From Brevundimonas subvibrioides (GTDB lineage Bacteria; Pseudomonadota; Alphaproteobacteria; Caulobacterales; Caulobacteraceae), in the NCBI GenBank assembly GCA_002280475.1, contig NCEB01000001.1:62001-126000 (forward strand): DNA of 64,000 nucleotides, read 5' to 3'. The notes under the pieces were generated by a model, which saw nothing but the letters and a program-made list of their open reading frames with translations, was not told the origin of the DNA and did not search any database. Positions 1-64,000 of the stretch are shown piece by piece (positions within the stretch are counted from its first letter, which is position 1; each line of letters opens with the position of its first letter). Both the position numbers and the translations under genes were made by a program.

Positions 1-1
1 C

Positions 2-1864
2 ACCCGGTCCTGCCTGGTGGGCCGCAACGGCGCGGGCAAGTCGACGCTGATGAAGCTGGTCATGGGCCTGATCGAGGCCGACAGCGGCGACCGCTCGGTC
101 CAGGCCGGCACCCGCTTCGCCTATGTCCCGCAAGAGCCGCTGATCGTCGGCGAGACCCTGCTCGACTACGCCACCTCGGGCGGTGCCGAGCCCTGGATGG
201 CCGAGGCCTGGCTGACCACCTTCGGCATGTCCCCCGAGAAATCCGCCAGGGGCCTCAGCGGCGGCGAGATCCGCCGCGCCGCCCTGGCCAAGGCTTTCGC
301 CGAGGAGCCCGACCTGCTGCTGCTCGACGAGCCGACCAACCACATGGACATCCTGGCCATCGAGCTCCTGGAAAAGGAGATCATCGCCGCCAAGTGCGCC
401 GCCCTGATCGTCTCCCACGACCGCGCCTTCCTGAACCGCGTGACCCAGTCCTGCCACTGGCTGGAACACCGCCGCGTCCGCACCCTGAACAAGGGCTTCG
501 ACGCCTTCGACGACTGGGCCGCCAAGGTCCAGGAAGAGGAGGCCGAGAGCCTTCGCCGCCTCAACAAGCGCATCGAGGCCGAGACCTACACCTTCTACCG
601 CTCCATCACCGCCCAGCGGACCCGCAACGAAGGCCGCGCCCGCGCTCTGGAGGCCATGCGTCAGGATCGGGCGCTCCGGGTCAAGGACATCCCCCGCGAG
701 ATCCATCTCGGCGTCGATTCCGGCGTCACCTCTGGCAAGCTGGTCGCCGACCTGAAGGGCGTGTCCAAGAGCTTCTTCTCTCCGCCCCCTGGGCGGAGAC
801 AGGCCGCAGGGCGGCCAGAGGCGGGCGAGTCCTCACCGCATGGGCCCGCCTCTGGCGGCTCCGCCGCCGGTCTCCGCCCAGCGGGCGGAGAGCTGGAGCA
901 GGGAGAGCGCGTCATCCTGAAGAACTTCACCACCCGCGTCATCCGCGGCGACCGGCTGGCCATCGTCGGCCCAAACGGCGCGGGCAAGACGACGCTCGTC
1001 AAGCTGCTGCTGGGCGAACTGGCCCCCGATGAGGGCACGATCAAGCTCGGCGCCAACCTGGAACCCGTCTACCTCGACCAGTCCCGCGAGGGCCTGAAGT
1101 CCGACATGACCCTGTGGGACGCCCTGACGCCCGGCGGCGGCGACTCCATCCTGGTGCGCGGCCACTCCAAGCACGTCGCCGCCTACGCCAAGGACTTCCT
1201 GTTCCAGGAGGGCCAGCTGCGCCAGCCGATCTCGACCCTGTCGGGCGGGGAGCGCAATCGCCTGCTGATCGCCCGCGCCCTGGCCAAGCCCGCCAACATG
1301 CTGGTGCTGGACGAACCCACCAACGACCTGGACATGGAGACGCTCGACAAGCTGGAGGAGCTGCTGGACGGCTACGACGGCACCTTGATCCTGGTCAGCC
1401 ACGACCGCGACTTCGTCGACCGCCTGGCCACCTCCACCATCGGCATGAACGGGCGCGGCGACATCGTCGAGACCCCCGGCGGCTGGACCGATTTCATCCG
1501 CCAGAACCCGGGGTTTCTGTCGAGGGACGAGGGACGAGGGTCGAGGGTCGAAGGCAAGGCGGCCCCGGTTGCTGCCACTCCGACGCCCTCTCTCGACCCT
1601 CGTCCCTCGACCCCCGGCCCTCAAAAAAAGCTCTCCTTCAAGGACCAGCACCGCCTCAAGGAGCTGGACGCCCTCATCGCCGCCCTGCCCGCCGACATCG
1701 CCGTCCACGAGGCGCGCCTGGCGGACGTGAATTTCTACAGCCGCGACCCCTCCGGCTTCGACGCGACCATGAAGGCGCTGGACGCGGCACGCGCCAAACT
1801 GGACGCCGCCGAGGAGGAGTGGCTGGAACTCGAGGCGAAACGCGAGGCCCTGGTCTCCGGCTGA
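2..1864 (+). CDS. ABC-F family ATP-binding protein (5' end outside window)
   Basis: Soluble ABC-F protein with two ATPase domains and no membrane segments; the family acts on ribosomes (translation factors or antibiotic protection). The reading frame is open to base 2, and the first Walker A (GRNGAGKST) lies at the very edge, so the N-terminus is missing. The first domain has LSGGE and LLLLDEPTNHMD; the second has GPNGAGKTT, LSGGERNR and LVLDEPTNDLD. The C-terminal 70 residues are a charged coiled coil typical of ABC-F C-terminal domains. Two low-complexity stretches are encoded by inverted repeats inserted in frame: about 42 codons between KSF and GERVIL (bases 776-901), and a Gly/Arg/Pro-rich segment at about 1519-1622 before the coiled coil. 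Which ABC-F subfamily it belongs to cannot be decided here. Confidence 0.93.
   Translation, partial: TRSCLVGRNGAGKSTLMKLVMGLIEADSGDRSVQAGTRFAYVPQEPLIVGETLLDYATSGGAEPWMAEAWLTTFGMSPEKSARGLSGGEIRRAALAKAFAEEPDLLLLDEPTNHMDILAIELLEKEIIAAKCAALIVSHDRAFLNRVTQSCHWLEHRRVRTLNKGFDAFDDWAAKVQEEEAESLRRLNKRIEAETYTFYRSITAQRTRNEGRARALEAMRQDRALRVKDIPREIHLGVDSGVTSGKLVADLKGVSKSFFSPPPGRRQAAGRPEAGESSPHGPASGGSAAGLRPAGGELEQGERVILKNFTTRVIRGDRLAIVGPNGAGKTTLVKLLLGELAPDEGTIKLGANLEPVYLDQSREGLKSDMTLWDALTPGGGDSILVRGHSKHVAAYAKDFLFQEGQLRQPISTLSGGERNRLLIARALAKPANMLVLDEPTNDLDMETLDKLEELLDGYDGTLILVSHDRDFVDRLATSTIGMNGRGDIVETPGGWTDFIRQNPGFLSRDEGRGSRVEGKAAPVAATPTPSLDPRPSTPGPQKKLSFKDQHRLKELDALIAALPADIAVHEARLADVNFYSRDPSGFDATMKALDAARAKLDAAEEEWLELEAKREALVSG
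778..892. repeat. REP-like inverted doublet, family 1, inside the ABC-F gene
   Basis: Two 49-bp arms (778-826 and 844-892) face each other across a 17-bp spacer. Each arm has an outer hairpin (CTCCGCC...GGCGGAG), a second GC-rich hairpin and a CCGCCTC/GAGGCGG inner end. The same arm occurs at 4302-4350 and, inverted, at 4742-4790. The doublet is translated as part of the ABC-F protein. Confidence 0.85.
1519..1611. repeat. Inverted repeat inside the ABC-F gene (second, unrelated family)
   Basis: The arm at 1592-1611 is the reverse complement of 1519-1545, apart from a 7-bp direct duplication (gggacga) in the left arm. It is read in frame as the linker before the C-terminal coiled coil. It shares no sequence with the doublet at 778-892. 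Confidence 0.75.
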
Positions 1865-2320
1865 GCGGATTCTGTGGACAAGCCAAATCCCTGATTCGCC
1901 GCCGCGAATCCGATCCGTCCACTGATCTTCACAGGGTTGTCCACCGAGCCCCGGGCCATGTTGCACAGCGGGGCGAGATCGAGCGCTTGCCGTCTACCGG
2001 GTTTGGCGCGAACGTCAACAGGCCGAGGGACACGGCGGCGCGGAAATCCGGTGAGAGCCGGGACTTCAAGCGGGTCGGTCCGGCTCTCTGACCAAGGGTT
2101 CCAAGCCACTTCGGTGGACGCGGAAATCCCGGGCAGGGCCCAGGCCTCAAGCCTTTAGCGTTTCGGCGCGGGGCAGACAGGAACCAGGCCGGGATCGACG
2201 AACGACGGCGCGGCGCAAGCCACACCGGACCGGCGTCGGACAGGAGCCGCCAGGATACAGCCGACCATCTCCGGGGTTCGCCTCGCGGATGCCGAAGCCA
2301 GGGTCCTGAACCTCAACGGC
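1865..2320. other. Gene-free stretch between the ABC-F gene and hicA, first part
   Basis: No reading frame here has convincing coding character or a ribosome binding site. Two sequences one base away from the DnaA box TTATCCACA or nearly so (TGTGGACAA at 1873 and TTGTCCACC at 1937) are present, but nothing else suggests an origin. No known RNA family was recognised. Confidence 0.5.
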
Positions 2321-2386
2321 CAAGTCCCAACCCGGACTTGGCGAGGGGACGCGAGTACCGGTTCGACCGGGCTTTCGTCCCCTCGC
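2321..2386. other. Two adjacent stem-loops, possible structured RNA or terminator
   Basis: A 7-bp hairpin (2321-2327 with 2334-2340) is followed directly by a longer one. In the longer one GCGAGGGGACG at 2341-2351 pairs with CGTCCCCTCGC at 2376-2386 and encloses a perfect inner hairpin (CCGGT-TCG-ACCGG, 2358-2370). A short TCAATTTT tail follows, so a terminator is possible, though the T-run is weak. Confidence 0.45.
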
Positions 2387-2400
2387 TCAATTTTGGAGTG

Positions 2401-2544
2401 GGCTATCGCTCGCGGCGCGGCCGCTCGCTGCTTGAGCCCGACCGAAGCGGGGCTACCGCTCGCGGCGCGGCCGCTCGCTGCTTGAGCCCGACCGAAGCGG
2501 GGCTACCGCTCGCGGCGCGGCCGCTCGCTGCTTGAGCCCGACCG
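2401..2544. repeat. 50-bp tandem repeat, about 2.9 copies
   Basis: Units at 2411-2460 and 2461-2510 are identical. A third, cut after 34 bases, runs 2511-2544, and the 10 bases before the first unit match the unit end with one mismatch. Each unit can fold through GCGGC-GCG-GCCGC and outer GGGCT/AGCCC arms. It ends 18 bases before the hicA promoter. Confidence 0.9.
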
Positions 2545-2561
2545 CTCCCCTGTCGTACAGC

Positions 2562-2590
2562 TTGATCGTCGCTCCTATTGTGTGTATTTA
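2562..2590 (+). promoter_or_regulatory. Candidate sigma-70 promoter of hicAB
   Basis: TTGATC (2562-2567) and TATTTA (2585-2590) are separated by 17 bp in a locally AT-rich patch. A start about 7 bases downstream would fall at or next to the GTG at 2598, so the hicA transcript could be almost leaderless. Confidence 0.5.
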
Positions 2591-2597
2591 TACGCAT

Positions 2598-2786
2598 GTG
2601 AACAGTCGCGACGTCATCAAGGCCTTGCACGCCGACGGATGGATCGAGGTTGCGCAGAGGGGTTCGCACAAGCAGTTCCGCCACCCGACCAAGACGGGGC
2701 GGGTCACCGTTCCCCATCCCAAACGCGACTTTCCGATCGCGACCCTGCGTTCAATCGAGCGTCAGGCCCAGATCAGCTTGAGGTAA
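2598..2786 (+). CDS. hicA: HicA-family toxin
   Basis: Predicted 62-residue mRNA-interferase toxin of a type II toxin-antitoxin pair. The protein has the HicA double-stranded RNA-binding fold sequence: NSRDVIKALHADGWIEV, then RGSHKQFRHP with the catalytic His of the G-S-H motif, then VTVPHPKRDFPIATLRSI. The GTG at 2598 is preferred because family homology starts there; an upstream TTG at 2532 would add residues encoded by the tandem repeat. The gene is 5 bases upstream of hicB. HicB normally neutralises HicA and represses the operon. Confidence 0.88.
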   Translation: MNSRDVIKALHADGWIEVAQRGSHKQFRHPTKTGRVTVPHPKRDFPIATLRSIERQAQISLR

Positions 2787-2791
2787 CTCGA

Positions 2792-3184
2792 ATGGCCCAG
2801 TTCATCGCCCTGATCCACAAGGACGCCGACAGCGACTATGGCGTTCATTTCCCCGACCTGCCCGGGCTGGCAACGGCCGGTGCGACGCTGGACGAGGCGC
2901 GCGCTTTCGCTGAGGAGGCTCTCGCCCTTCATCTGGAAGGTCTGGCGGAAGACGGCGAACCTGTCCCGGAACCCAGCAGCCTGGAAACGGTGATGACCGA
3001 CCCGGACAATCGCGACGGTGTCGCCATCCTCGTCCGCGCCGAGGTCCGTTCGCGCGCTGTAAGGGTCAACATCACCCTGCCCGAGGATGCCCTGCGCGAC
3101 ATCGATAGTTACGCGGAGGCACATGGTTATACTCGATCCGGCTTCCTGGCTCAGGCGGCAAAGAAGCTGATGCAGTCGGCCTGA
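2792..3184 (+). CDS. hicB: HicB-family antitoxin
   Basis: Antitoxin of 130 residues. The N-terminal part (MAQFIALIHKDADSDYGVHF, PDLPGLATAGATLDEA) is the partial RNase H-like HicB fold that binds HicA. The C-terminal part (VRVNITLPEDALRDIDSYAE, then GYTRSGFLAQAAKKL) is a ribbon-helix-helix DNA-binding domain, so the protein should autoregulate the operon. The ATG at 2792 is the first start in frame after the hicA stop. Confidence 0.9.
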   Translation: MAQFIALIHKDADSDYGVHFPDLPGLATAGATLDEARAFAEEALALHLEGLAEDGEPVPEPSSLETVMTDPDNRDGVAILVRAEVRSRAVRVNITLPEDALRDIDSYAEAHGYTRSGFLAQAAKKLMQSA

Positions 3185-3251
3185 GATCGCTTTTCCCGCG
3201 GGCCAAAGCGTCGCCTTCCCTTCCCCCTTCCCGACCCCTATCGTCCGGGCC

Positions 3252-4286
3252 ATGCCGCCTCCCGCGACTCACAGCCTCGTCAGCCGCCGCCTTCTGCTGG
3301 TGGGCGGCGTTGCCGTCACCGCCATGGGTCTGGCGTCATGCTCGGGCTCCGAGGCCCCCGTCGATGACCAGGGCCGGGTCCGCATCCGGTTCGCCACCGA
3401 CTGGCGCGCCCAGGCCGAGCACGGCGGCTTCTACCAGGCGCTGGCGTCCGGGGCCTATGAGCGGCGCGGGCTGAACGTCCAGATCATCCAGGGCGGACCC
3501 GGCGTGAACGTGCCCCAGTTGCTGGCGGCCGGCGCGGTGGAGCTCGGCATGGGCTCCAACAGCTTCATCCCCCTGAACCTCGTGGCCGAAGGCGCGCCGG
3601 TGAAGGCCGTCGCCGCCTTCTTCCAGAAGGACCCCCAGGTCCTGATCGCCCACCCCGACCCGGCGCTGGAGACCATCGCCGACCTAACCGGGCGCCCGTT
3701 CCTGCTGGCCGACGCCTCCATCACCGCCTTCTGGGTCTGGCTGAAGGCCAAATACGGCTTCACCGACGACCAGGTCCGCAAATACAACTTCAACCCCGCC
3801 CCCTTCATCGCCGACGAACGCGCGGTCCAGCAGGGCTATCTGACCTCAGAGCCCTATACGATCCAGAAGGAGGCCGGCTTCGAGCCCCGCGTCTTCCTGC
3901 TGGCCGACGAGGGCTATCCCTCCTACGCCACCATGGTCCTGGCGCCGGACGGCTTCGCCCGGGACAACGCCACGGCCCTGCGCTCCTTCATCGCCGCCTC
4001 GGCCGAGGGCTGGCGCGACTATATGCGGGGCGACCCGGCCGCCGCCGACGCCCTGATCCGCCAGGCCAACCCCGAGATGACGCAGGACGTGCTCGACCAG
4101 GCCCGCGCCAAGCTCAGCGAATACGGCATCGTCGACGGTGGAGACGCCGCCCTGTATGGTCTCGGGACCATGACCCTCGACCGCTGGCGCGCCTTCTTCG
4201 AGGTGACCAGCCAGTCCGGCGTCTATCCGCTGGACCTGCGCTGGCGCGACGCCTTCACCGACGCCTTCCTGCCCGGCCGTGGCTAG
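3252..4286 (+). CDS. ABC transporter substrate-binding lipoprotein (NMT1/THI5-like)
   Basis: Periplasmic solute receptor of 344 residues. The N-terminus has twin arginines and a hydrophobic core, then a lipobox ending LASC, so it is probably a lipoprotein. The mature part (VRIRFATDWRAQAEHGGFYQ, GLNVQIIQGGPG, AVELGMGSN) matches the NMT1/THI5-like group that binds thiamine precursors, riboflavin, nitrate or sulfonates. The substrate cannot be read from the sequence. It was probably once followed directly by the ATPase at 4735 and permease at 5529, but a DUF559 cassette now lies between them. Confidence 0.88.
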   Translation: MPPPATHSLVSRRLLLVGGVAVTAMGLASCSGSEAPVDDQGRVRIRFATDWRAQAEHGGFYQALASGAYERRGLNVQIIQGGPGVNVPQLLAAGAVELGMGSNSFIPLNLVAEGAPVKAVAAFFQKDPQVLIAHPDPALETIADLTGRPFLLADASITAFWVWLKAKYGFTDDQVRKYNFNPAPFIADERAVQQGYLTSEPYTIQKEAGFEPRVFLLADEGYPSYATMVLAPDGFARDNATALRSFIAASAEGWRDYMRGDPAAADALIRQANPEMTQDVLDQARAKLSEYGIVDGGDAALYGLGTMTLDRWRAFFEVTSQSGVYPLDLRWRDAFTDAFLPGRG

Positions 4287-4301
4287 ATTTTCCACTACCG
4301 G

Positions 4302-4350
4302 CTCTCCGCCCCCTGGGCGGAGACAGGCGGCGAAGCCGCCAGAGGCGGGC
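4302..4350 (+). repeat. REP-like arm, family 1 (left)
   Basis: The 49-bp palindrome-rich arm starts CTCTCCGCCCCCTGGGCGGA and ends GAGGCGGGC. It begins 15 bases after the stop codon of the binding-protein gene. Confidence 0.85.
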
Positions 4351-4373
4351 CCGTTCTCGCACCCCCATCCCTC

Positions 4374-4730
4374 ATGAACCCCGACCCGGAAGCCCTCCAC
4401 CGTGCCCGCACTCTGCGAAAGTCCATGTCGACGCCCGAGGCCGCGCTGTGGAACTGGCTCCGCGACAAACGCCTGAACGGGCTGAAGTTCCGCCGCCAGC
4501 ACCCGCTCGGCCCCTACATCCTCGACTTCTATTGCGACGCCGCCCGCCTGGCCGTCGAGGTCGACGGCGGGACGCATCATGAAGAGGCGCAGGCGGCTCA
4601 CGATGCTAGGCGCGATCGATGGCTGGCGGAGCAGGGTGTCCGAACGCTACGGGTTTCGGCCGGGTGGGTTCGTCGGGACTTGGCGGGGTTGCTGCAGCAT
4701 ATCGCGCAGGCCGCCGAGGCAGGACGGTGA
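4374..4730 (+). CDS. DUF559 domain protein, Vsr-like/PD-(D/E)XK endonuclease fold
   Basis: Protein of 118 residues made of one DUF559 domain, a family related to very-short-patch-repair and restriction-type endonucleases. It has TPEAALWNWLRDKRL near the N-terminus, FRRQHPLGPYILDFYC, and the putative metal site D51 and E62-V-D64 in AVEVDGGTHH. No signal peptide or membrane segment is seen, and no clear ribosome binding site precedes the ATG. It lies wholly between inverted REP-like arms. Nuclease function is inferred from the family; a DNA repair role unrelated to the repeats is the alternative. Confidence 0.85.
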   Translation: MNPDPEALHRARTLRKSMSTPEAALWNWLRDKRLNGLKFRRQHPLGPYILDFYCDAARLAVEVDGGTHHEEAQAAHDARRDRWLAEQGVRTLRVSAGWVRRDLAGLLQHIAQAAEAGR

Positions 4731-4734
4731 GGCG

Positions 4735-5532
4735 ATGACGGGCCCGCCTCTGGCCGCTGCGCGGCCTGTCTCCGCCCAAGGGGCGGAGAGCTGTATCTCG
4801 CGGCTGGATCAGGCCGTGGTCCGCTACGCCGACCGGCCCGCGCTCGGCCCCCTGACCCTTGCCGTCGCCCCCGGCGAGATCGTCGCCCTGGTCGGGGCGT
4901 CAGGCGCGGGCAAGTCCACGGCCCTGCGGCTGCTCGCGGGACTGGAGGCTCCCGCAGAGGGATCGGTCCAGCGCCCCGCCCAGCCGAACGCCACCGGCTT
5001 CGTGTTCCAGAGCCCGACCCTGATGCCCTGGGCCGACGCCCGGACCAACGTCGCCCTGCCGCTGGAGCTGTCCGGCGTCCCGGCCGCCGAGGCCCGCCAC
5101 CGCGCCGATCTGGCCCTCGCCGCCGTGGGCCTGGGCGACCGGACCACCGCCCGCCCGCGCCAGCTGTCCGGCGGCATGGCCATGCGCGTGTCCCTCGCCC
5201 GGGCCCTGTCGATCCGTCCCGAGCTCCTGCTGCTGGACGAGCCGTTCGCGGCGCTGGACTCGATCACCCGACGCGGCCTGATCGAGGACCTGCACCGGCT
5301 GTGGGCCGAGCGTCCCCTGGCCATGGTCTTCGTGACCCACGACGTCGAGGAGGCCGCCTATCTGGCCGGCCGCGTGGTCGTGCTGTCCGCCGCCGACGGC
5401 CGCGCCGTCGCCGACGTGCCCATGCCCGGCCCTCTGCCCAGGCCCGAGGGCTGGCGGCGCGACCCCGCCTTCCGCGACGCCGTCGAGGCGGTGGCCAGTG
5501 GCCTGTCTCACGCCATGCCGGTCGCCGCATGA
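4735..5532 (+). CDS. ABC transporter ATP-binding protein (nitrate/sulfonate/thiamine-precursor type)
   Basis: Cytoplasmic ATPase of 265 residues. Walker A is GASGAGKST, the Q-loop lies in VFQSPTLMPWADA, the signature is QLSGGMAMR, Walker B is LLLLDEPFAALD and the switch His is in VFVTHD. The first 20 residues (MTGPPLAAARPVSAQG...) are encoded by the right arm of the DUF559 cassette and look unlike the family; the original start may have been the GTG at 4816. The stop overlaps the permease start by 4 bases (ATGA), indicating coupled translation. Confidence 0.88.
   Translation: MTGPPLAAARPVSAQGAESCISRLDQAVVRYADRPALGPLTLAVAPGEIVALVGASGAGKSTALRLLAGLEAPAEGSVQRPAQPNATGFVFQSPTLMPWADARTNVALPLELSGVPAAEARHRADLALAAVGLGDRTTARPRQLSGGMAMRVSLARALSIRPELLLLDEPFAALDSITRRGLIEDLHRLWAERPLAMVFVTHDVEEAAYLAGRVVVLSAADGRAVADVPMPGPLPRPEGWRRDPAFRDAVEAVASGLSHAMPVAA
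4742..4790 (-). repeat. REP-like arm, family 1 (right), inside the ATPase 5' end
   Basis: This 49-bp arm is inverted relative to 4302-4350. It begins 4 bases after the ATPase ATG and is therefore translated. Confidence 0.85.
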
Positions 5533-6290
5533 AGCGCCTGATCGACGCCCTGCCCGCCTTGCTGCTGACCGCCCTTCTCCTGGGCGGCTGGGAGGCCGCC
5601 TGCCGCCTGCTGGAGGTCCCCGTCTACTTCCTGCCCCCGCCCAGCGCCGTGGCCGTCGCCCTGGTCGAGAACGCGCCCGTGCTTGCGGGTTCGGCGCTCC
5701 AGACCTTCTGGATGGCCTTCCAGGCGCTGATGGTGGCGACCGTCCTGGGCGGCGGCCTGGCCATAGCCGTCTCGCTCAGCCGGCCGGCGGAACAGGCCGT
5801 GGCTCCTCTGGCTGTCGCGTTGCAGGTCACGCCGATCGTCGCTATCGCGCCCCTGGTGCTGATCTGGGCGGGGCTGGATCACGCCGACCGGGCGGTGATC
5901 GCGCTGGCCGCCGCCGTGGCCTTCTTCCCCGTCTTCTCCGGCGTCCTGACCGGGCTGAAATCGGCCGATCCGGATCTGGAACGGCTGTTCGACCTGCACA
6001 GCGCGACCCCGCTTCAGCGTCTGACCCGGCTGCGGCTGCCCTCGGCCCTGCCCTTCGCCCTGGAGGGGGTTCGCGTGGCCGCCGGACTGTCGGTGGTGGG
6101 GGCGGTGGTGGCCGAGTTCGTGTCCGGCTCGGGCGCCACCCAGGGCCTGGCCTGGCGCCTGCTGGAGGCCGGCAATCGCCTGCGCACAGCCGAGCTTCTG
6201 GCGGCCCTCGTCTGCCTCGCCATCCTGGGTCTGATGCTCAACGCCGCGACCACCGCGATCCAGCGGCGCGTGCTGGCGTCACGGGCCTGA
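5529..6290 (+). CDS. ABC transporter permease (BPD transport, SsuC/ThiX-like)
   Basis: Inner-membrane permease of 253 residues with about six hydrophobic segments, the first directly after MKRLIDALP. The cytoplasmic EAA-type loop that docks the ATPase is around LFDLHSATPLQRLTRLRLPS, followed by LPFALEGVRVAAGLSVVGAV, typical of the nitrate/sulfonate/taurine permease group. Third gene of the importer. The ATG at 5529 overlaps the ATPase stop. Confidence 0.88.
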   Translation: MKRLIDALPALLLTALLLGGWEAACRLLEVPVYFLPPPSAVAVALVENAPVLAGSALQTFWMAFQALMVATVLGGGLAIAVSLSRPAEQAVAPLAVALQVTPIVAIAPLVLIWAGLDHADRAVIALAAAVAFFPVFSGVLTGLKSADPDLERLFDLHSATPLQRLTRLRLPSALPFALEGVRVAAGLSVVGAVVAEFVSGSGATQGLAWRLLEAGNRLRTAELLAALVCLAILGLMLNAATTAIQRRVLASRA

Positions 6291-6304
6291 GGCCTTAACC
6301 CGCG

Positions 6305-6319
6305 TTAGCCCCGGGTTAA
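6305..6319. promoter_or_regulatory. Possible CtrA-like site upstream of the exported proline-rich protein
   Basis: TTAG-N7-TTAA, one base from the Caulobacter CtrA consensus TTAA-N7-TTAA, with another TTAA at 6295. It lies 52 bases before the TTG start at 6371. The match is short and could be chance. Confidence 0.25.
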
Positions 6320-6370
6320 GCCGCGCTCCGCTACGCTGAAAGCCAGTCCCTCACGGACCGGAGCTCCGCC

Positions 6371-7243
6371 TTGGCCGTCACGCCGACAGACCCCGCCCAG
6401 CGTCGACCGAGCCGGCGGACGCGGCTCGCGCTCGCGGCCGCCGCCGTGGGCCTGACGGTGGCGGGCACGGCTCAGGCCCAGCACGCCGCGCCGACCGGGC
6501 CGCGCTACCTGTCCTGGGCCAATCGCACGACCTCGACGACGCCCGCCGACATCGCCGCCGCCCGCGTGCGCCGGGACATCATTCCGCGCCGCGTCGCCCC
6601 GTCCCGGAGCCTGGCCCGCCCGGCGATGCAGCCGTTCAATCCGCCGATGCCGGTCACGGACGGCGGCCTGACCCCCGCCAGCGCCTGGATCGGACCGCGC
6701 GTCGCCCCAGCCTTCGCGCCCGGCGTGCCCGACCCCCTGTCCTACGCCACCACCGAAATGGCGGCCGCCCCGGTCCGCGCCCCACCGCCCGCACCCGTCA
6801 CCCCGGTTCGCGCAGAGCCCGCGCCGCCCCCGCCGCCTGCATCTTCGATGGTCCAGCCGACCTACGCGTCGGCCCCGCCGCCCTCCTCGGCGGACGGCGA
6901 CCCGATCGCTCCGCGTCGCGACGCGCCCATCTTCCGGCTCCAGTCCCAGCGCGCCGCCGCCGACGGCGCAGCGGTCCAGCCCCCGCGCGAGACCACCGAG
7001 GCCGCTCCAGTCCAGCTGAGCCCGGCCCCGACCATGGCCCCCGCCTCCGGCCAGCCCCAGGCCCGGTACTATTCGGTGCACCGCGCCGCCGGCCGCCAGC
7101 CCGATCCGACGGTGATCCCAGAGCCCGTCTTCTTCGACAGCGTGGCGCTGGATCTTGCCGCGCCTCCGGACATCCAGCAACCCACGCGCGATGCCCAGGG
7201 CCGACGCGCACCGGTCCCCAACGCCGATCCGAGCCTGCCATGA
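6371..7243 (+). CDS. Exported proline/alanine-rich protein of unknown function
   Basis: Protein of 290 residues starting at TTG, with GGAG at a usual distance upstream. A Sec signal peptide is clear (RRTRLALAAAAVGLTVAGTA, then AQA). The mature chain is rich in Pro and Ala, with a run of prolines around residues 137-160, and has no recognised domain; a disordered periplasmic protein is likely. It overlaps the DUF2336 gene by 4 bases (ATGA), so the two are translated together and may share a role. Confidence 0.7.
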   Translation: MAVTPTDPAQRRPSRRTRLALAAAAVGLTVAGTAQAQHAAPTGPRYLSWANRTTSTTPADIAAARVRRDIIPRRVAPSRSLARPAMQPFNPPMPVTDGGLTPASAWIGPRVAPAFAPGVPDPLSYATTEMAAAPVRAPPPAPVTPVRAEPAPPPPPASSMVQPTYASAPPPSSADGDPIAPRRDAPIFRLQSQRAAADGAAVQPPRETTEAAPVQLSPAPTMAPASGQPQARYYSVHRAAGRQPDPTVIPEPVFFDSVALDLAAPPDIQQPTRDAQGRRAPVPNADPSLP

Positions 7244-8352
7244 GCGACGTCGAGACGATGGAGCCGGTCGAGACCGGGTCGCGCCTGCCGGACCTGATCC
7301 TGCTGGCCCAGGAGCAGTCCTCCGAAAAGCGCCGCGCCCTTCTGCGCGAACTGACCGAACACTTCTTCGGGGCGGCCCACAGAAGCGCCGCCGAGGACGC
7401 GCTTTACGATTCCGTCCTGACCGACCTGACCGCCGAGATGGAGACCGCCGTCCGTGCCGAGCTGTCGGCGCGCTTCGCCCTGTCGCCCGACGCGCCGCGT
7501 GGCTTGATTCGCCGCCTGGCCAATGACGAGGTGGCCGTGGCCGAGGCGGTGCTGCGCGCCTCCACCGTCCTGACCGACGACGACCTGCTGGGCGTCGTCC
7601 GCTCCAAGGGCCAGGCTCATCTGAAGGCCGTGTCCGAACGAGCGACCGTGTCCGAGGCGGTGTCCGAGATCATCGTCCAGCGCGGCGACGACGACACCTT
7701 GGGCAGTCTGTTGCGAAACGACGGCGCCCGCCTCTCGCGCGCCGCCACCGAGACTGCCGTCGAACGCGCCAAGGCCAATCCGGCCTTGCACGCCGCGACG
7801 GTGGAACGCACGGCCCTGCCGCCCGACCTGCTGAACGAGATGTATTTCGTGGTCGAGGCCCGGTTGCGTCAGCGCATCCTGGAACAGAACGCCGCCATGG
7901 ACCCGGTCCTGCTGGAAAGCGCCCTGGCCGCCGGGCGCGCCCGGGTCGCCACCGATGACGGCGCCCTGCCGGCCGACTACGCCGAGTGCCTGGCCTATGT
8001 CGAGGAACTGAAGGCCGCCAACCAGCTGAGCCCGACCATGCTGGCCCGCTTCCTGCGCTCGGGCAGCCGCACGTCCTTCCTGATCGCCCTGGCCCAGCTG
8101 GCCGACGTGGACTTCCACACCGCCAGCTCGATCGTCGAGAAGAAGGAGCTGGATGCGCTCGCCGTGGTCTGCAAGGCCGCCGACCTGGACCGCGCCCTGT
8201 TCCTGACCTTCGCCGTGGTCATCCTGAACGCCGAGGACAACGCCATGGGCAAGGCCCACAGCTACGCCAAGCTGTATGCTGAACTGCAGCGCGACGCGGC
8301 CATGCGCACGCTCAGGTTCTGGCGCCTGCGGCGAGGCGCGGAGGCGGCGTAA
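7240..8352 (+). CDS. DUF2336 domain protein
   Basis: Predicted cytoplasmic, largely helical protein of 370 residues matching DUF2336, an uncharacterised alphaproteobacterial family. Recognisable parts are LPDLILLAQEQSSEKRRALL at the start, the repeat-like helices around VAEAVLRASTVLTDDDLLGV, and a C-terminal half with FLIALAQLADVDFHTASSIV. It is coupled to the exported protein upstream. A second, diverged DUF2336 gene lies at 9107-10339 beyond mucR. No molecular function is known to me. Confidence 0.8.
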   Translation: MSDVETMEPVETGSRLPDLILLAQEQSSEKRRALLRELTEHFFGAAHRSAAEDALYDSVLTDLTAEMETAVRAELSARFALSPDAPRGLIRRLANDEVAVAEAVLRASTVLTDDDLLGVVRSKGQAHLKAVSERATVSEAVSEIIVQRGDDDTLGSLLRNDGARLSRAATETAVERAKANPALHAATVERTALPPDLLNEMYFVVEARLRQRILEQNAAMDPVLLESALAAGRARVATDDGALPADYAECLAYVEELKAANQLSPTMLARFLRSGSRTSFLIALAQLADVDFHTASSIVEKKELDALAVVCKAADLDRALFLTFAVVILNAEDNAMGKAHSYAKLYAELQRDAAMRTLRFWRLRRGAEAA

Positions 8353-8357
8353 AGCTT

Positions 8358-8498
8358 CATCCTCCCCCGAGTAGCGAAGCGAAACGGGGGAGGGGGACCG
8401 CGAAGCGGTGGAGGGGGCGGCTCCAGACACGGTGTGCGCGCTCGCGCCCTCCACCATCCTTCGGATGGTCCCCCTCCCCCGCGATGCGTGGGAGGATG
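8358..8498. repeat. REP-like inverted doublet, family 3
   Basis: Arms 8358-8418 and 8444-8498 are inverted copies across a 25-bp spacer. Each is built as CATCCTCCC, a hairpin, GGGGGAGGGGGACC, a second hairpin and GGTGGAGGG. It fills the gap between two convergent genes (stops at 8352 and 8509) and could end transcription from both sides. It carries no gene. Confidence 0.8.
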
Positions 8499-8508
8499 TC
8501 TCGCTAGT

Positions 8509-8952
8509 CTACTTCTTCGCGCGGACGGTCCGGGCCGGCTTACGGCCGCCCTGTCCCAGTCCCATCTGCTTGGCCAGTTCCGACCGGGCCTTGGCGTAGT
8601 TCGGGGCGACCATGGGGTAGTCCTTGGGCAGGCCCCACTTGGCGCGGTATTCTTCGGGGCTCATGTCGTATTTGGTGCGCAGGTGACGCTTCAGCGACTT
8701 GAACTTGCGGCCGTCTTCCAGACAGATCAGGAAATCCGGGCTGATCGACTTGCGGATCGGCACCGCGGGCTCTTTCGGCTCGGGCGTGGCTTCGACCGCG
8801 CCGGTCGAGACCTGGGACAGCGCCGCGTGGATATTGGCGATCAGGCCCGGCAGTTCGCCCGCCGCGACGCTGTTGTTGCCGACATAGGCCGAGATGATGT
8901 CGGCGGTCATTTCCAGCAGTTCGGAGCGATCTTCGATTCTTGCGGCGTCCAC
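8509..8952 (-). CDS. mucR: MucR/Ros family transcriptional regulator
   Basis: DNA-binding regulator of 147 residues. The N-terminal oligomerisation region ([20 protein letters not shown]) is followed by the Ros/MucR zinc finger, where CLED replaces the classical C-x2-C and the distal ligands lie in [17 protein letters not shown], then [15 protein letters not shown]. In Caulobacter, MucR proteins act with SciP in cell-cycle control of CtrA targets. The GTG at 8952 is chosen because family similarity starts there and AGGA lies just upstream; an in-frame start at 9030 would add 26 atypical residues. Confidence 0.9.
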
Positions 8953-9076
8953 GGGTTTTTCCTTGCCTAGACTTGTCGCGCTGTGGCGATTGAGCTTTCG
9001 GCTGATAATGACGTTCGTTGCCGAACGCAATGCTTCGTCTTCAACAGTCTGCGGTGAATAGGCGCGCGCCTTTGCC

Positions 9077-9088
9077 TGACTATAGTCA
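9077..9088. promoter_or_regulatory. Perfect palindrome upstream of mucR
   Basis: TGACTATAGTCA lies in the gap between mucR and the downstream end of the second DUF2336 gene. On the minus strand it contains TTGACT, which could be a -35 element, so it may be an operator of mucR. No matching -10 at ideal spacing was found. Confidence 0.3.
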
Positions 9089-9106
9089 AGGCGCGGGATC
9101 GCCAGA

Positions 9107-10339
9107 TCAGCGGCCGAAGTTTTCCGCCAGGGCCATCATGGCCGCGCGTTCGGGTGCCGAGTATTGATCCAGCGCGTCTTCGTCACCGTCGCGGATCGCC
9201 TTCATCAGGGCCGGAGACATGGCCGACGACAGCGACCAGTTCCAGTAACGCAGAACCGTCTGGGCCCGATCGACCGCCAGCATCTCATAGGTGACCTGAA
9301 CCCGGGCCCAGTCCGGATCCGGCCGACCATCAGGCGTGGTCTCGGGCCGGCGCACCGAGCGCCACAGATGCTCCAGGTCCAGCCTGGACATGCCCGTGGC
9401 CTTGCACAGGATGGCCAGGGGCTCCCCGCCCTTGTCGCCCATGATCTTTGCGCCGGTCAGCGGCTTGATGCCGGCCAGATAGGCGATCTCGGCGGCCAGT
9501 TCGGGGTTCAGGCCCGCCTTGGCGGCCTCCGCCACCGCATGTTCCAGACTGTCGTAGGGGCTCTTCTCGATGGCCGCGCGGTTCCTCTGGCGGCGCTCGA
9601 TGAACTGCAGCGCCTTCCTGGCCACCGGGTCCTGCCAGTTCTCCTCGGCGGCCATGGCGAAGACGTCCTCGGACACCTCCTGCAGCACCTCACGGCTGAC
9701 CGCGAACCTCTGCAGGATCGTCCGGCGCTCCTCGTCACCGCACCACCAGAACATCACATAGGCCCCGGAAGGCCGCAGCTCCGGCCGCTTCAGCAGATGC
9801 GGACACAGGTCCGGACTGGTCCGGCTGAGGCTGACGATCGCCTCGATGCCCGGCTGGGACAGCCGCGCCGTGGGGTTTCTCAGAACCGCCTCGATCACCG
9901 GCGACTCGTCGAAGGCGATCAGGCTCTCGGTGACCACCTCCGACAGGCCACGACGGCTGGCCATCAGAAAGCGGTGCTCGGTCCCCGTGTCGGCGGCACA
10001 GGCGCACAGGTCGGCGTCGGTCAGGGCCACGCATCCCTCGATCAGGATGCCCGCGATCGCCGGCTCGTCCCTCAGCAACATGCGCGCCAGGCTGTTGGGC
10101 AGTTCGGCCAGGGGCGTCAGACGCGTGGCGACACGCTTTCTCTCCTGGGGCGAGGCCAACCGTAGCATCTCGACCAGCAGGTCGCCCGTCACCGCGCGCT
10201 CGAAGGCGTTCACCCGGCTGGCCGGCAGCGACACGACATCGGCCAGCCGCTTCAGCAGCGCCTGGCGCGAGCGGAACACCGCGGTCGGGGCCTCTTGCGC
10301 CAAGGCCTCAGAGGATTGGACGGGGGCCGGATCGGACAT
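9107..10339 (-). CDS. DUF2336 domain protein (second copy)
   Basis: Predicted cytoplasmic protein of 410 residues with the DUF2336 layout: [20 protein letters not shown] at the N-terminus, [20 protein letters not shown], then a helical C-terminal part around [20 protein letters not shown]. It is clearly diverged from the 370-residue protein at 7240. It precedes mucR on the same strand, with about 155 bases between them. Function unknown. Confidence 0.78.
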
Positions 10340-10420
10340 GTCGATGGTCAGGCTAAGCCCGGCGGGTTAACCGGCGGTGACGGTCAAGGGACCGGTGGTG
10401 GCACCGGTGGGAGGCGTTCG

Positions 10421-11398
<978 letters not shown>

Positions 11399-11659
11399 CG
11401 GGGGCTCCGGCAGGGCGAGGGAATTCGCGTGCGAACAGTCTGAAAGGTCTGAAATCGTCGCCCGAGAACCCTTCCGGCCGGGGCGCAAAAAGGACATAGG
11501 GCGATAGCTGCGAGGTGCAACAGCGGCCGTGAACCAATAAAGCGTGGCCGCGTTTGGCACACGCGGCGACGGGCGCATAGCGCCGCAAGGGGGTCGTCAC
11601 TGCTGGACCAGACTGCACACCGCGACCAACGAACGGACTTCCTCGGCGACACCGGCGAG

Positions 11660-12142
11660 ATGGCCGAGCGGATTCGCACGCATGACTGGTCCGACACGCC
11701 TCTGGGTCCGATCGAGGGCTGGCCGCAGAGCCTGAAGACCGTCGTCGGCATGATGGTCGCGGCCCCGAATCCGATGGTCCTGCTGTGGGGTCAGGCCGGC
11801 ACGCTGATCTACAACGACGGCTATGCCCGTTTCGCCGGCCGCCGGCACCCCGAGCTTCTCGGCATGGGGGCCCGCGAAGGCTGGCCCGAGATCGCCGACT
11901 TCAACGACACCAACATTCGTCGCGCCCTGGCGGGCGAGGCCTGGTCGCTGAAGGATCAGGAACTGACCCTGGACCGCCGCGGTTCGCCCGAGCCGACATG
12001 GCTGGACCTCGACTATGTCCCGGTCGGCGACGAAAGCGGACGGCCTGCGGGCCTGATCGTCTTCGTGACCGAAACCACCGATCGAGTTCAGGCAGAGCGC
12101 CGTGTCAGGGAAGAGGCCGAGCGCCAGCGCCAGATGCTGTAG
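11660..12142 (+). pseudogene. N-terminal PAS part of a hybrid histidine kinase, cut off by an amber codon
   Basis: Encodes 160 residues that read as the first PAS-type sensor domain of a cytoplasmic kinase (HDWSDTPLGPIEGWPQSLKT, then WGQAGTLIYNDGYARFAGRR). The frame ends at TAG 12140-12142 in RQML-stop-QMPGFAAIL and continues in the same frame into the kinase at 12146. A one-base change from CAG (Gln) or GAG (Glu) explains the stop. Homology to the PAS start extends somewhat upstream of the ATG at 11660, where no standard start exists; a CTG at 11600 with AAGGGGG before it is conceivable. Confidence 0.7.
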
Positions 12143-12145
12143 CAG

Positions 12146-14089
12146 ATGCCGGGCTTCGCCGCCATTCTGAGCGGGCCGAAACACCGCTTCGACTACGTCA
12201 ACAATGCCTATCGCACCCTCGCCGGCGACCGGCCGTTGGTCGGGCTGACGGTGCGCGAGGCCCTGCCTGACGTCGAGGGACAAGGCTATTTCGAACTGCT
12301 GGACGAGGTTTATCGGACGGGCGAGCGTTTCGTCTCCCGCAGCCAGTCCGTCAGCCTGAACCGGGAGGACGGCGAACGGGTCGTCGATCTGCTCTACGAA
12401 CCGATCCGCGACGCCTCGGGCCAGGTGACCGGCATCTTCGTCGGTGGCTATGACGTCACCGAGGCGCACGCCGCTCAGTCCGCCCTCTTCACGAGCGAGG
12501 CCCGGTATCGTCGGTTGTTCGACATCATCGACGAAGGCTTCTGCGTCATCGAATTCATCGATGGCCCGGACGGCCCGCTCAGCGACTATGTGCATGTCGA
12601 AGCCAACCCGGCCTTCAGGACAAACGCCGGAATCCCCGACATCGTCGGCAAGCGCCTGAGGGAGATCGTCGGCGACGAGGCGGACAGTTGGCTGGAACTC
12701 TACAGGGGTGTTCTGGAAAGCGGCCGCCCCACGCGCTTCCAGAAGGAGCTGAAACAGACCGGCCGCTGGCTGGAGCTCGCGGCCTTTCCGATCAACGAAC
12801 CGGGTCGGCACCAGGTCGCGGTCCTGTTCAAGGACCTGACCGACAAGATGCGCAACGAGCGGGAGCTTCAGACCCTCAACGCCACCCTCGAGGAGCGGGT
12901 CGCCGAACGCACGGCCGACTTGATGCATGCCGAGGAGGCCCTGCGCCAGTCCCAGAAGATGGAGGCGATCGGACAGCTTACAGGGGGGATCGCCCACGAT
13001 TTCAACAACCTGCTGGCGGGCATCTCGGGCAGTCTGGAGCTGATCGAAAAGCGCATGGCCGAGGGGCGGCTCGCGGGGATGGACCGCTACATCCAGGCCG
13101 CCCAGGGTGCCTCGCGCCGCGCCGCGACCCTGACGCAGCGCCTGCTGGCCTTCTCGCGGCGCCAGACGCTGGATCCCAAGCCGACCGACGTGAACCGCCT
13201 GGTGGCCGGGATGGAAGACCTGATCCGGCGCAGCGTGGGTCCGGACGTCCGGGTCGAGGTCGAGGCGGCCGCGGGTCTGTGGGCAACCCATATCGATCCG
13301 TCGCAGCTGGAGAACGCCCTGCTGAACCTGTGCATCAACAGTCGCGACGCCATGGCCCCGAACGGGGGGCGGCTGACCATCCGCACTTACAATGTGGCGC
13401 TCGACAGCAGCGAGGCGCGCTTGCGCGATCTGCCGCCCGGCGACTACGTCAAGCTGTCGGTCACCGACACCGGCGGCGGCATGACGCCCGAGATCGCGTC
13501 CAAGGCCTTCGACCCCTTCTTCACGACCAAGCCTATCGGCCAGGGCACTGGCCTTGGGCTGTCGATGATCCACGGCTTCATGCGGCAGTCCGGCGGTCAG
13601 GTGCGGATCGAGACGGAGCCGGGACAGGGCACGACCATCACCCTGGCCCTGCCCCGCTGGACCGGATCGGACGCCACCGAAGACGCCCCCGTCGCCGAGA
13701 CCGTCGTCGAGGAACAGGGCCAGGGCGAGACCGTCCTGGTCATCGACGACGAGGAGACGGTGCGCATGCTGGTCGTCGAGGTGCTGGAGGACGCCGGCTA
13801 TGTCGCGCTTCAGGCGGCCGACGGTCCGGCGGGGCTGGCCATCGTGAACTCCGACACGCGCATCGACCTGCTGATCTCGGACGTCGGCCTGCCCGGCGGC
13901 ATGAACGGGCGACAGGTCGCCGACGCGGCACGGACGGCGCGGCCGGGGCTGAAGGTGCTGTTCATCACCGGCTATGCGGAAAACGCCGTGGTCGCGGGCG
14001 ACACCCTGGAGCCCTGGATGGCGGTCATGACCAAGCCGTTCCAGGTCGCCGCCCTGGGAACGCGCATTCGCGAGATGATCGAGGGCTGA
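12146..14089 (+). CDS. Hybrid sensor histidine kinase (PAS-PAS-HisKA-HATPase-REC), separated from its N-terminus
   Basis: Soluble 647-residue kinase. It starts inside a PAS domain (residues 1-110), has a second PAS (about 115-235), a coiled coil, a HisKA domain with phospho-accepting H284 in GGIAHDFNNLLAG, and a HATPase with LLNLCINSRDAM, DTGGGM and GQGTGLGLSM. A C-terminal receiver (ETVLVIDDEETVRMLVVEVL, acceptor Asp in LLISDVGLPGG, then Lys in MTKPF) completes it. The ATG at 12146 follows the in-frame TAG directly, so the piece may be made by reinitiation, lacking the first sensor domain. No partner regulator is adjacent. Confidence 0.85.
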   Translation: MPGFAAILSGPKHRFDYVNNAYRTLAGDRPLVGLTVREALPDVEGQGYFELLDEVYRTGERFVSRSQSVSLNREDGERVVDLLYEPIRDASGQVTGIFVGGYDVTEAHAAQSALFTSEARYRRLFDIIDEGFCVIEFIDGPDGPLSDYVHVEANPAFRTNAGIPDIVGKRLREIVGDEADSWLELYRGVLESGRPTRFQKELKQTGRWLELAAFPINEPGRHQVAVLFKDLTDKMRNERELQTLNATLEERVAERTADLMHAEEALRQSQKMEAIGQLTGGIAHDFNNLLAGISGSLELIEKRMAEGRLAGMDRYIQAAQGASRRAATLTQRLLAFSRRQTLDPKPTDVNRLVAGMEDLIRRSVGPDVRVEVEAAAGLWATHIDPSQLENALLNLCINSRDAMAPNGGRLTIRTYNVALDSSEARLRDLPPGDYVKLSVTDTGGGMTPEIASKAFDPFFTTKPIGQGTGLGLSMIHGFMRQSGGQVRIETEPGQGTTITLALPRWTGSDATEDAPVAETVVEEQGQGETVLVIDDEETVRMLVVEVLEDAGYVALQAADGPAGLAIVNSDTRIDLLISDVGLPGGMNGRQVADAARTARPGLKVLFITGYAENAVVAGDTLEPWMAVMTKPFQVAALGTRIREMIEG

Positions 14090-14164
14090 CGGCGCGTCGG
14101 AACCTCTGCGGTGACTGGCGTGTTTCCCAGCCGACCGTTTCAAGCTTTGCCGAGAGACCTGCTC

Positions 14165-14914
14165 ATGACCCGCCGCCTCGCCGTCCTCGCCGCCGCCCTG
14201 GTGGCCACCTCGGGCCTCGCGGCCTGCGCCTACAACGACACCCTGGGGCGCAACCAGCTGATCCTGGCCGATCCGGGGGCGCTGAACCAGCAGTCCGAGG
14301 CCGCCTGGCAGGAGTTGCTGCGCACCCAGAACCCGGCGCGGACGGGGGCCCAGGTCGATCGCATCCGCCGCGTCGGCGACCGCCTGGTCCAGGCGGCCGG
14401 GCTGTCGAACCGGGCCTGGGACTATGCGGTGTTCAACAGCCAGAGCCCCAACGCCTTCGTCCTGCCGTCGGGCAAGATCGGCGTGACGACCAGCCTTCTG
14501 GCGCTCGTCCAGAACGACGATCAGCTGGCCACGGTGATCGGTCACGAGATGGGTCACGTCGTCGCCCAGCACGCGGCCGAGCGCGCCTCGTCCACCGCCC
14601 TGACCAACCTGGGCCTGTCGGTGGCGCAGGGGGTGGCGGGGTCGCGGGGCCAGACGGTCGGATCGTTCGGCGGCATCGCCGCGCAGTATGGCCTGCTCCT
14701 GCCCCACTCGCGGCGCGACGAGCTGGAGGCCGACCGCCTGGGCGTGGACTATATGAACGCCGCCGGTTTCCGCCCCTCCCAGGCCGTCGCCCTGTGGCGG
14801 CTGATGGCCCAGCAGCGCCAGTCCGGCCAGCCCGAGTTCGCCTCGACCCATCCGTCGGACGCGACCCGGATCGCGCAGCTGGAGGCCTATATCGCCCAGC
14901 AGGGATGGTCGTGA
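14165..14914 (+). CDS. M48 family zinc metalloprotease, lipoprotein
   Basis: Envelope protease of 249 residues resembling LoiP/BepA-type M48 enzymes that act on outer-membrane proteins. The N-terminus is a lipoprotein signal ([19 protein letters not shown]). The zinc site is HEMGH in [13 protein letters not shown], with the third ligand Glu in DELEADRLG downstream. The ATG at 14165 is chosen because the signal peptide begins there; an alternative start at 14111 adds an unlikely leader. Single gene between the kinase and fliI. Confidence 0.9.
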
Positions 14915-14936
14915 CCGCGGCGGACTTCACGCCTCG

Positions 14937-14961
14937 TTAACCACGGCGGCCCAAAGGTTAA
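14937..14961. promoter_or_regulatory. Inverted TTAACC half-sites upstream of fliI (CtrA-like)
   Basis: TTAACC (14937-14942) and GGTTAA (14956-14961) face each other just before the TTG start of fliI at 14991. TTAACC resembles half of a CtrA site, and early flagellar genes in Caulobacter are CtrA-controlled. The spacing is not the standard N7, so this is tentative. Confidence 0.3.
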
Positions 14962-14990
14962 CGCCTCCCGATCCCCGAGGCCGTCGCCCC

Positions 14991-16331
14991 TTGCGCAACC
15001 TGATCGCCGCCGTCGAAGCCGTCGACCCGCTGGTCGTCACGGGCAAGGTCGCGGGCGTGTCGGGCCTGCTGATCGAGGCGCGGGGGGGCTTGAGCCGGCT
15101 GGCCGTCGGGGCCCGGGCCGAGATCGGGCGGCGCGGCACCTCGCCCCTGCCCGCAGAGGTCGTGGGGTTCCGCGATTCCAAGGCGCTCTTGATGCCCTTC
15201 GGCCCGGTCGAGGGCGTGGCCCCGGGGGCCGATATCCATATCGTGGGCGAGCAGGCCAGCGTGCGGCCGACGACCGCCTGGCTGGGGCGGATCGTCAACG
15301 CCTTCGGCGAGCCGATCGACGGCAAGGGGCCTCTGCCGGTCGGCCCCGCGCCCTACCCCCTGCGCGCCGCGCCGCCCGCCGCCCATTCGCGCGGCCGGGT
15401 GGGCGAGCGGCTGGACCTGGGCGTCCGGTCGATGGACGTCTTCACCACCACCTGCCGGGGCCAGCGGCTGGGCATCTTCGCCGGATCGGGCGTCGGCAAG
15501 TCGGTGCTGCTGTCGATGCTGGCGAGGCAGGCCACCTGCGACGCCGTCGTGGTCGGCCTGATCGGCGAGCGGGGCCGCGAGGTCCGCGAGTTCATCGAGG
15601 AGACCCTGGGCGAAGAAGGCCTGCGTCGCGCCATCGTCGTGGTCGCCACCAGCGACGAGCCGGCGCTGAAGCGGCGTCAGGCGGCCTATATGACCATGGC
15701 CATCGCCGAATTCCTGCGCGACCAGGACCTGGAGGTGCTGTGCCTGATGGACTCGGTCACCCGCTTCGCCATGGCCCAGCGCGAGATCGGCCTCGCCGCC
15801 GGCGAACCGCCGACGACCAAGGGCTATACCCCCACCGTCTTCTCCGAACTGCCCAAGCTGTTGGAGCGCGCCGGGCCGGGACCGATCCGGCCGGACGGGA
15901 CGACGGCGGGCCCCATCACCGCCCTGTTCACCGTGCTGGTCGACGGCGGGGATCATGACGAACCGATCGCCGACGCCGTGCGCGGGATCCTGGACGGCCA
16001 TATCGTGATGGACCGCAAGATCGCCGAGCGCGGGCGCTTTCCCGCCATCGACGTGCTGAAGTCGGTCAGCCGCACCCTGCCGGGCTGCCAGACCCCGCCC
16101 GAGCGCGAGCTGAACCGCCGCGCCCGTCAGTGCCTGTCGGCCTATGCCAGTATGGAAGAGCTGATCAAGATCGGGGCCTATCGATCCGGCGCCGACCCCA
16201 TCACCGACCGCGCCATCGCCCTGAATCCGGCGCTGGAAGCCTTCCTCGGTCAGGACAAGGACGACGTCACCCGCATGGCCGACGCCTTCAACAGGTTGGA
16301 AAGCATTCTGAACCAAGGTCAGCTGCAGTGA
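14991..16331 (+). CDS. fliI: Flagellum-specific ATPase FliI
   Basis: Cytoplasmic ATPase of the flagellar type III export apparatus, 446 residues, normal length. Walker A is GSGVGKS around residues 165-171. The F1-like features are [13 protein letters not shown], the Walker B region [20 protein letters not shown], and [20 protein letters not shown]. The start is TTG at 14991, with no better in-frame start nearby. fliJ follows 13 bases downstream, forming the usual fliIJ pair. Confidence 0.95.
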
Positions 16332-16344
16332 CCGGAGATTTCGC

Positions 16345-16755
16345 ATGACCGCCTGGGCTCATTCCCTGATCCGCATCTCCAACTACGAGGTCGAGACGCT
16401 GCAGAAGCGCCTGGCCGAGATCACCGCTCGCAAGGCCTCTGCCGAGATGCGACTGGCGGTGCTGGACGCCGAGGTCGAGGTCGAGAACGAACGCGCCCGC
16501 GCCGACGCGGAAGCCGGCCTTCTGCTGCAGGCCTACCTCGCGGGCTGGAAGGCCAAGAAGGGCGCGGCCGAGGCCGATCTGGTCACGCTGGACGCCGAGG
16601 AAGAAGGGGCCCGCGACGCCCTGACCGACGCCTATTCGGAGCTGAAGAAGTTCGAGCACGTCGCCGAAACCACCCGCCTGAACGCCCTCATCGCCGCCGG
16701 CCGACGCGAAACGGCGGCGTTCGACGAGATGGGGCTGAGGCGCAGAGCCGGCTGA
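16345..16755 (+). CDS. fliJ: Flagellar export protein FliJ
   Basis: Coiled-coil stalk protein of 136 residues that works with FliI in flagellar export. The chain is almost wholly charged heptad sequence (YEVETLQKRLAEITARKASA, then AEVEVENERARADAEAG), as expected for FliJ, whose sequence is poorly conserved. Position directly after fliI supports the name. The stop codon lies 3 bases before the left arm of the second DUF559 cassette. Confidence 0.85.
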   Translation: MTAWAHSLIRISNYEVETLQKRLAEITARKASAEMRLAVLDAEVEVENERARADAEAGLLLQAYLAGWKAKKGAAEADLVTLDAEEEGARDALTDAYSELKKFEHVAETTRLNALIAAGRRETAAFDEMGLRRRAG

Positions 16756-16758
16756 ACC

Positions 16759-16815
16759 TCTCCCTCCCCTTCATGGGGAGGGACGGCGAAGCGCAGCGAA
16801 GCCAGGGTGGGGTCC
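16759..16815 (+). repeat. REP-like arm, family 2 (left)
   Basis: Outer hairpin TCCCTCCCC-TTCAT-GGGGAGGGA, then a GCGAAGCGCAGCGAAGC stem and GGTGGGGTCC. The end of the arm offers a GGTGGGG Shine-Dalgarno-like stretch for the DUF559 ATG at 16818. Confidence 0.85.
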
Positions 16816-16817
16816 GA

Positions 16818-17225
16818 ATGGAACATCGCACTCCGCAGTCAGCGACCACCAAACAAGCACGTGCCATGCGTAGGGCGCTCACGCCGCCCGAAGCTCGTAT
16901 GTGGTCCTTCCTCAAGACGCTACGAGCCGAGGGCTTTCATTTCCGACGCCAGGCACCTTTCCGGGGCTACTTCCTCGACTTTGTCTGCCACTCACACCGG
17001 CTGGTCATCGAGGTGGACGGCATGAGCCACGAGCACACGTTCGAGCACGACCGCATCCGGGACGCCGTGCTCGCGAGGGAGGGGTATCGGACGATGCGGT
17101 TCTACAATGCCGACATCCGCGATGGCTTTGACGGCGTCGCGCAAACGATCAGGAACGCGCTCGCGGTGACGGACCCCACCCGGTCGCTGCGCGACCACCC
17201 TCCCCATGAAGGGGAGGGAGAATAA
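16818..17225 (+). CDS. DUF559 domain protein, Vsr-like/PD-(D/E)XK endonuclease fold (second)
   Basis: Protein of 135 residues with one DUF559 domain: LTPPEARMWSFLKTLRAEGF, FHFRRQAPFRGYFLDFVC, and the putative metal site D54 and E65-V-D67 in VIEVDGMSHEH. The D-x10-E-x-D spacing is the same as in the protein at 4374, but the two sequences are only moderately alike. The last 17 or so residues are encoded by the right REP arm and are probably not part of the fold. The ATG at 16818 is chosen because an earlier in-frame start (16773) would translate the left arm. The stop overlaps the xylanase ATG by one base. Confidence 0.82.
   Translation: MEHRTPQSATTKQARAMRRALTPPEARMWSFLKTLRAEGFHFRRQAPFRGYFLDFVCHSHRLVIEVDGMSHEHTFEHDRIRDAVLAREGYRTMRFYNADIRDGFDGVAQTIRNALAVTDPTRSLRDHPPHEGEGE
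17171..17221 (-). repeat. REP-like arm, family 2 (right)
   Basis: Inverted copy of the arm at 16759. It is translated as the C-terminus of the DUF559 protein and ends in a purine-rich run next to the xylanase start. Confidence 0.85.
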
Positions 17226-18268
17226 TGCATAGACGCCTCTTCCTGGCCTCCACCCTTGCCGTCGCCGCGTGCGGACAGACGGCTGCCTCTCCCGCGATCC
17301 AGGCCACGCCCCTCAAATCGCTCGTCCCCTTCCCCATCGGCACCTCGGCCATGACGGGTCAGTTCGACGATCCGGCCTGGGTCGATCTGTGCCTGACCCA
17401 CACCTCCCAGCTCACGCCCGAGTGGGAGATGAAGATGGAATACATCCTGTCGGAGACCGGCGACTATCGCTGGGACGCGCCCGACCGGATCGCCGACTTC
17501 TGCACCACCCACGGGCTGCGCCTGTTTGGCACGACCCTGATCTGGTATTCACAGGACAGCGCCTGGTTCCGCTCGCTGGACCCCGCCCGGTTCCGCACCG
17601 AATACGACCGCTATATCGCCGAGGTCGCCGGGCGATACCGGGGCCGCGCCACCGGCTGGGACGTCGTCAATGAAGCGGTGGCCGAGGACGGCAACGGCCT
17701 GCGCGACTGCCTGTGGTCCGAGGCCCTGGGTCAGGACGGCTATATCGCCCACGCCTTCGAACAGGCGAAGATGGCCGAGCCGGACGCGGTGCTGTTCCTC
17801 AACGACTACAACCTCGAGAACAATCCGGTGAAGGGCGCGACCTTCCTGCGGCTGGTCGAGCGGATGCTGGCACGCGGCGTGCCCATCGGCGGTATCGGCA
17901 CCCAGAGCCATCTCGACATCGAGATCCCCGAGGGCCAGACGACCGCCTTCATCCGCGAGGCCGCCCAGTTCGGCCTGCCCATTCATGTGTCGGAGCTGGA
18001 CGCCTCCCTGCGCCGTGAGGGGCGGATCGACACCCGTTCGCACGGCCAGAAGCTGGCGCAACAGACCGCCCGCGTCACCGAGCTGGCGGAGGCCTTCATG
18101 GACCTGCCGGCCGCCCAGCGGTTCGCCTTCACCCTGTGGGGCGTGCGCGACACCGACAGCTGGCTGCGGCGCGACGCCCGCGACGACGGCAAGGACAGCC
18201 CGCTGCTGTTCAACGCCGCCGGTCGACCCAATCCGATGTTCCAGGCGGTCGTCGACGGGTTCACCTGA
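17225..18268 (+). CDS. Exported GH10 endo-1,4-beta-xylanase
   Basis: Glycoside hydrolase of 347 residues that should cut the backbone of xylan or glucuronoxylan outside the cytoplasm. The N-terminus is a short lipoprotein-like signal (MHRRLFLASTLAVAAC). The acid/base is E150 in GWDVVNEAV and the nucleophile E257 in HVSELDA. The His-bearing GH10 motif usually written HTLVWHSQ reads TTLIWYSQ here (residues 103-110), so two conserved substrate-contacting His are replaced. It opens the uronate/polysaccharide locus, and its ribosome binding site comes from the DUF559 cassette. Confidence 0.9.
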   Translation: MHRRLFLASTLAVAACGQTAASPAIQATPLKSLVPFPIGTSAMTGQFDDPAWVDLCLTHTSQLTPEWEMKMEYILSETGDYRWDAPDRIADFCTTHGLRLFGTTLIWYSQDSAWFRSLDPARFRTEYDRYIAEVAGRYRGRATGWDVVNEAVAEDGNGLRDCLWSEALGQDGYIAHAFEQAKMAEPDAVLFLNDYNLENNPVKGATFLRLVERMLARGVPIGGIGTQSHLDIEIPEGQTTAFIREAAQFGLPIHVSELDASLRREGRIDTRSHGQKLAQQTARVTELAEAFMDLPAAQRFAFTLWGVRDTDSWLRRDARDDGKDSPLLFNAAGRPNPMFQAVVDGFT

Positions 18269-18330
18269 CACCGGCGAGCATGGCTGGAGTTGATGCTCGC
18301 GCGGTCACGATCGTTGCCCGACCCAGCGAT

Positions 18331-19548
18331 TCACAAGACGAGCAAGGCTCGAAGGTCGTTGACATTGGTCCTGGTCGGCCCGGTCATGAGCAACTGCCCC
18401 ACCGACGCGACCAGGGGCAAGGTATCATGGGACGCCAGGGCCTGGCCTGGATCCCATCGCCCCTGCCTCAAGCGTCCAGGGCTGTCTGGCCGCAAAAGGC
18501 CACCCGCGGCTGGACCAGAGCCGTCCAGGCCGTCGGTGTCGGCCGCCAGGGCCCAGAAGTCCATCTCCGGACCGACGCACTCCAGAAGCGCGGCCAGGTA
18601 TTCGGTGTTGCGCCCCCCTTGGCCCCACGACGCCCCGTGGGCCATCGTCACGGTCGCCTCCCCCCCGGACAGCAGCAGGCAGGGACGGCCCTCGCGTCGC
18701 AGGGCGCCAAGCCGTCGGGCATGATCCCGGGCGAGTTCGCGGGCTTCCCCTTCGACGCCGGGTCCGAGATCATGCACTCGGACGCCCCGGTCCGATGCGA
18801 ATCGCGCGGCAGCGGCGAGCGCCGTCGCCGCGGTTCCGACGACATGCACCTCGCCCGCGGCCAGCGAAACCGGGGGCTGGTGTGGGAAGTCGGCGAGGAT
18901 ATCAAGCGTGCTCGCGGTCAGCGCGATCGGCGATGGAGACAGGGTGGGGCCACTGCCGACCCGCTCTGGCATGTCGTCCGGAACGTCCGAGAGCACGAAG
19001 GTGATCACTCGCGCAGGGCTGGCCGCCCGCGCCAGGCCGCCGCCCTTGATGCGAGACAAGCGCGAACGCGCCGCGTTCATCTGCGAGATCGGAAGGCCGG
19101 ACCGGAGCAGTCGCCGGTTCAGATCGATCTCGTCGTGCAGGGTCGCGCCACGGACGGGCGCGGCCAGCAGGGCCGACGCGCCGCCGGACATGAGCGCGAC
19201 GAGAACATCCTGATCCCCCAGTTCGCTCGCCAGCGCGAGCATGCGCTCGCCGGCCGCCAGAGACCCTGCGTCCGGGACGGGGTGGCCAGCCGTCATGACC
19301 TCGAAGCGGGAGAGGGGCAGGTCGTGCCCCTCGGGGGTGACGACCAGCCCATCCATCTGGTCAGGGAGAAGCCAGCCGGGCGGGGCGGCCTCGATCGCAG
19401 CGGCCATGGCCGCCGCCGCCTTCCCGGCCGCCAGCACGCGAACCCGGCCCGCGGTCGGGGGGATCAGGCCGGGTATGGAGGAAAAATCGGAGGCGGCGGC
19501 CACGGCCACCGCGAACAGTGACCGCAGGAAACCTTCAGGATCGTCCAA
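18331..19548 (-). CDS. Glycerate 2-kinase (MOFRL/GckA-TtuD family)
   Basis: Cytoplasmic kinase of 405 residues that phosphorylates D-glycerate, feeding products of sugar-acid breakdown into glycolysis. It has the N-terminal nucleotide-binding half (VRVLAAGKAAAAMAAAIEA, VALMSGGASALLAAP, INAARSRLSRIKGGGLAR-like segment) and the C-terminal MOFRL domain (LLLSGGEATVTM, GQGGRNTEYL, AADTDGLDGSGPAAGG). It lies 69 bases downstream of the TonB receptor on the same strand and probably shares its transcript. It ends convergent with the xylanase gene. Confidence 0.87.
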   Translation of the reverse strand: MDDPEGFLRSLFAVAVAAASDFSSIPGLIPPTAGRVRVLAAGKAAAAMAAAIEAAPPGWLLPDQMDGLVVTPEGHDLPLSRFEVMTAGHPVPDAGSLAAGERMLALASELGDQDVLVALMSGGASALLAAPVRGATLHDEIDLNRRLLRSGLPISQMNAARSRLSRIKGGGLARAASPARVITFVLSDVPDDMPERVGSGPTLSPSPIALTASTLDILADFPHQPPVSLAAGEVHVVGTAATALAAAARFASDRGVRVHDLGPGVEGEARELARDHARRLGALRREGRPCLLLSGGEATVTMAHGASWGQGGRNTEYLAALLECVGPEMDFWALAADTDGLDGSGPAAGGLLRPDSPGRLRQGRWDPGQALASHDTLPLVASVGQLLMTGPTRTNVNDLRALLVL

Positions 19549-19617
19549 CCGCCGCCTCCCAGTCGCTCCGGCTCAGGAGAGGATGGGCGGCGGGGTGACG
19601 CCGCCCATGCCGGATGG

Positions 19618-22254
19618 TCAGAAGGTCGCGCGAACGCCGACCTGATAGCTCGAGCCGAAATCCTGAACCCGTTCGAACAGGTTCTGGCGGCCGCCGACAT
19701 AGTAGCGGATGTCCTTCTCGCCCGTCAGATTGATGCCGTCGACATAGAGCTGGACCTGTTCGGTGACGTTCCAGCGCAGGTTGACGTCGACCTGGGTGAA
19801 GGGCGCGCGGTAGCGGTCCTCGATCCCGTCGCCGGACAGGCCCGACAGGACCTCGCCCCGGTGGTTCCCGGCGACCCGCATGGAGAAGATGTCGTTCTCC
19901 CAGCCGATAGACAGGTTGCTCGAGACGTCGGCCTGGCCCGGGAAGGGGAAGCTCTCGCCCGGGCGTTCGCTGGTCTCGGCCTCGCTTTCCGCCAGGGTCA
20001 GGTTGGCCTCGACGAACAGGCCCGACAGCAGGCCCGGCAGTTGGGCGAAGGTCTGGGACCAGGACAGCTCCATCCCCGTCACACTGGCCTCGCCGCCGTT
20101 TATGACCGTCTCGATGCTGTCGAAATTGGTCGAAACGCCTGGGGGCAGGACGATGGGAGTCTGGGCCAGGTTGGTGGTCTCGAAATCCAGGAAGAAGTCG
20201 GTGATCTCCTTGTGGAAGACCGCGATCTGGAAGACGGACTGGCTGGACGGATACCAGGCCACCGAGGCGTCGAACTGGTCGGCGATCAGGGGATTCAGGA
20301 ACGGGTTCCCGGCCTCCAGTTCGCGGGTGTTCGCAGGATCGCCCGGATCGAACCGGACCGCCTGGCTGTTTCGGGCGTCGTCGAAGTCCGGCCGGGCCAG
20401 GCCGCGTCCATAGGAAGCGCGCACAACCAGGGTGTCGGACGGCTCCCACCGGATCAGGGCCGAGGGCAGCCACTCGGTATAGTCCGTTTCATAGGTGCCC
20501 AGGTTGACCGCCGAAAGCGGCTGACCCGCCGCGTTCAGGCCGTTGTCGTCGCTCTCGAAGAAGAAGCCCTGGCTGGAGAACTCGGTCTGTTCGACGCGGA
20601 CACCGCCGATCAGGGTCAGGTTCGGTCCCAGGCTCCAGTTGCCCATGACGTATGCGGCTGTGACGTCCTCGCCGAGGCGATAGTCGGAGGCGACCGTGTT
20701 GTCCTGACGCTGGAAGCGCGGGTCGGCCAGCAGGGCGTCGCGGCTGCGGATCGCCAGGTCGCGCAGGGCGTCGAGCTGGACGAAGGGCCCGAAGCTGTTT
20801 CTGAACCCGGCATCGGGCAGGAAGGTCGTCTGGGTCGCATAGGTGTCGGTGAAGCCGCGCGTGCGGGGGTCGCCGTTGAACTCGGCCTTGTCGGCCTCCT
20901 TGTCCCGCGTGCGGAACTTGGCACCGAACTGGAGATAGCCGTCCTCTCCAAAGGCCGCGAAGGGCGCGCGGATGTTGAAGCGCGCCGAGGAGATGTCGTC
21001 GGTCCGCTCCTCCTCGATGAAGAGCAGGTTCACATAGCGATAGTTGCCCGCGACCGATGGATCCGGCCGTGAGCCCGACTCGCGCTGGATGTCGACGGTC
21101 AGGCTGTCCTGGCCATAGGTCGCGATGGCGCGGATGTCGTCGATCTCGAATCGCGGCCGCAGTCCGTCCTCCTGGGACCAGCGCGAGCGCGAGGTGTCGA
21201 TCTGGTAGTCGATTTCCCAGTCGTTGGCGAAGCGGTACTCCCCGCCGGCCGAGAGCGAGAACAGTCGGTCCTCGGTGGGCTGGAAGAAGACCTGGTAGCG
21301 ATTGCGGACGTCGTTGAAGGTGCCGGAGGTGTCGGTGATCGCAACGACCTCGTTGCCGGTCGATCGTTCGGTCTGCCACAGCTGCTGAACGCGGGTGTCG
21401 TCGTCGTTCAGCTGGGTGAACTGGCCGCGCAGGAACAGTTCCATGCCGTCGCGAGGACGGTATTCGAGGTTGAAGGTGCCGCCGAACCGCTCTCGCTCGC
21501 CGATCTCGAAACGCTGGTTGAGCTCGTTGGGATAAAGGAAGGTGGTGCCGCCGCGGGTGATCGAACGAAGCCCGTCCTCGTTTCTCAGATCGTCTCCGTT
21601 GATGTAGCGCTGGGAATAGTTGGCCGAGATCGCCAGGCCGAGATCCCCGCCCATGAGGCGACGCGCCACGCTGCCCCCGACCTCGGGGCCCCACTGGTCG
21701 GCGTACTCCTGCAGATTGCCCTCGGCGCGGAAGCTGTAGCGGTCGCCCGGTTGATCGAAGGCGGACTGGCTCTGAAGCTCGACCGCGCCGCCGATGGTGT
21801 CGCCGTCCATGTCGGGGGTGTAGGTCTTGGAGACCACGATCCGGCCGAGAAGGTCCGAGGGAATAACGTCCAGGGCCACGGTGCTGGACCCCGCTTCGGA
21901 GGTGCCGACACGCACGCCGTTGACCGTCACCTGGGTGAAGGAGGACGGCAGGCCGCGGACCGAGACCGTGCGCCCCTCGCCCTCGTTGCGTTCGATATTG
22001 ATGCCGGGCAGGCGTTGCAGCGCCTCGGCGGTGTTCTGATCCCCGAACTGTCCGACCGAATCGGCCGAGACCACATTGGTCAGATTGTCGTTGGCCCGTT
22101 CGGCGGCGCGCGCCGACGCGATGGCCCCGCGCTGTCCGGTGACGATGATGTCCTCGACCTGGGACGCCTGCGGTGAGGCATCCTGTGCCCAGGCGCCGCC
22201 GGCGACGCCGGACACGGCGGTGATGATGGCGAGTGTTGAGACCCCTCGGCGCAT
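19618..22254 (-). CDS. TonB-dependent receptor (Xanthomonas/Caulobacter type), probable oligosaccharide importer
   Basis: Outer-membrane receptor of 878 residues. A signal peptide (TLAIITAVSGVAGGAWA) precedes a TonB-box-like EDIIVTGQR. The plug contains LQRLPGINIERNEGEGRTVS and VRGLPSSFTQVTVNGVRVG, diagnostic of the TonB_Xanth_Caul group used for plant polysaccharide products. A long beta-barrel ends in the terminal Phe of VGVRATF. The ATG at 22254 is preferred to one at 22302 because the signal peptide starts there. It is divergent from the enolase-superfamily genes across a promoter region with putative regulator sites. The substrate is inferred from neighbours as uronate-containing oligosaccharides. 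Confidence 0.9.
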   Translation of the reverse strand: MRRGVSTLAIITAVSGVAGGAWAQDASPQASQVEDIIVTGQRGAIASARAAERANDNLTNVVSADSVGQFGDQNTAEALQRLPGINIERNEGEGRTVSVRGLPSSFTQVTVNGVRVGTSEAGSSTVALDVIPSDLLGRIVVSKTYTPDMDGDTIGGAVELQSQSAFDQPGDRYSFRAEGNLQEYADQWGPEVGGSVARRLMGGDLGLAISANYSQRYINGDDLRNEDGLRSITRGGTTFLYPNELNQRFEIGERERFGGTFNLEYRPRDGMELFLRGQFTQLNDDDTRVQQLWQTERSTGNEVVAITDTSGTFNDVRNRYQVFFQPTEDRLFSLSAGGEYRFANDWEIDYQIDTSRSRWSQEDGLRPRFEIDDIRAIATYGQDSLTVDIQRESGSRPDPSVAGNYRYVNLLFIEEERTDDISSARFNIRAPFAAFGEDGYLQFGAKFRTRDKEADKAEFNGDPRTRGFTDTYATQTTFLPDAGFRNSFGPFVQLDALRDLAIRSRDALLADPRFQRQDNTVASDYRLGEDVTAAYVMGNWSLGPNLTLIGGVRVEQTEFSSQGFFFESDDNGLNAAGQPLSAVNLGTYETDYTEWLPSALIRWEPSDTLVVRASYGRGLARPDFDDARNSQAVRFDPGDPANTRELEAGNPFLNPLIADQFDASVAWYPSSQSVFQIAVFHKEITDFFLDFETTNLAQTPIVLPPGVSTNFDSIETVINGGEASVTGMELSWSQTFAQLPGLLSGLFVEANLTLAESEAETSERPGESFPFPGQADVSSNLSIGWENDIFSMRVAGNHRGEVLSGLSGDGIEDRYRAPFTQVDVNLRWNVTEQVQLYVDGINLTGEKDIRYYVGGRQNLFERVQDFGSSYQVGVRATF

Positions 22255-22304
22255 GGCCGTCCTCCCTATGACGTTGACGCCGCTTCTGGATCGGCTTGAC
22301 AACA

Positions 22305-22333
22305 GCGTTACATGCGCCCTGTCCGAATGTCAA
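22305..22333 (-). promoter_or_regulatory. Candidate promoter of the TonB receptor gene
   Basis: On the minus strand TTGACA (22333-22328) and TAACGC (22310-22305) are 17 bp apart. The putative operator at 22340-22349 lies 6 bases upstream of the -35. Confidence 0.5.
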
Positions 22334-22339
22334 AATCGT

Positions 22340-22349
22340 CCTGACCAAT
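22340..22349 (-). promoter_or_regulatory. Putative uronate-regulator half-site
   Basis: Read on the minus strand this is ATTGGTCAGG, the core of the 14-mer at 22387-22400 and 32065-32078. Confidence 0.4.
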
Positions 22350-22386
22350 TATGCTGGACGACCTGACCGGGATGCGCGACTTGCTA

Positions 22387-22400
22387 AGATTGGTCAGGCC
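22387..22400 (+). promoter_or_regulatory. Putative FadR-type operator upstream of the enolase genes
   Basis: AGATTGGTCAGGCC is identical to 32065-32078 in front of the fadR-type regulator gene. The core TTGGTCAGGCCR approximates the TNGT-N3-ACNA pattern bound by FadR-subfamily regulators. It lies 29 bases before the ATG at 22429. Confidence 0.5.
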
Positions 22401-22428
22401 GGTTTAGGGTCCGTCAGGGAGAATTCGT

Positions 22429-23688
22429 ATGATCGCAGACCGTCGATCCGCCTTGCTCGTGGGCGCGCTGGGAGTCTTCGCCGCAGCGGGCGGGGTCCAG
22501 GCGCGAAGCGTCCACCCGCCCCGACCCGACGCTCAGGGCCTGTTGCGCTTTCCGACCGACCCCCGGCCCCCGCTCGACCTGAGCGACGTCGCGCCCGAGC
22601 CGATCGTGCTGCGCGCGCTGGAGCTGTGGCGGACGCCGCAGGAGGGGACGATCCTGGTGCGGGCGGTTTCCGCCGACGGCGTCGAGGGGGTGGTCCGGGC
22701 CTCGACCAAGGCGGAGGGGACGCTGGATTTCTTTCGCCTGTTCGTCATGCCCAAGTTCATCGGCGAGGACATGCGCGGCCTGTATCGCATCCTGGAGCGG
22801 GGCTATCGCGACGACTACGAATACGCATCGGTGCCATGGTGGAGCGCCATGGGCCAGGCCGAGGTCGCGGTGTGGGACCTGATCGGCAAGACGGTCGCCA
22901 AGCCCTGCCACGCCCTGCTGGGGCCCAAGCTGAGGGACGAGATCCCGGTCTATCTGTCCTCCAACCAGCGCGGCACCCGGCCCGAGGAAGAGGTCGATCA
23001 CTTGCGCCGGCGCGTCGAGGAGACCGGCTGCCAGGCCATCAAGATCAAGATCGGCCGCCGCATGGGCCGCAACACCGACATGTACGAGGGCCGGTCGGAG
23101 GCCATGGTCAAGGCCGTCCGCGAAGCCTTCGGCGACGACATGACGATCTATGCCGACGCCAACGGCGCCTATGACGCGCCGACGGCGATCGAGGTGTGCC
23201 GCATGCTGCAGTCCTACGGCGTGACCATGCTGGAGGAGCCCTGCCCGTTCGAGGCCTTCGAGATGGTCAAGCAGGTCACCGAGCGGACCGACCTGCTGAT
23301 CGCGGGCGGCGAGAACGACTGCGCCTTCGAGAAATGGGCCTGGTACTGCGACAACCGCGCCTACGACGTGCTGCAGCCTGATCCGATGTACAACGGCGGC
23401 ATGATGCGCTGCTTGGCCGTGCAGCAGATGAGCGAGGCGGCGGGCCTGCTCTACAATCCGCATTTCCCCAGGAACAACGCCGACACCGCCCCCCTGCTGC
23501 ACCTCTGCGCCGTCGCGCCGAACCTGTATGGCTTTCAGGAGTATCGGTCGCGGCCCGACGCGCTGGACTTCGCCCATTCGCCGCAGATGGCCCCGCGCGG
23601 CGGCATGCTGCCGGTGTCGGACGCGCCGGGCTTCGGCATCGAGTACGATCCGTCGATCTGGTCCACCGCGACCCGGATCGTGCCGTAA
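22429..23688 (+). CDS. Exported enolase-superfamily (mandelate racemase/muconate lactonizing-like) protein
   Basis: Protein of 419 residues with an N-terminal signal (DRRSALLVGALGVFAAAGG, then VQA) and an enolase-superfamily body. Superfamily residues are visible: KIKIG (catalytic KxK), YADANGAYD, LEEPCPFE and AGGEND (three metal ligands), and a His in NPHFPRN. This pattern suits acid-sugar dehydratases or cycloisomerases, but the substrate cannot be named. Export is unusual for the superfamily, most of which are cytoplasmic. The last base of its TAATG stop/start is shared with the paralogue at 23688. Confidence 0.82.
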   Translation: MIADRRSALLVGALGVFAAAGGVQARSVHPPRPDAQGLLRFPTDPRPPLDLSDVAPEPIVLRALELWRTPQEGTILVRAVSADGVEGVVRASTKAEGTLDFFRLFVMPKFIGEDMRGLYRILERGYRDDYEYASVPWWSAMGQAEVAVWDLIGKTVAKPCHALLGPKLRDEIPVYLSSNQRGTRPEEEVDHLRRRVEETGCQAIKIKIGRRMGRNTDMYEGRSEAMVKAVREAFGDDMTIYADANGAYDAPTAIEVCRMLQSYGVTMLEEPCPFEAFEMVKQVTERTDLLIAGGENDCAFEKWAWYCDNRAYDVLQPDPMYNGGMMRCLAVQQMSEAAGLLYNPHFPRNNADTAPLLHLCAVAPNLYGFQEYRSRPDALDFAHSPQMAPRGGMLPVSDAPGFGIEYDPSIWSTATRIVP

Positions 23689-24923
23689 TGAGGATGGACC
23701 GGCGCGCGATGATGGCCGGTCTCGGCGCCGCCTCCCTCGCCGGGGCGGTCGATGCCCAGGTCGCGGTGCGGCGACCGGATGGCCTGCTGGCCTTCCCCGA
23801 GGCGCCCGCCGATCAGGTCGACTTCCGCCGTTGGCTGGACCGGCCGGTCGTCCTGCGCTCCGCCGAAATGCTGAGGGTCGGCGGCCGCCACGAGTTCGTG
23901 CGCGTCGTCTCCGAGGACGGCGTCGCGGGCGTGGTCAAGGCCAACAGCCGCATGGCCGAGGTCTCCAGCCTGTTCCACCTGGTGGTCAAGCCGCGCCTGC
24001 TGGGCCAGGACATGCGCGACATCGAGCGGCTGATCCGCGAGCTCTACACCCGCGAATACAAGTTCGCCTCCCTGCCGTTCTGGACCGCCGTCGGCCATCT
24101 GGAGCTGGCGATCTGGGACATGATGGGAAAGTCGGCGGGCGTGCGCTGCGTCGACTTCATGGGGCCGGTCCAGAGGACGGATATTCCGATCTATATCTCC
24201 TCGCTCAGGCGCAATACGACGCCCGAAGAAGAGGTCGCCTGGCTGGCCGAGGAGGTCGAGACGACCGGCGCGCGCGGTGTCAAGATCAAGGTCGGCGGTC
24301 GGATGAGCCGCAACGCCGACGCCAGCCCCGGCCGCTCCGAGGCCGTGGTGCGCGCGGTGCGCCAGCATTTTGGCGACGACTTCACGATCTACGCCGACGC
24401 CAACGGCAGCTATGACGCGCCGGGCGCCATCGACCTGTGTCTGATGCTGACGGCCTGGTGCGTGGCCATGCTGGAGGAGCCCTGCCCGTACGAAGACGTG
24501 GAGATGACCCGCCAGGTGGTGGAGCGCACCGCCATCCCCATCGCGGGCGGCGAGCAGGACAACTCGATGGAACGCTGGCGCTGGCTGATCGAGAACCGGG
24601 CGCTGGACGTGCTGCAGCCCGACTTCATGTACAACGGGGGCATGGCGAGGACGCTGGAGGTCCAGCGCATGGCCGCCGCCGCCGGCATCGGCGTCGCCCC
24701 CCACTATCCCCGCAGCGGGTCGGAGACGGTCGAGCTGATCCACTTCGCCGCCTATGCGCCGAACCTGCATGGCCTGCAGGAGTATCGCGGCCAGGGGCGG
24801 GACCTGGACTTCGCGCATGAACCCCGGATCGCGCCCCGGAACGGCGTGGTGACCCTGCCCGAGGGGCCCGGCTTCGGCGTGAGTTTCGATCCGTCGATCT
24901 GGACCGGGGCGGAGACGATCTGA
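23688..24923 (+). CDS. Exported enolase-superfamily protein, tandem paralogue
   Basis: Protein of 411 residues, clearly a paralogue of the preceding one: KIKVG, YADANGSYD, LEEPCPYE, AGGEQD and APHYPRSG at matching positions, and the same C-terminal PGFGVSFDPSIWT block. The N-terminus (RMDRRAMMAGLGAASLAGAV) looks like a Tat signal. Retention of all metal and lysine residues in both copies argues that both are active, perhaps on different epimers. One-base overlaps on both sides place it in a four-gene operon with two GH28 genes. Confidence 0.82.
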   Translation: MRMDRRAMMAGLGAASLAGAVDAQVAVRRPDGLLAFPEAPADQVDFRRWLDRPVVLRSAEMLRVGGRHEFVRVVSEDGVAGVVKANSRMAEVSSLFHLVVKPRLLGQDMRDIERLIRELYTREYKFASLPFWTAVGHLELAIWDMMGKSAGVRCVDFMGPVQRTDIPIYISSLRRNTTPEEEVAWLAEEVETTGARGVKIKVGGRMSRNADASPGRSEAVVRAVRQHFGDDFTIYADANGSYDAPGAIDLCLMLTAWCVAMLEEPCPYEDVEMTRQVVERTAIPIAGGEQDNSMERWRWLIENRALDVLQPDFMYNGGMARTLEVQRMAAAAGIGVAPHYPRSGSETVELIHFAAYAPNLHGLQEYRGQGRDLDFAHEPRIAPRNGVVTLPEGPGFGVSFDPSIWTGAETI

Positions 24924-26290
24924 TGCGGCACCTCCACCTTCCCCGGCGCGGCGTCCTGCTGGGCGGGGCGAGCCTCGCGCTCGGAGCCTACGCCACCCTG
25001 CCGTCCGGCGGGTCGGCCGCCGACCGCGTCGCGGCGGGTGTTCAGCGCCCGCGCGTTCCGCCCCGGGTTCGTCTTGTGACCGATCACGGCGCGAAACCCG
25101 GCGATGTCGACGCCCTGCCCGGCTTCCTCGCCGCCGTCGCCGCGGCCGCCGACGCCGGCGGCGGACGGGTCATCGTTCCGGCTGGAGACTGGCGGCTGGA
25201 CGGGCCGATCCATCTGAGAAGCCGGGTGGACCTGCATCTGGAGGAAGGCGCGACGCTGCGTTTCACGCCGGACGCCCGGTTCTATCCGACCGTCTTCACC
25301 CGCTGGGAGGGGACCGAGGTCTACAACCACTCGCCCCTGATCTATGCGCGCGGCCAGACCGACGTGGCCCTGACCGGCAAGGGGCGGATCGAGGGCGGCG
25401 GGCGCGACTACTGGTTCACCTGGCGGCCGGAACAGCGCCCGGATCAGACCCGCCTGCGCCAGATGGGGGCCGACGGCGTGCCGGTCGATCAGCGCGTCTT
25501 CGGCCTGGGTCACAAGCTTCGCCCGGCCTTCGTGCAGTTCATCGATTGCCGCCGCGTCCTGATCGAGGGCCCGCATTTCGAAGACAGCCCCTTCTGGGTG
25601 CTGCACCCCGTCTATTGCGACCACGTCACCGTGCGCGACGTGTCGATCCGGTCCAAGCACCTGAACAGCGACGGCTGCGACCCCGACAGCTGCACCAATG
25701 TCCTGATCGAGAGCTGCCGGTTCGACGTCTCGGACGACTGCGTGGCGGTGAAGTCGGGTCGGGATCAGGACGGCTGGCGCGTCGCCAGGCCCAGCTCGCG
25801 CATCGTGGTGCGGGACTGCGAGATGAACACCGACATCGCCGCCGCCTTCGCCATCGGCTCGGAGATGTCGGGCGGGGCGCACGATATCTGGGTCGAGCGG
25901 CTGAGGGTCCCGAGCGCCGAGCACGCCATCTATGTCAAGGCCAATCTGGACCGGGGCGGGCTGATCGAGCGTATCCGCATCCGCGACATCGACGTGGTCC
26001 AGACCGAGACCCTGATCCACTTCACCACCGCCTATCACAGCTGGCGGGGCGGCAACTTCCCGCCGACCTACCGCGATTTCCTGGTCGAGAACGTCCGCTG
26101 CGAGCGGGCAGAACAAGCCCTGCACATCGTCGGGGTCGAGACCGCGCCGGTCCAGGACGTTCGGCTGTCCGACATCGTGGTCGGGACCGTCAGCGCGCCC
26201 GACGCCATCGCCCATGTGAGGAACCTGCAGCTGGACCGTGTCTCGGTCGCCGGGCGGACAGTGACCTTCGATTCGGGCGGTGTCGCATGA
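24923..26290 (+). CDS. Exported GH28 polygalacturonase-like glycoside hydrolase
   Basis: Right-handed beta-helix enzyme of 455 residues with a Tat-like signal (LPRRGVLLGGASLALGAYA). The GH28 acids are visible as D250 in NSDGCDPDS and D271/D272 in VSDDCVAVKSG; GSEMSGG follows at the place of the GHG motif, and YVKA stands where family members have RIK. This form is typical of bacterial exo-acting GH28 proteins that act on galacturonides or related rhamno-galacturonides. Coupled to the enolase genes before and the second GH28 gene after it. Confidence 0.87.
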   Translation: MRHLHLPRRGVLLGGASLALGAYATLPSGGSAADRVAAGVQRPRVPPRVRLVTDHGAKPGDVDALPGFLAAVAAAADAGGGRVIVPAGDWRLDGPIHLRSRVDLHLEEGATLRFTPDARFYPTVFTRWEGTEVYNHSPLIYARGQTDVALTGKGRIEGGGRDYWFTWRPEQRPDQTRLRQMGADGVPVDQRVFGLGHKLRPAFVQFIDCRRVLIEGPHFEDSPFWVLHPVYCDHVTVRDVSIRSKHLNSDGCDPDSCTNVLIESCRFDVSDDCVAVKSGRDQDGWRVARPSSRIVVRDCEMNTDIAAAFAIGSEMSGGAHDIWVERLRVPSAEHAIYVKANLDRGGLIERIRIRDIDVVQTETLIHFTTAYHSWRGGNFPPTYRDFLVENVRCERAEQALHIVGVETAPVQDVRLSDIVVGTVSAPDAIAHVRNLQLDRVSVAGRTVTFDSGGVA

Positions 26291-27591
26291 TGACGTCCCT
26301 CGCCGCCCTCCTCCTCGGCTTGATTGCCCAGGGCGATGCGCCCGCGCCACCACTCTGCCAGGTGACGGACTATGGCGCGGTCGCCGACGACGCCCGACTT
26401 GATGACGCCGGGCTTGAAGCGGCCATGATCGACTGCGCCCGGAGCGGAGGCACTGTCGTGATCCCGCGCGGCGTCTTCGTGACCGGCGGCGTGAACCTGC
26501 GCAGCGGCGTGACCCTGCATCTCGCCGGCGGCGCTGTGCTCAGGGGATCGTCACGATTGTCGGACTATCGCACCGTCCGGGAGGGCGAGCGTCAGGCCCA
26601 GGGCGTGGTGACGGCGGTGAACGTCGAGGATGCCGCCATCACCGGGTCCGGCACCATCGACGGCTCCGGGGGCGATTTCTGGACCGAGGGCGACGCCCGC
26701 CCCGAGGGCGCGGTGGTCGTCCACGGCTGTCGCAATCTGGCGATCCGGGGCGTCACCGTTCGCGATCCGGCCCGTTACAACGGGCGCATGACGGACTGCG
26801 ACGGCGTGGTGGTCGATGGCATCACCATCCGTGCGCCCGCCTTGGCACCGAACAGCGACGGACTGCAGATTCGCGATTCGGCGGACGTCCGCATCTCCAA
26901 CTGCGACATCATCACGGGCGACGACGCCATCGTGCTGAAGGCCAGCCACCGACCCGTCGAACGCATCCTGATCACCAACTGCCGCCTGACCTCGGACGAC
27001 GCCGCGATCAAGTTCGGCACCGGGTCGCGCACCGTGACCCGCCACGTCACGGTCACCAACACCGTCATCACCGACAGCCGCTATGGCATCGCCCTCTTCA
27101 TGCAGGACGGCGGGGTCTATGAGGACAGCCGGTTCACCGACCTGATCATCCAGACCGGTAGCCGACACGTCCGCGACTATCCGATCTTCGTCGACGTCGA
27201 CAGCCGCGAGGGCGGCGGCCCGCACGGTACGATCCGCAACATCACCTTCGATGGTCTGGACATCCGCACGGGCGGCAACATCCTGATCGGCGGCCAGGCG
27301 GATGCGCCGGTGACGGGTCTGACCCTGTCCGATATCCGCATGACGATCGAGGACGCCATCGACCCCACCGCCACGACCGGCAAGCCGCGCGGCAACCGGC
27401 TGCAGGCCCAGCGGACCGGTGCCGCCGACTTCTCGGGCGAGGTGGGTCATATCGTCCTCGGCCATGCTCAGGATACGATCGTCCGCAACGTCCGCATCAC
27501 TGAAACGGAATCCGCCGATCGACGCCCGGCGCTGGTTGAGCGGGAGACCGGCAACACCTTGGTCGATCTCGCCCCCGGGAGTGGGCGGTAG
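26287..27591 (+). CDS. Exported GH28-like beta-helix glycoside hydrolase (second)
   Basis: Protein of 434 residues: a signal peptide (MMTSLAALLLGLIAQGDAPA), the VTDYGAVADDARLDDAG entry strand of pectinase-like beta-helices, then NSDGLQIR and GDDAIVLKA with the catalytic Asp residues, and SDDAAIKFGTGS further on. Only distantly related to the gene before it. The ATG at 26287 overlaps the previous stop (ATGA). Its stop is 1 base from the stop of the convergent transporter gene. Confidence 0.83.
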   Translation: MMTSLAALLLGLIAQGDAPAPPLCQVTDYGAVADDARLDDAGLEAAMIDCARSGGTVVIPRGVFVTGGVNLRSGVTLHLAGGAVLRGSSRLSDYRTVREGERQAQGVVTAVNVEDAAITGSGTIDGSGGDFWTEGDARPEGAVVVHGCRNLAIRGVTVRDPARYNGRMTDCDGVVVDGITIRAPALAPNSDGLQIRDSADVRISNCDIITGDDAIVLKASHRPVERILITNCRLTSDDAAIKFGTGSRTVTRHVTVTNTVITDSRYGIALFMQDGGVYEDSRFTDLIIQTGSRHVRDYPIFVDVDSREGGGPHGTIRNITFDGLDIRTGGNILIGGQADAPVTGLTLSDIRMTIEDAIDPTATTGKPRGNRLQAQRTGAADFSGEVGHIVLGHAQDTIVRNVRITETESADRRPALVERETGNTLVDLAPGSGR

Positions 27592-27592
27592 G

Positions 27593-28990
27593 TCAGGTCT
27601 GTTCGAAGCCCGGCTCCACGCCTTGTTCGGTGGCGCGGCTGACGCGGGCGTGCTCGGCCTGGTCCAGTCGGTAGCCCCACATGATCATCGCCGACAGGAC
27701 GACGCCGATCAGGGGCACCACCGTCATGATGACCTTGATGCCGTCGGCGGTGGCGGGGGTCACATCGACGCCGTCGACATAGCCGATGGCGAACAGCAGC
27801 CAGCCGAACAGGAATCCGTTGACGCCGAGCGCCAGCTGCTTGGCGAAGCTGGCCAGGCCGAACACCTTGGCGTCGTGGCGCTGGCCGGTGACGTGGGCGT
27901 TGTATTCGACCGTGTCGGGCAGCATGGCCCAGAACAGCACCTGATAGCCGACGTTGGCGGCCGAAACGGCGGTCAGCAGGAGAGCCGCGATGACCGGGTC
28001 CCGCGACGGGATGAGCCAGAAGGCGGCATAGGCGACCGCGCTCCAGACATTGGCCAGCAGCCAGGCGTCACGCTTGGACCGTTTCCTCGCCACCCAGGCC
28101 CAGAAGGGGCTGAACATCAGATTGGCGATCAGCGCCAGAGGCACCAGGGTGTCCCTGAGATCCGGGCGCTCCAGGGTGTGGTTGACGTAGTAGGTCAGGG
28201 CCTTGTTGGTCATGGTGAAGGCGAGCGACGAGACGATGATGCAGGCGAAAACCCGCATCAGCGGTCCGTTCAGACGCAGCATCCGGCCCACCGTGCGCGC
28301 ATCGTCGCCGACCGCCTTCAGCGAGAAGCCCACCGGGTTGAGCTCCACCTCGCGCGGCGGCTCGCGCGTCTCAAGAAAGCACAGCCAGAAGATCGGCAAG
28401 GACAGCAGACCGACAGCGCCGGCGGCGATGACATAGGCGAAGGGGTTGCCCTCTCCGCCCGCCCGCTCGACCAGGGTCGGCATCAGATAGGTCACCGCCG
28501 CCCCGCCCGAAAAGGCGAACACCATCCGCCACCCCGCCAGCGAGGCCCGCTCGTTCGCGTCGCCCGAGATGCGGGCCGACAACGACGAATAGGGGATCGA
28601 CACCACCGAATAGGCGGTCCGCATCAGGATCTGGCTGAGCAGGGCGTAGAGGAACAGACCCGACTGTTCAGCGAAGGCCCCGCCTGACGGGCTCAGGAAA
28701 CACAGGGCGAAACAGACCGCCACGGCCGGGCTGGCGAACACCAGATAGGGCCGATAGCTGCCCCACCTGGTCCGGGTCCGGTCGGCGATGGCACCGATCA
28801 CGGAATCGGCGAACCCATCCCACAGGCTGGCGACCAGGAAGACCGTTCCGGCGAGCCGGGGATCCAGCCCCAGGACGTCGGTGTAGAAGGGCATCAGCAG
28901 CAGATTCAGCGTCTGCCAATACAGGTTGAAGCCGAAGTCGCCCACGGCCCAGCCGAGCTTGCGGCGCAGCGGAAGCGGCGCGGCGGTCAC
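27593..28990 (-). CDS. GPH-family sugar:cation symporter (MFS)
   Basis: Inner-membrane transporter of 465 residues with about 12 hydrophobic segments, of the glycoside-pentoside-hexuronide group. Typical sequences are KLGWAVGDFGFNLYWQTLN at the start, DGFADSVIGAIADRTRTRWG (loop 2-3), and LPDTVEYNAHVTGQRHDAKV, which is close to the GPH signature. Last gene of the manD-GH2-transporter operon, overlapping the GH2 stop by 4 bases, so beta-glucuronides or hexuronates are the likely cargo. Confidence 0.88.
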   Translation of the reverse strand: MTAAPLPLRRKLGWAVGDFGFNLYWQTLNLLLMPFYTDVLGLDPRLAGTVFLVASLWDGFADSVIGAIADRTRTRWGSYRPYLVFASPAVAVCFALCFLSPSGGAFAEQSGLFLYALLSQILMRTAYSVVSIPYSSLSARISGDANERASLAGWRMVFAFSGGAAVTYLMPTLVERAGGEGNPFAYVIAAGAVGLLSLPIFWLCFLETREPPREVELNPVGFSLKAVGDDARTVGRMLRLNGPLMRVFACIIVSSLAFTMTNKALTYYVNHTLERPDLRDTLVPLALIANLMFSPFWAWVARKRSKRDAWLLANVWSAVAYAAFWLIPSRDPVIAALLLTAVSAANVGYQVLFWAMLPDTVEYNAHVTGQRHDAKVFGLASFAKQLALGVNGFLFGWLLFAIGYVDGVDVTPATADGIKVIMTVVPLIGVVLSAMIMWGYRLDQAEHARVSRATEQGVEPGFEQT

Positions 28991-30726
28991 CGCGTGTCCT
29001 TCCAGAGGTCGCGCAGGACGAAGGCCGCGCGCTTGGGCTGGCGGTCGCGGGTGAAGACACCCTTCAGGTTCAGCACCACGCGGCGCGAATGCTGGGCCGT
29101 GCGGAAGTCGGCGAAGTTCCAGACGTGTCCGCCGATGCAGGCGGGGTGGGCCTGGATCTCGGCCCAGAAGGCGGCGATCAGATCGGCCTGGTATTCCTCG
29201 GTGAACAGCTGGGGCGAGGTGGAATGCTGGCCGGCCAGGGCGTCGGCCCCGAACTCGGCCACGAACACCGGCTTGCCGTGGGCCGCCACGGCGTCGAGGT
29301 CGGCGCGCAGCAGCGCGACCGCCCGCTCGATCTGGGCCGGGGCCTGATACCAGCCGAAATAGCGGTTGATCGACACGATGTCGGCCTGTTCGAACGCCGG
29401 ATCGTCCAGCCCGGCATAGCCGACGTTGGCGTGGGTCAGGGGACGGGTCGGGTCGAGGTCGCGAGCGTGGCCGAACAGATCCTTCCAGTAGGGACCGGAC
29501 CGCCAGCGATACTCCGGCTCGGCCAGGTAGCCCGGCTCGTTGGCGAGGGACCAGGCGATGACGCTGGGGCGGTGGCCGTCGCGCGCGATCAGGGCTTCGA
29601 CCGCCGCCCGGTGCTGCGCCAGGGTCGCCTCGGTCACCTGGCGGAAGTCGAGATTGACCGAGAAGACCTCGTCGATCACCAGGATGCCCCGCTCGTCGGC
29701 GAAATCGAGGAAGTCTTCGCTGTAGGGGTAATGGGAGGTCCGAACCGAGTTGGCGTGGGTCCAGTCCAGCAGGCCGAAGTCCTTCACCAGTTGCGGAAGA
29801 TCGAGGCCGCGCCCCCGGATCGGTCCGTCCTCGTGCTTGCCGAAGCCCTTGAGCGTGACAGGTTCGCCGTTCAGCAGCAGCGCGTGGCCGCGCGCCTCGA
29901 CGTCGCGGAAGCCGGTGCGGAGGTCGATCCGGTCGGCGACGATGCCCAGCGCATCCAGCCGCTCGACGACGACGTCGTAGAGCGCGGGGTCGGCGGGCGA
30001 CCAGGGGCGGACGTCGGGCACGCGCAGGCTGATCGGCTCCCCCGCGAGGCCCTCGGCCTCGACGTCCGCGAGGGCGACGCGGATGCGCGAGCCCGGCGGA
30101 GCCTCGGCCGTGAGGGTGAGCGTGCCGTCCGCCGAGGCGCGCAGCCGCACCGCTTCGATCCCGCCCATCGGCGTCGCCGTCAGCCAGACGGGGCGGTTCA
30201 GTCCGCCGTACGGGAAGAAGTCGAAGCGAACCGCCGGGCGGTATTCGTCGCGTACGCGACCCTCGGCGACATACTGTTCCATGCCGACGCCGGACGTGGG
30301 TCCGTCCAGAGACAGCCGGTTATCGACGCGGGCGACGATCCGGACCGTCCGGCCCGCGACCAGCCGGTCGCTGTCGATCTCGAACGGCAGGAAGGCGGGG
30401 CCGCTCTCGCCCGCAAAGACGCCGTCCACGAACACGCGCGCCGAAAAATCCGCGCTGTCGAACCTCAGCCGGATGCCCCGCCCCTCGAACGACGTCGGCA
30501 CGGAGACGTCGGTCTGGAGCCAGGCGGCACCCTGGTAATCCATGAACCCGGCCTCGGCGAGTTGCTCGTTCCACGAGCCCGGCACGGCGACGGGATGGGT
30601 GCCAGCGGGGTCCGATCCAGCGCCCCAGTCCCCCGCCTCGCCCTCGTCGTTCAGATCGAAGCGGATGCGCCAGATGCCGCTCAAATCAATGACGTCGCGA
30701 AAGGCGTTCCGCTGGGGGCGGATCAC
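28987..30726 (-). CDS. GH2 beta-glucuronidase, cytoplasmic
   Basis: Glycoside hydrolase of 579 residues with no signal peptide. It has the sugar-binding jelly roll (DLSGIWRIRFD, VPGSWNEQ), the immunoglobulin-like middle domain and a TIM barrel. Acid/base is E397 in SLANEPG, nucleophile E491 in VAEFGADA. HVWNFADFRT carries the Asn-Phe-Ala-Asp-Phe block that binds the glucuronate carboxylate in UidA-type enzymes. One base separates its start from the manD stop, so free glucuronate released inside the cell can pass straight to UxaC and ManD. Confidence 0.9.
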   Translation of the reverse strand: MIRPQRNAFRDVIDLSGIWRIRFDLNDEGEAGDWGAGSDPAGTHPVAVPGSWNEQLAEAGFMDYQGAAWLQTDVSVPTSFEGRGIRLRFDSADFSARVFVDGVFAGESGPAFLPFEIDSDRLVAGRTVRIVARVDNRLSLDGPTSGVGMEQYVAEGRVRDEYRPAVRFDFFPYGGLNRPVWLTATPMGGIEAVRLRASADGTLTLTAEAPPGSRIRVALADVEAEGLAGEPISLRVPDVRPWSPADPALYDVVVERLDALGIVADRIDLRTGFRDVEARGHALLLNGEPVTLKGFGKHEDGPIRGRGLDLPQLVKDFGLLDWTHANSVRTSHYPYSEDFLDFADERGILVIDEVFSVNLDFRQVTEATLAQHRAAVEALIARDGHRPSVIAWSLANEPGYLAEPEYRWRSGPYWKDLFGHARDLDPTRPLTHANVGYAGLDDPAFEQADIVSINRYFGWYQAPAQIERAVALLRADLDAVAAHGKPVFVAEFGADALAGQHSTSPQLFTEEYQADLIAAFWAEIQAHPACIGGHVWNFADFRTAQHSRRVVLNLKGVFTRDRQPKRAAFVLRDLWKDTR

Positions 30727-30727
30727 C

Positions 30728-32008
30728 CTACCAGTTCCACAGGGTGCCGTCGGTCAGGCGCGCGATGGGCAGCTGGCGCGGATCGTAGGGGTATCGAGCG
30801 GCCAAAGCCTCGTCGATATCGACCCCATGGCCTGGCCGGTCGCCGGGGATCAGGAAGCCGGCCCCGAAGCGGTAGTCGTGGGGGAAGACGGCGTCGGTCG
30901 CCTCGGTGTGGCGCATGTATTCCTGGATGCCGAAGTTGGGGACCCAGGCGTCGAAGTGAACGGCCGCGCCCAGGGTCACCGGCGACAGGTCGGTGGCACC
31001 GTGGCAGCCCGTCCGCACCCCCCATACGGCCGCGAAATCGGCGATCCGGCGCAGATGGGTCAGGCCGCCCGCCCCGACGATGGTCGTGCGGATATAGTCG
31101 ATCAGCTGTTCCTGGATCAGGTCCTTGCAGTCCCAGATCGTATTGAACACCTCGCCGACCGCCAGAGGCGTCGTCGTGTGCTGGCGGACCAGACGGAAGG
31201 CCTCCTGGTTCTCGGCCGGGGTGGCGTCCTCCAGCCAGAACAGGTCGTAGGGCTCCAACGACTTGCCCAGACGCGCGGCCTCCTGCGGCGTCATGCGGTG
31301 ATGGCCGTCGTGCAGCAGACGCGGCTCGGGCCCATAGGTGTCGCGCAGCCGCTGGAACAGCTTGGGCACATGGGTCAGGTAGCGGCGCGTGTCCCACACG
31401 GTCTCGGTCGGCAGGGAGGCGTCGGCGGGCTCGTAGTGCATCTCGCCACGGCCCACCCCATAGGCGTTGGTCAGGCCGGGCACGCCGGTCTGGGCGCGGA
31501 TGGCCTGATAGCCCAGGTCGATGTAGCGACCGACGGCGTCGACCGTCTCTTCGATGTCGGCGCCGTTGGCATGGCCGTAGACCATCACCCGGTCGCGCGA
31601 CCGGCCGCCCAGAAGCTCGTGCAGGGGCGCGCCCAGCGCCTTGCCCTTGATGTCCCACAGGGCGACGTCGACCGCCGCGATGGCCCGCATGGTCACCGGG
31701 CCGCGCCGCCAGTAGGAGCCGCGATAGAGCAGCTGCCAGGTGTCCTCGATGCGCCTGGCGTCGCGCCCGATCAGCAGCGGACAGACGTGGTCGTTCAGAT
31801 AGGCGACAACCGCCATCTCGCGCCCGTTCAGGGTCGCGTCGCCGATGCCATAGACGCCCTGATCGGTCTCGATCTTGAGGGTGACGAAGTTGCGCCCGGG
31901 GCAGGTTACGATGACCCGCGCGGCGGTGATGAGCAGAGGCGAGGCGACCCCGACCAGACCAGACCCGTCGGCCCTCACGGTGCGGGCGTCTCCATCGGCG
32001 GCGGGCAT
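30728..32008 (-). CDS. manD: D-mannonate dehydratase (ManD/RspA, enolase superfamily)
   Basis: Converts D-mannonate to 2-keto-3-deoxy-D-gluconate in the glucuronate pathway; 426 residues, cytoplasmic. The sequence is very like Caulobacter Man[69 protein letters not shown] and [11 protein letters not shown]. The ATG at 32008 gives about 25 residues more than the usual family start, so a start further in is possible. First gene of a three-gene operon divergent from the fadR-type regulator. Confidence 0.92.
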
Positions 32009-32064
32009 GCGACAATCCTGTGCTAGAACACATGACACCCTAGGCGGCCGATTTTGGATTGTCC

Positions 32065-32078
32065 AGATTGGTCAGGCC
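32065..32078 (+). promoter_or_regulatory. Putative FadR-type operator between manD and the regulator gene
   Basis: AGATTGGTCAGGCC is identical to 22387-22400. On the minus strand a plausible manD promoter (TGGACA, 17 bp, TAGGGT) starts right beside it, so binding here could control both divergent operons. Confidence 0.5.
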
Positions 32079-32094
32079 AGATAGAAGAGTGGTC

Positions 32095-32853
32095 ATGTCC
32101 GCCAAGTCCGAAACCAAGAGGCTTTACGAGCAGGTCGCCGAGGCGCTGGCCGCGCGGATCGCGGCCGGCGAGCCCAGGGTGGGCGAGCGCCTGCCGTCCG
32201 AACGCGATCTGGCCCAGACCTTCGGTGTCTCACGCCCGACCGTGCGCGAGGCCGTGATCGCGCTGGAGCTGGACGGCCTGGTCGAGGTCAAGATGGGCTC
32301 CGGCGTCTATGTCCGGGCCAAACGGCCGACGGGCGGCAAGGCCGGCGAGACCGACATCGGGCCGTTCGAACTGCTGGAAGCGCGTCGCGCGGTCGAGGGC
32401 GAGGCCTGCGCCATGGCGGCCCTGCGCATGACGCCCGACACCATCGCCCAGCTCCGCGCCCTGGTCGACGAGATGGAGGACGAGAACGCCCGCGACGTGG
32501 TCATGAGCGAGGACGCCGACCGGCGCTTTCACATGGTGATCGTCGAGGCGACCCAGAACAGCGCGATGATCCAGGCCGTTCGCGGCCTGTGGGACGCGCG
32601 CAGCCGTTCGCCCCAGCACCAGTTCCTGTCCCAGAAGGTCCGGGCTGCGGGGGTCAAGCCGCGCATCAACGAGCACGCCGCCATCGTCGAGGCCCTGAAC
32701 ATGCGCGACCCCGCCGCCGCCCGTGCGGCCATGCGCGATCACCTGACCCGGGTGATCGAGTCCCTGCTGGAAGCCACCGAGACCGAGGCGATGGAGGAGG
32801 CCCGCGCCCGGATCGCCCAACAGCGCGAACGCTACGCCGCGACGACCCACTGA
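32095..32853 (+). CDS. FadR-subfamily GntR regulator of uronate genes
   Basis: Cytoplasmic regulator of 252 residues. The N-terminal winged helix (LYEQVAEALAARIAAG, LPSERDLAQTFGVSRPTVRE, LDGLVEVKMGSGVYV) is followed by a helical FCD ligand domain with metal-binding His/Asp positions around DADRRFHMVIVEATQN and INEHAAIVEAL. Closest in type to UxuR/ExuR-like repressors released by uronates. It heads and overlaps the uxaC operon by one base (TGATG), so it is expected to autoregulate. The ATG at 32095 is the first good start after the operator. Confidence 0.9.
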   Translation: MSAKSETKRLYEQVAEALAARIAAGEPRVGERLPSERDLAQTFGVSRPTVREAVIALELDGLVEVKMGSGVYVRAKRPTGGKAGETDIGPFELLEARRAVEGEACAMAALRMTPDTIAQLRALVDEMEDENARDVVMSEDADRRFHMVIVEATQNSAMIQAVRGLWDARSRSPQHQFLSQKVRAAGVKPRINEHAAIVEALNMRDPAAARAAMRDHLTRVIESLLEATETEAMEEARARIAQQRERYAATTH

Positions 32854-34268
32854 TGACCCATCCTCTGCGCCTGCACCCCGACCGCCTGTTCCCGGCCGAC
32901 CCCGACACCCGCGCCGTCGCCCGGCGGTTGCACGCCGAGATCAAGGACCTGCCGATCGTCAGTCCGCACGGCCACACCGATCCGTCCTGGTTCGCCCTGA
33001 ACCAGAACTGGAAGAACCCGGCGGAGTTGCTGATCACGCCGGACCACTACGTCTTTCGCATGCTCTACAGCCAGGGCGTGGCCCTGGAGGACCTCGGCGT
33101 CCCGAGAGCCGATGGCGGGCCGGTCGAGACGGACCCCCGCGCGATCTGGCGACGCTTCGCCGAGCGGTATCACCTGTTCCGGGGAACGCCGTCGCGGATG
33201 TGGCACGACTGGGTCTATGCCGAGGTGTTCGGCCTGGACGTGCGTCTGTCGGCCGAGACGGCGGACCACTACTACGACGTCATCGACGCGGCCCTGAAGA
33301 CCGAGGCGTTTCGCCCGCGTGCCCTGTTCGAACGCTATGGCATCGAGGTCATCGCCACGACCGAGGGGCCACTCGACGACCTGGCGCACCACCGGACGAT
33401 CCGCGACAGCGGCTGGTCGGGCAAGGTCGTCACCGCCTATCGGCCCGACCCGGTGATGGACCCGGACTTCGAGGGCTTTCACGACAACCTCGTCCGTTTC
33501 GGCGCCCTGACCGGCGAGGATGTCGGCAGTTGGCAAGGCTATCTGGCGGCGCACCGCACACGCCGGGCGGTCTTCGCCGCGCACGGCGCGACGTCGACCG
33601 ACCACGGCCATCCGACCGCCTTCACCGCCGACCTGCCGCAGGACCAGGCCGCCGCCTTGTACGAGCGCGTCGCGACCGGCCCCGTCTCCGCCACCGACGC
33701 CGAGCTGTTCCGGGGGCAGATGCTGACCGAGATGGCGCGCATGAGCCTGGACGACGGGCTGGTGATGCAGATCCATCCCGGCAGCTTCCGGAACCACAAC
33801 GGCACGGTGTTCACGCGGTTCGGACGGGACAAGGGCGCCGACATCCCGACCCGCACCGACTACGTTTCGGCGTTGAAGCCGTTGCTGGACGCCGTGGGGT
33901 CAGAGCCCGGGCTGACGATCATCCTCTTCACCCTGGACGAGACGGCCTATTCACGAGAGCTCGCCCCACTGGCGGGCCACTATCCGGCGCTGCGGCTCGG
34001 TCCGCCCTGGTGGTTCCACGACAGCCCCGAGGGCATGCGCCGTTTTCGCGAACAGGTGACCGAGACGGCCGGCTTCTACAACACCGTCGGCTTCAACGAC
34101 GACACGCGGGCCTTCCTGTCGATCCCGGCCCGGCACGACGTGGCCCGGCGCATTGACACCGGTTTCCTAGCCCGGCTAGTCGTGGAGCACCGCATCGAGG
34201 AAGACGAGGCTCACGAGTTGGCGCGCGCACTCACATACGACCTGGTCAAGGCGGCCTACAGGCTGTGA
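32853..34268 (+). CDS. uxaC: Uronate isomerase (glucuronate/galacturonate isomerase)
   Basis: Amidohydrolase-superfamily enzyme of 471 residues that turns D-glucuronate into D-fructuronate and D-galacturonate into D-tagaturonate. Diagnostic sequences are PIVSPHGHTDPSWF (metal His pair), YVFRMLYSQG, RMWHDWVYAEVFGL, IATTEGPLDDL, MQIHPGSFRNHN, GPPWWFHDSPEGM and GFNDDTRAFLSIPARHD. Starts at the ATG that overlaps the regulator stop, and overlaps dctP by 4 bases. Confidence 0.95.
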   Translation: MTHPLRLHPDRLFPADPDTRAVARRLHAEIKDLPIVSPHGHTDPSWFALNQNWKNPAELLITPDHYVFRMLYSQGVALEDLGVPRADGGPVETDPRAIWRRFAERYHLFRGTPSRMWHDWVYAEVFGLDVRLSAETADHYYDVIDAALKTEAFRPRALFERYGIEVIATTEGPLDDLAHHRTIRDSGWSGKVVTAYRPDPVMDPDFEGFHDNLVRFGALTGEDVGSWQGYLAAHRTRRAVFAAHGATSTDHGHPTAFTADLPQDQAAALYERVATGPVSATDAELFRGQMLTEMARMSLDDGLVMQIHPGSFRNHNGTVFTRFGRDKGADIPTRTDYVSALKPLLDAVGSEPGLTIILFTLDETAYSRELAPLAGHYPALRLGPPWWFHDSPEGMRRFREQVTETAGFYNTVGFNDDTRAFLSIPARHDVARRIDTGFLARLVVEHRIEEDEAHELARALTYDLVKAAYRL

Positions 34269-35248
34269 CGCAGACCCGACGCGCCCTGATCGCCGCCGCC
34301 CTCGCCGCCCCCGCCGCCGCCTGCGTGCAGGAGATCGGCGAGCGGCCGCTGAGGGGCGCAGACACCCATCCGTCGGGATATCCCACCGTCGCGGCGGTCG
34401 ATCATTTCGGACAGCTGATCTCCGAACGGACGAACGGGCGGCTGAGGCTTCGCAACTACGCCGGCGGCCAGCTGGGCGAAGAAAAGGACACGCTGGAGAT
34501 CACCGTCTTCGGCGGGCTGGACATCAACCGGGTCAATCTGGCGCCGCTGAATCCGATCGAGCCGCTGACGCTGGTGCCGTCGCTGCCGTTCCTGTTCCAG
34601 TCCACCGATCATATGCGCCGATCGCTGGACGGCGCGCCGGGGCGGACGGTGCTGAACGCCCTGGAACGGCACGGCCTGATCGGTCTGGCCTTCTACGACT
34701 CGGGCGAGCGCAGCTTCTACAACACGCGCGGACCGATCCGGACGCCGGCCGACATGCGGGGACTGAAGCTGAGGGTCCAGACCTCGGACCTCTATGTCGC
34801 CCTGGTTCAGGCGCTGGGAGCCAGCCCCATCCCCATGTCCTATGGCGAGGTTTTCCAGGGTCTGGTGCAGGGGGTCGTGGACGGGGCCGAGAACAACTGG
34901 CCCTCGTATCAGGACAGCCGTCATTTCGAGGTCGCCCGCTACTACAGCCTGACGCGGCATGTCATGGCCCCCGAGGTTCTGGTCGCATCGGGACGGACCT
35001 GGGCCAAGCTGACCCCCGCCGACCGCGAGATCATCCGCGCCGCCGCGACCGAAAGCGTGCCCTTCATGCGCGGCCTGTGGGAGGCGCGCGAGCAGACGGC
35101 GCGACAGGCCACCCTCGCGGCGGGTGTCGAGGTGGTGGAGGATCTGGACCGGGCGGCCTTCGAGGCGGCGATGCGACCGGTCTGGGACCGCTTCATCACC
35201 TCCGACGCCCAGCGGACGCTGGTCGAGCAGATCCGGGGCATGGCGTGA
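34265..35248 (+). CDS. dctP: TRAP transporter solute-binding protein (DctP family)
   Basis: Periplasmic receptor of 327 residues, start GTG. The leader (TRRALIAAALAAPAAAC) carries twin arginines and a Cys that may be lipidated. Family marks are GGQLGEEKDTLEITVFGGLD, the substrate-carboxylate Arg region GLKLRVQTSDLYVALVQALG, and PMSYGEVFQGLVQGVVDGAE, then NNWPSY. With dctQM it forms an ion-driven importer; the location between uxaC and uxuB points to hexuronates as cargo. Confidence 0.9.
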   Translation: MTQTRRALIAAALAAPAAACVQEIGERPLRGADTHPSGYPTVAAVDHFGQLISERTNGRLRLRNYAGGQLGEEKDTLEITVFGGLDINRVNLAPLNPIEPLTLVPSLPFLFQSTDHMRRSLDGAPGRTVLNALERHGLIGLAFYDSGERSFYNTRGPIRTPADMRGLKLRVQTSDLYVALVQALGASPIPMSYGEVFQGLVQGVVDGAENNWPSYQDSRHFEVARYYSLTRHVMAPEVLVASGRTWAKLTPADREIIRAAATESVPFMRGLWEAREQTARQATLAAGVEVVEDLDRAAFEAAMRPVWDRFITSDAQRTLVEQIRGMA

Positions 35249-35745
35249 TGCTGGCCGGTCTCGCCTTCGTCTCGCGCTGGATCAGCCGGGGGACCCTCGC
35301 CTTCGCGGCGTTCGGTCTGATCGTCATGACCGGGATTATCGGCTGGTCGGTCTTCGCCCGCTATGTGCTGGGTGACGCCCCGGCCTGGGCCGAGCAGGCG
35401 GCGCTGCTGCTGATGGTGTGGTTCGTGCTGCTGGCGGCCGCCGTGGGGGTGCGCGAGCAGTTCCACCTGGGCATGACGGCCGCGACCGACGCCATGCCGG
35501 AGGGCCTGCGTCGGCTCAGCCGGATCGTGGCGCTGCTGTGCGTCGCGGGCTTCGGCGCGGCCATGGGCGTCTGGGGCGGCGAGCTGGTGGCGCGAACCTG
35601 GGCCTTCGACATCCCGACGCTGGGCGTGCCGAGGGGCGCCGCCTATCTGCCCCTGCCCATCGCCGGCTGGCTGAGTGTCCTGTTCGCGGTCGAACACCTG
35701 ATCACCGAGGCCCGGGGCCGGAAAGTGGAGCCGTTGTGGAGCTGA
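35248..35745 (+). CDS. dctQ: TRAP transporter small permease (DctQ family)
   Basis: Inner-membrane protein of 165 residues with four hydrophobic helices. The conserved WSVFARYVLGDAPAWAEQAA block after the first helix is typical of DctQ. It couples the large permease to the binding protein. It overlaps dctP by one base and dctM by ten. Confidence 0.88.
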   Translation: MLAGLAFVSRWISRGTLAFAAFGLIVMTGIIGWSVFARYVLGDAPAWAEQAALLLMVWFVLLAAAVGVREQFHLGMTAATDAMPEGLRRLSRIVALLCVAGFGAAMGVWGGELVARTWAFDIPTLGVPRGAAYLPLPIAGWLSVLFAVEHLITEARGRKVEPLWS

Positions 35746-37016
35746 TCCTTCTGCTGGGGCTTCTGGCCCTGTTGCTGATCCTCGGCGTGCCGGTGGCGTT
35801 CGCGCTGGGGCTCGCGTCGCTGGCGACCTTCATCTTCATGGACATCGCGCCTGTGGTGGCGTTCCAGCGGATCGCGACGGGGGTGAACGTCTTCGCCCTG
35901 ATGGCCATTCCCTTCTTCGTCTTCGCCGGCGACCTGATGCAGCAGGCGGGCATCGCCGAGCGGTTGGTGAGGGTGGCCGACGCGGCGATGGGCCGGATGC
36001 GCGGCGGCCTGGGCGTCGTCGACGTCGGCGCTTCGATGATGTTCGGCGGCGTGTCCGGCTCGGCCGTCGCCTCGGTCTCCGCGCTCGGTTCGACCCTGAT
36101 CCCGATGATGAAATCCAAGGGCTATGACGCCGACTACGCGGTCAACGTGACGTCGACCTCGGCGATCCTGGGCATCCTGATCCCGCCGTCGCACAACATG
36201 ATCATCTATGCGGCGGCGGCCGGCGTGTCGGTGTCGGTGGCGGACCTGTTCCTGGCGGGCGTCGTGCCCGGCATCGTGACCGGCATCCTGCTGGCGGCCG
36301 TCGCCTGGTTCATCGCGGTGCGACGCGGCTATCCCAAGGGAGAGTTCCCCGGCTGGCCCGCCTTCGCCCGCGCCTTCGCCGCCGCCATCCCCGGCCTGCT
36401 GACCGCCGTGATCATCTTCGGCGGCGTGCTGGGCGGGGTCTTCACCCCGACCGAAAGCTCGGCCGTGGCAGTGATCTACACCCTGGTGATCGCCTTGATC
36501 GTCTACCGCACCCTGGGCTTCCGAGGCTTCACCACGGCGGCGCAGAACGCGGTCAAGACCACGGCCATGGTCATGCTGATCATCGGCTCGGCCGCCGCCT
36601 TCGGCTGGCTGCTGGCCCTGCTGGAGGCCCCCGAGCAGCTGGCGACCCTGCTTCAGACCCTGACGGACAATCCGATCCTGATCCTGTTGATGATCAACAT
36701 CATCCTGCTGGTGCTCGGCACCTTCATGGACATGGCGCCCCTGATCGTCATCACCAGCCCGATCTTCCTGCCCGTCGCCATGGCCACGGGCATGGACCCG
36801 GTCCAGTTCGGCATCATGCTGATGCTGAACCTCGGCATCGGCCTGGTCACGCCGCCGGTGGGATCGGTGCTGTTCGTCGGCTGCGCGGTCGGCAAGATCA
36901 AGGTCGAGCAAGCGGTGAGAACGATCTGGCCCTTCTACCTGGCTCTGTTCGCGGCGCTCATGGCCATCACCTTCGTGCCGGCGCTCAGCCTGACCCTGCC
37001 GGGCCTGCTGGGCTGA
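35736..37016 (+). CDS. dctM: TRAP transporter large permease (DctM family)
   Basis: Inner-membrane permease of 426 residues with about 12 hydrophobic segments. DctM marks include VPVAFALGLASL, AIPFFVFAGDLMQQAGIAER, GGVSGSAVASVSALGSTLIP and GILIPPSHNMIIY, and GLVTPPVGSVLFVGCAV near the C-terminus. The GTG at 35736 gives the family N-terminus and overlaps dctQ. Confidence 0.92.
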   Translation: MELILLLGLLALLLILGVPVAFALGLASLATFIFMDIAPVVAFQRIATGVNVFALMAIPFFVFAGDLMQQAGIAERLVRVADAAMGRMRGGLGVVDVGASMMFGGVSGSAVASVSALGSTLIPMMKSKGYDADYAVNVTSTSAILGILIPPSHNMIIYAAAAGVSVSVADLFLAGVVPGIVTGILLAAVAWFIAVRRGYPKGEFPGWPAFARAFAAAIPGLLTAVIIFGGVLGGVFTPTESSAVAVIYTLVIALIVYRTLGFRGFTTAAQNAVKTTAMVMLIIGSAAAFGWLLALLEAPEQLATLLQTLTDNPILILLMINIILLVLGTFMDMAPLIVITSPIFLPVAMATGMDPVQFGIMLMLNLGIGLVTPPVGSVLFVGCAVGKIKVEQAVRTIWPFYLALFAALMAITFVPALSLTLPGLLG

Positions 37017-38488
37017 TGCGGCTGTCGGCCACCACGCTCGACGGGCTGCCCGCCGACGTGATCCGGCCCGCCTACGACCGCGCAAGCGTCAGGACCGGCG
37101 TCGTCCACCTGGGCATCGGCGCCTTCCATCGCGCGCACCAGGCCGACGTCTTCGACCGGGCCCTGGCCGGCGGCGATCCTCGCTGGGGCGTGCGCGGCGT
37201 GTCCCTGCGCTCGCCCGGCGTGCGCGATCAGCTCGCCACCCAAGGGGGTCTCTACAGTCTGGTCGTGAGGGACGGCGAGCGTGTGGAGACGCGCGTCGTC
37301 GGCGCGGTCGCCGAGGTCCTGGTCGCGCCGGAGAACCCCGCCGCCGTGGTCGAGGCCCTGGCCGATCCCCAGACCCACCTGGTCACCCTGACGGTCACCG
37401 AGAAGGGCTACCGCCTGGACCCGGCCTCGGGCACCCTGATCGAGAGCGATCCGGAAGTCGCCTCCGACCTGGCCTCGCTGGTCGCGCCTCGCACCGCGCC
37501 GGGATTCCTGGCGGCGGGGCTGGCCGAACGTCACGCGCGCGGGCTTGGGCCTTTGACGGTCATCAGCTGCGACAACCTCCCCCACAACGGGGCGCGCGTG
37601 AAGGACGCCGTCCTGGCCATCGCCCGGCGCCATGATCCTGCGCTGGCGGACTGGATCGAGGGCGGCTGCGCCTTCCCCCAGACCATGATCGACCGCATCG
37701 TGCCGGCCACCACGCCGGAGGATCGTCGCGAGCTCGCGGCGCGGCTCGGCGTCGACGACCACGGCATGGTCAAGACCGAGCCCTTCACCCAGTGGGTGAT
37801 CGAGGACCGCTTCGCCGGTCCGCGTCCGGACTTCGAGGCGCTAGGCGTCCAGATCACCTCGGCCGTCGGCCCCTATGAGGACGCCAAGCTGCGGCTGCTG
37901 AACGGGGCGCATTCGGCCATGGCCTATCTGGGCGGGCTGGCCGGGCTTCGGTTCGTGCACCAGGTCATCGCCGAGCCGGTCTTCGCGGCCTTCGTCGAGC
38001 GGTTGTGGGATGAAGCGGCCTCGACCCTGGACCCGCCCGCAGGACTGGATCTGTCCGCCTATCGCCGGGCGCTCAAGGCGCGTTTCGCCAATGCCGCCCT
38101 GGAGCACCGCACCCACCAGATCGCCATGGACGGATCACAAAAGCTGCCGCAGCGGCTGCTGGCGGGGGCGGCGATCCGGCTGGATCGGGGCCAGCCGATC
38201 GAGGCCGTGGCGCTGGCCGTCGCCGCCTGGATGCGCTGGCAGGACGGCCTGGACGAGACGGGAGCGGCCCATGTGGTGGACGATCCGTTCGCGGTGGAAA
38301 TGGCGCGGCTGGTCGCCCGCACGCCAGATCCCCTGGAGCGCGCCGCCACCCTGCTCTCGCTCGAGGCGGTCTTTCCGCGGCGGCTGGCTATGGACCCACG
38401 CTTCACCGCGCCGGTGATCGCCGCCTATGTCCGCCTGTCCCAGAGCGGGGCCCGCGCCGCAGCCTCGCTCGTCGGAGGCCGGGCATGA
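37016..38488 (+). CDS. uxuB: Mannitol dehydrogenase family protein, probable fructuronate reductase
   Basis: NAD-dependent polyol dehydrogenase of 490 residues. GVVHLGIGAFHRAHQA is the nucleotide-binding start; VTLTVTEKGY, SCDNLPHNG, FPQTMIDRIVP and the catalytic Lys in PYEDAKLRLLNGAHSAMAYL fit the UxuB/UxaB/MtlD group. In this context it should reduce D-fructuronate to D-mannonate; since uxaA is also here and no separate uxaB is seen, it might also reduce tagaturonate. Overlaps on both sides are 1 and 4 bases. Confidence 0.88.
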   Translation: MRLSATTLDGLPADVIRPAYDRASVRTGVVHLGIGAFHRAHQADVFDRALAGGDPRWGVRGVSLRSPGVRDQLATQGGLYSLVVRDGERVETRVVGAVAEVLVAPENPAAVVEALADPQTHLVTLTVTEKGYRLDPASGTLIESDPEVASDLASLVAPRTAPGFLAAGLAERHARGLGPLTVISCDNLPHNGARVKDAVLAIARRHDPALADWIEGGCAFPQTMIDRIVPATTPEDRRELAARLGVDDHGMVKTEPFTQWVIEDRFAGPRPDFEALGVQITSAVGPYEDAKLRLLNGAHSAMAYLGGLAGLRFVHQVIAEPVFAAFVERLWDEAASTLDPPAGLDLSAYRRALKARFANAALEHRTHQIAMDGSQKLPQRLLAGAAIRLDRGQPIEAVALAVAAWMRWQDGLDETGAAHVVDDPFAVEMARLVARTPDPLERAATLLSLEAVFPRRLAMDPRFTAPVIAAYVRLSQSGARAAASLVGGRA

Positions 38489-39975
38489 GCCTGCTCCGTC
38501 TCCACCCCGACGACGACGTGGCCGTGGTCCTGACCGACCTGGCGGCCGGAGCCTCGGTGGACGGTCTGACGCTGCGCGACGCCGTCGCCGCCGGGCACAA
38601 GGTCGCCGTCCGGGCCGTCGCCCCGGGCGCGCCCGTGCGCCGCTACGGCCAGGTCATCGGCGTCGCCGCCGCCGACATCGGGCCGGGCGACTGGGTCCAC
38701 ACCCACAATCTGACCATGAGCGAGGCCGACCGCGCTGCGGAGGTCGGCATGGATCGCCGGCCCCTGCCCGCCCCCGTCCACCCCGCGACCTGGTCCGGCT
38801 ATCGGCGCGCGGACGGCCGCTGGGGCACCCGCAACACCCTCGCCGTCCTGACCAGCGTCAACTGCTCGGCCACGGTCGCGCGCCGCATCGCCGACGCCTT
38901 CCCGGTCGACGCCCTGCCCGAGGGCGTCGACGACGTGGTCGCCTATACCCACACCGGAGGCTGCGGCGGGGCCTCGGACGGCGACGACATCCGGCTGCTG
39001 CAGCGGACGCTGGCGGGCTATGCAAGGCACCCCAACGTCGCGGGCGTCCTGATCGTCGGCCTGGGCTGCGAGGCCAATCAGATTCCGGACTGGCTGGCCA
39101 GGGAAGGCCTGACGCCGGGGCCGGCGCTGCGCACCCTGTCGATCCAGGAGGCCGGAGGGACGCTGAAGGCCATCGAGGCCGGCAAGTCGATCGTCCGTGA
39201 CCTGATCGCGGTCGCCGCCAAGGCCCGGCGCGAGCCCGCGCCGGTCTCGGGTCTGGCGGTCGGGCTCCAGTGCGGCGGTTCGGACGGATGGTCGGGCGTG
39301 ACGGCCAATCCGGCGCTGGGTCGGGCGGTGGACCGGCTGATCGCCCACGGCGGCTCGGCGATGCTGTCCGAGACGCCCGAGATCTGGGGAGCCGAACACC
39401 TGCTGCTGCGCCGCGCCGATCCGGACACGGCCCGGCGCCTGATGGACCGGCTGGCCTGGTGGCGCGATCACGCCGAGGCGAACGGCATGGCGCTGAACAA
39501 CAATCCCTCTCCCGGCAATCTGAAGGGCGGCCTGACGACCATTCTGGAGAAGTCGCTCGGCGCCGTCGCCAAGGCCGGTTCGGCGCCGCTGGAGGACGTC
39601 ATCGGCTATGCCCAGCCCCTCAGGAAACCCGGCCTGACCTTCATGGACAGCCCCGGCTACGACCCCTGTTCGGCCACCGGCCAGATCGCGTCGGGCGCCA
39701 ATCTGATCGCCTTCACCACGGGCCGGGGCTCCGTCTTCGGCTCCAAGCCCGCGCCCTGCCTCAAGATCGCGTCCAACGCCCGGCTGGCGGGCTGGATGGC
39801 CGAGGACGTCGACGTCGATGCCTCTCCGGTACTCGACGGCGAGAGCCTGGACGCGATGGGAGCGCGCATCTTCGACCGGCTGCTGTTGCTGGCGTCCGGA
39901 CAGCCCTCGGCCTCCGAAGCCCTTGGCATCGGCGACGCCGAGTTCGTGCCTTGGCAGAGGGGTGCCTATCTGTGA
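38485..39975 (+). CDS. uxaA: Altronate dehydratase
   Basis: Iron-dependent dehydratase of 496 residues, converting D-altronate to 2-keto-3-deoxygluconate in galacturonate breakdown. The N-terminal SAF-like part (LHPDDDVAVVLTDLAAGASV) is joined to the large catalytic domain with YTHTGGCGGASDGDDIRLLQ, LGCEANQIP, LQCGGSDGWSGVTANPALG and MDSPGYDPCSATGQIASG, which supply conserved Cys and acidic residues. The ATG at 38485 overlaps the previous stop by 4 bases. Confidence 0.93.
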   Translation: MSLLRLHPDDDVAVVLTDLAAGASVDGLTLRDAVAAGHKVAVRAVAPGAPVRRYGQVIGVAAADIGPGDWVHTHNLTMSEADRAAEVGMDRRPLPAPVHPATWSGYRRADGRWGTRNTLAVLTSVNCSATVARRIADAFPVDALPEGVDDVVAYTHTGGCGGASDGDDIRLLQRTLAGYARHPNVAGVLIVGLGCEANQIPDWLAREGLTPGPALRTLSIQEAGGTLKAIEAGKSIVRDLIAVAAKARREPAPVSGLAVGLQCGGSDGWSGVTANPALGRAVDRLIAHGGSAMLSETPEIWGAEHLLLRRADPDTARRLMDRLAWWRDHAEANGMALNNNPSPGNLKGGLTTILEKSLGAVAKAGSAPLEDVIGYAQPLRKPGLTFMDSPGYDPCSATGQIASGANLIAFTTGRGSVFGSKPAPCLKIASNARLAGWMAEDVDVDASPVLDGESLDAMGARIFDRLLLLASGQPSASEALGIGDAEFVPWQRGAYL

Positions 39976-41231
39976 TCCGGGCCGTGATCGTCGCCGTCGC
40001 CCTCCTCATGTCGCCCGCCCCTGTGGCGGCCACGCCGACCCGGCTGGCGGAGATCGAGGCGGCCATCCGCGACGTCGGAACCCACGCCGCCCGCGTCCTG
40101 ATCGACGAGACCGGCAAGGGCCGCGCCGACTACGACCTTCTCGCCGGCGAATGGGTCGAGTACGAACCGCACTGGCACACCGGCCAGACGGCGCTGGGTC
40201 TGATCGAGGCCTGGCGGGTCACCGGCGAGCACGAGTTCCTGTCCGCCGCGCGCCACGCCGGGGACTGGTGGATCTCCACCGAGTTCCAGCCGCCCCATCC
40301 CCTGGCGGGTCTGGTCAACGCCGCCCATGGCGACCGGCTGGGCCCACTGATCAACTTCACCACCGTGTCCGACGGCACGCCCGGCCTGTTCGCCCTCAGC
40401 CGTGCCACGGGCGATCCGAAATACGCCGACACAGCCGCCCGCTCCGGCCGCTGGCTGTTTCAGAACACCGCCGTACCGGGCCATCCGGGCCTGTTCTACA
40501 ACATCATCGAGCCCGACACCGGCGCGCTCTGGACCGACCGCTCGCCGCATCATCCCGACGCCAACCCGGCCTCTGTCAACCAGGTCGCACGGCCGAACAT
40601 CGAGGGATATCTGGCCCGCGACATGTGCCGCCATACCGGTGAGCAGACGTGGTGCGACCGGTTCCTGGCCCACGCCCGCACCGTCGTCGACCGCCAGGAC
40701 GACAATGGCCTGTGGATGGCGTTCGAGCCCAACGATCCCGACACCGGCCGCGTCCATCCGCGCTTCAACGTCTGGAACGCCGAGGCCCTGCTGGAGGCCT
40801 ATGCGCTGAGCCGCGACCCGGTCTTCCTGGAGGCGGCGCTCAAGACCGGCCGGGCGATGGCGCGGTATCAGGATCGCTGGGGCGGTTTCGCCTATGATCT
40901 GAACGTCGACGGCAGTTCGCGGCCGGGCTCCATCACCGGATCGGCCACGGCGTTTTCCGGCATCCTGTGGCTGAGGCTGCGGGACTATGGTGTGGGCGAG
41001 GAGTTCGACGCCAACATCGAGCGGTCCCTCGACTGGCTGCTGGCCAATCGGTTCGCCGCCGACCATCCCGACTCCAACCTGGCCGGGGCCATTCTGGAGA
41101 CCCGTGCCCGTACCATCGACGGCCGCGTGCGGCTGGTGGTGCGCGACATCGCCGGGGCCTTCGGCCTGCGGTTCCTGGCGATGGCCTGGCGCGACCTTCA
41201 GGGCCAGGACGTCAACGAGACCCTGCCATGA
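39972..41231 (+). CDS. Exported (alpha/alpha) toroid protein, possible uronyl-saccharide hydrolase or epimerase
   Basis: Protein of 419 residues from a GTG overlapping the uxaA stop. A signal peptide (IRAVIVAVALLMSPAPVAA) is followed by repeated helical hairpins with HWHTGQTALGLIEAWRVTGE, FTTVSDGTPGLFALSRATGD, RFNVWNAEALLEAYALSRDP and ITGSATAFSGILWLRLRDYG, the pattern of six-hairpin glycosidase-like or epimerase folds. I cannot assign it to a named family or reaction. Placement between uxaA and an exported GH2 suggests work on a uronate-containing substrate in the periplasm. Confidence 0.75.
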   Translation: MIRAVIVAVALLMSPAPVAATPTRLAEIEAAIRDVGTHAARVLIDETGKGRADYDLLAGEWVEYEPHWHTGQTALGLIEAWRVTGEHEFLSAARHAGDWWISTEFQPPHPLAGLVNAAHGDRLGPLINFTTVSDGTPGLFALSRATGDPKYADTAARSGRWLFQNTAVPGHPGLFYNIIEPDTGALWTDRSPHHPDANPASVNQVARPNIEGYLARDMCRHTGEQTWCDRFLAHARTVVDRQDDNGLWMAFEPNDPDTGRVHPRFNVWNAEALLEAYALSRDPVFLEAALKTGRAMARYQDRWGGFAYDLNVDGSSRPGSITGSATAFSGILWLRLRDYGVGEEFDANIERSLDWLLANRFAADHPDSNLAGAILETRARTIDGRVRLVVRDIAGAFGLRFLAMAWRDLQGQDVNETLP

Positions 41232-43084
41232 CGATGATCGACCGCCGCCGCCTGATCTCGGCCGGTGCCCTGACCGGTATGGCCGCCGCGACCGCGCCCC
41301 TGGCCCGCGCCCAGACCATCGGGGCGAACCCCGCTCCGACCCTGATCGGAGGCCTGCCGAACCGGGCGCGCCGTTCGCTGGATGGCCAATGGAAGCTGAT
41401 CCTCGACCCGTTCGACGTCTCGGGCCGAAAGCCCGGGGTGCGCCGGAACTTCTGGGAGGATCGCCCGACCACCGACGACGGCCCCCTGGTCGAATACGAG
41501 TGGGAGACCAGCGACGAGATCGCCGTCCCCGGCGACTGGAACACACAGTCCCCGGAACTTTTCCACTACGAAGGCCCGGCCTACTATCGCCGCGACATCG
41601 ACGGACCGCCCGCCGACGGCCGCCGCCGGTTCCTGGTGTTCGAGGCCGTCAACTATCGCAGCCGCGTCTGGCTGAACGGCGAACCGATCGCCGAGCACGA
41701 AGGGGGCTTCACCCCGTTCGAGATCGAGGTCACCGATCGCCTGCGTCCCGGCTCGAACAGCCTGGTCGTGCGCGCCGACAGCCGCCCCGGCCCCGAGACC
41801 CTGCCGGCGCTGGATTTCGACTGGAAGAACCACGGCGGCATCACCCGGTCCGTCTGGCTGGTCGACACGCCCGCGACCTTCGTCCGCGACGCCTTCGTCC
41901 GGCTGGAGGGCGGTCGGATCGTCGCCGACGTGGAGTTGGACGGACCGGGGGCGGCCGGCTCGATGGTTCGCCTCGCCGTCCCCGAACTGGGCCTGCGGCT
42001 GGACGGTGTCGCGAGCCGCGAGGGCCGCGTCCGGCTGTCCGCATCGCCGCCGCGCCGGTTGCGGCTGTGGTCGCCCGAAGCGCCGCGCCTCTACGACATC
42101 ACCGCCGAGATCGACGGCGACCGCTGGTCCGACCGCGTCGGCTTCCGAACGCTCCAGACGCGCGGGCGCGAGATCCTGCTGAACGGCCGGCCTCGCTTCC
42201 TCAAGGGCATCGCCATGCATGAGGAGCGGCTGGGCGCAGACGGCGGCCGCATCCGCACCGAGGCCGAGGCCCGCGCCCTGCTGACCGAGGTCAAGGCGCT
42301 GGGCTGCGACTTCGTCCGCCTGGCCCACTATCCCCATGGAGAGGCCACGCTGCGGCTGGCCGACGAGATGGGCCTGATCGTCTGGTCCGAGATCCCGGTC
42401 TATTGGGAGGACGTCGCCTACGCCGCGCCCGCCACCCTAGCGCTCGGACGCCAGATGATGGCGGAGATGATCGTCAGGGACCGCAACCGCTGCTCGATCG
42501 CATTCTGGTCGGTGGCCAACGAGACGCCGCAGACGCCGGAACGCCTGGGCTTTCTGAGGACCATCATCGACGACGTCCGGCGGCTGGATCCGACCCGACT
42601 GGTCACCGCCGCTCTGAACAAGAACGTCGATGTCGGCGGGGTGCGCGATGGCGAGGCGCGGCTGGTGGTGGCCGATGAACTGGGGCGCGACCTCGATGTC
42701 GTGGCCATGAACCAGTACGAGGGCTGGCACGGCCAGCGCACCCCCGCCGAGATCGATCAGGTCACCTTCGGCACGACCTGGGACAAGCCCTTGCTGATGT
42801 CCGAATTCGGGGCCGACGCCCTGCACGGCCATCGCGGCCCGCGCGAAAGCCGCTGGACCGAGGAGCACCAGGCCTGGCTCTACGAGGAGACGCTGAAGGC
42901 GATCGCGGCGTCCGGAGCCTTCGCCGGGGTCACGCCCTGGCTGCTCAAGGACTTCCGATCTCCCCGGCGCTGGCACGGCCGGTTTCAACGCGGCTGGAAC
43001 CGGAAGGGCGTGATCGACGAGCACGGCCGCCGCAAGCTGGCGTTCGACACCCTGAAGGCATTCTACGCCCGGGTCGCCGCCTGA
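41228..43084 (+). CDS. Tat-exported GH2 glycoside hydrolase, beta-glucuronidase-like
   Basis: Enzyme of 618 residues with a Tat signal (IDRRRLISAGALTGMAAATA). GH2 layout: SLDGQWKLILDPFD and VPGDWNTQSPELFHYEGPAY in the jelly roll, then a TIM barrel with acid/base E432 in WSVANETPQ and nucleophile E526 in LMSEFGADA. The glucuronate-binding NFADF block of the cytoplasmic paralogue at 28987 reads WLLKDFRSPRR here, so its specificity may differ. Last gene of the nine-gene regulator operon. Confidence 0.88.
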   Translation: MTMIDRRRLISAGALTGMAAATAPLARAQTIGANPAPTLIGGLPNRARRSLDGQWKLILDPFDVSGRKPGVRRNFWEDRPTTDDGPLVEYEWETSDEIAVPGDWNTQSPELFHYEGPAYYRRDIDGPPADGRRRFLVFEAVNYRSRVWLNGEPIAEHEGGFTPFEIEVTDRLRPGSNSLVVRADSRPGPETLPALDFDWKNHGGITRSVWLVDTPATFVRDAFVRLEGGRIVADVELDGPGAAGSMVRLAVPELGLRLDGVASREGRVRLSASPPRRLRLWSPEAPRLYDITAEIDGDRWSDRVGFRTLQTRGREILLNGRPRFLKGIAMHEERLGADGGRIRTEAEARALLTEVKALGCDFVRLAHYPHGEATLRLADEMGLIVWSEIPVYWEDVAYAAPATLALGRQMMAEMIVRDRNRCSIAFWSVANETPQTPERLGFLRTIIDDVRRLDPTRLVTAALNKNVDVGGVRDGEARLVVADELGRDLDVVAMNQYEGWHGQRTPAEIDQVTFGTTWDKPLLMSEFGADALHGHRGPRESRWTEEHQAWLYEETLKAIAASGAFAGVTPWLLKDFRSPRRWHGRFQRGWNRKGVIDEHGRRKLAFDTLKAFYARVAA

Positions 43085-43470
43085 CGCCTGGCGAAGCCTG
43101 GCCTTACGGCTCCAGCTCGATGTCCCAGTAAAGGTAACCAGTAACGCCGTATCCGTCGCGATAAGCCCCTGAGGCTGTTGATGAAAGCCGCTCCAGCGCT
43201 CGCCGAATGCGTCTCGTGGTCACCATATGGTCACCACGGTGACGGAAATCGCGGGCGACTTCAGTCACTAGCCGGAGCTTACCAGAAGCGGTGTCCCGCG
43301 TCATTCCTGATGGCTCAGATGCGCCATGAGCGGACATTGGCTCATGGCCAGAAATCCGACGTCGCCGCCGCGGTACGGGTCGCCGTTCATGGCCGCTCGG
43401 TAAACAACGTCGACATCGGCCTTAGCGGTGAGGGTCCCATTCGGCAGACAGCCGGATGGGACGATCTCGA
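43085..43470. other. Gap between the uronate locus and the CsgG operon
   Basis: About 390 bases of visibly lower GC than the flanks. One 77-codon frame on the minus strand (43104-43337) is open but has no ribosome binding site or recognisable domain and is not called. The segment also has short palindromic pieces around 43325-43345 (GCCATGAGCGGACATTGGCTCATGGC). It may be a decayed or foreign segment. Confidence 0.4.
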
Positions 43471-44148
43471 CTAGTTGGGAAATTGAGCCTGATCCTGATT
43501 GTGCTGGGGCGCGTAAGGCCCCGCCGGCAGTCCCTGACCGATCGTGTGCGTCGCCAGCAGGTTGGCCTGCTGGGTCAGCGGGATGTAGTTCGGCTTGGCC
43601 TTTTCCAGCGCGGCCATGACCGCTTGGGCTATCAGGTCAGCCAGCGGGTTGCCGGAGTTCGACGCCTGCGGGCTGTAGGACATCGCCTGGGTGTCCGTCC
43701 AAAGCGTGGCCCCGCTGTTGCAGCTCTTGAGCGTGTATTTGAACTCCACGTTGGTTGAGGTGGAGATCACGATATACTGCGAATCCCACCGGTCGATCTC
43801 GACGAACATCACCGCGTCGCAGCCGAACAGAGGCTTGAAGCGCGAAGCATCGGCCTGGTGCACCAGACCGGCGTCGGAAAGACCCTCATCGTCTAGCAGC
43901 CGCTTCACCATATGCGCGGGAAAGACGTAGTAGCCTCGTTCGGCGATGGGCCGGGAGATTGTCGAAACGAAGTAATCGGCGGCGTCCACGTTCACCGTCG
44001 TGTTGAGCGCCGGCACGACGAGAATTCCGCGTGGGCTTTCGGCCCGCATCGCCGCATAGCTTTTGGGGGCAGGTCCGGTCACACAGGCGCTCAGGGCGAA
44101 GCCGCCGAGCGCGAGGGCCGTCACGGTCAGAGCACGAACCATACGCAT
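43471..44148 (-). CDS. DUF799 (GNA1162-like) lipoprotein
   Basis: Lipoprotein of 225 residues: signal VRALTVTALALGGFALSAC, then SPRGILVVPALNTTVNVDAA, FPAHMVKRLLDDEGLSDAGL and GCDAVMFVEIDRWDSQYIV, matching the DUF799/GNA1162 family, whose fold resembles TolB-N or CsgG-type periplasmic domains. Last of four genes on the minus strand (CsgG-like, small lipoprotein, DUF4810, DUF799), an arrangement known from other Gram-negatives. Its start overlaps the DUF4810 stop by one base. Function unproven; an envelope complex is likely. Confidence 0.85.
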   Translation of the reverse strand: MRMVRALTVTALALGGFALSACVTGPAPKSYAAMRAESPRGILVVPALNTTVNVDAADYFVSTISRPIAERGYYVFPAHMVKRLLDDEGLSDAGLVHQADASRFKPLFGCDAVMFVEIDRWDSQYIVISTSTNVEFKYTLKSCNSGATLWTDTQAMSYSPQASNSGNPLADLIAQAVMAALEKAKPNYIPLTQQANLLATHTIGQGLPAGPYAPQHNQDQAQFPN

Positions 44149-44513
44149 CAGTTGCCTCCCGCGGCGGACGCGCCGCTGTTCAGACGGGCGATCACCCGAT
44201 CCATCAATCCAGCCGACTCCGGAAAACGCGTGCGCTCTTCTTCGAAGTAGCGAAGCGCCTCGGCGCTCTCGCCGTCTTCCATGTGCAGATAGCCGAGCTC
44301 CGCGAGCAGTCCAGGCGCCACGGCGTTGCGGGTGCGACCGCGCTCGATCGCCTTCTCGAGGGCGTCTTTGTAGACGCTGCGGTTCTCGGGGTTCTGCGAG
44401 TAGGCGTAAAGCGCCGGCTCGTAGTTGCCCCATTCGAACAGGGACGCCGGCGCGCAGGCCGAGGTCGCTACGGCCGCGGTCAGCACGGCGATGGTAATCA
44501 GTCGGCGGATCAT
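44148..44513 (-). CDS. DUF4810 lipoprotein
   Basis: Lipoprotein of 121 residues: signal RRLITIAVLTAAVATSAC, then SLFEWGNYEPALYAYSQNPE, the hallmark of DUF4810, and a TPR-like helical region (LLAELGYLHMEDGESAEALR). It overlaps the upstream small lipoprotein gene by 4 bases and sits between it and DUF799. Acts in the periplasm or outer membrane, in an unknown role linked to the CsgG-like protein. Confidence 0.85.
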   Translation of the reverse strand: MIRRLITIAVLTAAVATSACAPASLFEWGNYEPALYAYSQNPENRSVYKDALEKAIERGRTRNAVAPGLLAELGYLHMEDGESAEALRYFEEERTRFPESAGLMDRVIARLNSGASAAGGN

Positions 44514-44806
44514 GGGATGCGAACCTCGGCGCGGGCCCCGGCGGCCACGAAGATGGATTGGGTGTGGATGCGACGGCCGCCGAATTCGACGACCACCTCA
44601 TGGCGGCCGGGCGTCAGGGGCGCGCCTTCCGCGCCGACCGTTCCGTAAGGCCGTCCGTCCACTTGGATGGTCGCGCCCGCGGGGGCGTTGACGACGATCA
44701 GGGAGGCCGGCGCAGCGCCCTGCGCGACGTCCCGATCCGCGTAGTTCGTCACGCAACCGGTGACAGCCGCGCAGGCCAGCACGGTGACCATCAGTCTCTT
44801 CAACAT
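44510..44806 (-). CDS. Small PEGA-like lipoprotein
   Basis: Protein of 98 residues with a lipoprotein signal (LMVTVLACAAVTGC) and a beta-strand domain resembling PEGA (SLIVVNAPAGATIQVDGRPY, then LTPGRHEVVVEFGGRRI). No enzymatic residues are seen. It lies directly between the CsgG-like gene and DUF4810, with overlap at the downstream end, so it is probably another part of the same complex. Confidence 0.75.
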   Translation of the reverse strand: MLKRLMVTVLACAAVTGCVTNYADRDVAQGAAPASLIVVNAPAGATIQVDGRPYGTVGAEGAPLTPGRHEVVVEFGGRRIHTQSIFVAAGARAEVRIP

Positions 44807-45745
44807 CTATCTGATCTCCACGACCCGAAGGCCGGCAATGTTTTGCGGCAGGCTACCCTGCACGACGCGTGCGACCGCACCTTCCGTCTCCGGCGTCTCG
44901 CCGAAAAAGCCGACAAGCTCAATTTCCGCGACCTGTGATCCCGGCAGGGTGATCGGCAGTCCTGATTGCGCACTGGTAATCACCTCTCCGGGGGTCTCCA
45001 CCCGGAAGCGATCACCCGCGCTCAGACCTTGGCTCGGACCGCCTGAGACGAAGACGTTATCTCCGGACACCCGCAGGATGTCGGTGAACCATGCCCGCTG
45101 CTGAAGCTGGTTGATCACTTGGGTCATGGTGTCGGCGATCGCCGCATTGATGGCCCGGTCGTTGAGCGTGGAATCGTAGCCAGCCCGCGTGCCGAAGCCC
45201 GCCACTTCACCCGTCTCCGTGGTCGCCTCACCCGCGCCCGACGCGGTGAAGAAGACACGCCCGGTTCGAATGTCCACCAATCGGATTTCGACCGTCGCAT
45301 TCACCGCCTGCCGGCGCTGAGAATTCAGGAAGCCTTGCTTTCCCTCGTTACGGCGCCCCAGCTGGGTGATGGAGCCGAGCAGTAAAGCGTCGACACCGAC
45401 CAATCTCTGCGTGTCCGCGTCGGACAGGAGACGTTCGGCGCTCAGCGCCTGCAGGTCGCCGCGCTCGAAGACAAAGAAGTGGCCGGATCCGACCAACGCA
45501 TTGGTAAGCATGTCGCTCGCCTGGGTCGCGACCGGATCGGCCTCCCCCGGCGAGAGCAGTAGGCGGCCATAAGGCGTACTGTTGCTGAAGCGACCCACCG
45601 CCACCCGGCGCTTCAGTCCAACTCGAGTCTCCGAAGACGCTCCAGCTTCCTGCGAGTGAGACAGTTCAGGCCAGGCGGCGACCGGCATGGCAATGAGCAG
45701 CGCGCCGATCAGCGCACCCGCTCTGGTGTTAAAACACATTCGCAT
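44807..45745 (-). CDS. CsgG-family protein
   Basis: Exported protein of 312 residues with the CsgG core: KRRVAVGRFSNSTPYGR, ASDMLTNALVGSGHFFVFER, VDALLLGSITQLGRRNEG and VEIRLVDIRTGRVFFTASG, then GYDSTLNDRAINAAIADTMT. A Sec-type signal (GALIGALLIAMPVAA) is present, but no clear lipobox Cys, unlike CsgG of curli. CsgG proteins form outer-membrane pores or assembly factors. No curli subunit or holdfast genes are beside it, so the exported partner is unknown. First gene of the four-gene operon. Confidence 0.85.
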   Translation of the reverse strand: MRMCFNTRAGALIGALLIAMPVAAWPELSHSQEAGASSETRVGLKRRVAVGRFSNSTPYGRLLLSPGEADPVATQASDMLTNALVGSGHFFVFERGDLQALSAERLLSDADTQRLVGVDALLLGSITQLGRRNEGKQGFLNSQRRQAVNATVEIRLVDIRTGRVFFTASGAGEATTETGEVAGFGTRAGYDSTLNDRAINAAIADTMTQVINQLQQRAWFTDILRVSGDNVFVSGGPSQGLSAGDRFRVETPGEVITSAQSGLPITLPGSQVAEIELVGFFGETPETEGAVARVVQGSLPQNIAGLRVVEIR

Positions 45746-45953
45746 TTCCCCCGGCGGTAGTCCGGATTGATTGCCACGGTTTCGCCGTACTTAGCAACCT
45801 ACGTCGAACCAGATTTCGTTGCTGAGTTGAACTCAGAATATGGACGTCGGCGACGCGCCAAGAGCGGTCATCGGCGGTTCGGCGCGAGCAGACTTTCAGG
45901 CAATGTACGACGTGTGCCAACCGGTCGTTAAGCGAGCCCGGCTACCTTGCGGC

Positions 45954-46493
45954 ATGACCCGCCGCTGGCAGCCTCGACTACAGCGCAGACCTGGTCGACC
46001 ATGGACCAAGGACCTTGGCTTCGTCCTGACCGTGGCTTTGATCGGCGTGATGGCCTTCTATGTCACGCTGAACTGGTCGCCGGTGGGTGATCCGTTGCCG
46101 GCGCAGACCGCTATTGCCGCCATGCCCACCGCTATCCCTGATCGCGCGACGCTCGCGTGCGCCGTCGCCTACATCAATGACGGCGACACCTTGCGGTGCC
46201 GTGATGGCACGCCCATTCGACTTCATGCGGTCGCCGCGCGCGAGGCCGACGAAACCTGCTCAACGGGACACCCCTGCCCTACCGCGACGGCCGCCTCCGC
46301 GACGCACGAGCTAACCCGCCTTGCCGCCGGGCGGACTATTCGATGCCAGCCGACAGGGCGCAGCTATAACCGCGTCACGGCGATTTGCTGGACGCCCGAG
46401 GGCGAAGAGATCAACTGCGCGATGATCAGGAGCGGGACCGCTCTCGTCTGGGAAAAGTTTGAGCGCCAAGCGCCACTATGCCGACTCCGGTAG
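45954..46493 (+). CDS. Thermonuclease-family (SNase-like) protein, membrane-anchored or secreted
   Basis: Protein of 179 residues with one N-terminal hydrophobic segment (LGFVLTVALIGVMAFYVTL), followed by a staphylococcal-nuclease-like fold: VAYINDGDTLRCRDGTPIRL, then HAVAAREADE, ATHELTRLAAGRTIRC and SYNRVTAICWTPEGEEIN. Asp of the INDGDT motif and Arg residues of the family are visible. ATG at 45954; longer in-frame starts from 45840 would bury the hydrophobic segment. It diverges from the CsgG operon. Confidence 0.8.
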   Translation: MTRRWQPRLQRRPGRPWTKDLGFVLTVALIGVMAFYVTLNWSPVGDPLPAQTAIAAMPTAIPDRATLACAVAYINDGDTLRCRDGTPIRLHAVAAREADETCSTGHPCPTATAASATHELTRLAAGRTIRCQPTGRSYNRVTAICWTPEGEEINCAMIRSGTALVWEKFERQAPLCRLR

Positions 46494-46618
46494 GTGTCCA
46501 CTCCGCGCCAGAAGCGGAAGTTGAACTCGCGCCAGGAAGGCGACATCCCATGTGCAACTGACCAAGATAAATCTGCGTGGTCAGGCGAAGCCGATGGAGA
46601 CTCAGGCTGCGTCAATCG

Positions 46619-47287
46619 TCATTGGTCGGCGACCTCAAACCCGTCTCCGGGCGTCATCGGCCGGTGCAGCTTAATCCCGACTTTGTCCAGATAGGGCTCG
46701 TAGACGTCGTAACGCTGCTTGAGGAAATAGTCGCGCGCGTAGCCGTCATGGACCGGCACGACAGATTTCGGCTTCATCCGCTTGGCGAAGGCATGGGCGG
46801 TGAGCTCGGTCAGAAAGGGCGCCATCACCGGAAGGGCCAGCACCTCCACGCCGACGAATCGATCCAGACGGCTGTCGAAACTGTCGCCCGGGTTGAGGAA
46901 AACGTCGTTGACAAGGAAGGCGGTCAGTTGCGTGCTCTCGTCCGACAGGATGGGCTCATGCGCGACCGCCTGAGCCTGCAGTCGGAACGCGCCGAAGATC
47001 CGTTCACCCTCTTCGAAGACCGTGACCGACAGGCCCTTCTCGCTGAGGTTGTTGGCGACCTCGCCGTTGCCGACGAGCGTTGCGCCACTCGCATGCACGA
47101 TCCTGCCCAACGCATCAGGGTCGATGTGATCCGGATGGCCGTGCGTCAGGACGATCGTCGAGACGTCCGAAAAGACAGCGGGATCGACCCGTCCGTCGAC
47201 GAACGAGAACTTGCCCGGATCGAAGAGCAGTCGCTCCTGGCCGATCGTCAGGCGCAGGCAGCTATGCACGAACTTGTCGATACGCAT
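46619..47287 (-). CDS. MBL-fold metallo-hydrolase
   Basis: Cytoplasmic protein of 222 residues: MRIDKFVHSCLRLTIGQERL, LLFDPGKFSFVD and the metal-binding HGHPDHID (HxHxDH), then LNPGDSFDS and VVPVHDGYARDYF, as in the UlaG-like metallo-beta-lactamase branch. The ATG at 47287 removes a 26-residue upstream extension lacking similarity. Substrate unknown. It lies 11 bases after the beta-propeller gene and is probably co-transcribed with it. Confidence 0.85.
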   Translation of the reverse strand: MRIDKFVHSCLRLTIGQERLLFDPGKFSFVDGRVDPAVFSDVSTIVLTHGHPDHIDPDALGRIVHASGATLVGNGEVANNLSEKGLSVTVFEEGERIFGAFRLQAQAVAHEPILSDESTQLTAFLVNDVFLNPGDSFDSRLDRFVGVEVLALPVMAPFLTELTAHAFAKRMKPKSVVPVHDGYARDYFLKQRYDVYEPYLDKVGIKLHRPMTPGDGFEVADQ

Positions 47288-47298
47288 GGCGGCCGGTC

Positions 47299-48738
47299 CT
47301 ATTCCGACTGTCTCTGGACGACCGGGCCGATCGCCTCGGGCGTTCCCGAGGCGATGACCAGCCAACGGCGGGGTGCGCCGGCGTCGGCGGCGACCACCTG
47401 ACGGATCGGGCCCACGGCATTGACGACCGCGGACCCGGCCGGATTGGTCATAAACTTCGCCAGAGGCTGCAGCGTCCCCGATCCGTCCGCCGTCTCGGCG
47501 AAGGCGAGGACATAGGGCTTGCCGGGTTCGAGGCCTGCGGCGGCGATCTGCAGCATCTGCACCTGCCCCTGCTCGAACAGGGTCGCCTGCGACCGGGCGT
47601 CGTCCTCGCCTGTCAGAACGAGTTGATGCGAGGCGCGAGCGGTGCCCAGGGGCATGAGGTTGGCCCTGCCGTCACCCTCGGTGACCGCACGCGGCACATA
47701 GGTGACGCCCTGCGGTCCCTGACCTACCGGCACGGTGGCGATCACGCGATTGGCCAGGGTGTCGATGACCGCCACGCCGTCGCCATTCTCCAGTCCGACG
47801 TAGATCCGCGAGCCGTCGCCGGAGGGCCACAGACCGTGCGGCAGGGACCCCACCGCGATCGCGGTCACGGGGTCGAAGGTGTCGGTGCGGAAAACCTTGA
47901 CAACGTTCTCGGTCCCCACCGTGACATAGGCGAACTGACCATCCCGATTTCGCACGATGTTGACGTGATTGGTCAGCGGGCCGGTGTCGAGCGTCTGAAG
48001 CACGGCGAACGGCGGACGGGCGTCGAACACCATCGTCTTGCCCACGTCCTTCAGCGTCATCCAGACCTGGTTCCCATCGGGCGTGGCGGCGATGTCTGGG
48101 CAGAACGGACTGGCCTGGGCCACCCGACCGACGATCTGACGGGTCGCGGTCTCGACCACGACTGTCTCGGGGCTGAAGCTGGAGCAGATGTAGGCGTAAC
48201 GGCCGTCCGGCGAGAAGATGGTCATGCCTGGCCCGTTGGGCGTCTCGACCCGGGCGGTTTCCTGATAGGTCGCGGCGTCCAGCACCGAAATATAGGCCTC
48301 GCCCCGCACCGTGACCCAGACCTCTTTGCCGTCAGGCGTGAAGAAGGCCTCGTGCGGAGAGCGTCCGACATAGGTGGTGTGTTTGACGACGTTGGTGGCC
48401 GTGTCGATGAAGCTGACCGAGTTCGACCCGATCGAGACCACGGCGATCGTCTTGCCGTCCGGCGCCGCGCCGATGCCGTGGACCAGCAGCTGACCCCTGT
48501 AGAGCGGGCTGAGGTTGGCCGGGGTCGGCTCGCCGAGGGAGATCACGCCCAGAAGGCTGTTGGTCGAGGGATCGACCACCGAGACGGTGTTGGAGAACTG
48601 GTCGGCCGAATAGAACCGATCCTGGCCGCTGATCGGGATGGCGGGCGCCGCCGCCGCGCCGGGAACCTGATCGGCCAAGACCGGGGATGCCATCAGGGCA
48701 AGCGCCAGGACGAAGGGCGTCTTCGAAACGAAAGTCAT
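47299..48738 (-). CDS. Exported YVTN-type beta-propeller protein
   Basis: Protein of 479 residues with a signal peptide (TPFVLALALMASPVLA) and repeated 40-45-residue blades such as NTVSVVDPSTNSLLGVISLG, NSVSFIDTATNVVKHTTYVG and DGVAVIDTLANRVIATVPVG, the cytochrome d1/YncE-like propeller. No heme-binding CxxCH is present, so it is likely a binding or scaffold protein. The last 100 residues form a separate beta domain. Sits between DUF305 and MBL genes on one transcript. Confidence 0.85.
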   Translation of the reverse strand: MTFVSKTPFVLALALMASPVLADQVPGAAAAPAIPISGQDRFYSADQFSNTVSVVDPSTNSLLGVISLGEPTPANLSPLYRGQLLVHGIGAAPDGKTIAVVSIGSNSVSFIDTATNVVKHTTYVGRSPHEAFFTPDGKEVWVTVRGEAYISVLDAATYQETARVETPNGPGMTIFSPDGRYAYICSSFSPETVVVETATRQIVGRVAQASPFCPDIAATPDGNQVWMTLKDVGKTMVFDARPPFAVLQTLDTGPLTNHVNIVRNRDGQFAYVTVGTENVVKVFRTDTFDPVTAIAVGSLPHGLWPSGDGSRIYVGLENGDGVAVIDTLANRVIATVPVGQGPQGVTYVPRAVTEGDGRANLMPLGTARASHQLVLTGEDDARSQATLFEQGQVQMLQIAAAGLEPGKPYVLAFAETADGSGTLQPLAKFMTNPAGSAVVNAVGPIRQVVAADAGAPRRWLVIASGTPEAIGPVVQRQSE

Positions 48739-48741
48739 GGG

Positions 48742-49128
48742 TCAGTGTCCGGTATGAGGTGCGGCGGGCGCGTTGGACGTCGGGCGGGTGGCCGAGCGGT
48801 CGAGGAAGGCTTGCATCAAGGCGATCTCCTGGGTCTGTTCGACGATGATCCCCTGGGCCAGACGGCGCATCGGCTCGTCCTTGCCGTAGGCGAGTTCGAT
48901 CCGCGCCATGTCGACCGCGCCCTGATGGTGAGGGATCATCATGGCGGCGAAGTCGCGGTCAGGATCGCCGGTCGGCGCGATCGTCATGGCGGTGTGCATG
49001 CGCGACATGGCCTCGGCCATTTCCGTATCGAAGGGGGAGCGTGGCGTCTGGGCGAAGGCCATAAGTCCTGCGCCAAAGAGGGCGGCGACAGCCAACAGGC
49101 CGGTCAGTTTCAAGGAGGAGGTCATCAT
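48742..49128 (-). CDS. DUF305 family exported protein
   Basis: Protein of 128 residues: signal (LKLTGLLAVAALFGAGLMAFA), then the DUF305 core with MSRMHTAMT, DFAAMMIPHHQGAVDMARIE and IIVEQTQEIALMQAFL. The His/Met-rich motif M-I-P-H-H-Q is often linked to copper or other metal binding. The ATG at 49128 matches the signal peptide; a start at 49179 is also open. First gene of the operon, divergent from the LysR regulator. Confidence 0.85.
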   Translation of the reverse strand: MMTSSLKLTGLLAVAALFGAGLMAFAQTPRSPFDTEMAEAMSRMHTAMTIAPTGDPDRDFAAMMIPHHQGAVDMARIELAYGKDEPMRRLAQGIIVEQTQEIALMQAFLDRSATRPTSNAPAAPHTGH

Positions 49129-49158
49129 CGGGACTTTCGGTTCATCGCCATCCTGACG

Positions 49159-49180
49159 GTTGGACAATCGACCATCCAAC
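49159..49180. promoter_or_regulatory. Palindrome in the DUF305-lysR intergenic region
   Basis: GTTGGA-N10-TCCAAC, a perfect 6-bp inverted repeat, lies between the divergent starts at 49128 and 49259. LysR proteins commonly bind such dyads in their divergent promoters. Confidence 0.5.
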
Positions 49181-49258
49181 GGAGATTGTTGCTGAGAACG
49201 TTCGCGACCGCCGAACGATCCATCTGTTTTTCCGGCGCGAGCGGGCTAGGTTGCGCCC

Positions 49259-50149
49259 ATGACCCTGGATCAACTCCGCATCTTCGTCGCCGTCGCCGAG
49301 CGTGAGCACGTCACACGTGCTGCCGAGGCCCTGAACCTGACCCAGTCTGCCGTCAGTTCTGCGGTCACCACGCTGGAGGCACGTCACGGTGTTGCGCTGT
49401 TCGATCGTGTGGGGCGAAGCATCGTGCTGAATGCGGCTGGACAGGTGTTCCTGATCGAGGCCCGCGCCGTCCTGGCTCGCGCGGCGGCGGCACAGGAGGC
49501 ACTCAATGACCTCGGTGACCTGAAGCGCGGCAGGTTGTCGATCCAAGCCAGCCAGACGATCGCAGGATGGTGGCTACCGTCTCGTCTGGCGGCGTTTCAT
49601 GCCTGCCACGCTGGCATCCAGATCGATGTCACCATCGGCAACACCCGAGACGTGGCCCGAGCTGTGATCGAGGGCGAGGCCGAAGTGGGTCTGGTCGAGG
49701 GCGAATTGGACGAGCCCGTCCTCAGCCGCACGGTGCTGGATCACGACGAATTGGTGCTGGTCGTCGCTGCAGGACATCCGCAGGCCCAGGACGGGGCGGC
49801 CCGACCGGACCTGAAGGCCATGACCTGGGTCTTGCGCGAGCCCGGCTCCGGCACGCGCTCAGCCTTCGAGGCCGCGCTGGCGGCACACAGTCTGAGCGTC
49901 AACGATCTGGATGTGGCGATGAGCCTGCCGGGCAATGAGGCGGTGGCGGGTGCGGTCGAGGCGGGGGCTGGGGCCGCCGTCGTCTCGCGAAACGTCGTCG
50001 CCGCGCGTCTGAAGGCCGGTATCCTTACGACCCTGCCATTCGACCTTCCGGCCCGACCGTTCTGGCTGCTGCGTCACAAACAGCGATATCGGTCAAAGGC
50101 TGGGGACGCATTTGTCAGCCTGCTTGCGTCAAGGTCTCCGATGGCTTGA
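49259..50149 (+). CDS. LysR-family transcriptional regulator
   Basis: Regulator of 296 residues with the LysR winged helix (MTLDQLRIFVAVAEREHVTR, AAEALNLTQSAVSSAVTTLE) and a periplasmic-binding-like effector domain (LSIQASQTIAGWWLPSRLAA). The closest general type is CysL/CbbR-like. It diverges from the DUF305 operon and precedes the sulfite dehydrogenase cluster, so it may control either. Effector unknown. Confidence 0.9.
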   Translation: MTLDQLRIFVAVAEREHVTRAAEALNLTQSAVSSAVTTLEARHGVALFDRVGRSIVLNAAGQVFLIEARAVLARAAAAQEALNDLGDLKRGRLSIQASQTIAGWWLPSRLAAFHACHAGIQIDVTIGNTRDVARAVIEGEAEVGLVEGELDEPVLSRTVLDHDELVLVVAAGHPQAQDGAARPDLKAMTWVLREPGSGTRSAFEAALAAHSLSVNDLDVAMSLPGNEAVAGAVEAGAGAAVVSRNVVAARLKAGILTTLPFDLPARPFWLLRHKQRYRSKAGDAFVSLLASRSPMA

Positions 50150-50297
50150 CGGAAAAACCATCAACGAAGACGGACATCTGCTCGGATGATCGGTTCAACC
50201 GAATGATCAGTTCGATACATCGCATTGGACCTTCTGGGCGTCGATCCTTGAAGATGAGCAACGATCCAGCCCGGATTGATCTTTCAAGGATATCGCG

Positions 50298-50726
50298 ATG
50301 CGACTTCATGCTCTTTCGGCCTTCGTCCTGACGTCAGCCGTGCTGATGACGGGGGCTCCCGCCTTCGCCCAGTCCCACGAGGCTCTGGCCCGAACCCGGA
50401 TCGCAGCGATCGCCGCAGGGTCGGTCAATACGGTTCTGTCGGCCTATGCACCAGACGCCGACTTGCAGTGGGTCGGCGGACCGCTAGACGGGCATTATGA
50501 CGACCCGGTCGAACTGCGCGACGTCTGGTCACGATTCGCCGACCTGGGTCCGCTCAGCGCCAACATCGCCGCCATGACGATCGCCGAAAACCCGGCCGGC
50601 GCGACCGTCACCGTCGATGTGACCTTCGAGGGCAAGCAAGCGATCCCGGTCCGCTATGTCCTCTTGTATCGGGCGGGTCTGCTGGTTGATGAAATCTGGC
50701 AGGTCAATCCGCCTCATGCCCACTGA
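50298..50726 (+). CDS. Exported NTF2-like (SnoaL-type) protein
   Basis: Protein of 142 residues with signal peptide (LSAFVLTSAVLMTGAPAFA) and a small cone-shaped alpha+beta domain: RTRIAAIAAGSVNTVLSAYA, DADLQWVGGPLDGHY, LYRAGLLVDEIWQVN. No catalytic residues can be named. It stands alone between the LysR gene and the sulfite dehydrogenase genes. Confidence 0.75.
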   Translation: MRLHALSAFVLTSAVLMTGAPAFAQSHEALARTRIAAIAAGSVNTVLSAYAPDADLQWVGGPLDGHYDDPVELRDVWSRFADLGPLSANIAAMTIAENPAGATVTVDVTFEGKQAIPVRYVLLYRAGLLVDEIWQVNPPHAH

Positions 50727-51130
50727 TAGGCAATATGGTCGCGGCGGCCCAGGTTCTCTTTCGGATCTGGCCGTCGGAGTCAGTCGCGCCCGGCCTGCTT
50801 CTGACATCCGTTCGCCGCTGTTCAGGGAGGGAGTTGCATTGGTCCGCGCGGTCAAAACCGCGTATGCAGCAACGCCGTTTCAATCCTCTGAACGATGGGG
50901 AAAGGACGGAGGCTCTGATCCTTTTGGAGAAGCCTGGACCTGGACCCGTTCAGGTCCCTTCGGGCTCGCCGGAAAATCCGAACCGCACGGCGCGTGATCT
51001 CCGACAGCCGTGCATTGGGCGGAGATCAAAACCAGGAGACTGGCACCCCGGAACTGCGATCCTCGGGACAACCCGCTTGCCAATAGAGCTGAAACATCGC
51101 CTGATGTGTGCGACGGTTAAGGATATCGAC
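50727..51130. other. Gap upstream of the sulfite dehydrogenase genes
   Basis: About 400 bases without a supported gene. The sulfite dehydrogenase frame stays open back to 50735, but the upstream part (rich in Arg/Ser/Pro, no similarity) precedes a clear Tat signal and is taken as untranslated. A self-complementary CCTGGACC...GGTCC stretch near 50933-50961 is present. No known riboswitch was recognised. Confidence 0.4.
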
Positions 51131-52363
51131 ATGGCTTCAGCCAACGACCCCATATCTCACGCCGTTGGACGCCGCTTCGTTATTGGAGGGGGTGTGGCGG
51201 CAGCCGCCTGGTCGGCCCCCGCCTGGGGGCAACAGGCGGTGGACCTGGCTCTACCGGGTGGACCCTCGTCGCGCCCACTGACCTCCAGCTTTCCGGGCAA
51301 GGGATCGATGATCCTGCAACGCAGCCGACCGCCGCTGCTTGAGACGCCGATGTCGGTGTTCGACCAGAGCGTCTTCACACCCAACGACCAGTTCTTCGTG
51401 CGCTGGCACTGGGCCGATATCCCGACCTCGGTCGATGCCACGACCTTCCGGATCAATGTGCACGGCCATGTGGTGCGCCCGTTGTCGGTGTCGCTGACCG
51501 AGCTTCTGGCCATGCCGCGCGTGCAGATGGCAGCGGTGAACCAGTGTTCCGGAAACTCGCGCGGCCTGTTCCAGCCCCGCGTGCCGGGCGCGCAATGGGC
51601 GCATGGGGCGATGGGCAATGCCATGTGGATGGGCGTCAGTCTGAGGCACCTTCTGGATGTCGCAGGGGTCAGACCCGGAGCCCTGGCCGTCCGCTTCGGC
51701 GCGCTGGACCAGCCCGTCGTGGCGGGTGCGCCGGACTTCTCAAAGTCGCTGGCCCTGGATCATGCGCGCGACGGCGAGGTGATGGTGGCCTTCGCCATGA
51801 ACGGCGAACAACTGCCTCTGCTGAATGGATTTCCCGTCAGGTTGATCGTGCCGGGCTGGTTCTCGACCTACTGGGTCAAGATGTTGAACGATATCGAGGT
51901 GCTGGACAAACCCGACGACGGGTACTGGATGGCAAAGGCCTACAAGATTCCCGACACCCCGATGGCCAATGTCTCCCCGACCGACAAGGACTATCCCACC
52001 GTGCCGATCAACCGGATGGTCCCTCGGTCGTGGATCACGAGCATCGCGGGCGATCACCCCGTGGCCTGGCAGCCCACCCTGCCGATCGGCGGCATCGCCA
52101 TGGGCGGGGACACCGGAGTGTCGAGGGTGGACCTGTCGTCCGACGGCGGGCGAACCTGGCGACCCGCGCAGCTGGGACCGGACCAGGGCCCCTACAGTTT
52201 TCGACGCTTCGACGGGGTGGTGCCGATCCGTGGCCGAGGGGCCATTCCCCTAATGACGCGCTGCACCAGCACTGCGGGCGTCGTTCAGCCGATGACGCCG
52301 AACTGGAATCCGGGCGGCTTCATGCGTGGATGTGTCGAGACCACCACGGTGACTTTCGGATGA
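51131..52363 (+). CDS. Periplasmic molybdopterin sulfite dehydrogenase catalytic subunit (SorA/SoxC-like)
   Basis: Sulfite-oxidase-family enzyme of 410 residues. A Tat signal (VGRRFVIGGGVAAAAWSAPA) fits export of a folded molybdoenzyme. The Mo-ligand Cys is C139 in VNQCSGNSRGLF. Other family features are NDQFFVRWHWADIP, NGEQLPLLNGFPVRLIVPGW, STYWVKMLNDIEVLD and the dimerisation domain with GVSRVDLSSDGGRTW. The ATG at 51131 is next to the Tat signal. It overlaps the cytochrome gene by 4 bases, forming a SorAB-like pair that passes sulfite electrons to cytochrome c. Confidence 0.88.
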   Translation: MASANDPISHAVGRRFVIGGGVAAAAWSAPAWGQQAVDLALPGGPSSRPLTSSFPGKGSMILQRSRPPLLETPMSVFDQSVFTPNDQFFVRWHWADIPTSVDATTFRINVHGHVVRPLSVSLTELLAMPRVQMAAVNQCSGNSRGLFQPRVPGAQWAHGAMGNAMWMGVSLRHLLDVAGVRPGALAVRFGALDQPVVAGAPDFSKSLALDHARDGEVMVAFAMNGEQLPLLNGFPVRLIVPGWFSTYWVKMLNDIEVLDKPDDGYWMAKAYKIPDTPMANVSPTDKDYPTVPINRMVPRSWITSIAGDHPVAWQPTLPIGGIAMGGDTGVSRVDLSSDGGRTWRPAQLGPDQGPYSFRRFDGVVPIRGRGAIPLMTRCTSTAGVVQPMTPNWNPGGFMRGCVETTTVTFG

Positions 52364-52857
52364 GCAAGTCCAGAACACCGTTGTCGACCGGGATGTCGAT
52401 CCTGCTGGCCGGCGGGCTTACGAGCGTGATCCTGATCGGAGCCATCGCGGGCGGCAATGCGCCCCGGGGACGGAAGATGGTCGTACCTCCTGTGGTCCCT
52501 GCGGCCCCGGTCGCGCCGCCGCCGTCGTTCGTGTCGGCAAGCGGCTTCACCCTGACCTCGCCCAGTATCGAACTGCCGGACGAGGCCTCGTCATTCCCCG
52601 ACGGCCCTGGCGCCGATGTCGTCAATGCCAACTGCACATCCTGTCATTCGGCTAGCATGGCCCTGACCCAGCCCCGGCTGACTGAGGCCCAGTGGCATTC
52701 TACCGTCGTCAAGATGCGGGAAACCTATGGCGCCCCGATCGCGGTCGGCGACATCGACGCCATCGTCGATTATCTCAGGGCCATGCCGAGCCAGGCGACA
52801 CCTGCGGGCGCTGCTGCGGGACTGGCTGTGAACGAGGGCGACGGCGCGACGGGCTGA
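52360..52857 (+). CDS. Membrane-anchored c-type cytochrome, sulfite dehydrogenase partner (SorB-like)
   Basis: Cytochrome of 165 residues with an N-terminal helix (GMSILLAGGLTSVILIGAIA), a Pro/Ala linker and one heme site, C92-x2-C95-H96 in NCTSCHSASM. A Met in VVKMRETYG could be the axial ligand. Takes electrons from the molybdoenzyme encoded just upstream. Short alanine-rich tail. Confidence 0.85.
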   Translation: MSKSRTPLSTGMSILLAGGLTSVILIGAIAGGNAPRGRKMVVPPVVPAAPVAPPPSFVSASGFTLTSPSIELPDEASSFPDGPGADVVNANCTSCHSASMALTQPRLTEAQWHSTVVKMRETYGAPIAVGDIDAIVDYLRAMPSQATPAGAAAGLAVNEGDGATG

Positions 52858-52989
52858 TCAGCATTTCATTCGCCTCAATCGATTAAATAGTTCGCATCAT
52901 TGCGTTGGATGGAACGAATCCTCGCGATCAATATCGGCGTCGAGGAGCGCGCCGACTGTCGGCCTCCACTCCATTAAAGGAGACCGATC

Positions 52990-53532
52990 ATGACCCCCGC
53001 CTGCACGTTCGATACACCGGCACGCATCGTCCAGCCACAACCCCGTCGAGCCGTTCGTGACCTGCGGGTGCCGGTAAAACCTCTACCGCCCACTATGGTG
53101 ACCGCCGTCGAATCCGAGACGGCCCACATCCCCGATGTCGGCGACGGCAAGACGCTTCACCGCATCCAGCTTGATGTCGGTCAGACCGGTATCCACCCGA
53201 TCATTATCAAGGCCGTCGCCGGCCTTTATGCCAGCATGGTCCTGGTGTTCTGGATCACTTTCGGGCGGGGTGAGGCCACCCTCGCACTCGGCTTTATCAG
53301 CCTGCTCGGTGCGATGTATTTCGGCCTGCTGACCGGTGGCACCCTGGTGTCGGATACGCCAGACGCGGGTAATGGTGTACGCAGCTTCAGCCAGTTCCTG
53401 AATGGTCGCGTCGTGACCTACACCGGCTGGATCACGGGACGCGAGGCCACACTTCAAATCCTTACCCTGCCGGCTCTTCTGGTCGTGACGGCCGTCGTGC
53501 TGGGCGTGATCTGTCGCCTCAACGCCCATTAG
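52990..53532 (+). CDS. Membrane protein of unknown function
   Basis: Protein of 180 residues: a polar N-terminal 75 residues, then three hydrophobic segments (AVAGLYASMVLVFWITFGRG, ALGFISLLGAMYFGLLTGG, LPALLVVTAVVLGVICRL). AGGAG lies upstream of the ATG at 52990. No domain is recognised with certainty. It precedes the TDT transporter by about 30 bases and is probably co-expressed with it. Confidence 0.75.
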   Translation: MTPACTFDTPARIVQPQPRRAVRDLRVPVKPLPPTMVTAVESETAHIPDVGDGKTLHRIQLDVGQTGIHPIIIKAVAGLYASMVLVFWITFGRGEATLALGFISLLGAMYFGLLTGGTLVSDTPDAGNGVRSFSQFLNGRVVTYTGWITGREATLQILTLPALLVVTAVVLGVICRLNAH

Positions 53533-53563
53533 TTTCATTCCAGCATTGTTCAGGACACTTCAG

Positions 53564-54745
53564 ATGGCGCATGACCTTCACCTTCGCGACGTCGCCTTCG
53601 GCCTGCGGCCTCTGGCCAAACTCCAGCGGCCCAGCGAGGTCGTTCGCCAGTTCACCCCGAACTGGTTCGCCGCCACCATGGGCACAGGCATCCTGGCCAT
53701 CGCCCTGAACCAGATTCCGATCGACATCCCTGGCGTGAAGCTGGTCGCCGAAGGTCTGTGGGTTTTCAACATCGGCCTCTTCGCCCTGTTCACCGTCCTC
53801 TACGCCGCGCGGTGGATCTTCTTCTTCGACGGCGCGCGCCGCATCTTCGGCCATTCGGTCGTCTCGATGTTCTTCGGCTGCATACCGATGGGACTGGCGA
53901 CGATCATCAACGGCCTGATGGCCTTCGGCCTGGCGCGGTGGGGCGACGGCATCGTCCCTCTCGCCGAGACACTGTGGTGGATCGACGTGGCGATGGCGGT
54001 CGCCTGCGGCGTCGGCATCCCCTTCATGATGTTCACACGCCAGGAGCATTCCATCGACCAGATGACGGCGGTCTGGCTGTTGCCCGTCGTGGCCGCGGAG
54101 GTCGCGGCCGTCACCGGCGGGCTGATCGCGCCCCACCTGACCGACCCGAACGCGGCCTTGTCCGTGCTGGTGGTCAGCTACTCTCTTTGGGCGCTGTCGG
54201 TGCCTCTGGCGCTAAGCATCCTCGTCATCCTGGTTCTGCGCATGGCGATCCACAAACTGCCGCACGCCGGCATGGCGGCGTCCAGCTGGCTGTCGCTGGG
54301 TCCGATCGGGACCGGCGCTCTGGGGATGCTGGTGCTGGGTCAGGCCGCGCCGGCGATCTTCACCGCCTCCGGGCTGGGTCAATACGGTGACGCGGCAGGA
54401 GGCATCGGACTGATCGGCGGCCTTTTGCTGTGGGCCTATGGCCTTTGGTGGGCAGCCATGGCTGCATTGATCACTCTGCGTTACCTTCGTCAGGGCCTGC
54501 CCTTCAACCTCGGCTGGTGGGGCTACACCTTCCCGATCGGCGTCTTCTCGGTCGCGACCCTGAAGCTGGGGACCTTGCTGCCGATCCCAGCCTTCAACAT
54601 CTTCGGCGTGGCCCTGATCGCCGGCCTTGCAATCCTCTGGCTCATCGTCGGCGCCCGCACGATCCGCGGCGCTTGGCGCGGAGACCTGTTCGTCGCCCCC
54701 TGCCTTACGGACGCGGCCAAGCGCGACATTCCCTGCGCGCGCTGA
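53564..54745 (+). CDS. TDT-family transporter (TehA/Mae1/Ssu1-like)
   Basis: Inner-membrane protein of 393 residues with about ten hydrophobic helices. RQFTPNWFAATMGTGILAIA is the family start; AIPMMMF-like segments and the closing NLGWWGYTFPIGVFSVATLK are typical of the tellurite-resistance/dicarboxylate transporter family. Members export sulfite (Ssu1) or move malate (Mae1). Sulfite dehydrogenase genes lie upstream and a malate dehydrogenase gene downstream, so both cargoes are plausible. ATG at 53564 has AGGA before it; a TTG at 53546 is less likely. Confidence 0.87.
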   Translation: MAHDLHLRDVAFGLRPLAKLQRPSEVVRQFTPNWFAATMGTGILAIALNQIPIDIPGVKLVAEGLWVFNIGLFALFTVLYAARWIFFFDGARRIFGHSVVSMFFGCIPMGLATIINGLMAFGLARWGDGIVPLAETLWWIDVAMAVACGVGIPFMMFTRQEHSIDQMTAVWLLPVVAAEVAAVTGGLIAPHLTDPNAALSVLVVSYSLWALSVPLALSILVILVLRMAIHKLPHAGMAASSWLSLGPIGTGALGMLVLGQAAPAIFTASGLGQYGDAAGGIGLIGGLLLWAYGLWWAAMAALITLRYLRQGLPFNLGWWGYTFPIGVFSVATLKLGTLLPIPAFNIFGVALIAGLAILWLIVGARTIRGAWRGDLFVAPCLTDAAKRDIPCAR

Positions 54746-54776
54746 GTCGCTCGTCAGTTTCCTGCCCGGAGGCCTC

Positions 54777-55400
54777 ATGAATCCCGATATCCTTCTTCCC
54801 ACTCGTCGCTCGATCATCGCTGTGGGAGCCGGCGCCCTGATCACGGCATGCGCGCCCCAAGCGGCGGAAGCCGATGACATGGTTCTGGGCCGTCAGGACG
54901 CCCCGGTAACCCTGATCGAATACGCTTCGAGCACCTGCGGCCCCTGCGCCCGGTTCGCGATCGAGGTGCTGCCCGAACTGCGCCGTCGCTATATGGATAC
55001 CGGCCAGGTCAAGCTGATCTATCGGGAGTTCATTACCGGCCCTGCGAATCTTTCCGCCGCCGGCGTTCTTCTGGCGCGCTGTGCGGGGTCTCAGCGGTAT
55101 TTCGAGGTGATTGACGCCCTGATGCACGGCCAGTCTGAATGGACCGGTGGACAGAGCCCGCGGGCTCATCTGGTGCGGGTCGCGGGTCGTTTCGGGATCG
55201 ACGAGGCCCGACTGAAAGCCTGCATCGCCGACCCTGACGCCATGGCCGCGTTGGAACGGCGTGTTCGCCGGGCGCAGGATGCGGGCGTCACCGGCACGCC
55301 GACTCTATTCGTTCAGGGCCGCCGGGTGGATGGCCCGCTGACTCTCGACAGCGTGGTCATCGCTATCGACACAGCTCTTTCCCAATCTTCCAAGCCCTGA
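54777..55400 (+). CDS. DsbA-family thiol-disulfide protein, probable lipoprotein
   Basis: Protein of 207 residues. The leader ([19 protein letters not shown]) has twin arginines and a possible lipidation Cys at 25. The thioredoxin-fold part has the active site C54-G-P-C57 in [31 protein letters not shown], and a cis-Pro loop in [16 protein letters not shown]. Likely keeps Cys-containing periplasmic proteins, such as the cytochrome, in the right redox state. ATG at 54777. Confidence 0.88.
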
Positions 55401-55408
55401 GGTCCACA

Positions 55409-56395
55409 ATGCCCAATACTCCCATCAAGGTCGCCGTGTCCGGTGCGGCCGGCCAGATCGCCTACGCCCTGCTGTTCCGTCTAGCGCAAGGCGACGTCTT
55501 CGGCCCCGAGACGCCGATCGACCTTCGCCTGCTCGATCTTCCCCAAGCTCTGTCGGCCCTCAAGGGCGTGACGATGGAGTTGGACGACTGCGCCTTCCCG
55601 CTCCTGACCACGATCCGGACGACGGACGATCCGAGGGTCGCGTTCGACGACATCGACGCCGCCTTCCTGGTTGGCTCGCGTCCCCGATCCAAGGGCATGG
55701 AGCGCCGTGACCTGCTGGCCGCCAATGCCGCCATCTTCAAGACCCAAGGCGCCGCGCTCGACGCCGTCGCCAAGCGGAGCGTGAAGGTCCTCGTGGTGGG
55801 CAATCCCGCCAACACGAACGCCTGGGTGGCGATCCAGTCCGCGCCGAACCTGCCCGAGGGCGCCATCACCTCCATGATCCGGCTGGATCACAATCGCGCC
55901 GCCGCGCAACTGGCGCGAAAGGCAGGCGTGTCGGTCGATGCGATCGATCACCTCGCGGTCTGGGGCAATCACTCGCCCACCATGTTCACCGATTGGAGCC
56001 ACGCCTCGGTGAGCGGCGAACGACTGGCCGCGCGCATCGGCGATGACGGCTGGTATCGCGACACCCTGATCCCGGAGGTGGCGCGGCGCGGTACGGCGGT
56101 CCTGGAGGCCCGCGGCGCATCGTCCGCCGCTTCCGCCGCCAATGCTGCCGTCGATCACATGCGTGACTGGGTCCAGGGCTCGGACGGTCGCTGGGTGTCG
56201 ATGGGCATCCCCGCCACAGGAGAATACGGTATTCCCGCAGGCTTGGTCTGCGGCGTACCGGCGGTCTGCCGCGATGGGCGCTATGCGCCTGTGAACAGTC
56301 TGGACCTCGACGCCTTCGCCCGCGCCGGTCTGGCGGCGTCGGTTCAGGAACTCATCGGCGAACGCGACGCTGCGCTTTCGATCGTCTCCACCTGA
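55409..56395 (+). CDS. mdh: Malate dehydrogenase (type 2, cytosolic-like)
   Basis: NAD-dependent enzyme of 328 residues that interconverts malate and oxaloacetate. [19 protein letters not shown] binds [50 protein letters not shown] and [17 protein letters not shown] (catalytic His) are family hallmarks. It starts 8 bases after the DsbA-like gene. Its presence among sulfite genes is odd and may relate to the TDT transporter rather than the central TCA enzyme. Confidence 0.93.
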
Positions 56396-56453
56396 GGCGC
56401 GTCGATCGCGCGACAATCACCGAACAACCCCTACTCATTCAGCAAGGCGCCCC

Positions 56454-56867
56454 ATGACGGCTTCCACACCCCGATCTTCCTTCGCCGACGATGCGGGCCA
56501 CGGCGGCCTGCAACTCGTGGTCCGCGCCGGCCCTGCCAGCTTCGTCGTCGATGAGCCTGTCGAACTGGGTGGGCTGGATCTCGGGCCGACCCCGCATGAA
56601 CTGGTGCAGGCCGCTCTAGCCTCCTGCACCGCCCAGACCCTGCGCCTCTACGCGAACCGCAAGGGCTGGGCGATAGGCCCCTTGTCCGTCGAGGTTGTTC
56701 TGGTCCGACAGCCGGAAGCGACGCCCTCCGACCACTTCGTGCGGACCATCAGCCTGCCGGCAGACCTCCCACAGGAGCAGCGCGACCGACTTCTTGAAAT
56801 CGCCGACCGATGCCCGATCCACCGCATGCTCGTTGGGGCCGTCTCGATTGAAACCGAGGTCGGTTGA
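56454..56867 (+). CDS. OsmC-family peroxide/thiol-reactive protein
   Basis: Cytoplasmic protein of 137 residues with the OsmC/Ohr fold: GPTPHELVQAALASCTAQTL and ADRCPIHRMLVGAVSIETEV carry the two reactive Cys. Members reduce organic peroxides or handle sulfur-bonded species. Last gene of the run that starts at the sulfite dehydrogenase. Confidence 0.87.
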   Translation: MTASTPRSSFADDAGHGGLQLVVRAGPASFVVDEPVELGGLDLGPTPHELVQAALASCTAQTLRLYANRKGWAIGPLSVEVVLVRQPEATPSDHFVRTISLPADLPQEQRDRLLEIADRCPIHRMLVGAVSIETEVG

Positions 56868-56899
56868 TCTTAGCGAATTGTGTCGCCCGCCGCCGCTAA

Positions 56900-57000
56900 G
56901 CAGACATTCCAAACCGCCGCTAAGAGTCAGGTGCGGACCTTGGCCGTCAGCACGCTGAGATGTCTGCTCGTGACTCAAATGGGCGGTTGGGAATGTCCGC
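56900..57000. repeat. Imperfect inverted repeat between osmC and the response-regulator gene
   Basis: The 19-bp arms 56900-56918 and 56982-57000 pair at 17 of 19 positions around a 63-base loop, between two convergent genes. The AATGTCCGC end and a GCTAAG motif repeated at 56895 and 56919 suggest a dispersed element. It may end transcription from both sides. Confidence 0.6.
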
Positions 57001-57067
57001 TTTTCGGCGCGAGGCTTAGCCTCCGACCAATCCGCTCGGCTTGAAAACTGATTGCCCAGCATTCCCC

Positions 57068-57502
57068 TCATAGAAAAGTCACGGCTCTGAACCGACGTCT
57101 GGTGTCCAGCAGAACCCAGCTTCGCATCAGGAGCTCAGCCAGGTCGTAGGGCTTGAGCAAGACGTCGTTCGCCCCGAGCGAAAGCGCGCGTAGCCTTGCA
57201 TTCATCGTCGAATCCGCGGTGAGCACGAGGATGGGCAGATAGTCCGCCTCCGAGGTCAGGCGACGAAAGCTCTCCAGCAGTTCGTACCCGTCGACGCCGG
57301 GCATCATCAGGTCCAGCAGAACGAGATCCGGCGGGCGGGCCGCGAAATCCGACAGCGCGTCCCGGGCATCCAGGAATGTGGCGATCTGCTGGAAGCCCTC
57401 CCGCCGAAAGGCGCGCTCGACAAGGCTGAGGTTCGCCGCCTCGTCGTCGACAGCCAGAATGCGGGCGGCCTTCAGGCCTCCATCGTCTGGTGCGATCTTC
57501 AT
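57068..57502 (-). CDS. Single-domain response regulator
   Basis: Receiver-only protein of 144 residues. RILAVDDEAANLSLVERAF holds the acidic pocket, D64 in LVLLDLMMPGVDGYEL is the phosphoacceptor, followed by the Thr in LVLTADS and the Lys in VLLKPYDLAEL. No output domain, so it must act by protein contact. The kinase gene at 57503 ends one base before it, so the two are cotranscribed. Confidence 0.9.
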   Translation of the reverse strand: MKIAPDDGGLKAARILAVDDEAANLSLVERAFRREGFQQIATFLDARDALSDFAARPPDLVLLDLMMPGVDGYELLESFRRLTSEADYLPILVLTADSTMNARLRALSLGANDVLLKPYDLAELLMRSWVLLDTRRRFRAVTFL

Positions 57503-59443
57503 TCAAGTGTTCCCCTTGCCCGTCGGCGACGGGGGCAGTTCAAGCGCGAAGACCGCGCCCTGCCGATCGTCCCTCGGTCGATAGGCGACGTCGCCGCCCT
57601 GCGCCTGGGCCAGGCCGCGTGAGAGAGCCAGGCCGAGCCCCGATCCCGGGGTGCCGCTCCAGCGTTCGGCGTCCAACCGGTCGAACGGGACGAACAGTCG
57701 CTCGACCAGTTCGGCGGGCACCCCCGGCCCTTCGTCCATGACCTCGATCCGAACGCGATCGGACGTCTCCACCAGACTGACTGTTACCGTGCCCCCATCG
57801 GGCCCGTACTTGATCGCATTGGAGAGCAGGTTGAGCAGGATCTGGACCATTGCGCGTCGGTCGCCCATGACGTCGACCTTGGTATCGTTCTCGATCCGCA
57901 CCTCAACCCCGGCCGCGTGGGCCTGGGGCGCGATCAGGTTGCGCACGTCCGCCAACAGGGGTGTCGGGTCCAGCGCTTCCAGCGCCAGCGCATGGCCCCC
58001 GGCCTCGATCCGCGCGATGTCCAGCACCTCGTCGATCATGGTCAGCAGGTGCCCGCCCGCCTTGGCGATCTGATCCACGGCGTGGCGGTGGTCGTCGGTC
58101 AGGGTCTCGCCGTCCATGCCGAGGAGCTGGTTGAACCCCAAGATGGCGGTCAGGGGCGTGCGCAGCTCGTGGCTCATACGCGACAGGAAGTCGCTCTTGG
58201 CGCGGCTGGCCCGCTCCGCCTCTGCCCGGGCGTGACCGAGGGCTTCTTCGGCCCGGCGCCGTTCGGTGACGTCGCGCGTGACCTTGGAAAAGCCGGTCAG
58301 CGTATCGTCCTCGTCGCGCAGGGCGGTGATGACGACATTGGCCCAGAAACGCCCGCCGTCGCGGCGAACGCGCAAGCCTTCGTCCTCGACGCGGCCGTCG
58401 CGCCTGGCGGCTTCCAGCAGTCGCGCCGGCGTCTCGTCACGGGCCTCGGCGGGATAGAAGGTCGAGAAGTGCTTGCCGAGGATCTCATCGGCCGTCCACC
58501 CCTTGATCCGTTCCGCGCCGGTGTTCCAGGTAACGACCCGACCGTCGAGGTCCAAGGCGAAGATGCCGTAGTCGCGCACCCCTTCGATCACCCGGCGGTA
58601 GCGCTCCTCGCCCTCGCGCAGGGCCGCCTCCCGCGAGCGCAGCAGGTCACTGGCTTGCACGAGGCGCCGCGCCAAGCGGCCGATCTCGTCCTGGGCCTCG
58701 TCGGCGAGGCTCAGCGGCTCGCCCTGCTCGAGACGCTCGGCATCCTGCTCCAGGCTCCGCACGCGGCGAACGATGCCGGTGAACAGCAGCTGTGCGGCCG
58801 CAAGCCCCCCGAGAAGTCCGACGCCGGCCATGACCGCCGTCAGCGTCCAGGTCCGTCGGCGTTCTGCGTCGGCTCGCGCCTGCCGCTCGGCGAGAAGTTG
58901 AACCTCGCGCCGCTGCATGGCTTCGATCTCCGCGCGCAGGGCGTCGAGCACGGTCTTGTTCGCGATCAGAGCGCGGGTGACAGCGGGCGCCTCCACCCCA
59001 GTGGCCGTCCCCGCGCCCGGCATGGCCGCGAGCTGGGCGAGCCCATCGCGCTTCTGGACGACGAGCCCATCGACCCGCGCGAGCCGACGGCGGATCTCGG
59101 GATCGCGGGCGGCTCGGCGGAGTCGATCGAGTGTGGTCGGGAGCAGAGCCTCAGCCTTGATATAGGGCTCCAGGAAGGCGCGGCGACCGGTCAACCGATA
59201 GCCGCGCACGCCGCTCGCCGCTTCGGCCAGCAGGGCGTGGACTTCGTGAATGTCGCGCTGAATGGCGAAGGTCAGCCGCACCCGCGCCTCGGCCTCGGCC
59301 TCGGCTCGGCCCGACAGGTGCAGGGCACCGATCCCGGACAATAGGATCGCCAGAGGCAGGGCGACGACGATCAAGCCCTTGGGACCGAGTCCAAGATCGG
59401 CCCAGGCGCGGGTCATGCGCGACCACGGGTCGGCACTCATCAT
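57503..59443 (-). CDS. CHASE3-HAMP-PAS sensor histidine kinase
   Basis: Membrane kinase of 646 residues. Two helices (LIVVALPLAILLSGIGALHL near residue 25 and TLTAVMAGVGLLGGLAAAQL near 200) bracket a periplasmic CHASE3 domain with GVRGYRLTGRRAFLEPY. Then HAMP, PAS (YRRVIEGVRDYGIFALDLDG, WNTGAERIKGWTADEILG), HisKA with His in SHELRTPLTAILGFN, and HATPase with NLLSNAIKYGPDGG, DEGPGVP and GSGLGLALSRGL. It overlaps the NarL-type gene by 4 bases and is followed by a receiver-only protein, its likely partner. Confidence 0.92.
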   Translation of the reverse strand: MMSADPWSRMTRAWADLGLGPKGLIVVALPLAILLSGIGALHLSGRAEAEAEARVRLTFAIQRDIHEVHALLAEAASGVRGYRLTGRRAFLEPYIKAEALLPTTLDRLRRAARDPEIRRRLARVDGLVVQKRDGLAQLAAMPGAGTATGVEAPAVTRALIANKTVLDALRAEIEAMQRREVQLLAERQARADAERRRTWTLTAVMAGVGLLGGLAAAQLLFTGIVRRVRSLEQDAERLEQGEPLSLADEAQDEIGRLARRLVQASDLLRSREAALREGEERYRRVIEGVRDYGIFALDLDGRVVTWNTGAERIKGWTADEILGKHFSTFYPAEARDETPARLLEAARRDGRVEDEGLRVRRDGGRFWANVVITALRDEDDTLTGFSKVTRDVTERRRAEEALGHARAEAERASRAKSDFLSRMSHELRTPLTAILGFNQLLGMDGETLTDDHRHAVDQIAKAGGHLLTMIDEVLDIARIEAGGHALALEALDPTPLLADVRNLIAPQAHAAGVEVRIENDTKVDVMGDRRAMVQILLNLLSNAIKYGPDGGTVTVSLVETSDRVRIEVMDEGPGVPAELVERLFVPFDRLDAERWSGTPGSGLGLALSRGLAQAQGGDVAYRPRDDRQGAVFALELPPSPTGKGNT

Positions 59444-60060
59444 GGCAGGGCCCGCGCGGCGAAGACGGCGGCCTGAGTGCGGTCACTGACGCCGAGCTTC
59501 GCGATCACCTTTTCGACGTGAGCCTTGACCGTCCCTGGACTGATGCCGAGCTCGCGCGCGATCGCCTTGTTGGTCAGGCCGCCCCGGATCAGAGCCAGCA
59601 CCTCCCGTTCGCGCCGGGTCAATCGCGCCAGATCGCTTTCGGCCGGCCCGACCGTCGGTGTCACAGCCAGCCGAAGAAGGTCGCTAGGCAGGGCGGTGCG
59701 CCCCTCGCCGACAGCGCGGAGAGCGTGCAGCAGCTCCTCGCGCCCGGCGTCCTTGAGCACATAGCCGGTCACGCCGACAGAGAGGGCGCTTCGGACATAT
59801 TCGGCGGTATCGTGCAGGGTCAGCAACAGCACGCGCGTGCCGGAACTCGTCAGGATCAGCCGCGCGGCCTCCAGTCCTGTCATGCCCGGTCCGAACCGGA
59901 TGTCTAGGACCGCAACATCGACGTCGCCCGCGATGCATCGCTCCACCGCCGCCTCGCCGGTCATCGCTTCTGCGACGACCTGGAGGTCCGGCTCGCGATC
60001 GATCACGGCGCGGAGTCCGGCGCGGGTCAGTTCGTGGTCATCGGCGATCAGAACCCGCAT
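59440..60060 (-). CDS. NarL/FixJ-family response regulator
   Basis: DNA-binding regulator of 206 residues: receiver with D53 in VAVLDIRFGPGMTG, Thr in LLLTLHD, Lys in YVLKDAGREELL, and a LuxR-type helix-turn-helix (LTRREREVLALIRGGLTNKA, then IARELGISPGTVKAHVEKVI). Its kinase is the NarX-like protein encoded 1 base upstream. Confidence 0.92.
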   Translation of the reverse strand: MRVLIADDHELTRAGLRAVIDREPDLQVVAEAMTGEAAVERCIAGDVDVAVLDIRFGPGMTGLEAARLILTSSGTRVLLLTLHDTAEYVRSALSVGVTGYVLKDAGREELLHALRAVGEGRTALPSDLLRLAVTPTVGPAESDLARLTRREREVLALIRGGLTNKAIARELGISPGTVKAHVEKVIAKLGVSDRTQAAVFAARALP

Positions 60061-60061
60061 C

Positions 60062-61150
60062 TCAGACGCCGGCCAAGGGAACGACCGCTCGGATGCGAAA
60101 CCCTTTCGGGATCGGACCGGCTTCCAGCGCGCCGGCGACGGCGAGCAAGCGCTCCCTCATCATCTCCAGTCCGAAACGCGTCCCGTCTTTTCCTTCGGCC
60201 TCCGTGATGAGGCCGCCGACGTTCTCCACGGTCAGAACGATGGTGCCTTGGTCGCGCGCGATGGCAAGATCGAGCGCCACCGTCGCGCCCGTGGCATGCT
60301 TGGCGATGTTGTTGAAGGCTTCCTGTCCCACTCGAAAGAGAAGGGTCTCCAGCCAGGCTGGCAGTCGCCCGCCGGTCCGGTCGGAGACCTCGACCCTGTG
60401 CCCGGCCACCTCGAGCCGACGCGCCTCCTCCCGGAGCGCCGCCGCGACACCGAGATCGTCGAGGCTGAGCGGACGCAGACCGGCGATGACGCCGCGCAGA
60501 TCCGCCACCGCCTTGCGCGCGACGCCGATCAGGGCCTGCACCTCTTCGGCGACGCGGCGGTCGTGCGGAGCTAGATCCAGATGGACGAGTTCCAGCCGCC
60601 GATGCAGGGCGGCGACCTGCTGCGCCACGCCGTCATGAAGGTCCGCGGATATCGCGGCCCGCTCGCCCTCCTGGGCGCTGACCACGCGAGCGAGGACCTG
60701 TTCCAGCTCCTTCTCGCGCCGTTCGAGACGACCAAGCAACTCAGCTTCCTTGCGTCGTTGCAGATCCACCGTCAGTCGCGCCTCGATCATCTCGACCATC
60801 AGGCGCAATGCGTCGGCGTCCTCCTGGGTGGAGACGGCGTTCGGGTTCATCGGCGTGGAGAACACGAGACTGACGCCTGGACGACCGCGCTCGGCCAGCG
60901 CGGTCAGGGGGACCACGAACGCGTCGTCTCCTGAGGGCTCCAGCGTCGCGTGAACGGCACCGACCCGGTACCCCGCGAACAAGGCCGCCCGCTGCGCAGC
61001 GATGCCGACGGCATCGTCGAGACGACCGCCGTCGGCAGCGGCGAGATCACGGCTGACCTCGATCAGAAGCTTGAGACGGGCCGCGCGCGCCTCCGAGTCG
61101 CGGAACAGTGACCGGAGGTCCAGGGCGGGCGGGACGACGTCGTTGGACAA
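60062..61150 (-). CDS. NarX-type sensor histidine kinase (HisKA_3), soluble
   Basis: Kinase of 362 residues without transmembrane helices. A GAF-like N-terminal half (about residues 20-135) precedes a coiled coil and HisKA_3 with H172 in ISADLHDGVAQQVAALHRRL, then HATPase with GQEAFNNIAKHATGATV and a final GTRFGLEMMRERL. The GAF-like part is the presumed sensor; its ligand is unknown. First of four genes on the minus strand, divergent from the exported-protein gene at 61320. Confidence 0.9.
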   Translation of the reverse strand: MSNDVVPPALDLRSLFRDSEARAARLKLLIEVSRDLAAADGGRLDDAVGIAAQRAALFAGYRVGAVHATLEPSGDDAFVVPLTALAERGRPGVSLVFSTPMNPNAVSTQEDADALRLMVEMIEARLTVDLQRRKEAELLGRLERREKELEQVLARVVSAQEGERAAISADLHDGVAQQVAALHRRLELVHLDLAPHDRRVAEEVQALIGVARKAVADLRGVIAGLRPLSLDDLGVAAALREEARRLEVAGHRVEVSDRTGGRLPAWLETLLFRVGQEAFNNIAKHATGATVALDLAIARDQGTIVLTVENVGGLITEAEGKDGTRFGLEMMRERLLAVAGALEAGPIPKGFRIRAVVPLAGV

Positions 61151-61206
61151 GCGAGAAGATCTCCGGAGGCAGGCCGTCGTTCTAACTCAGAACCGAGGGT
61201 CCGTCG

Positions 61207-61222
61207 TATGCCGAATGGCATA
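61207..61222. promoter_or_regulatory. Palindrome between the NarX-type kinase and the exported-protein gene
   Basis: TATGCC-GAAT-GGCATA, a perfect 6-bp inverted repeat in the divergent promoter region and thus a candidate site for the NarL-type regulator. Confidence 0.4.
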
Positions 61223-61319
61223 GGTCGTCTGGCCTGCCGACAGGCTGATGTGCGCAAGCGTGGCTGTCGACATCTTCCGTCCGTCGCCGCCACTCGCGGC
61301 CCCTTAAAAGGACGTTCCG

Positions 61320-61977
61320 ATGCGCAAGACCTTCACCCTGACCGCTATGGCCGCGCTTCTGGCGGCCGGCTCCGCCTTCGCTCAACCGGCAGCCGCTTCT
61401 GGCGGCCGGCTCCGCCTTCGCTCAACCGGCAGCTTCCCCCGCGGCTCCCTCGACGGACTCCTACGCCGTCGCCAACCTCGGCAGTATAGCGCCCGCCGCC
61501 GCACCGATCACCGTGGCCGAGGTCGAGGCCGCCCAGCGGGCCTGGGGCGACGCCCTCGTCGCCATCGCCACCGAATACAAGGCGAACGGCCAGGCCGCCG
61601 CCGCCCGACTCGCCGGCCAGGTCCTGGACGCCGCCTACGGCTACAATCTGGGTCCGGTGGCCTTCAAGCCGACCCTCGCCTCGGGCGACACCACCTTCCG
61701 CACCACCCGCGAAGGTGCTCTGGCCTACTTCGTTGGCGGCAACAGCCGCTTCGCCGGCGACACGGGCTTCGCGCTCAAAGGCTGGCGCTCGTATGAGATC
61801 GACAACGCCGCCATCGTCATCAACGGCACGACCGCCATCTCGATCGGCAACGTCATGCTGACCAACAGCGACGGACAGGTGACCACCGTCGACAAGACCT
61901 GGGGCTGGGTGCGCGACCCCAACGGCGGCCTGCGCATCGTCCTCCATCACTCCTCGCTCCCCTACGCACCGAACTAA
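61320..61977 (+). pseudogene. Exported protein gene frameshifted by a 40-bp tandem duplication
   Basis: The start at 61320 gives a signal peptide (MRKTFTLTAMAALLAAGSAF, then AQPA), but a perfect 40-bp direct duplication (61354-61393 and 61394-61433) shifts the frame and the read-through product is nonsense Arg-rich sequence. Removing one copy joins the signal peptide to a coherent protein continuing SPAAPSTDSYAVANLGSIAP and AEVEAAQRAWGDALVAIATE to the stop at 61977. The body (AYGYNLGPVAFKPTLASGDT, then REGALAYFVGGNSRF) resembles a small exported family of NTF2-like shape sometimes labelled phosphoribosyl-AMP cyclohydrolase, a name I would not rely on. A GTG at 61513 could restart the body without its signal. 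Confidence 0.75.
61354..61433 (+). repeat. Perfect 40-bp tandem duplication in a signal-peptide region
   Basis: Two identical 40-bp units, 61354-61393 and 61394-61433. Forty is not a multiple of three, so gain or loss of a unit switches the reading frame of the gene. Confidence 0.95.
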
Positions 61978-61991
61978 CGGCGCGTTCGACT

Positions 61992-62028
61992 GGCCGCGCG
62001 TCCCTGGCGCGGCCGGTCCCTTCCTTTT
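61992..62028 (+). terminator. Candidate terminator after the exported-protein gene
   Basis: GGCCGCGC (61992-61999) pairs with GCGCGGCC (62007-62014); a T-rich tail (TCCCTTCCTTTT) follows. Confidence 0.5.
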
Positions 62029-62051
62029 GCCCTTCCCTTTTCGGAGACACC

Positions 62052-62729
62052 ATGAAGTCGTTCACCGTCGGCGCCGCCGTCGCCGCGCTTGCTCTCGTTT
62101 CTGCCGCTCCCGCCGCCGCCCAGGACCCCAACGGCCGCTTTCAGGTAAAAGGGTTCGTCACGGCGGTGCTGCCGGACGGCGAGATCACCGAGGTTCGCAC
62201 CGACACGATCGGTCTGCCGGGCGGCTCGCAGGTGAGCGCGTCCAACTCCTATGTGCCTACCGTGGCGATCGAATACTTCGTCAATCCGTCCTTTTCGCTC
62301 GAGACCATCTGCTGCGTCACCCCGCATGACGTCGAGGGCGAAGGAGCCTTGGCAGGGGCCGCCCTGATCGACGACGCGATCATCCTGCCCGCGACGGTCA
62401 CGGCCAAATATCACTGGGCCATGGACGGCGGCTTCAAGCCCTACGTTGGCGCCGGCGTGACGCACTTCTTCATCTTCAACGAAGAGGTGGGTTCCGACGC
62501 CGCCGCTCTGGGCGCGACCGATGTCGGCCTGTCCGACGAGTTCGGCTTCGTCCTGCAGGCCGGATTCGATATGCCTCTGAACGACCAGGGCCTCGGCTTC
62601 AGCGTCGACGCCAAACGCTACTTCGTCGACACGACCGCCACCTTCCGGGCGGGCGCGACCACGGCCCTGCAGACCGAGCACGCTCTCGATCCGTGGGTCA
62701 TCAGCGCGGGCGTCAGCTACCGCTTCTAA
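62052..62729 (+). CDS. OmpW-family outer-membrane protein
   Basis: Outer-membrane beta-barrel of 225 residues: signal (VGAAVAALALVSAAPAAA), then FQVKGFVTAVLPDGEI, PTVAIEYFVNPSFSLETICC, LPATVTAKYHWAMDGGFKPY and VGAGVTHFFIF, closing with the C-terminal Phe of WVISAGVSYRF. OmpW proteins form small channels for hydrophobic compounds. GGAG lies 8 bases before the ATG. Confidence 0.9.
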   Translation: MKSFTVGAAVAALALVSAAPAAAQDPNGRFQVKGFVTAVLPDGEITEVRTDTIGLPGGSQVSASNSYVPTVAIEYFVNPSFSLETICCVTPHDVEGEGALAGAALIDDAIILPATVTAKYHWAMDGGFKPYVGAGVTHFFIFNEEVGSDAAALGATDVGLSDEFGFVLQAGFDMPLNDQGLGFSVDAKRYFVDTTATFRAGATTALQTEHALDPWVISAGVSYRF

Positions 62730-62734
62730 GGTCA

Positions 62735-62763
62735 GGGGCCGGAGGGAAAACCCCTCCGGCCCC
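62735..62763. terminator. Strong hairpin between ompW-like and DUF2490 genes
   Basis: A 12-bp perfect stem, GGGGCCGGAGGG with CCCTCCGGCCCC, has an AAAAC loop. No T-run follows, so it may slow or end transcription only partly. Confidence 0.5.
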
Positions 62764-62825
62764 ACCGCTTCCCAGCGACGGCGGTCTCTTCGAATCTCCG
62801 CTGTTCGATTCTTCAGGACATCACG

Positions 62826-63479
62826 ATGCATGCGCTCAAGGTCACCCTGCTTGCCATCGGCAGCCTTATGGCCGCGGCGGCTCCCGCCGTCGCCCAGGAC
62901 GAGGACGGCGAGCTCTGGTTCAACCCGGCGTTCGTCAAGCAGATCGACGATCGGACGTCCGTCGAGCTGGAGACGGCCCAGCGACTGCGCCAGGATCCGC
63001 GGAAGGACACCTACTTCGCGCGCCTCTGGCTGAACCGGGAGGATGGCGCGGGCCGCCAATGGAGCGTGGGTGTCGAGCAGCGCTGGAACGGTCCCGACGA
63101 GCGGGAGGTGCGGCTGCTGCAACAGGTCGGCTACGATTGGGGTCCGCTGGAGTTCCGCACGCGGCTAGAGCAACGTTTCGTCGATGTCGATCCTCAGACG
63201 GGCGTGAGGCTGCGACAGCGTGTGGGGACAACGATTCCCCTGACAGACAGCGAGGACGGATGGGCGCTCACCGGGGACGCCGAGGTCGCCGTCACGCTTC
63301 GCAACACCGAGCCTGGCGGGCAGAAGGGCGTGACGGGCCTGAGAACCTTTGTCGGCTTCGAACGGAGTTACGGCCGCTATGACGTGAGTCTGGGCTACCT
63401 TCGCCAGCAGGACATCCGCGACGGGGCCGAAGACCGCGTCGGTCATGCGCCGTTCGTCGGTTTGACGGTCAACTTCTGA
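62826..63479 (+). CDS. DUF2490 family protein, probable outer-membrane barrel
   Basis: Protein of 217 residues with signal peptide (LKVTLLAIGSLMAAAAPAVA) and alternating beta-strand sequence: DGELWFNPAFVKQIDDRTSV, QQVGYDWGPLEFRTRLEQRF and YDVSLGYLRQQDIRDG, ending in Phe, matching DUF2490. Function unknown. It probably belongs with OmpW to the envelope genes downstream of the two-component operon. Confidence 0.85.
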   Translation: MHALKVTLLAIGSLMAAAAPAVAQDEDGELWFNPAFVKQIDDRTSVELETAQRLRQDPRKDTYFARLWLNREDGAGRQWSVGVEQRWNGPDEREVRLLQQVGYDWGPLEFRTRLEQRFVDVDPQTGVRLRQRVGTTIPLTDSEDGWALTGDAEVAVTLRNTEPGGQKGVTGLRTFVGFERSYGRYDVSLGYLRQQDIRDGAEDRVGHAPFVGLTVNF

Positions 63480-63527
63480 GGCTGGCTCCATGGGCTCGCA
63501 GCCCCGAGACTCAAACCGCCTTCGCGA

Positions 63528-64000
63528 TTACCAAAGCCAGAGCGCGGCGGCGGTATAGAGTGCGATGCCGACAGTGAGATTGAACGGGAAGGTGATCGCC
63601 AGGGAGGCGGTGACGAACACGCCCGCGTCCGCCTGCGGCGCGGCTACGCGCATGGCGGCCGGAACTGCGATATAGGACGCCGATCCCGCCAGGATAGTCA
63701 GCAAGGCGGCGTCGCCCGCGTCTAGACCCGCCAGGCGCGAGAGCCCGAGGGCGAGGGCGGCCGACACGAGTGGAAAGCCCAGGGCAAAGGCGACGATTCC
63801 TGGGCTGAGCTTTCTCCCACCCTCCATGAGCCTGCGGGCAGCGATCAGTCCGATATCCAGCAGGAAGAAGCACAGAGCTCCCTGGAACAGCGGTCCGACG
63901 AACAGGTCGAGCCGGGCCAGGCCGGGCGCACCAGAGATCAGACCGACCCCGAAGCTGCCCAGCAGCATGACCGTCGCGGCGCCGACGAAGACCTCCCTCA
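63528..64000 (-). CDS. SbtA-family sodium-dependent bicarbonate permease (5' end outside window)
   Basis: C-terminal part (157 codons visible) of a membrane transporter. It shows GVGLISGAPGLARLDLFVGP, FQGALCFFLLDIGLIAARRL, LTILAGSASYIAVPAAMRVA and FVTASLAITFPFNLTVGIAL, characteristic of the SbtA/DUF897 permease family. The frame is open to the window end without a start at the family's N-terminus. An internal ATG at 63968 is not the true start. Confidence 0.85.
   Translation of the reverse strand, partial: REVFVGAATVMLLGSFGVGLISGAPGLARLDLFVGPLFQGALCFFLLDIGLIAARRLMEGGRKLSPGIVAFALGFPLVSAALALGLSRLAGLDAGDAALLTILAGSASYIAVPAAMRVAAPQADAGVFVTASLAITFPFNLTVGIALYTAAALWLW

Follow-up and report, generated by a model that had tools for sequence, protein, structure and literature searches.

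How does a small gene of the DUF559 family come to stand alone between inverted repeats inside an ABC importer operon of Brevundimonas subvibrioides, and is the arrangement a mobile element? Here, we explored this question starting from one locus in the window, i.e., the whole 64,000-nucleotide stretch of DNA analysed, the numbering of which is used throughout. A repeat search identified inverted arms of 70 nt, 86% complementary, at 4301–4370 and 4722–4791, and local alignment of both arms yielded a 60-nt core at 90% identity; the element itself spans 4302–4790, with the left arm at 4302–4350 on the forward strand and the inverted right arm at 4742–4790 on the reverse strand. The sole listed ORF (at least 60 aa) wholly between the arms, at 4374–4730 on the forward strand, encodes 118 aa and scores 109.9 bits with PF04480 (DUF559), the cut-off of which is 20.6, and its profile matches comprised DUF559 and MTES_1575, with no others. 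To the left lies the gene for an NMT1/THI5-like binding protein (3252–4286, forward strand), assigned by profile match and by comparison with empty alleles, and to the right are those for the ABC ATPase (4735–5532, forward; ORF list, profile match and allele comparison) and, in the same operon, the ABC permease (5529–6290, forward; profile match). Thus, the preliminary description was correct in that the arms enclose a DUF559 gene only and split an importer operon, with the binding protein upstream and the ATPase and permease downstream. Because the ATPase ATG is at 4735, the right arm is translated as the ATPase N-terminus, such that the start of this gene is now read through the repeat.

The profile matches of the enclosed ORF include no Y1 HUH transposase beside these repeats, no known transposase was found at the locus, where DUF559 is the only enclosed listed ORF, and positions 1–20000 of the window gave no Rfam match, self-splicing introns included, at the gathering score, the gene being alone between the arms. 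Allowing 1 mismatch, we counted 4 copies of the arm core GGCGGAGACAGGC in the window against 0.33 expected, two in the element and two in a gene-less doublet at 777–893. In a bracket test for inverted flanks, 1 of the 1697 tiles of this genome scored at least 60 (the same at 40), and this tile, at window position 4400, is the element itself. Between the doublet and the binding-protein gene, at 2532–3184, are two small ORFs which we take to resemble a HicA/HicB toxin-antitoxin pair.

Both arms are predicted to fold alike, each forming two hairpins with an unpaired tail behind them. In the left arm, delineated by repeat search, alignment, mirror match and fold, hairpin 1 occupies 4303–4323, hairpin 2 4326–4340 and the gene-facing tail AGAGGCGGG 4341–4349; in the right arm, which overlaps the ATPase N-terminus and was delineated in the same way, hairpin 1 lies at 4769–4789 and is accompanied by hairpin 2 and, again facing the gene, a mirror tail. 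The stems of hairpin 2 differ between the arms (GGCGGC/GCCGCC vs GGCCGC/GCGGCC), with changes on both sides that preserve pairing. Hairpin 1 has its purine strand on the 3′ side, and the tail mirrors this strand (GGGCGGAGA / AGAGGCGGG), with a match of 9/9 in each of the two arms, and other arm families display the same relation with different letters (GGGGAGAAGG / GGATGAGGGG and GCGGGGGAGG / GGAGGGGGCG). Across 207 arms, the mirror match (0.774) exceeded the direct match (0.720), shuffled tails (0.632) and the outer side (0.603), and among 163 asymmetric stems, mirror prevailed over direct with p = 4e-11. A mirror tail can fit the hairpin as a third strand, which is the TM motif, and, judged by sequence, each arm, a pyrimidine/purine hairpin with a tail mirroring its 3′ strand, resembles the published PIT/TM repeat type. 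A G-quadruplex as the shared function of the tails was rejected, given that four G3 runs are missing from families such as CCTTCTCCCC / GGATGAGGGG, in which the mirror relation is nevertheless intact.

The REP hairpins of the REP/RAYT system adjoin a GTAG/CGTC tag (cf. the title of PMC3733652), which is absent from the two arms of the element, where the hairpins start with GGCTCTCC and AGCTCTCC. The initial naming of the arms as REP-like stands with respect to inverted doublets in many copies and a gene between them, as in the L001 family, but not with respect to the tag, and the resemblance is to PIT/TM triplex repeats. The published TM consensus, CCCTCNCCCN3-6GGGNGAGGGN3GGGNGAGGG, is likewise not matched by the arms of the element (TCTCCGCCC); its hairpin part has 42 matches elsewhere in the same genome. 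Hoyne and Maher reportedly treated PIT/TM intrastrand-triplex repeats in earlier papers (2000, 2002), and knowledge of these repeats in E. coli goes back to 2000. The later study of Holder et al. 2015 gives the TM motif in more than 260 genomes, with 23 sites in E. coli, and triplex formation in vitro in single strands only, with none in duplex DNA or by in vivo footprint (PMC4666352). A text search of that paper returned no mention of DUF559 or “endonuclease”, and no link between DUF559 and triplex repeats was found in the literature searched, which included no preprints and few subscription journals.

What could the encoded protein do? A model built with homologues reached a pLDDT of 89 and was used instead of the single-sequence AlphaFold model, which was all-helix and poor (pLDDT 64); the underlying alignment kept 57 of 64 rows, L235 being left out for a stop codon and L216, L231, L237, L242, L268 and L272 by choice. 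Foldseek matched the model to the DUF559-like protein 3hrl (3e-7), to I-Bth0305I (3r3p; 7e-5) and, more weakly, to 1vsr (0.04), and a sequence profile recovered 3hrl at 5e-38 and I-Bth0305I at 8e-5. E22, E62, D64 and H68 are invariant in the 57 sequences, and D51 nearly so. Thus, the DUF559 protein is predicted to adopt a PD-(D/E)XK fold like that of the homing endonuclease I-Bth0305I. An earlier survey treats YcjD as a PD-(D/E)XK member with a profile that finds Vsr (PMC1189080), and another paper files one DUF559 gene under EDxHD (PMC9403480). In Caulobacter, a DUF559 protein, VsrA, has been proposed to be a Vsr mismatch-repair enzyme, and a methyltransferase mutant requires it to mount an SOS response (PMC12907096), so that members of the DUF559 family are able to act on DNA in vivo. 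In Legionella, repeated segments carrying a transposase and DUF559 are described as recombination hotspots (PMC12308824).

Relatives differ at the site of the element. Among 30 genomes (own included), 3 carry the complete arm-DUF559-arm arrangement, 3 a solo arm and 22 an empty site; of the other two, one has a different insert and one is without the ATPase at this place. The empty alleles which the preliminary description had proposed to look for thus exist. In a tree of the binding proteins (29 of the 30 rows; L139 absent), the occupied sites fall in one starred clade together with two empty members and, therefore, gain, loss or exchange recurs. The doublet at 777–893 (no strand assigned), composed of two convergent arms of the same family without a gene, forms an in-frame insert in an ABC-F ORF (17–1864) and is missing from each of the 29 relatives compared, of which at least 5 have other inserts at that linker. 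These other inverted-repeat inserts (window ~770–905; L147–L150, L152), like the one read in frame here, identify the ABC-F linker as an insertion-tolerant hotspot. Syntenic comparison yielded further doublets with empty alleles.

Comparison of elements at unrelated sites delimits the unit. The pairs L045/L046 and L046/L053 are 85–86% identical from outer arm edge to outer arm edge, within ~3 nt, and their flanks are unrelated. For 31 non-independent pairs in which core identity was at least 80%, both flanks were common in 12, one in 7 and neither in 12. By eye, a target duplication was readable in 2 of ~7 events (TCAT and CTCAT); each lies where two genes overlap at ATGA, a setting in which selection could impose the duplication.

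The association of DUF559 with inverted arms is widespread. Profile searches detected DUF559 in 59 of the 61 genomes of the window's genus, with 1–9 matches per genome, in 90 of 119 genomes of the family and in 80 of 241 of the class, weak matches being counted in the class. We compared 175 loci, none chosen for arms: 37 from this genome and its genus, 28 from the family, 30 from the class (the best-scoring of each search) and 80 from a broad set, the best 80 of 581. An arm lies within 300 bp in 160 of these 175 best-scoring loci, including 36 of the 37 from own genome and genus, and 115–116 have arms on both sides, such that relatives do carry inverted arms at their DUF559 genes, as the preliminary description had anticipated. 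The pairing extends beyond Brevundimonas and Caulobacter, which it had named for the comparison: the broad set (the best 80 of 581) spans 13 named phyla, with 52 loci from Pseudomonadota, and each phylum includes at least one locus with an arm.

The arms are concentrated at the gene, with densities of 3.47, 4.13, 2.85 and 3.61 per kb near DUF559 in the own-plus-genus, family, class and broad sets, respectively, against 0.33, 0.23, 0.04 and 0.16 per kb more than 600 bp away, a 10- to 75-fold difference. Inverted flanks at a bracket score of at least 40 were recorded for 119 of 170 loci (32/36 own plus genus, 19/27 family, 15/30 class and 53/77 broad); the class set is weaker, with arms on both sides of 10 loci and 5/28 at a score of at least 60. 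Length or proximity to a contig edge removed 7 of 95 rows from the test at 60 and 5 of 175 from that at 40. The nearest arms of the 175 loci are oriented (+,−) in 86, (−,+) in 9, (+,+) in 13 and (−,−) in 8, with 44 loci one-sided and 15 armless; that is, 86 of 116 two-armed loci are convergent, with the tails toward the gene.

Only ~3 of 1270 tiles from relatives reached 40 on the bracket test, and this near-zero rate, together with the low density in the far flanks, led us to reject chance or general REP crowding. Weak DUF559 domains, mostly in longer Actinobacterial ORFs, were bracketed at this score in 0/20, with a weak arm match within 1.2 kb in 4/20, and stand-alone Actinobacterial DUF559 genes had an arm in 4/4 and a score of at least 40 in 0/4. 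A Cyanobacteriota set (the phylum group of the Gastranaerophilales record L215, the Actinobacterial set being that of L272) had an arm in 27/29 and reached 40 in 18/29; a second search of 10 genomes for extra copies, at loci partly found before, gave 16/17 and 8/17, respectively. Sequence length or a contig edge excluded 2 of the 19 extra-copy rows, 2 of the 6 rows of stand-alone Actinobacterial genes and 4 of the 24 weak Actinobacterial rows. Taken from the side of the repeats, 1.13 Mb from 11 genomes of the genus held 121 arms and 29 doublets, along with 6 convergent pairs of similar arms 260–3000 bp apart; DUF559 occupies 5 of these 6 gene-sized pairs, the 5 representing two sites (in 3 and 2 genomes), and in the sixth an ordinary gene is flanked by a lone arm on one side and a doublet on the other.

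Within the window's genus, the arm family follows the DUF559 clade. A tree of 36 loci required 5–6 changes of arm class, against a mean of 15 and a minimum of 12 in 200 label shuffles, which treat same-site loci of sister species, present among these loci, as independent; a single genome may hold several arm families. The tree of 157 loci required 46 changes against a shuffled mean of 79 and a minimum of 72. In the broad set (best 80 of 581), the signal is weak, with 28 changes against a shuffled mean of 31.6 and 5 of 200 shuffles as low; the arm classes are coarse, and the upstream arm was taken where two arms differ. At the level of whole genomes, at least one TM hairpin was found in 49 of the 58 class genomes with strong DUF559 (E < 1e-15) vs 28 of the 183 others (p = 4e-22 in a Fisher test that makes no correction for kinship or G+C), and 9 of the 58 had no copy of the one TM hairpin searched. 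Conversely, G201 has 20 TM hairpins and no DUF559 match, and 6–28 TM hairpins without a strong DUF559 match occur in G181, G201, G285, G290, G336, G360, G372 and G374; such genomes may have lost the partner or may harbour another mover.

This genome contains 7 DUF559 genes by PF04480 search; inverted arms of several families surround all 7 by eye and 6 of 7 at a score of at least 60, and L003 and L006 have an extra arm in direct orientation between the DUF559 gene and the inverted arm. The second such element in the window (16761–17218, forward strand) has arms of another family at 16761–16783 (+) and 17198–17218 (−) and a DUF559 domain at 16845–17162, and a probable gene-less pair of a third family lies at 8393–8495 (no strand assigned), shorter in G045. 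Gene-less arm pairs, or REPIN-like doublets, are common. The L001-family pattern CCTTCTCCCCNNNNGGGAGAAGG (at most 2 mismatches) occurs 47 times forward and 52 times in reverse in the genome, with 0 for the backwards control, which amounts to ~50 hairpins because near-palindromes tend to count on both strands. In 20 stretches around these hairpins, we found 19 convergent pairs and 2 solo hairpins, the pairs being spaced 131–175 bp start to start (131–142 in 16 of 19); one further pair, 472 bp apart, encloses the DUF559 gene L001. An inner end like that of the L001 unit (TGAAACTCGGTCT...) is present on at least one side of 8 of 13 doublets, beating 99 or all of 100 shuffles. The L111 doublet retains 69 nt of the L001 unit, start codon included, with 51/69 identical, and was therefore derived from a gene-bearing unit.

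Other repeat insertions were encountered along the way. Doublet families with inverted tandem-heptamer arms, e.g., (GAGTGGC)n and (GGGAGTA)n, occur in G030, G045, G416, G016 and G433, with empty alleles in relatives. In G045, a 476-bp insertion (L189:10439–10916), absent at window positions 16318–16344, carries a 23S_rRNA_IVP gene (PF05635, 4e-36) between inverted short-repeat arms of the TAGGGTCTAGGTTCTAGGG type and looks like an analogous second pairing of gene and repeat.

In E. coli MG1655, TM_ECO 9 lies ~168 bp off the 3′ end of ycjD, a DUF559 gene; the probability that one of 23 TM sites falls so close, calculated post hoc, is ~0.004. A degenerate arm or hairpin abuts ycjD on its 3′ side, and beyond it a 39-nt near-repeat of the ycjD 3′ end adjoins TM_ECO 9 (L194:5321–5465) and is probably the remnant of a second copy. 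At least 80% of the ycjD region is covered in 3333 of 5426 E. coli genomes, and in the two ycjD-lacking genomes examined (L375 and L376; fabI-sapF interval), efflux-pump genes beside sapF take the place of the MG1655 ycjD/TM segment. With both TM_ECO 9 and the degenerate hairpin on the 3′ side and efflux genes at the site in these two genomes, ycjD as a clean element was not upheld.

We consider it likely that the arm-DUF559-arm arrangement is a minimal mobile element of the REP/RAYT kind, run by a PD-(D/E)XK nuclease that would cut the arms and also move them in trans, in line with the original proposal that DUF559 may substitute for RAYT, which gains support from clade-specific pairing, arm-to-arm homology in unrelated flanks and the remnant-bearing doublet. 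The grounds are comparative, namely, pairing, specificity, breadth, boundaries at the arm edges, polymorphic sites, the doublet with a gene remnant and the predicted fold, and it is from these that we infer arm cutting, movement in trans and the strand mechanism. The unit would comprise ~0.45–0.55 kb, with ends made of a hairpin and a mirror tail able to act as a third strand, and its sole protein would be a Vsr/I-Bth0305I-like nuclease. This nuclease would recognise arms of its own family, probably folded while single-stranded in replication or repair, and cut at or near them, whereupon host repair would copy or paste either the unit or an arm pair lacking the gene into another place; doublets and solo arms would be non-autonomous products, as REPINs are for RAYTs. 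For a PD-(D/E)XK nuclease acting alone, no chemistry of transposition is known to us. More tentatively, and at slightly under an even chance in our judgement, the elements may form a class of transposable elements in many phyla that does without DDE, HUH, serine or tyrosine recombinases, in which one nuclease of the Vsr/homing type would recognise ends that fold into triplexes and, aided by host repair, mobilise both itself and large families of doublets without a gene, the PIT/TM repeats of E. coli being remnants.

Alternatively, the arms and doublets could spread by other means, such as replication slippage or another enzyme, with DUF559 cutting gene-less cognate pairs and its gene being copied in by gene conversion through arm homology. 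We regard this ectopic homing as improbable, although the solved structures nearest to the protein are 3hrl, from the DUF559 family, and that of a homing endonuclease, some genomes are rich in TM hairpins without strong DUF559, doublets and the gene-bearing unit of one family coexist, and homology ending at the arms is what gene conversion between arms would also produce. However, wholly arm-free sites are common (22/30), TM hairpins are far rarer in genomes without strong DUF559, the L111 doublet came from a gene-bearing unit, as its retained gene sequence indicates, and no other mover of the arms is known to us.

A reading of DUF559 as a Vsr-like host nuclease for repair or mismatches, with the arms serving as terminators or insulators unrelated to its function, is very improbable: the part played by C. 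crescentus VsrA in a methylation-linked DNA damage response (PMC12907096) and the presence of Vsr among the fold matches speak for it, but DUF559 matches number 1–9 per genome in 59 of 61 genomes of the genus, at changing sites, arms track the DUF559 clade within the genus and the same arms also form gene-less doublets. Finally, a passive association, whereby REP-rich intergenic spots happen to take in small genes, as the 23S_rRNA_IVP gene between other inverted repeats in G045 and the only two independent sites behind the 5 DUF559 genes in 6 gene-sized pairs might suggest, is scarcely credible given that hardly any random tile is bracketed, that longer Actinobacterial ORFs with a DUF559 domain lack such flanks, and that arm and gene clades agree within the genus.

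The mobile-element reading assigns a likely role to DUF559, which Pfam still labels “unknown function”, and a clade-matched nuclease between the repeats provides a testable answer to the question of who spreads triplex repeats. PIT/TM repeats are described by Holder et al. as a hairpin with a mirror third-strand tail, found in inverted pairs in Enterobacteria, Cyanobacteria and others; the arms are built and paired in this manner, and in E. coli TM_ECO 9 has ycjD as a neighbour. Unlike them, the arms of the element have a stem C, which should make a triplex less stable, and a second hairpin as loop, and, whereas Holder et al. report no mobility gene near the E. coli sites (PMC4666352), DUF559 is tied to the repeats here. 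EDxHD/Vsr-like homing endonucleases, such as I-Bth0305I, share the nuclease fold (Foldseek E 7e-5, profile E 8e-5), but no intron was found at window positions 1–20000, folded inverted repeats flank the gene and gene-less derivatives exist, which suggests how a homing-type nuclease could drive small intergenic repeats. IS elements with MITEs likewise combine inverted ends, autonomous and internally deleted copies and empty sites; by contrast, the elements described here have no known transposase and possess ends of a putative hairpin/triplex type, with a target duplication readable in just those 2 of ~7 events. The REP/REPIN-RAYT (TnpA-REP) system shares the palindromic inverted doublets in many copies, as in the L001 family, one or a few nuclease genes between the same repeats and clade-specific pairing. 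The arms of the element differ in having a mirror tail and no GTAG/CGTC tag, and the enzyme is a PD-(D/E)XK DUF559 protein rather than an HUH Y1 transposase, so that the logic of REP and RAYT would be served by a second, unrelated enzyme family.
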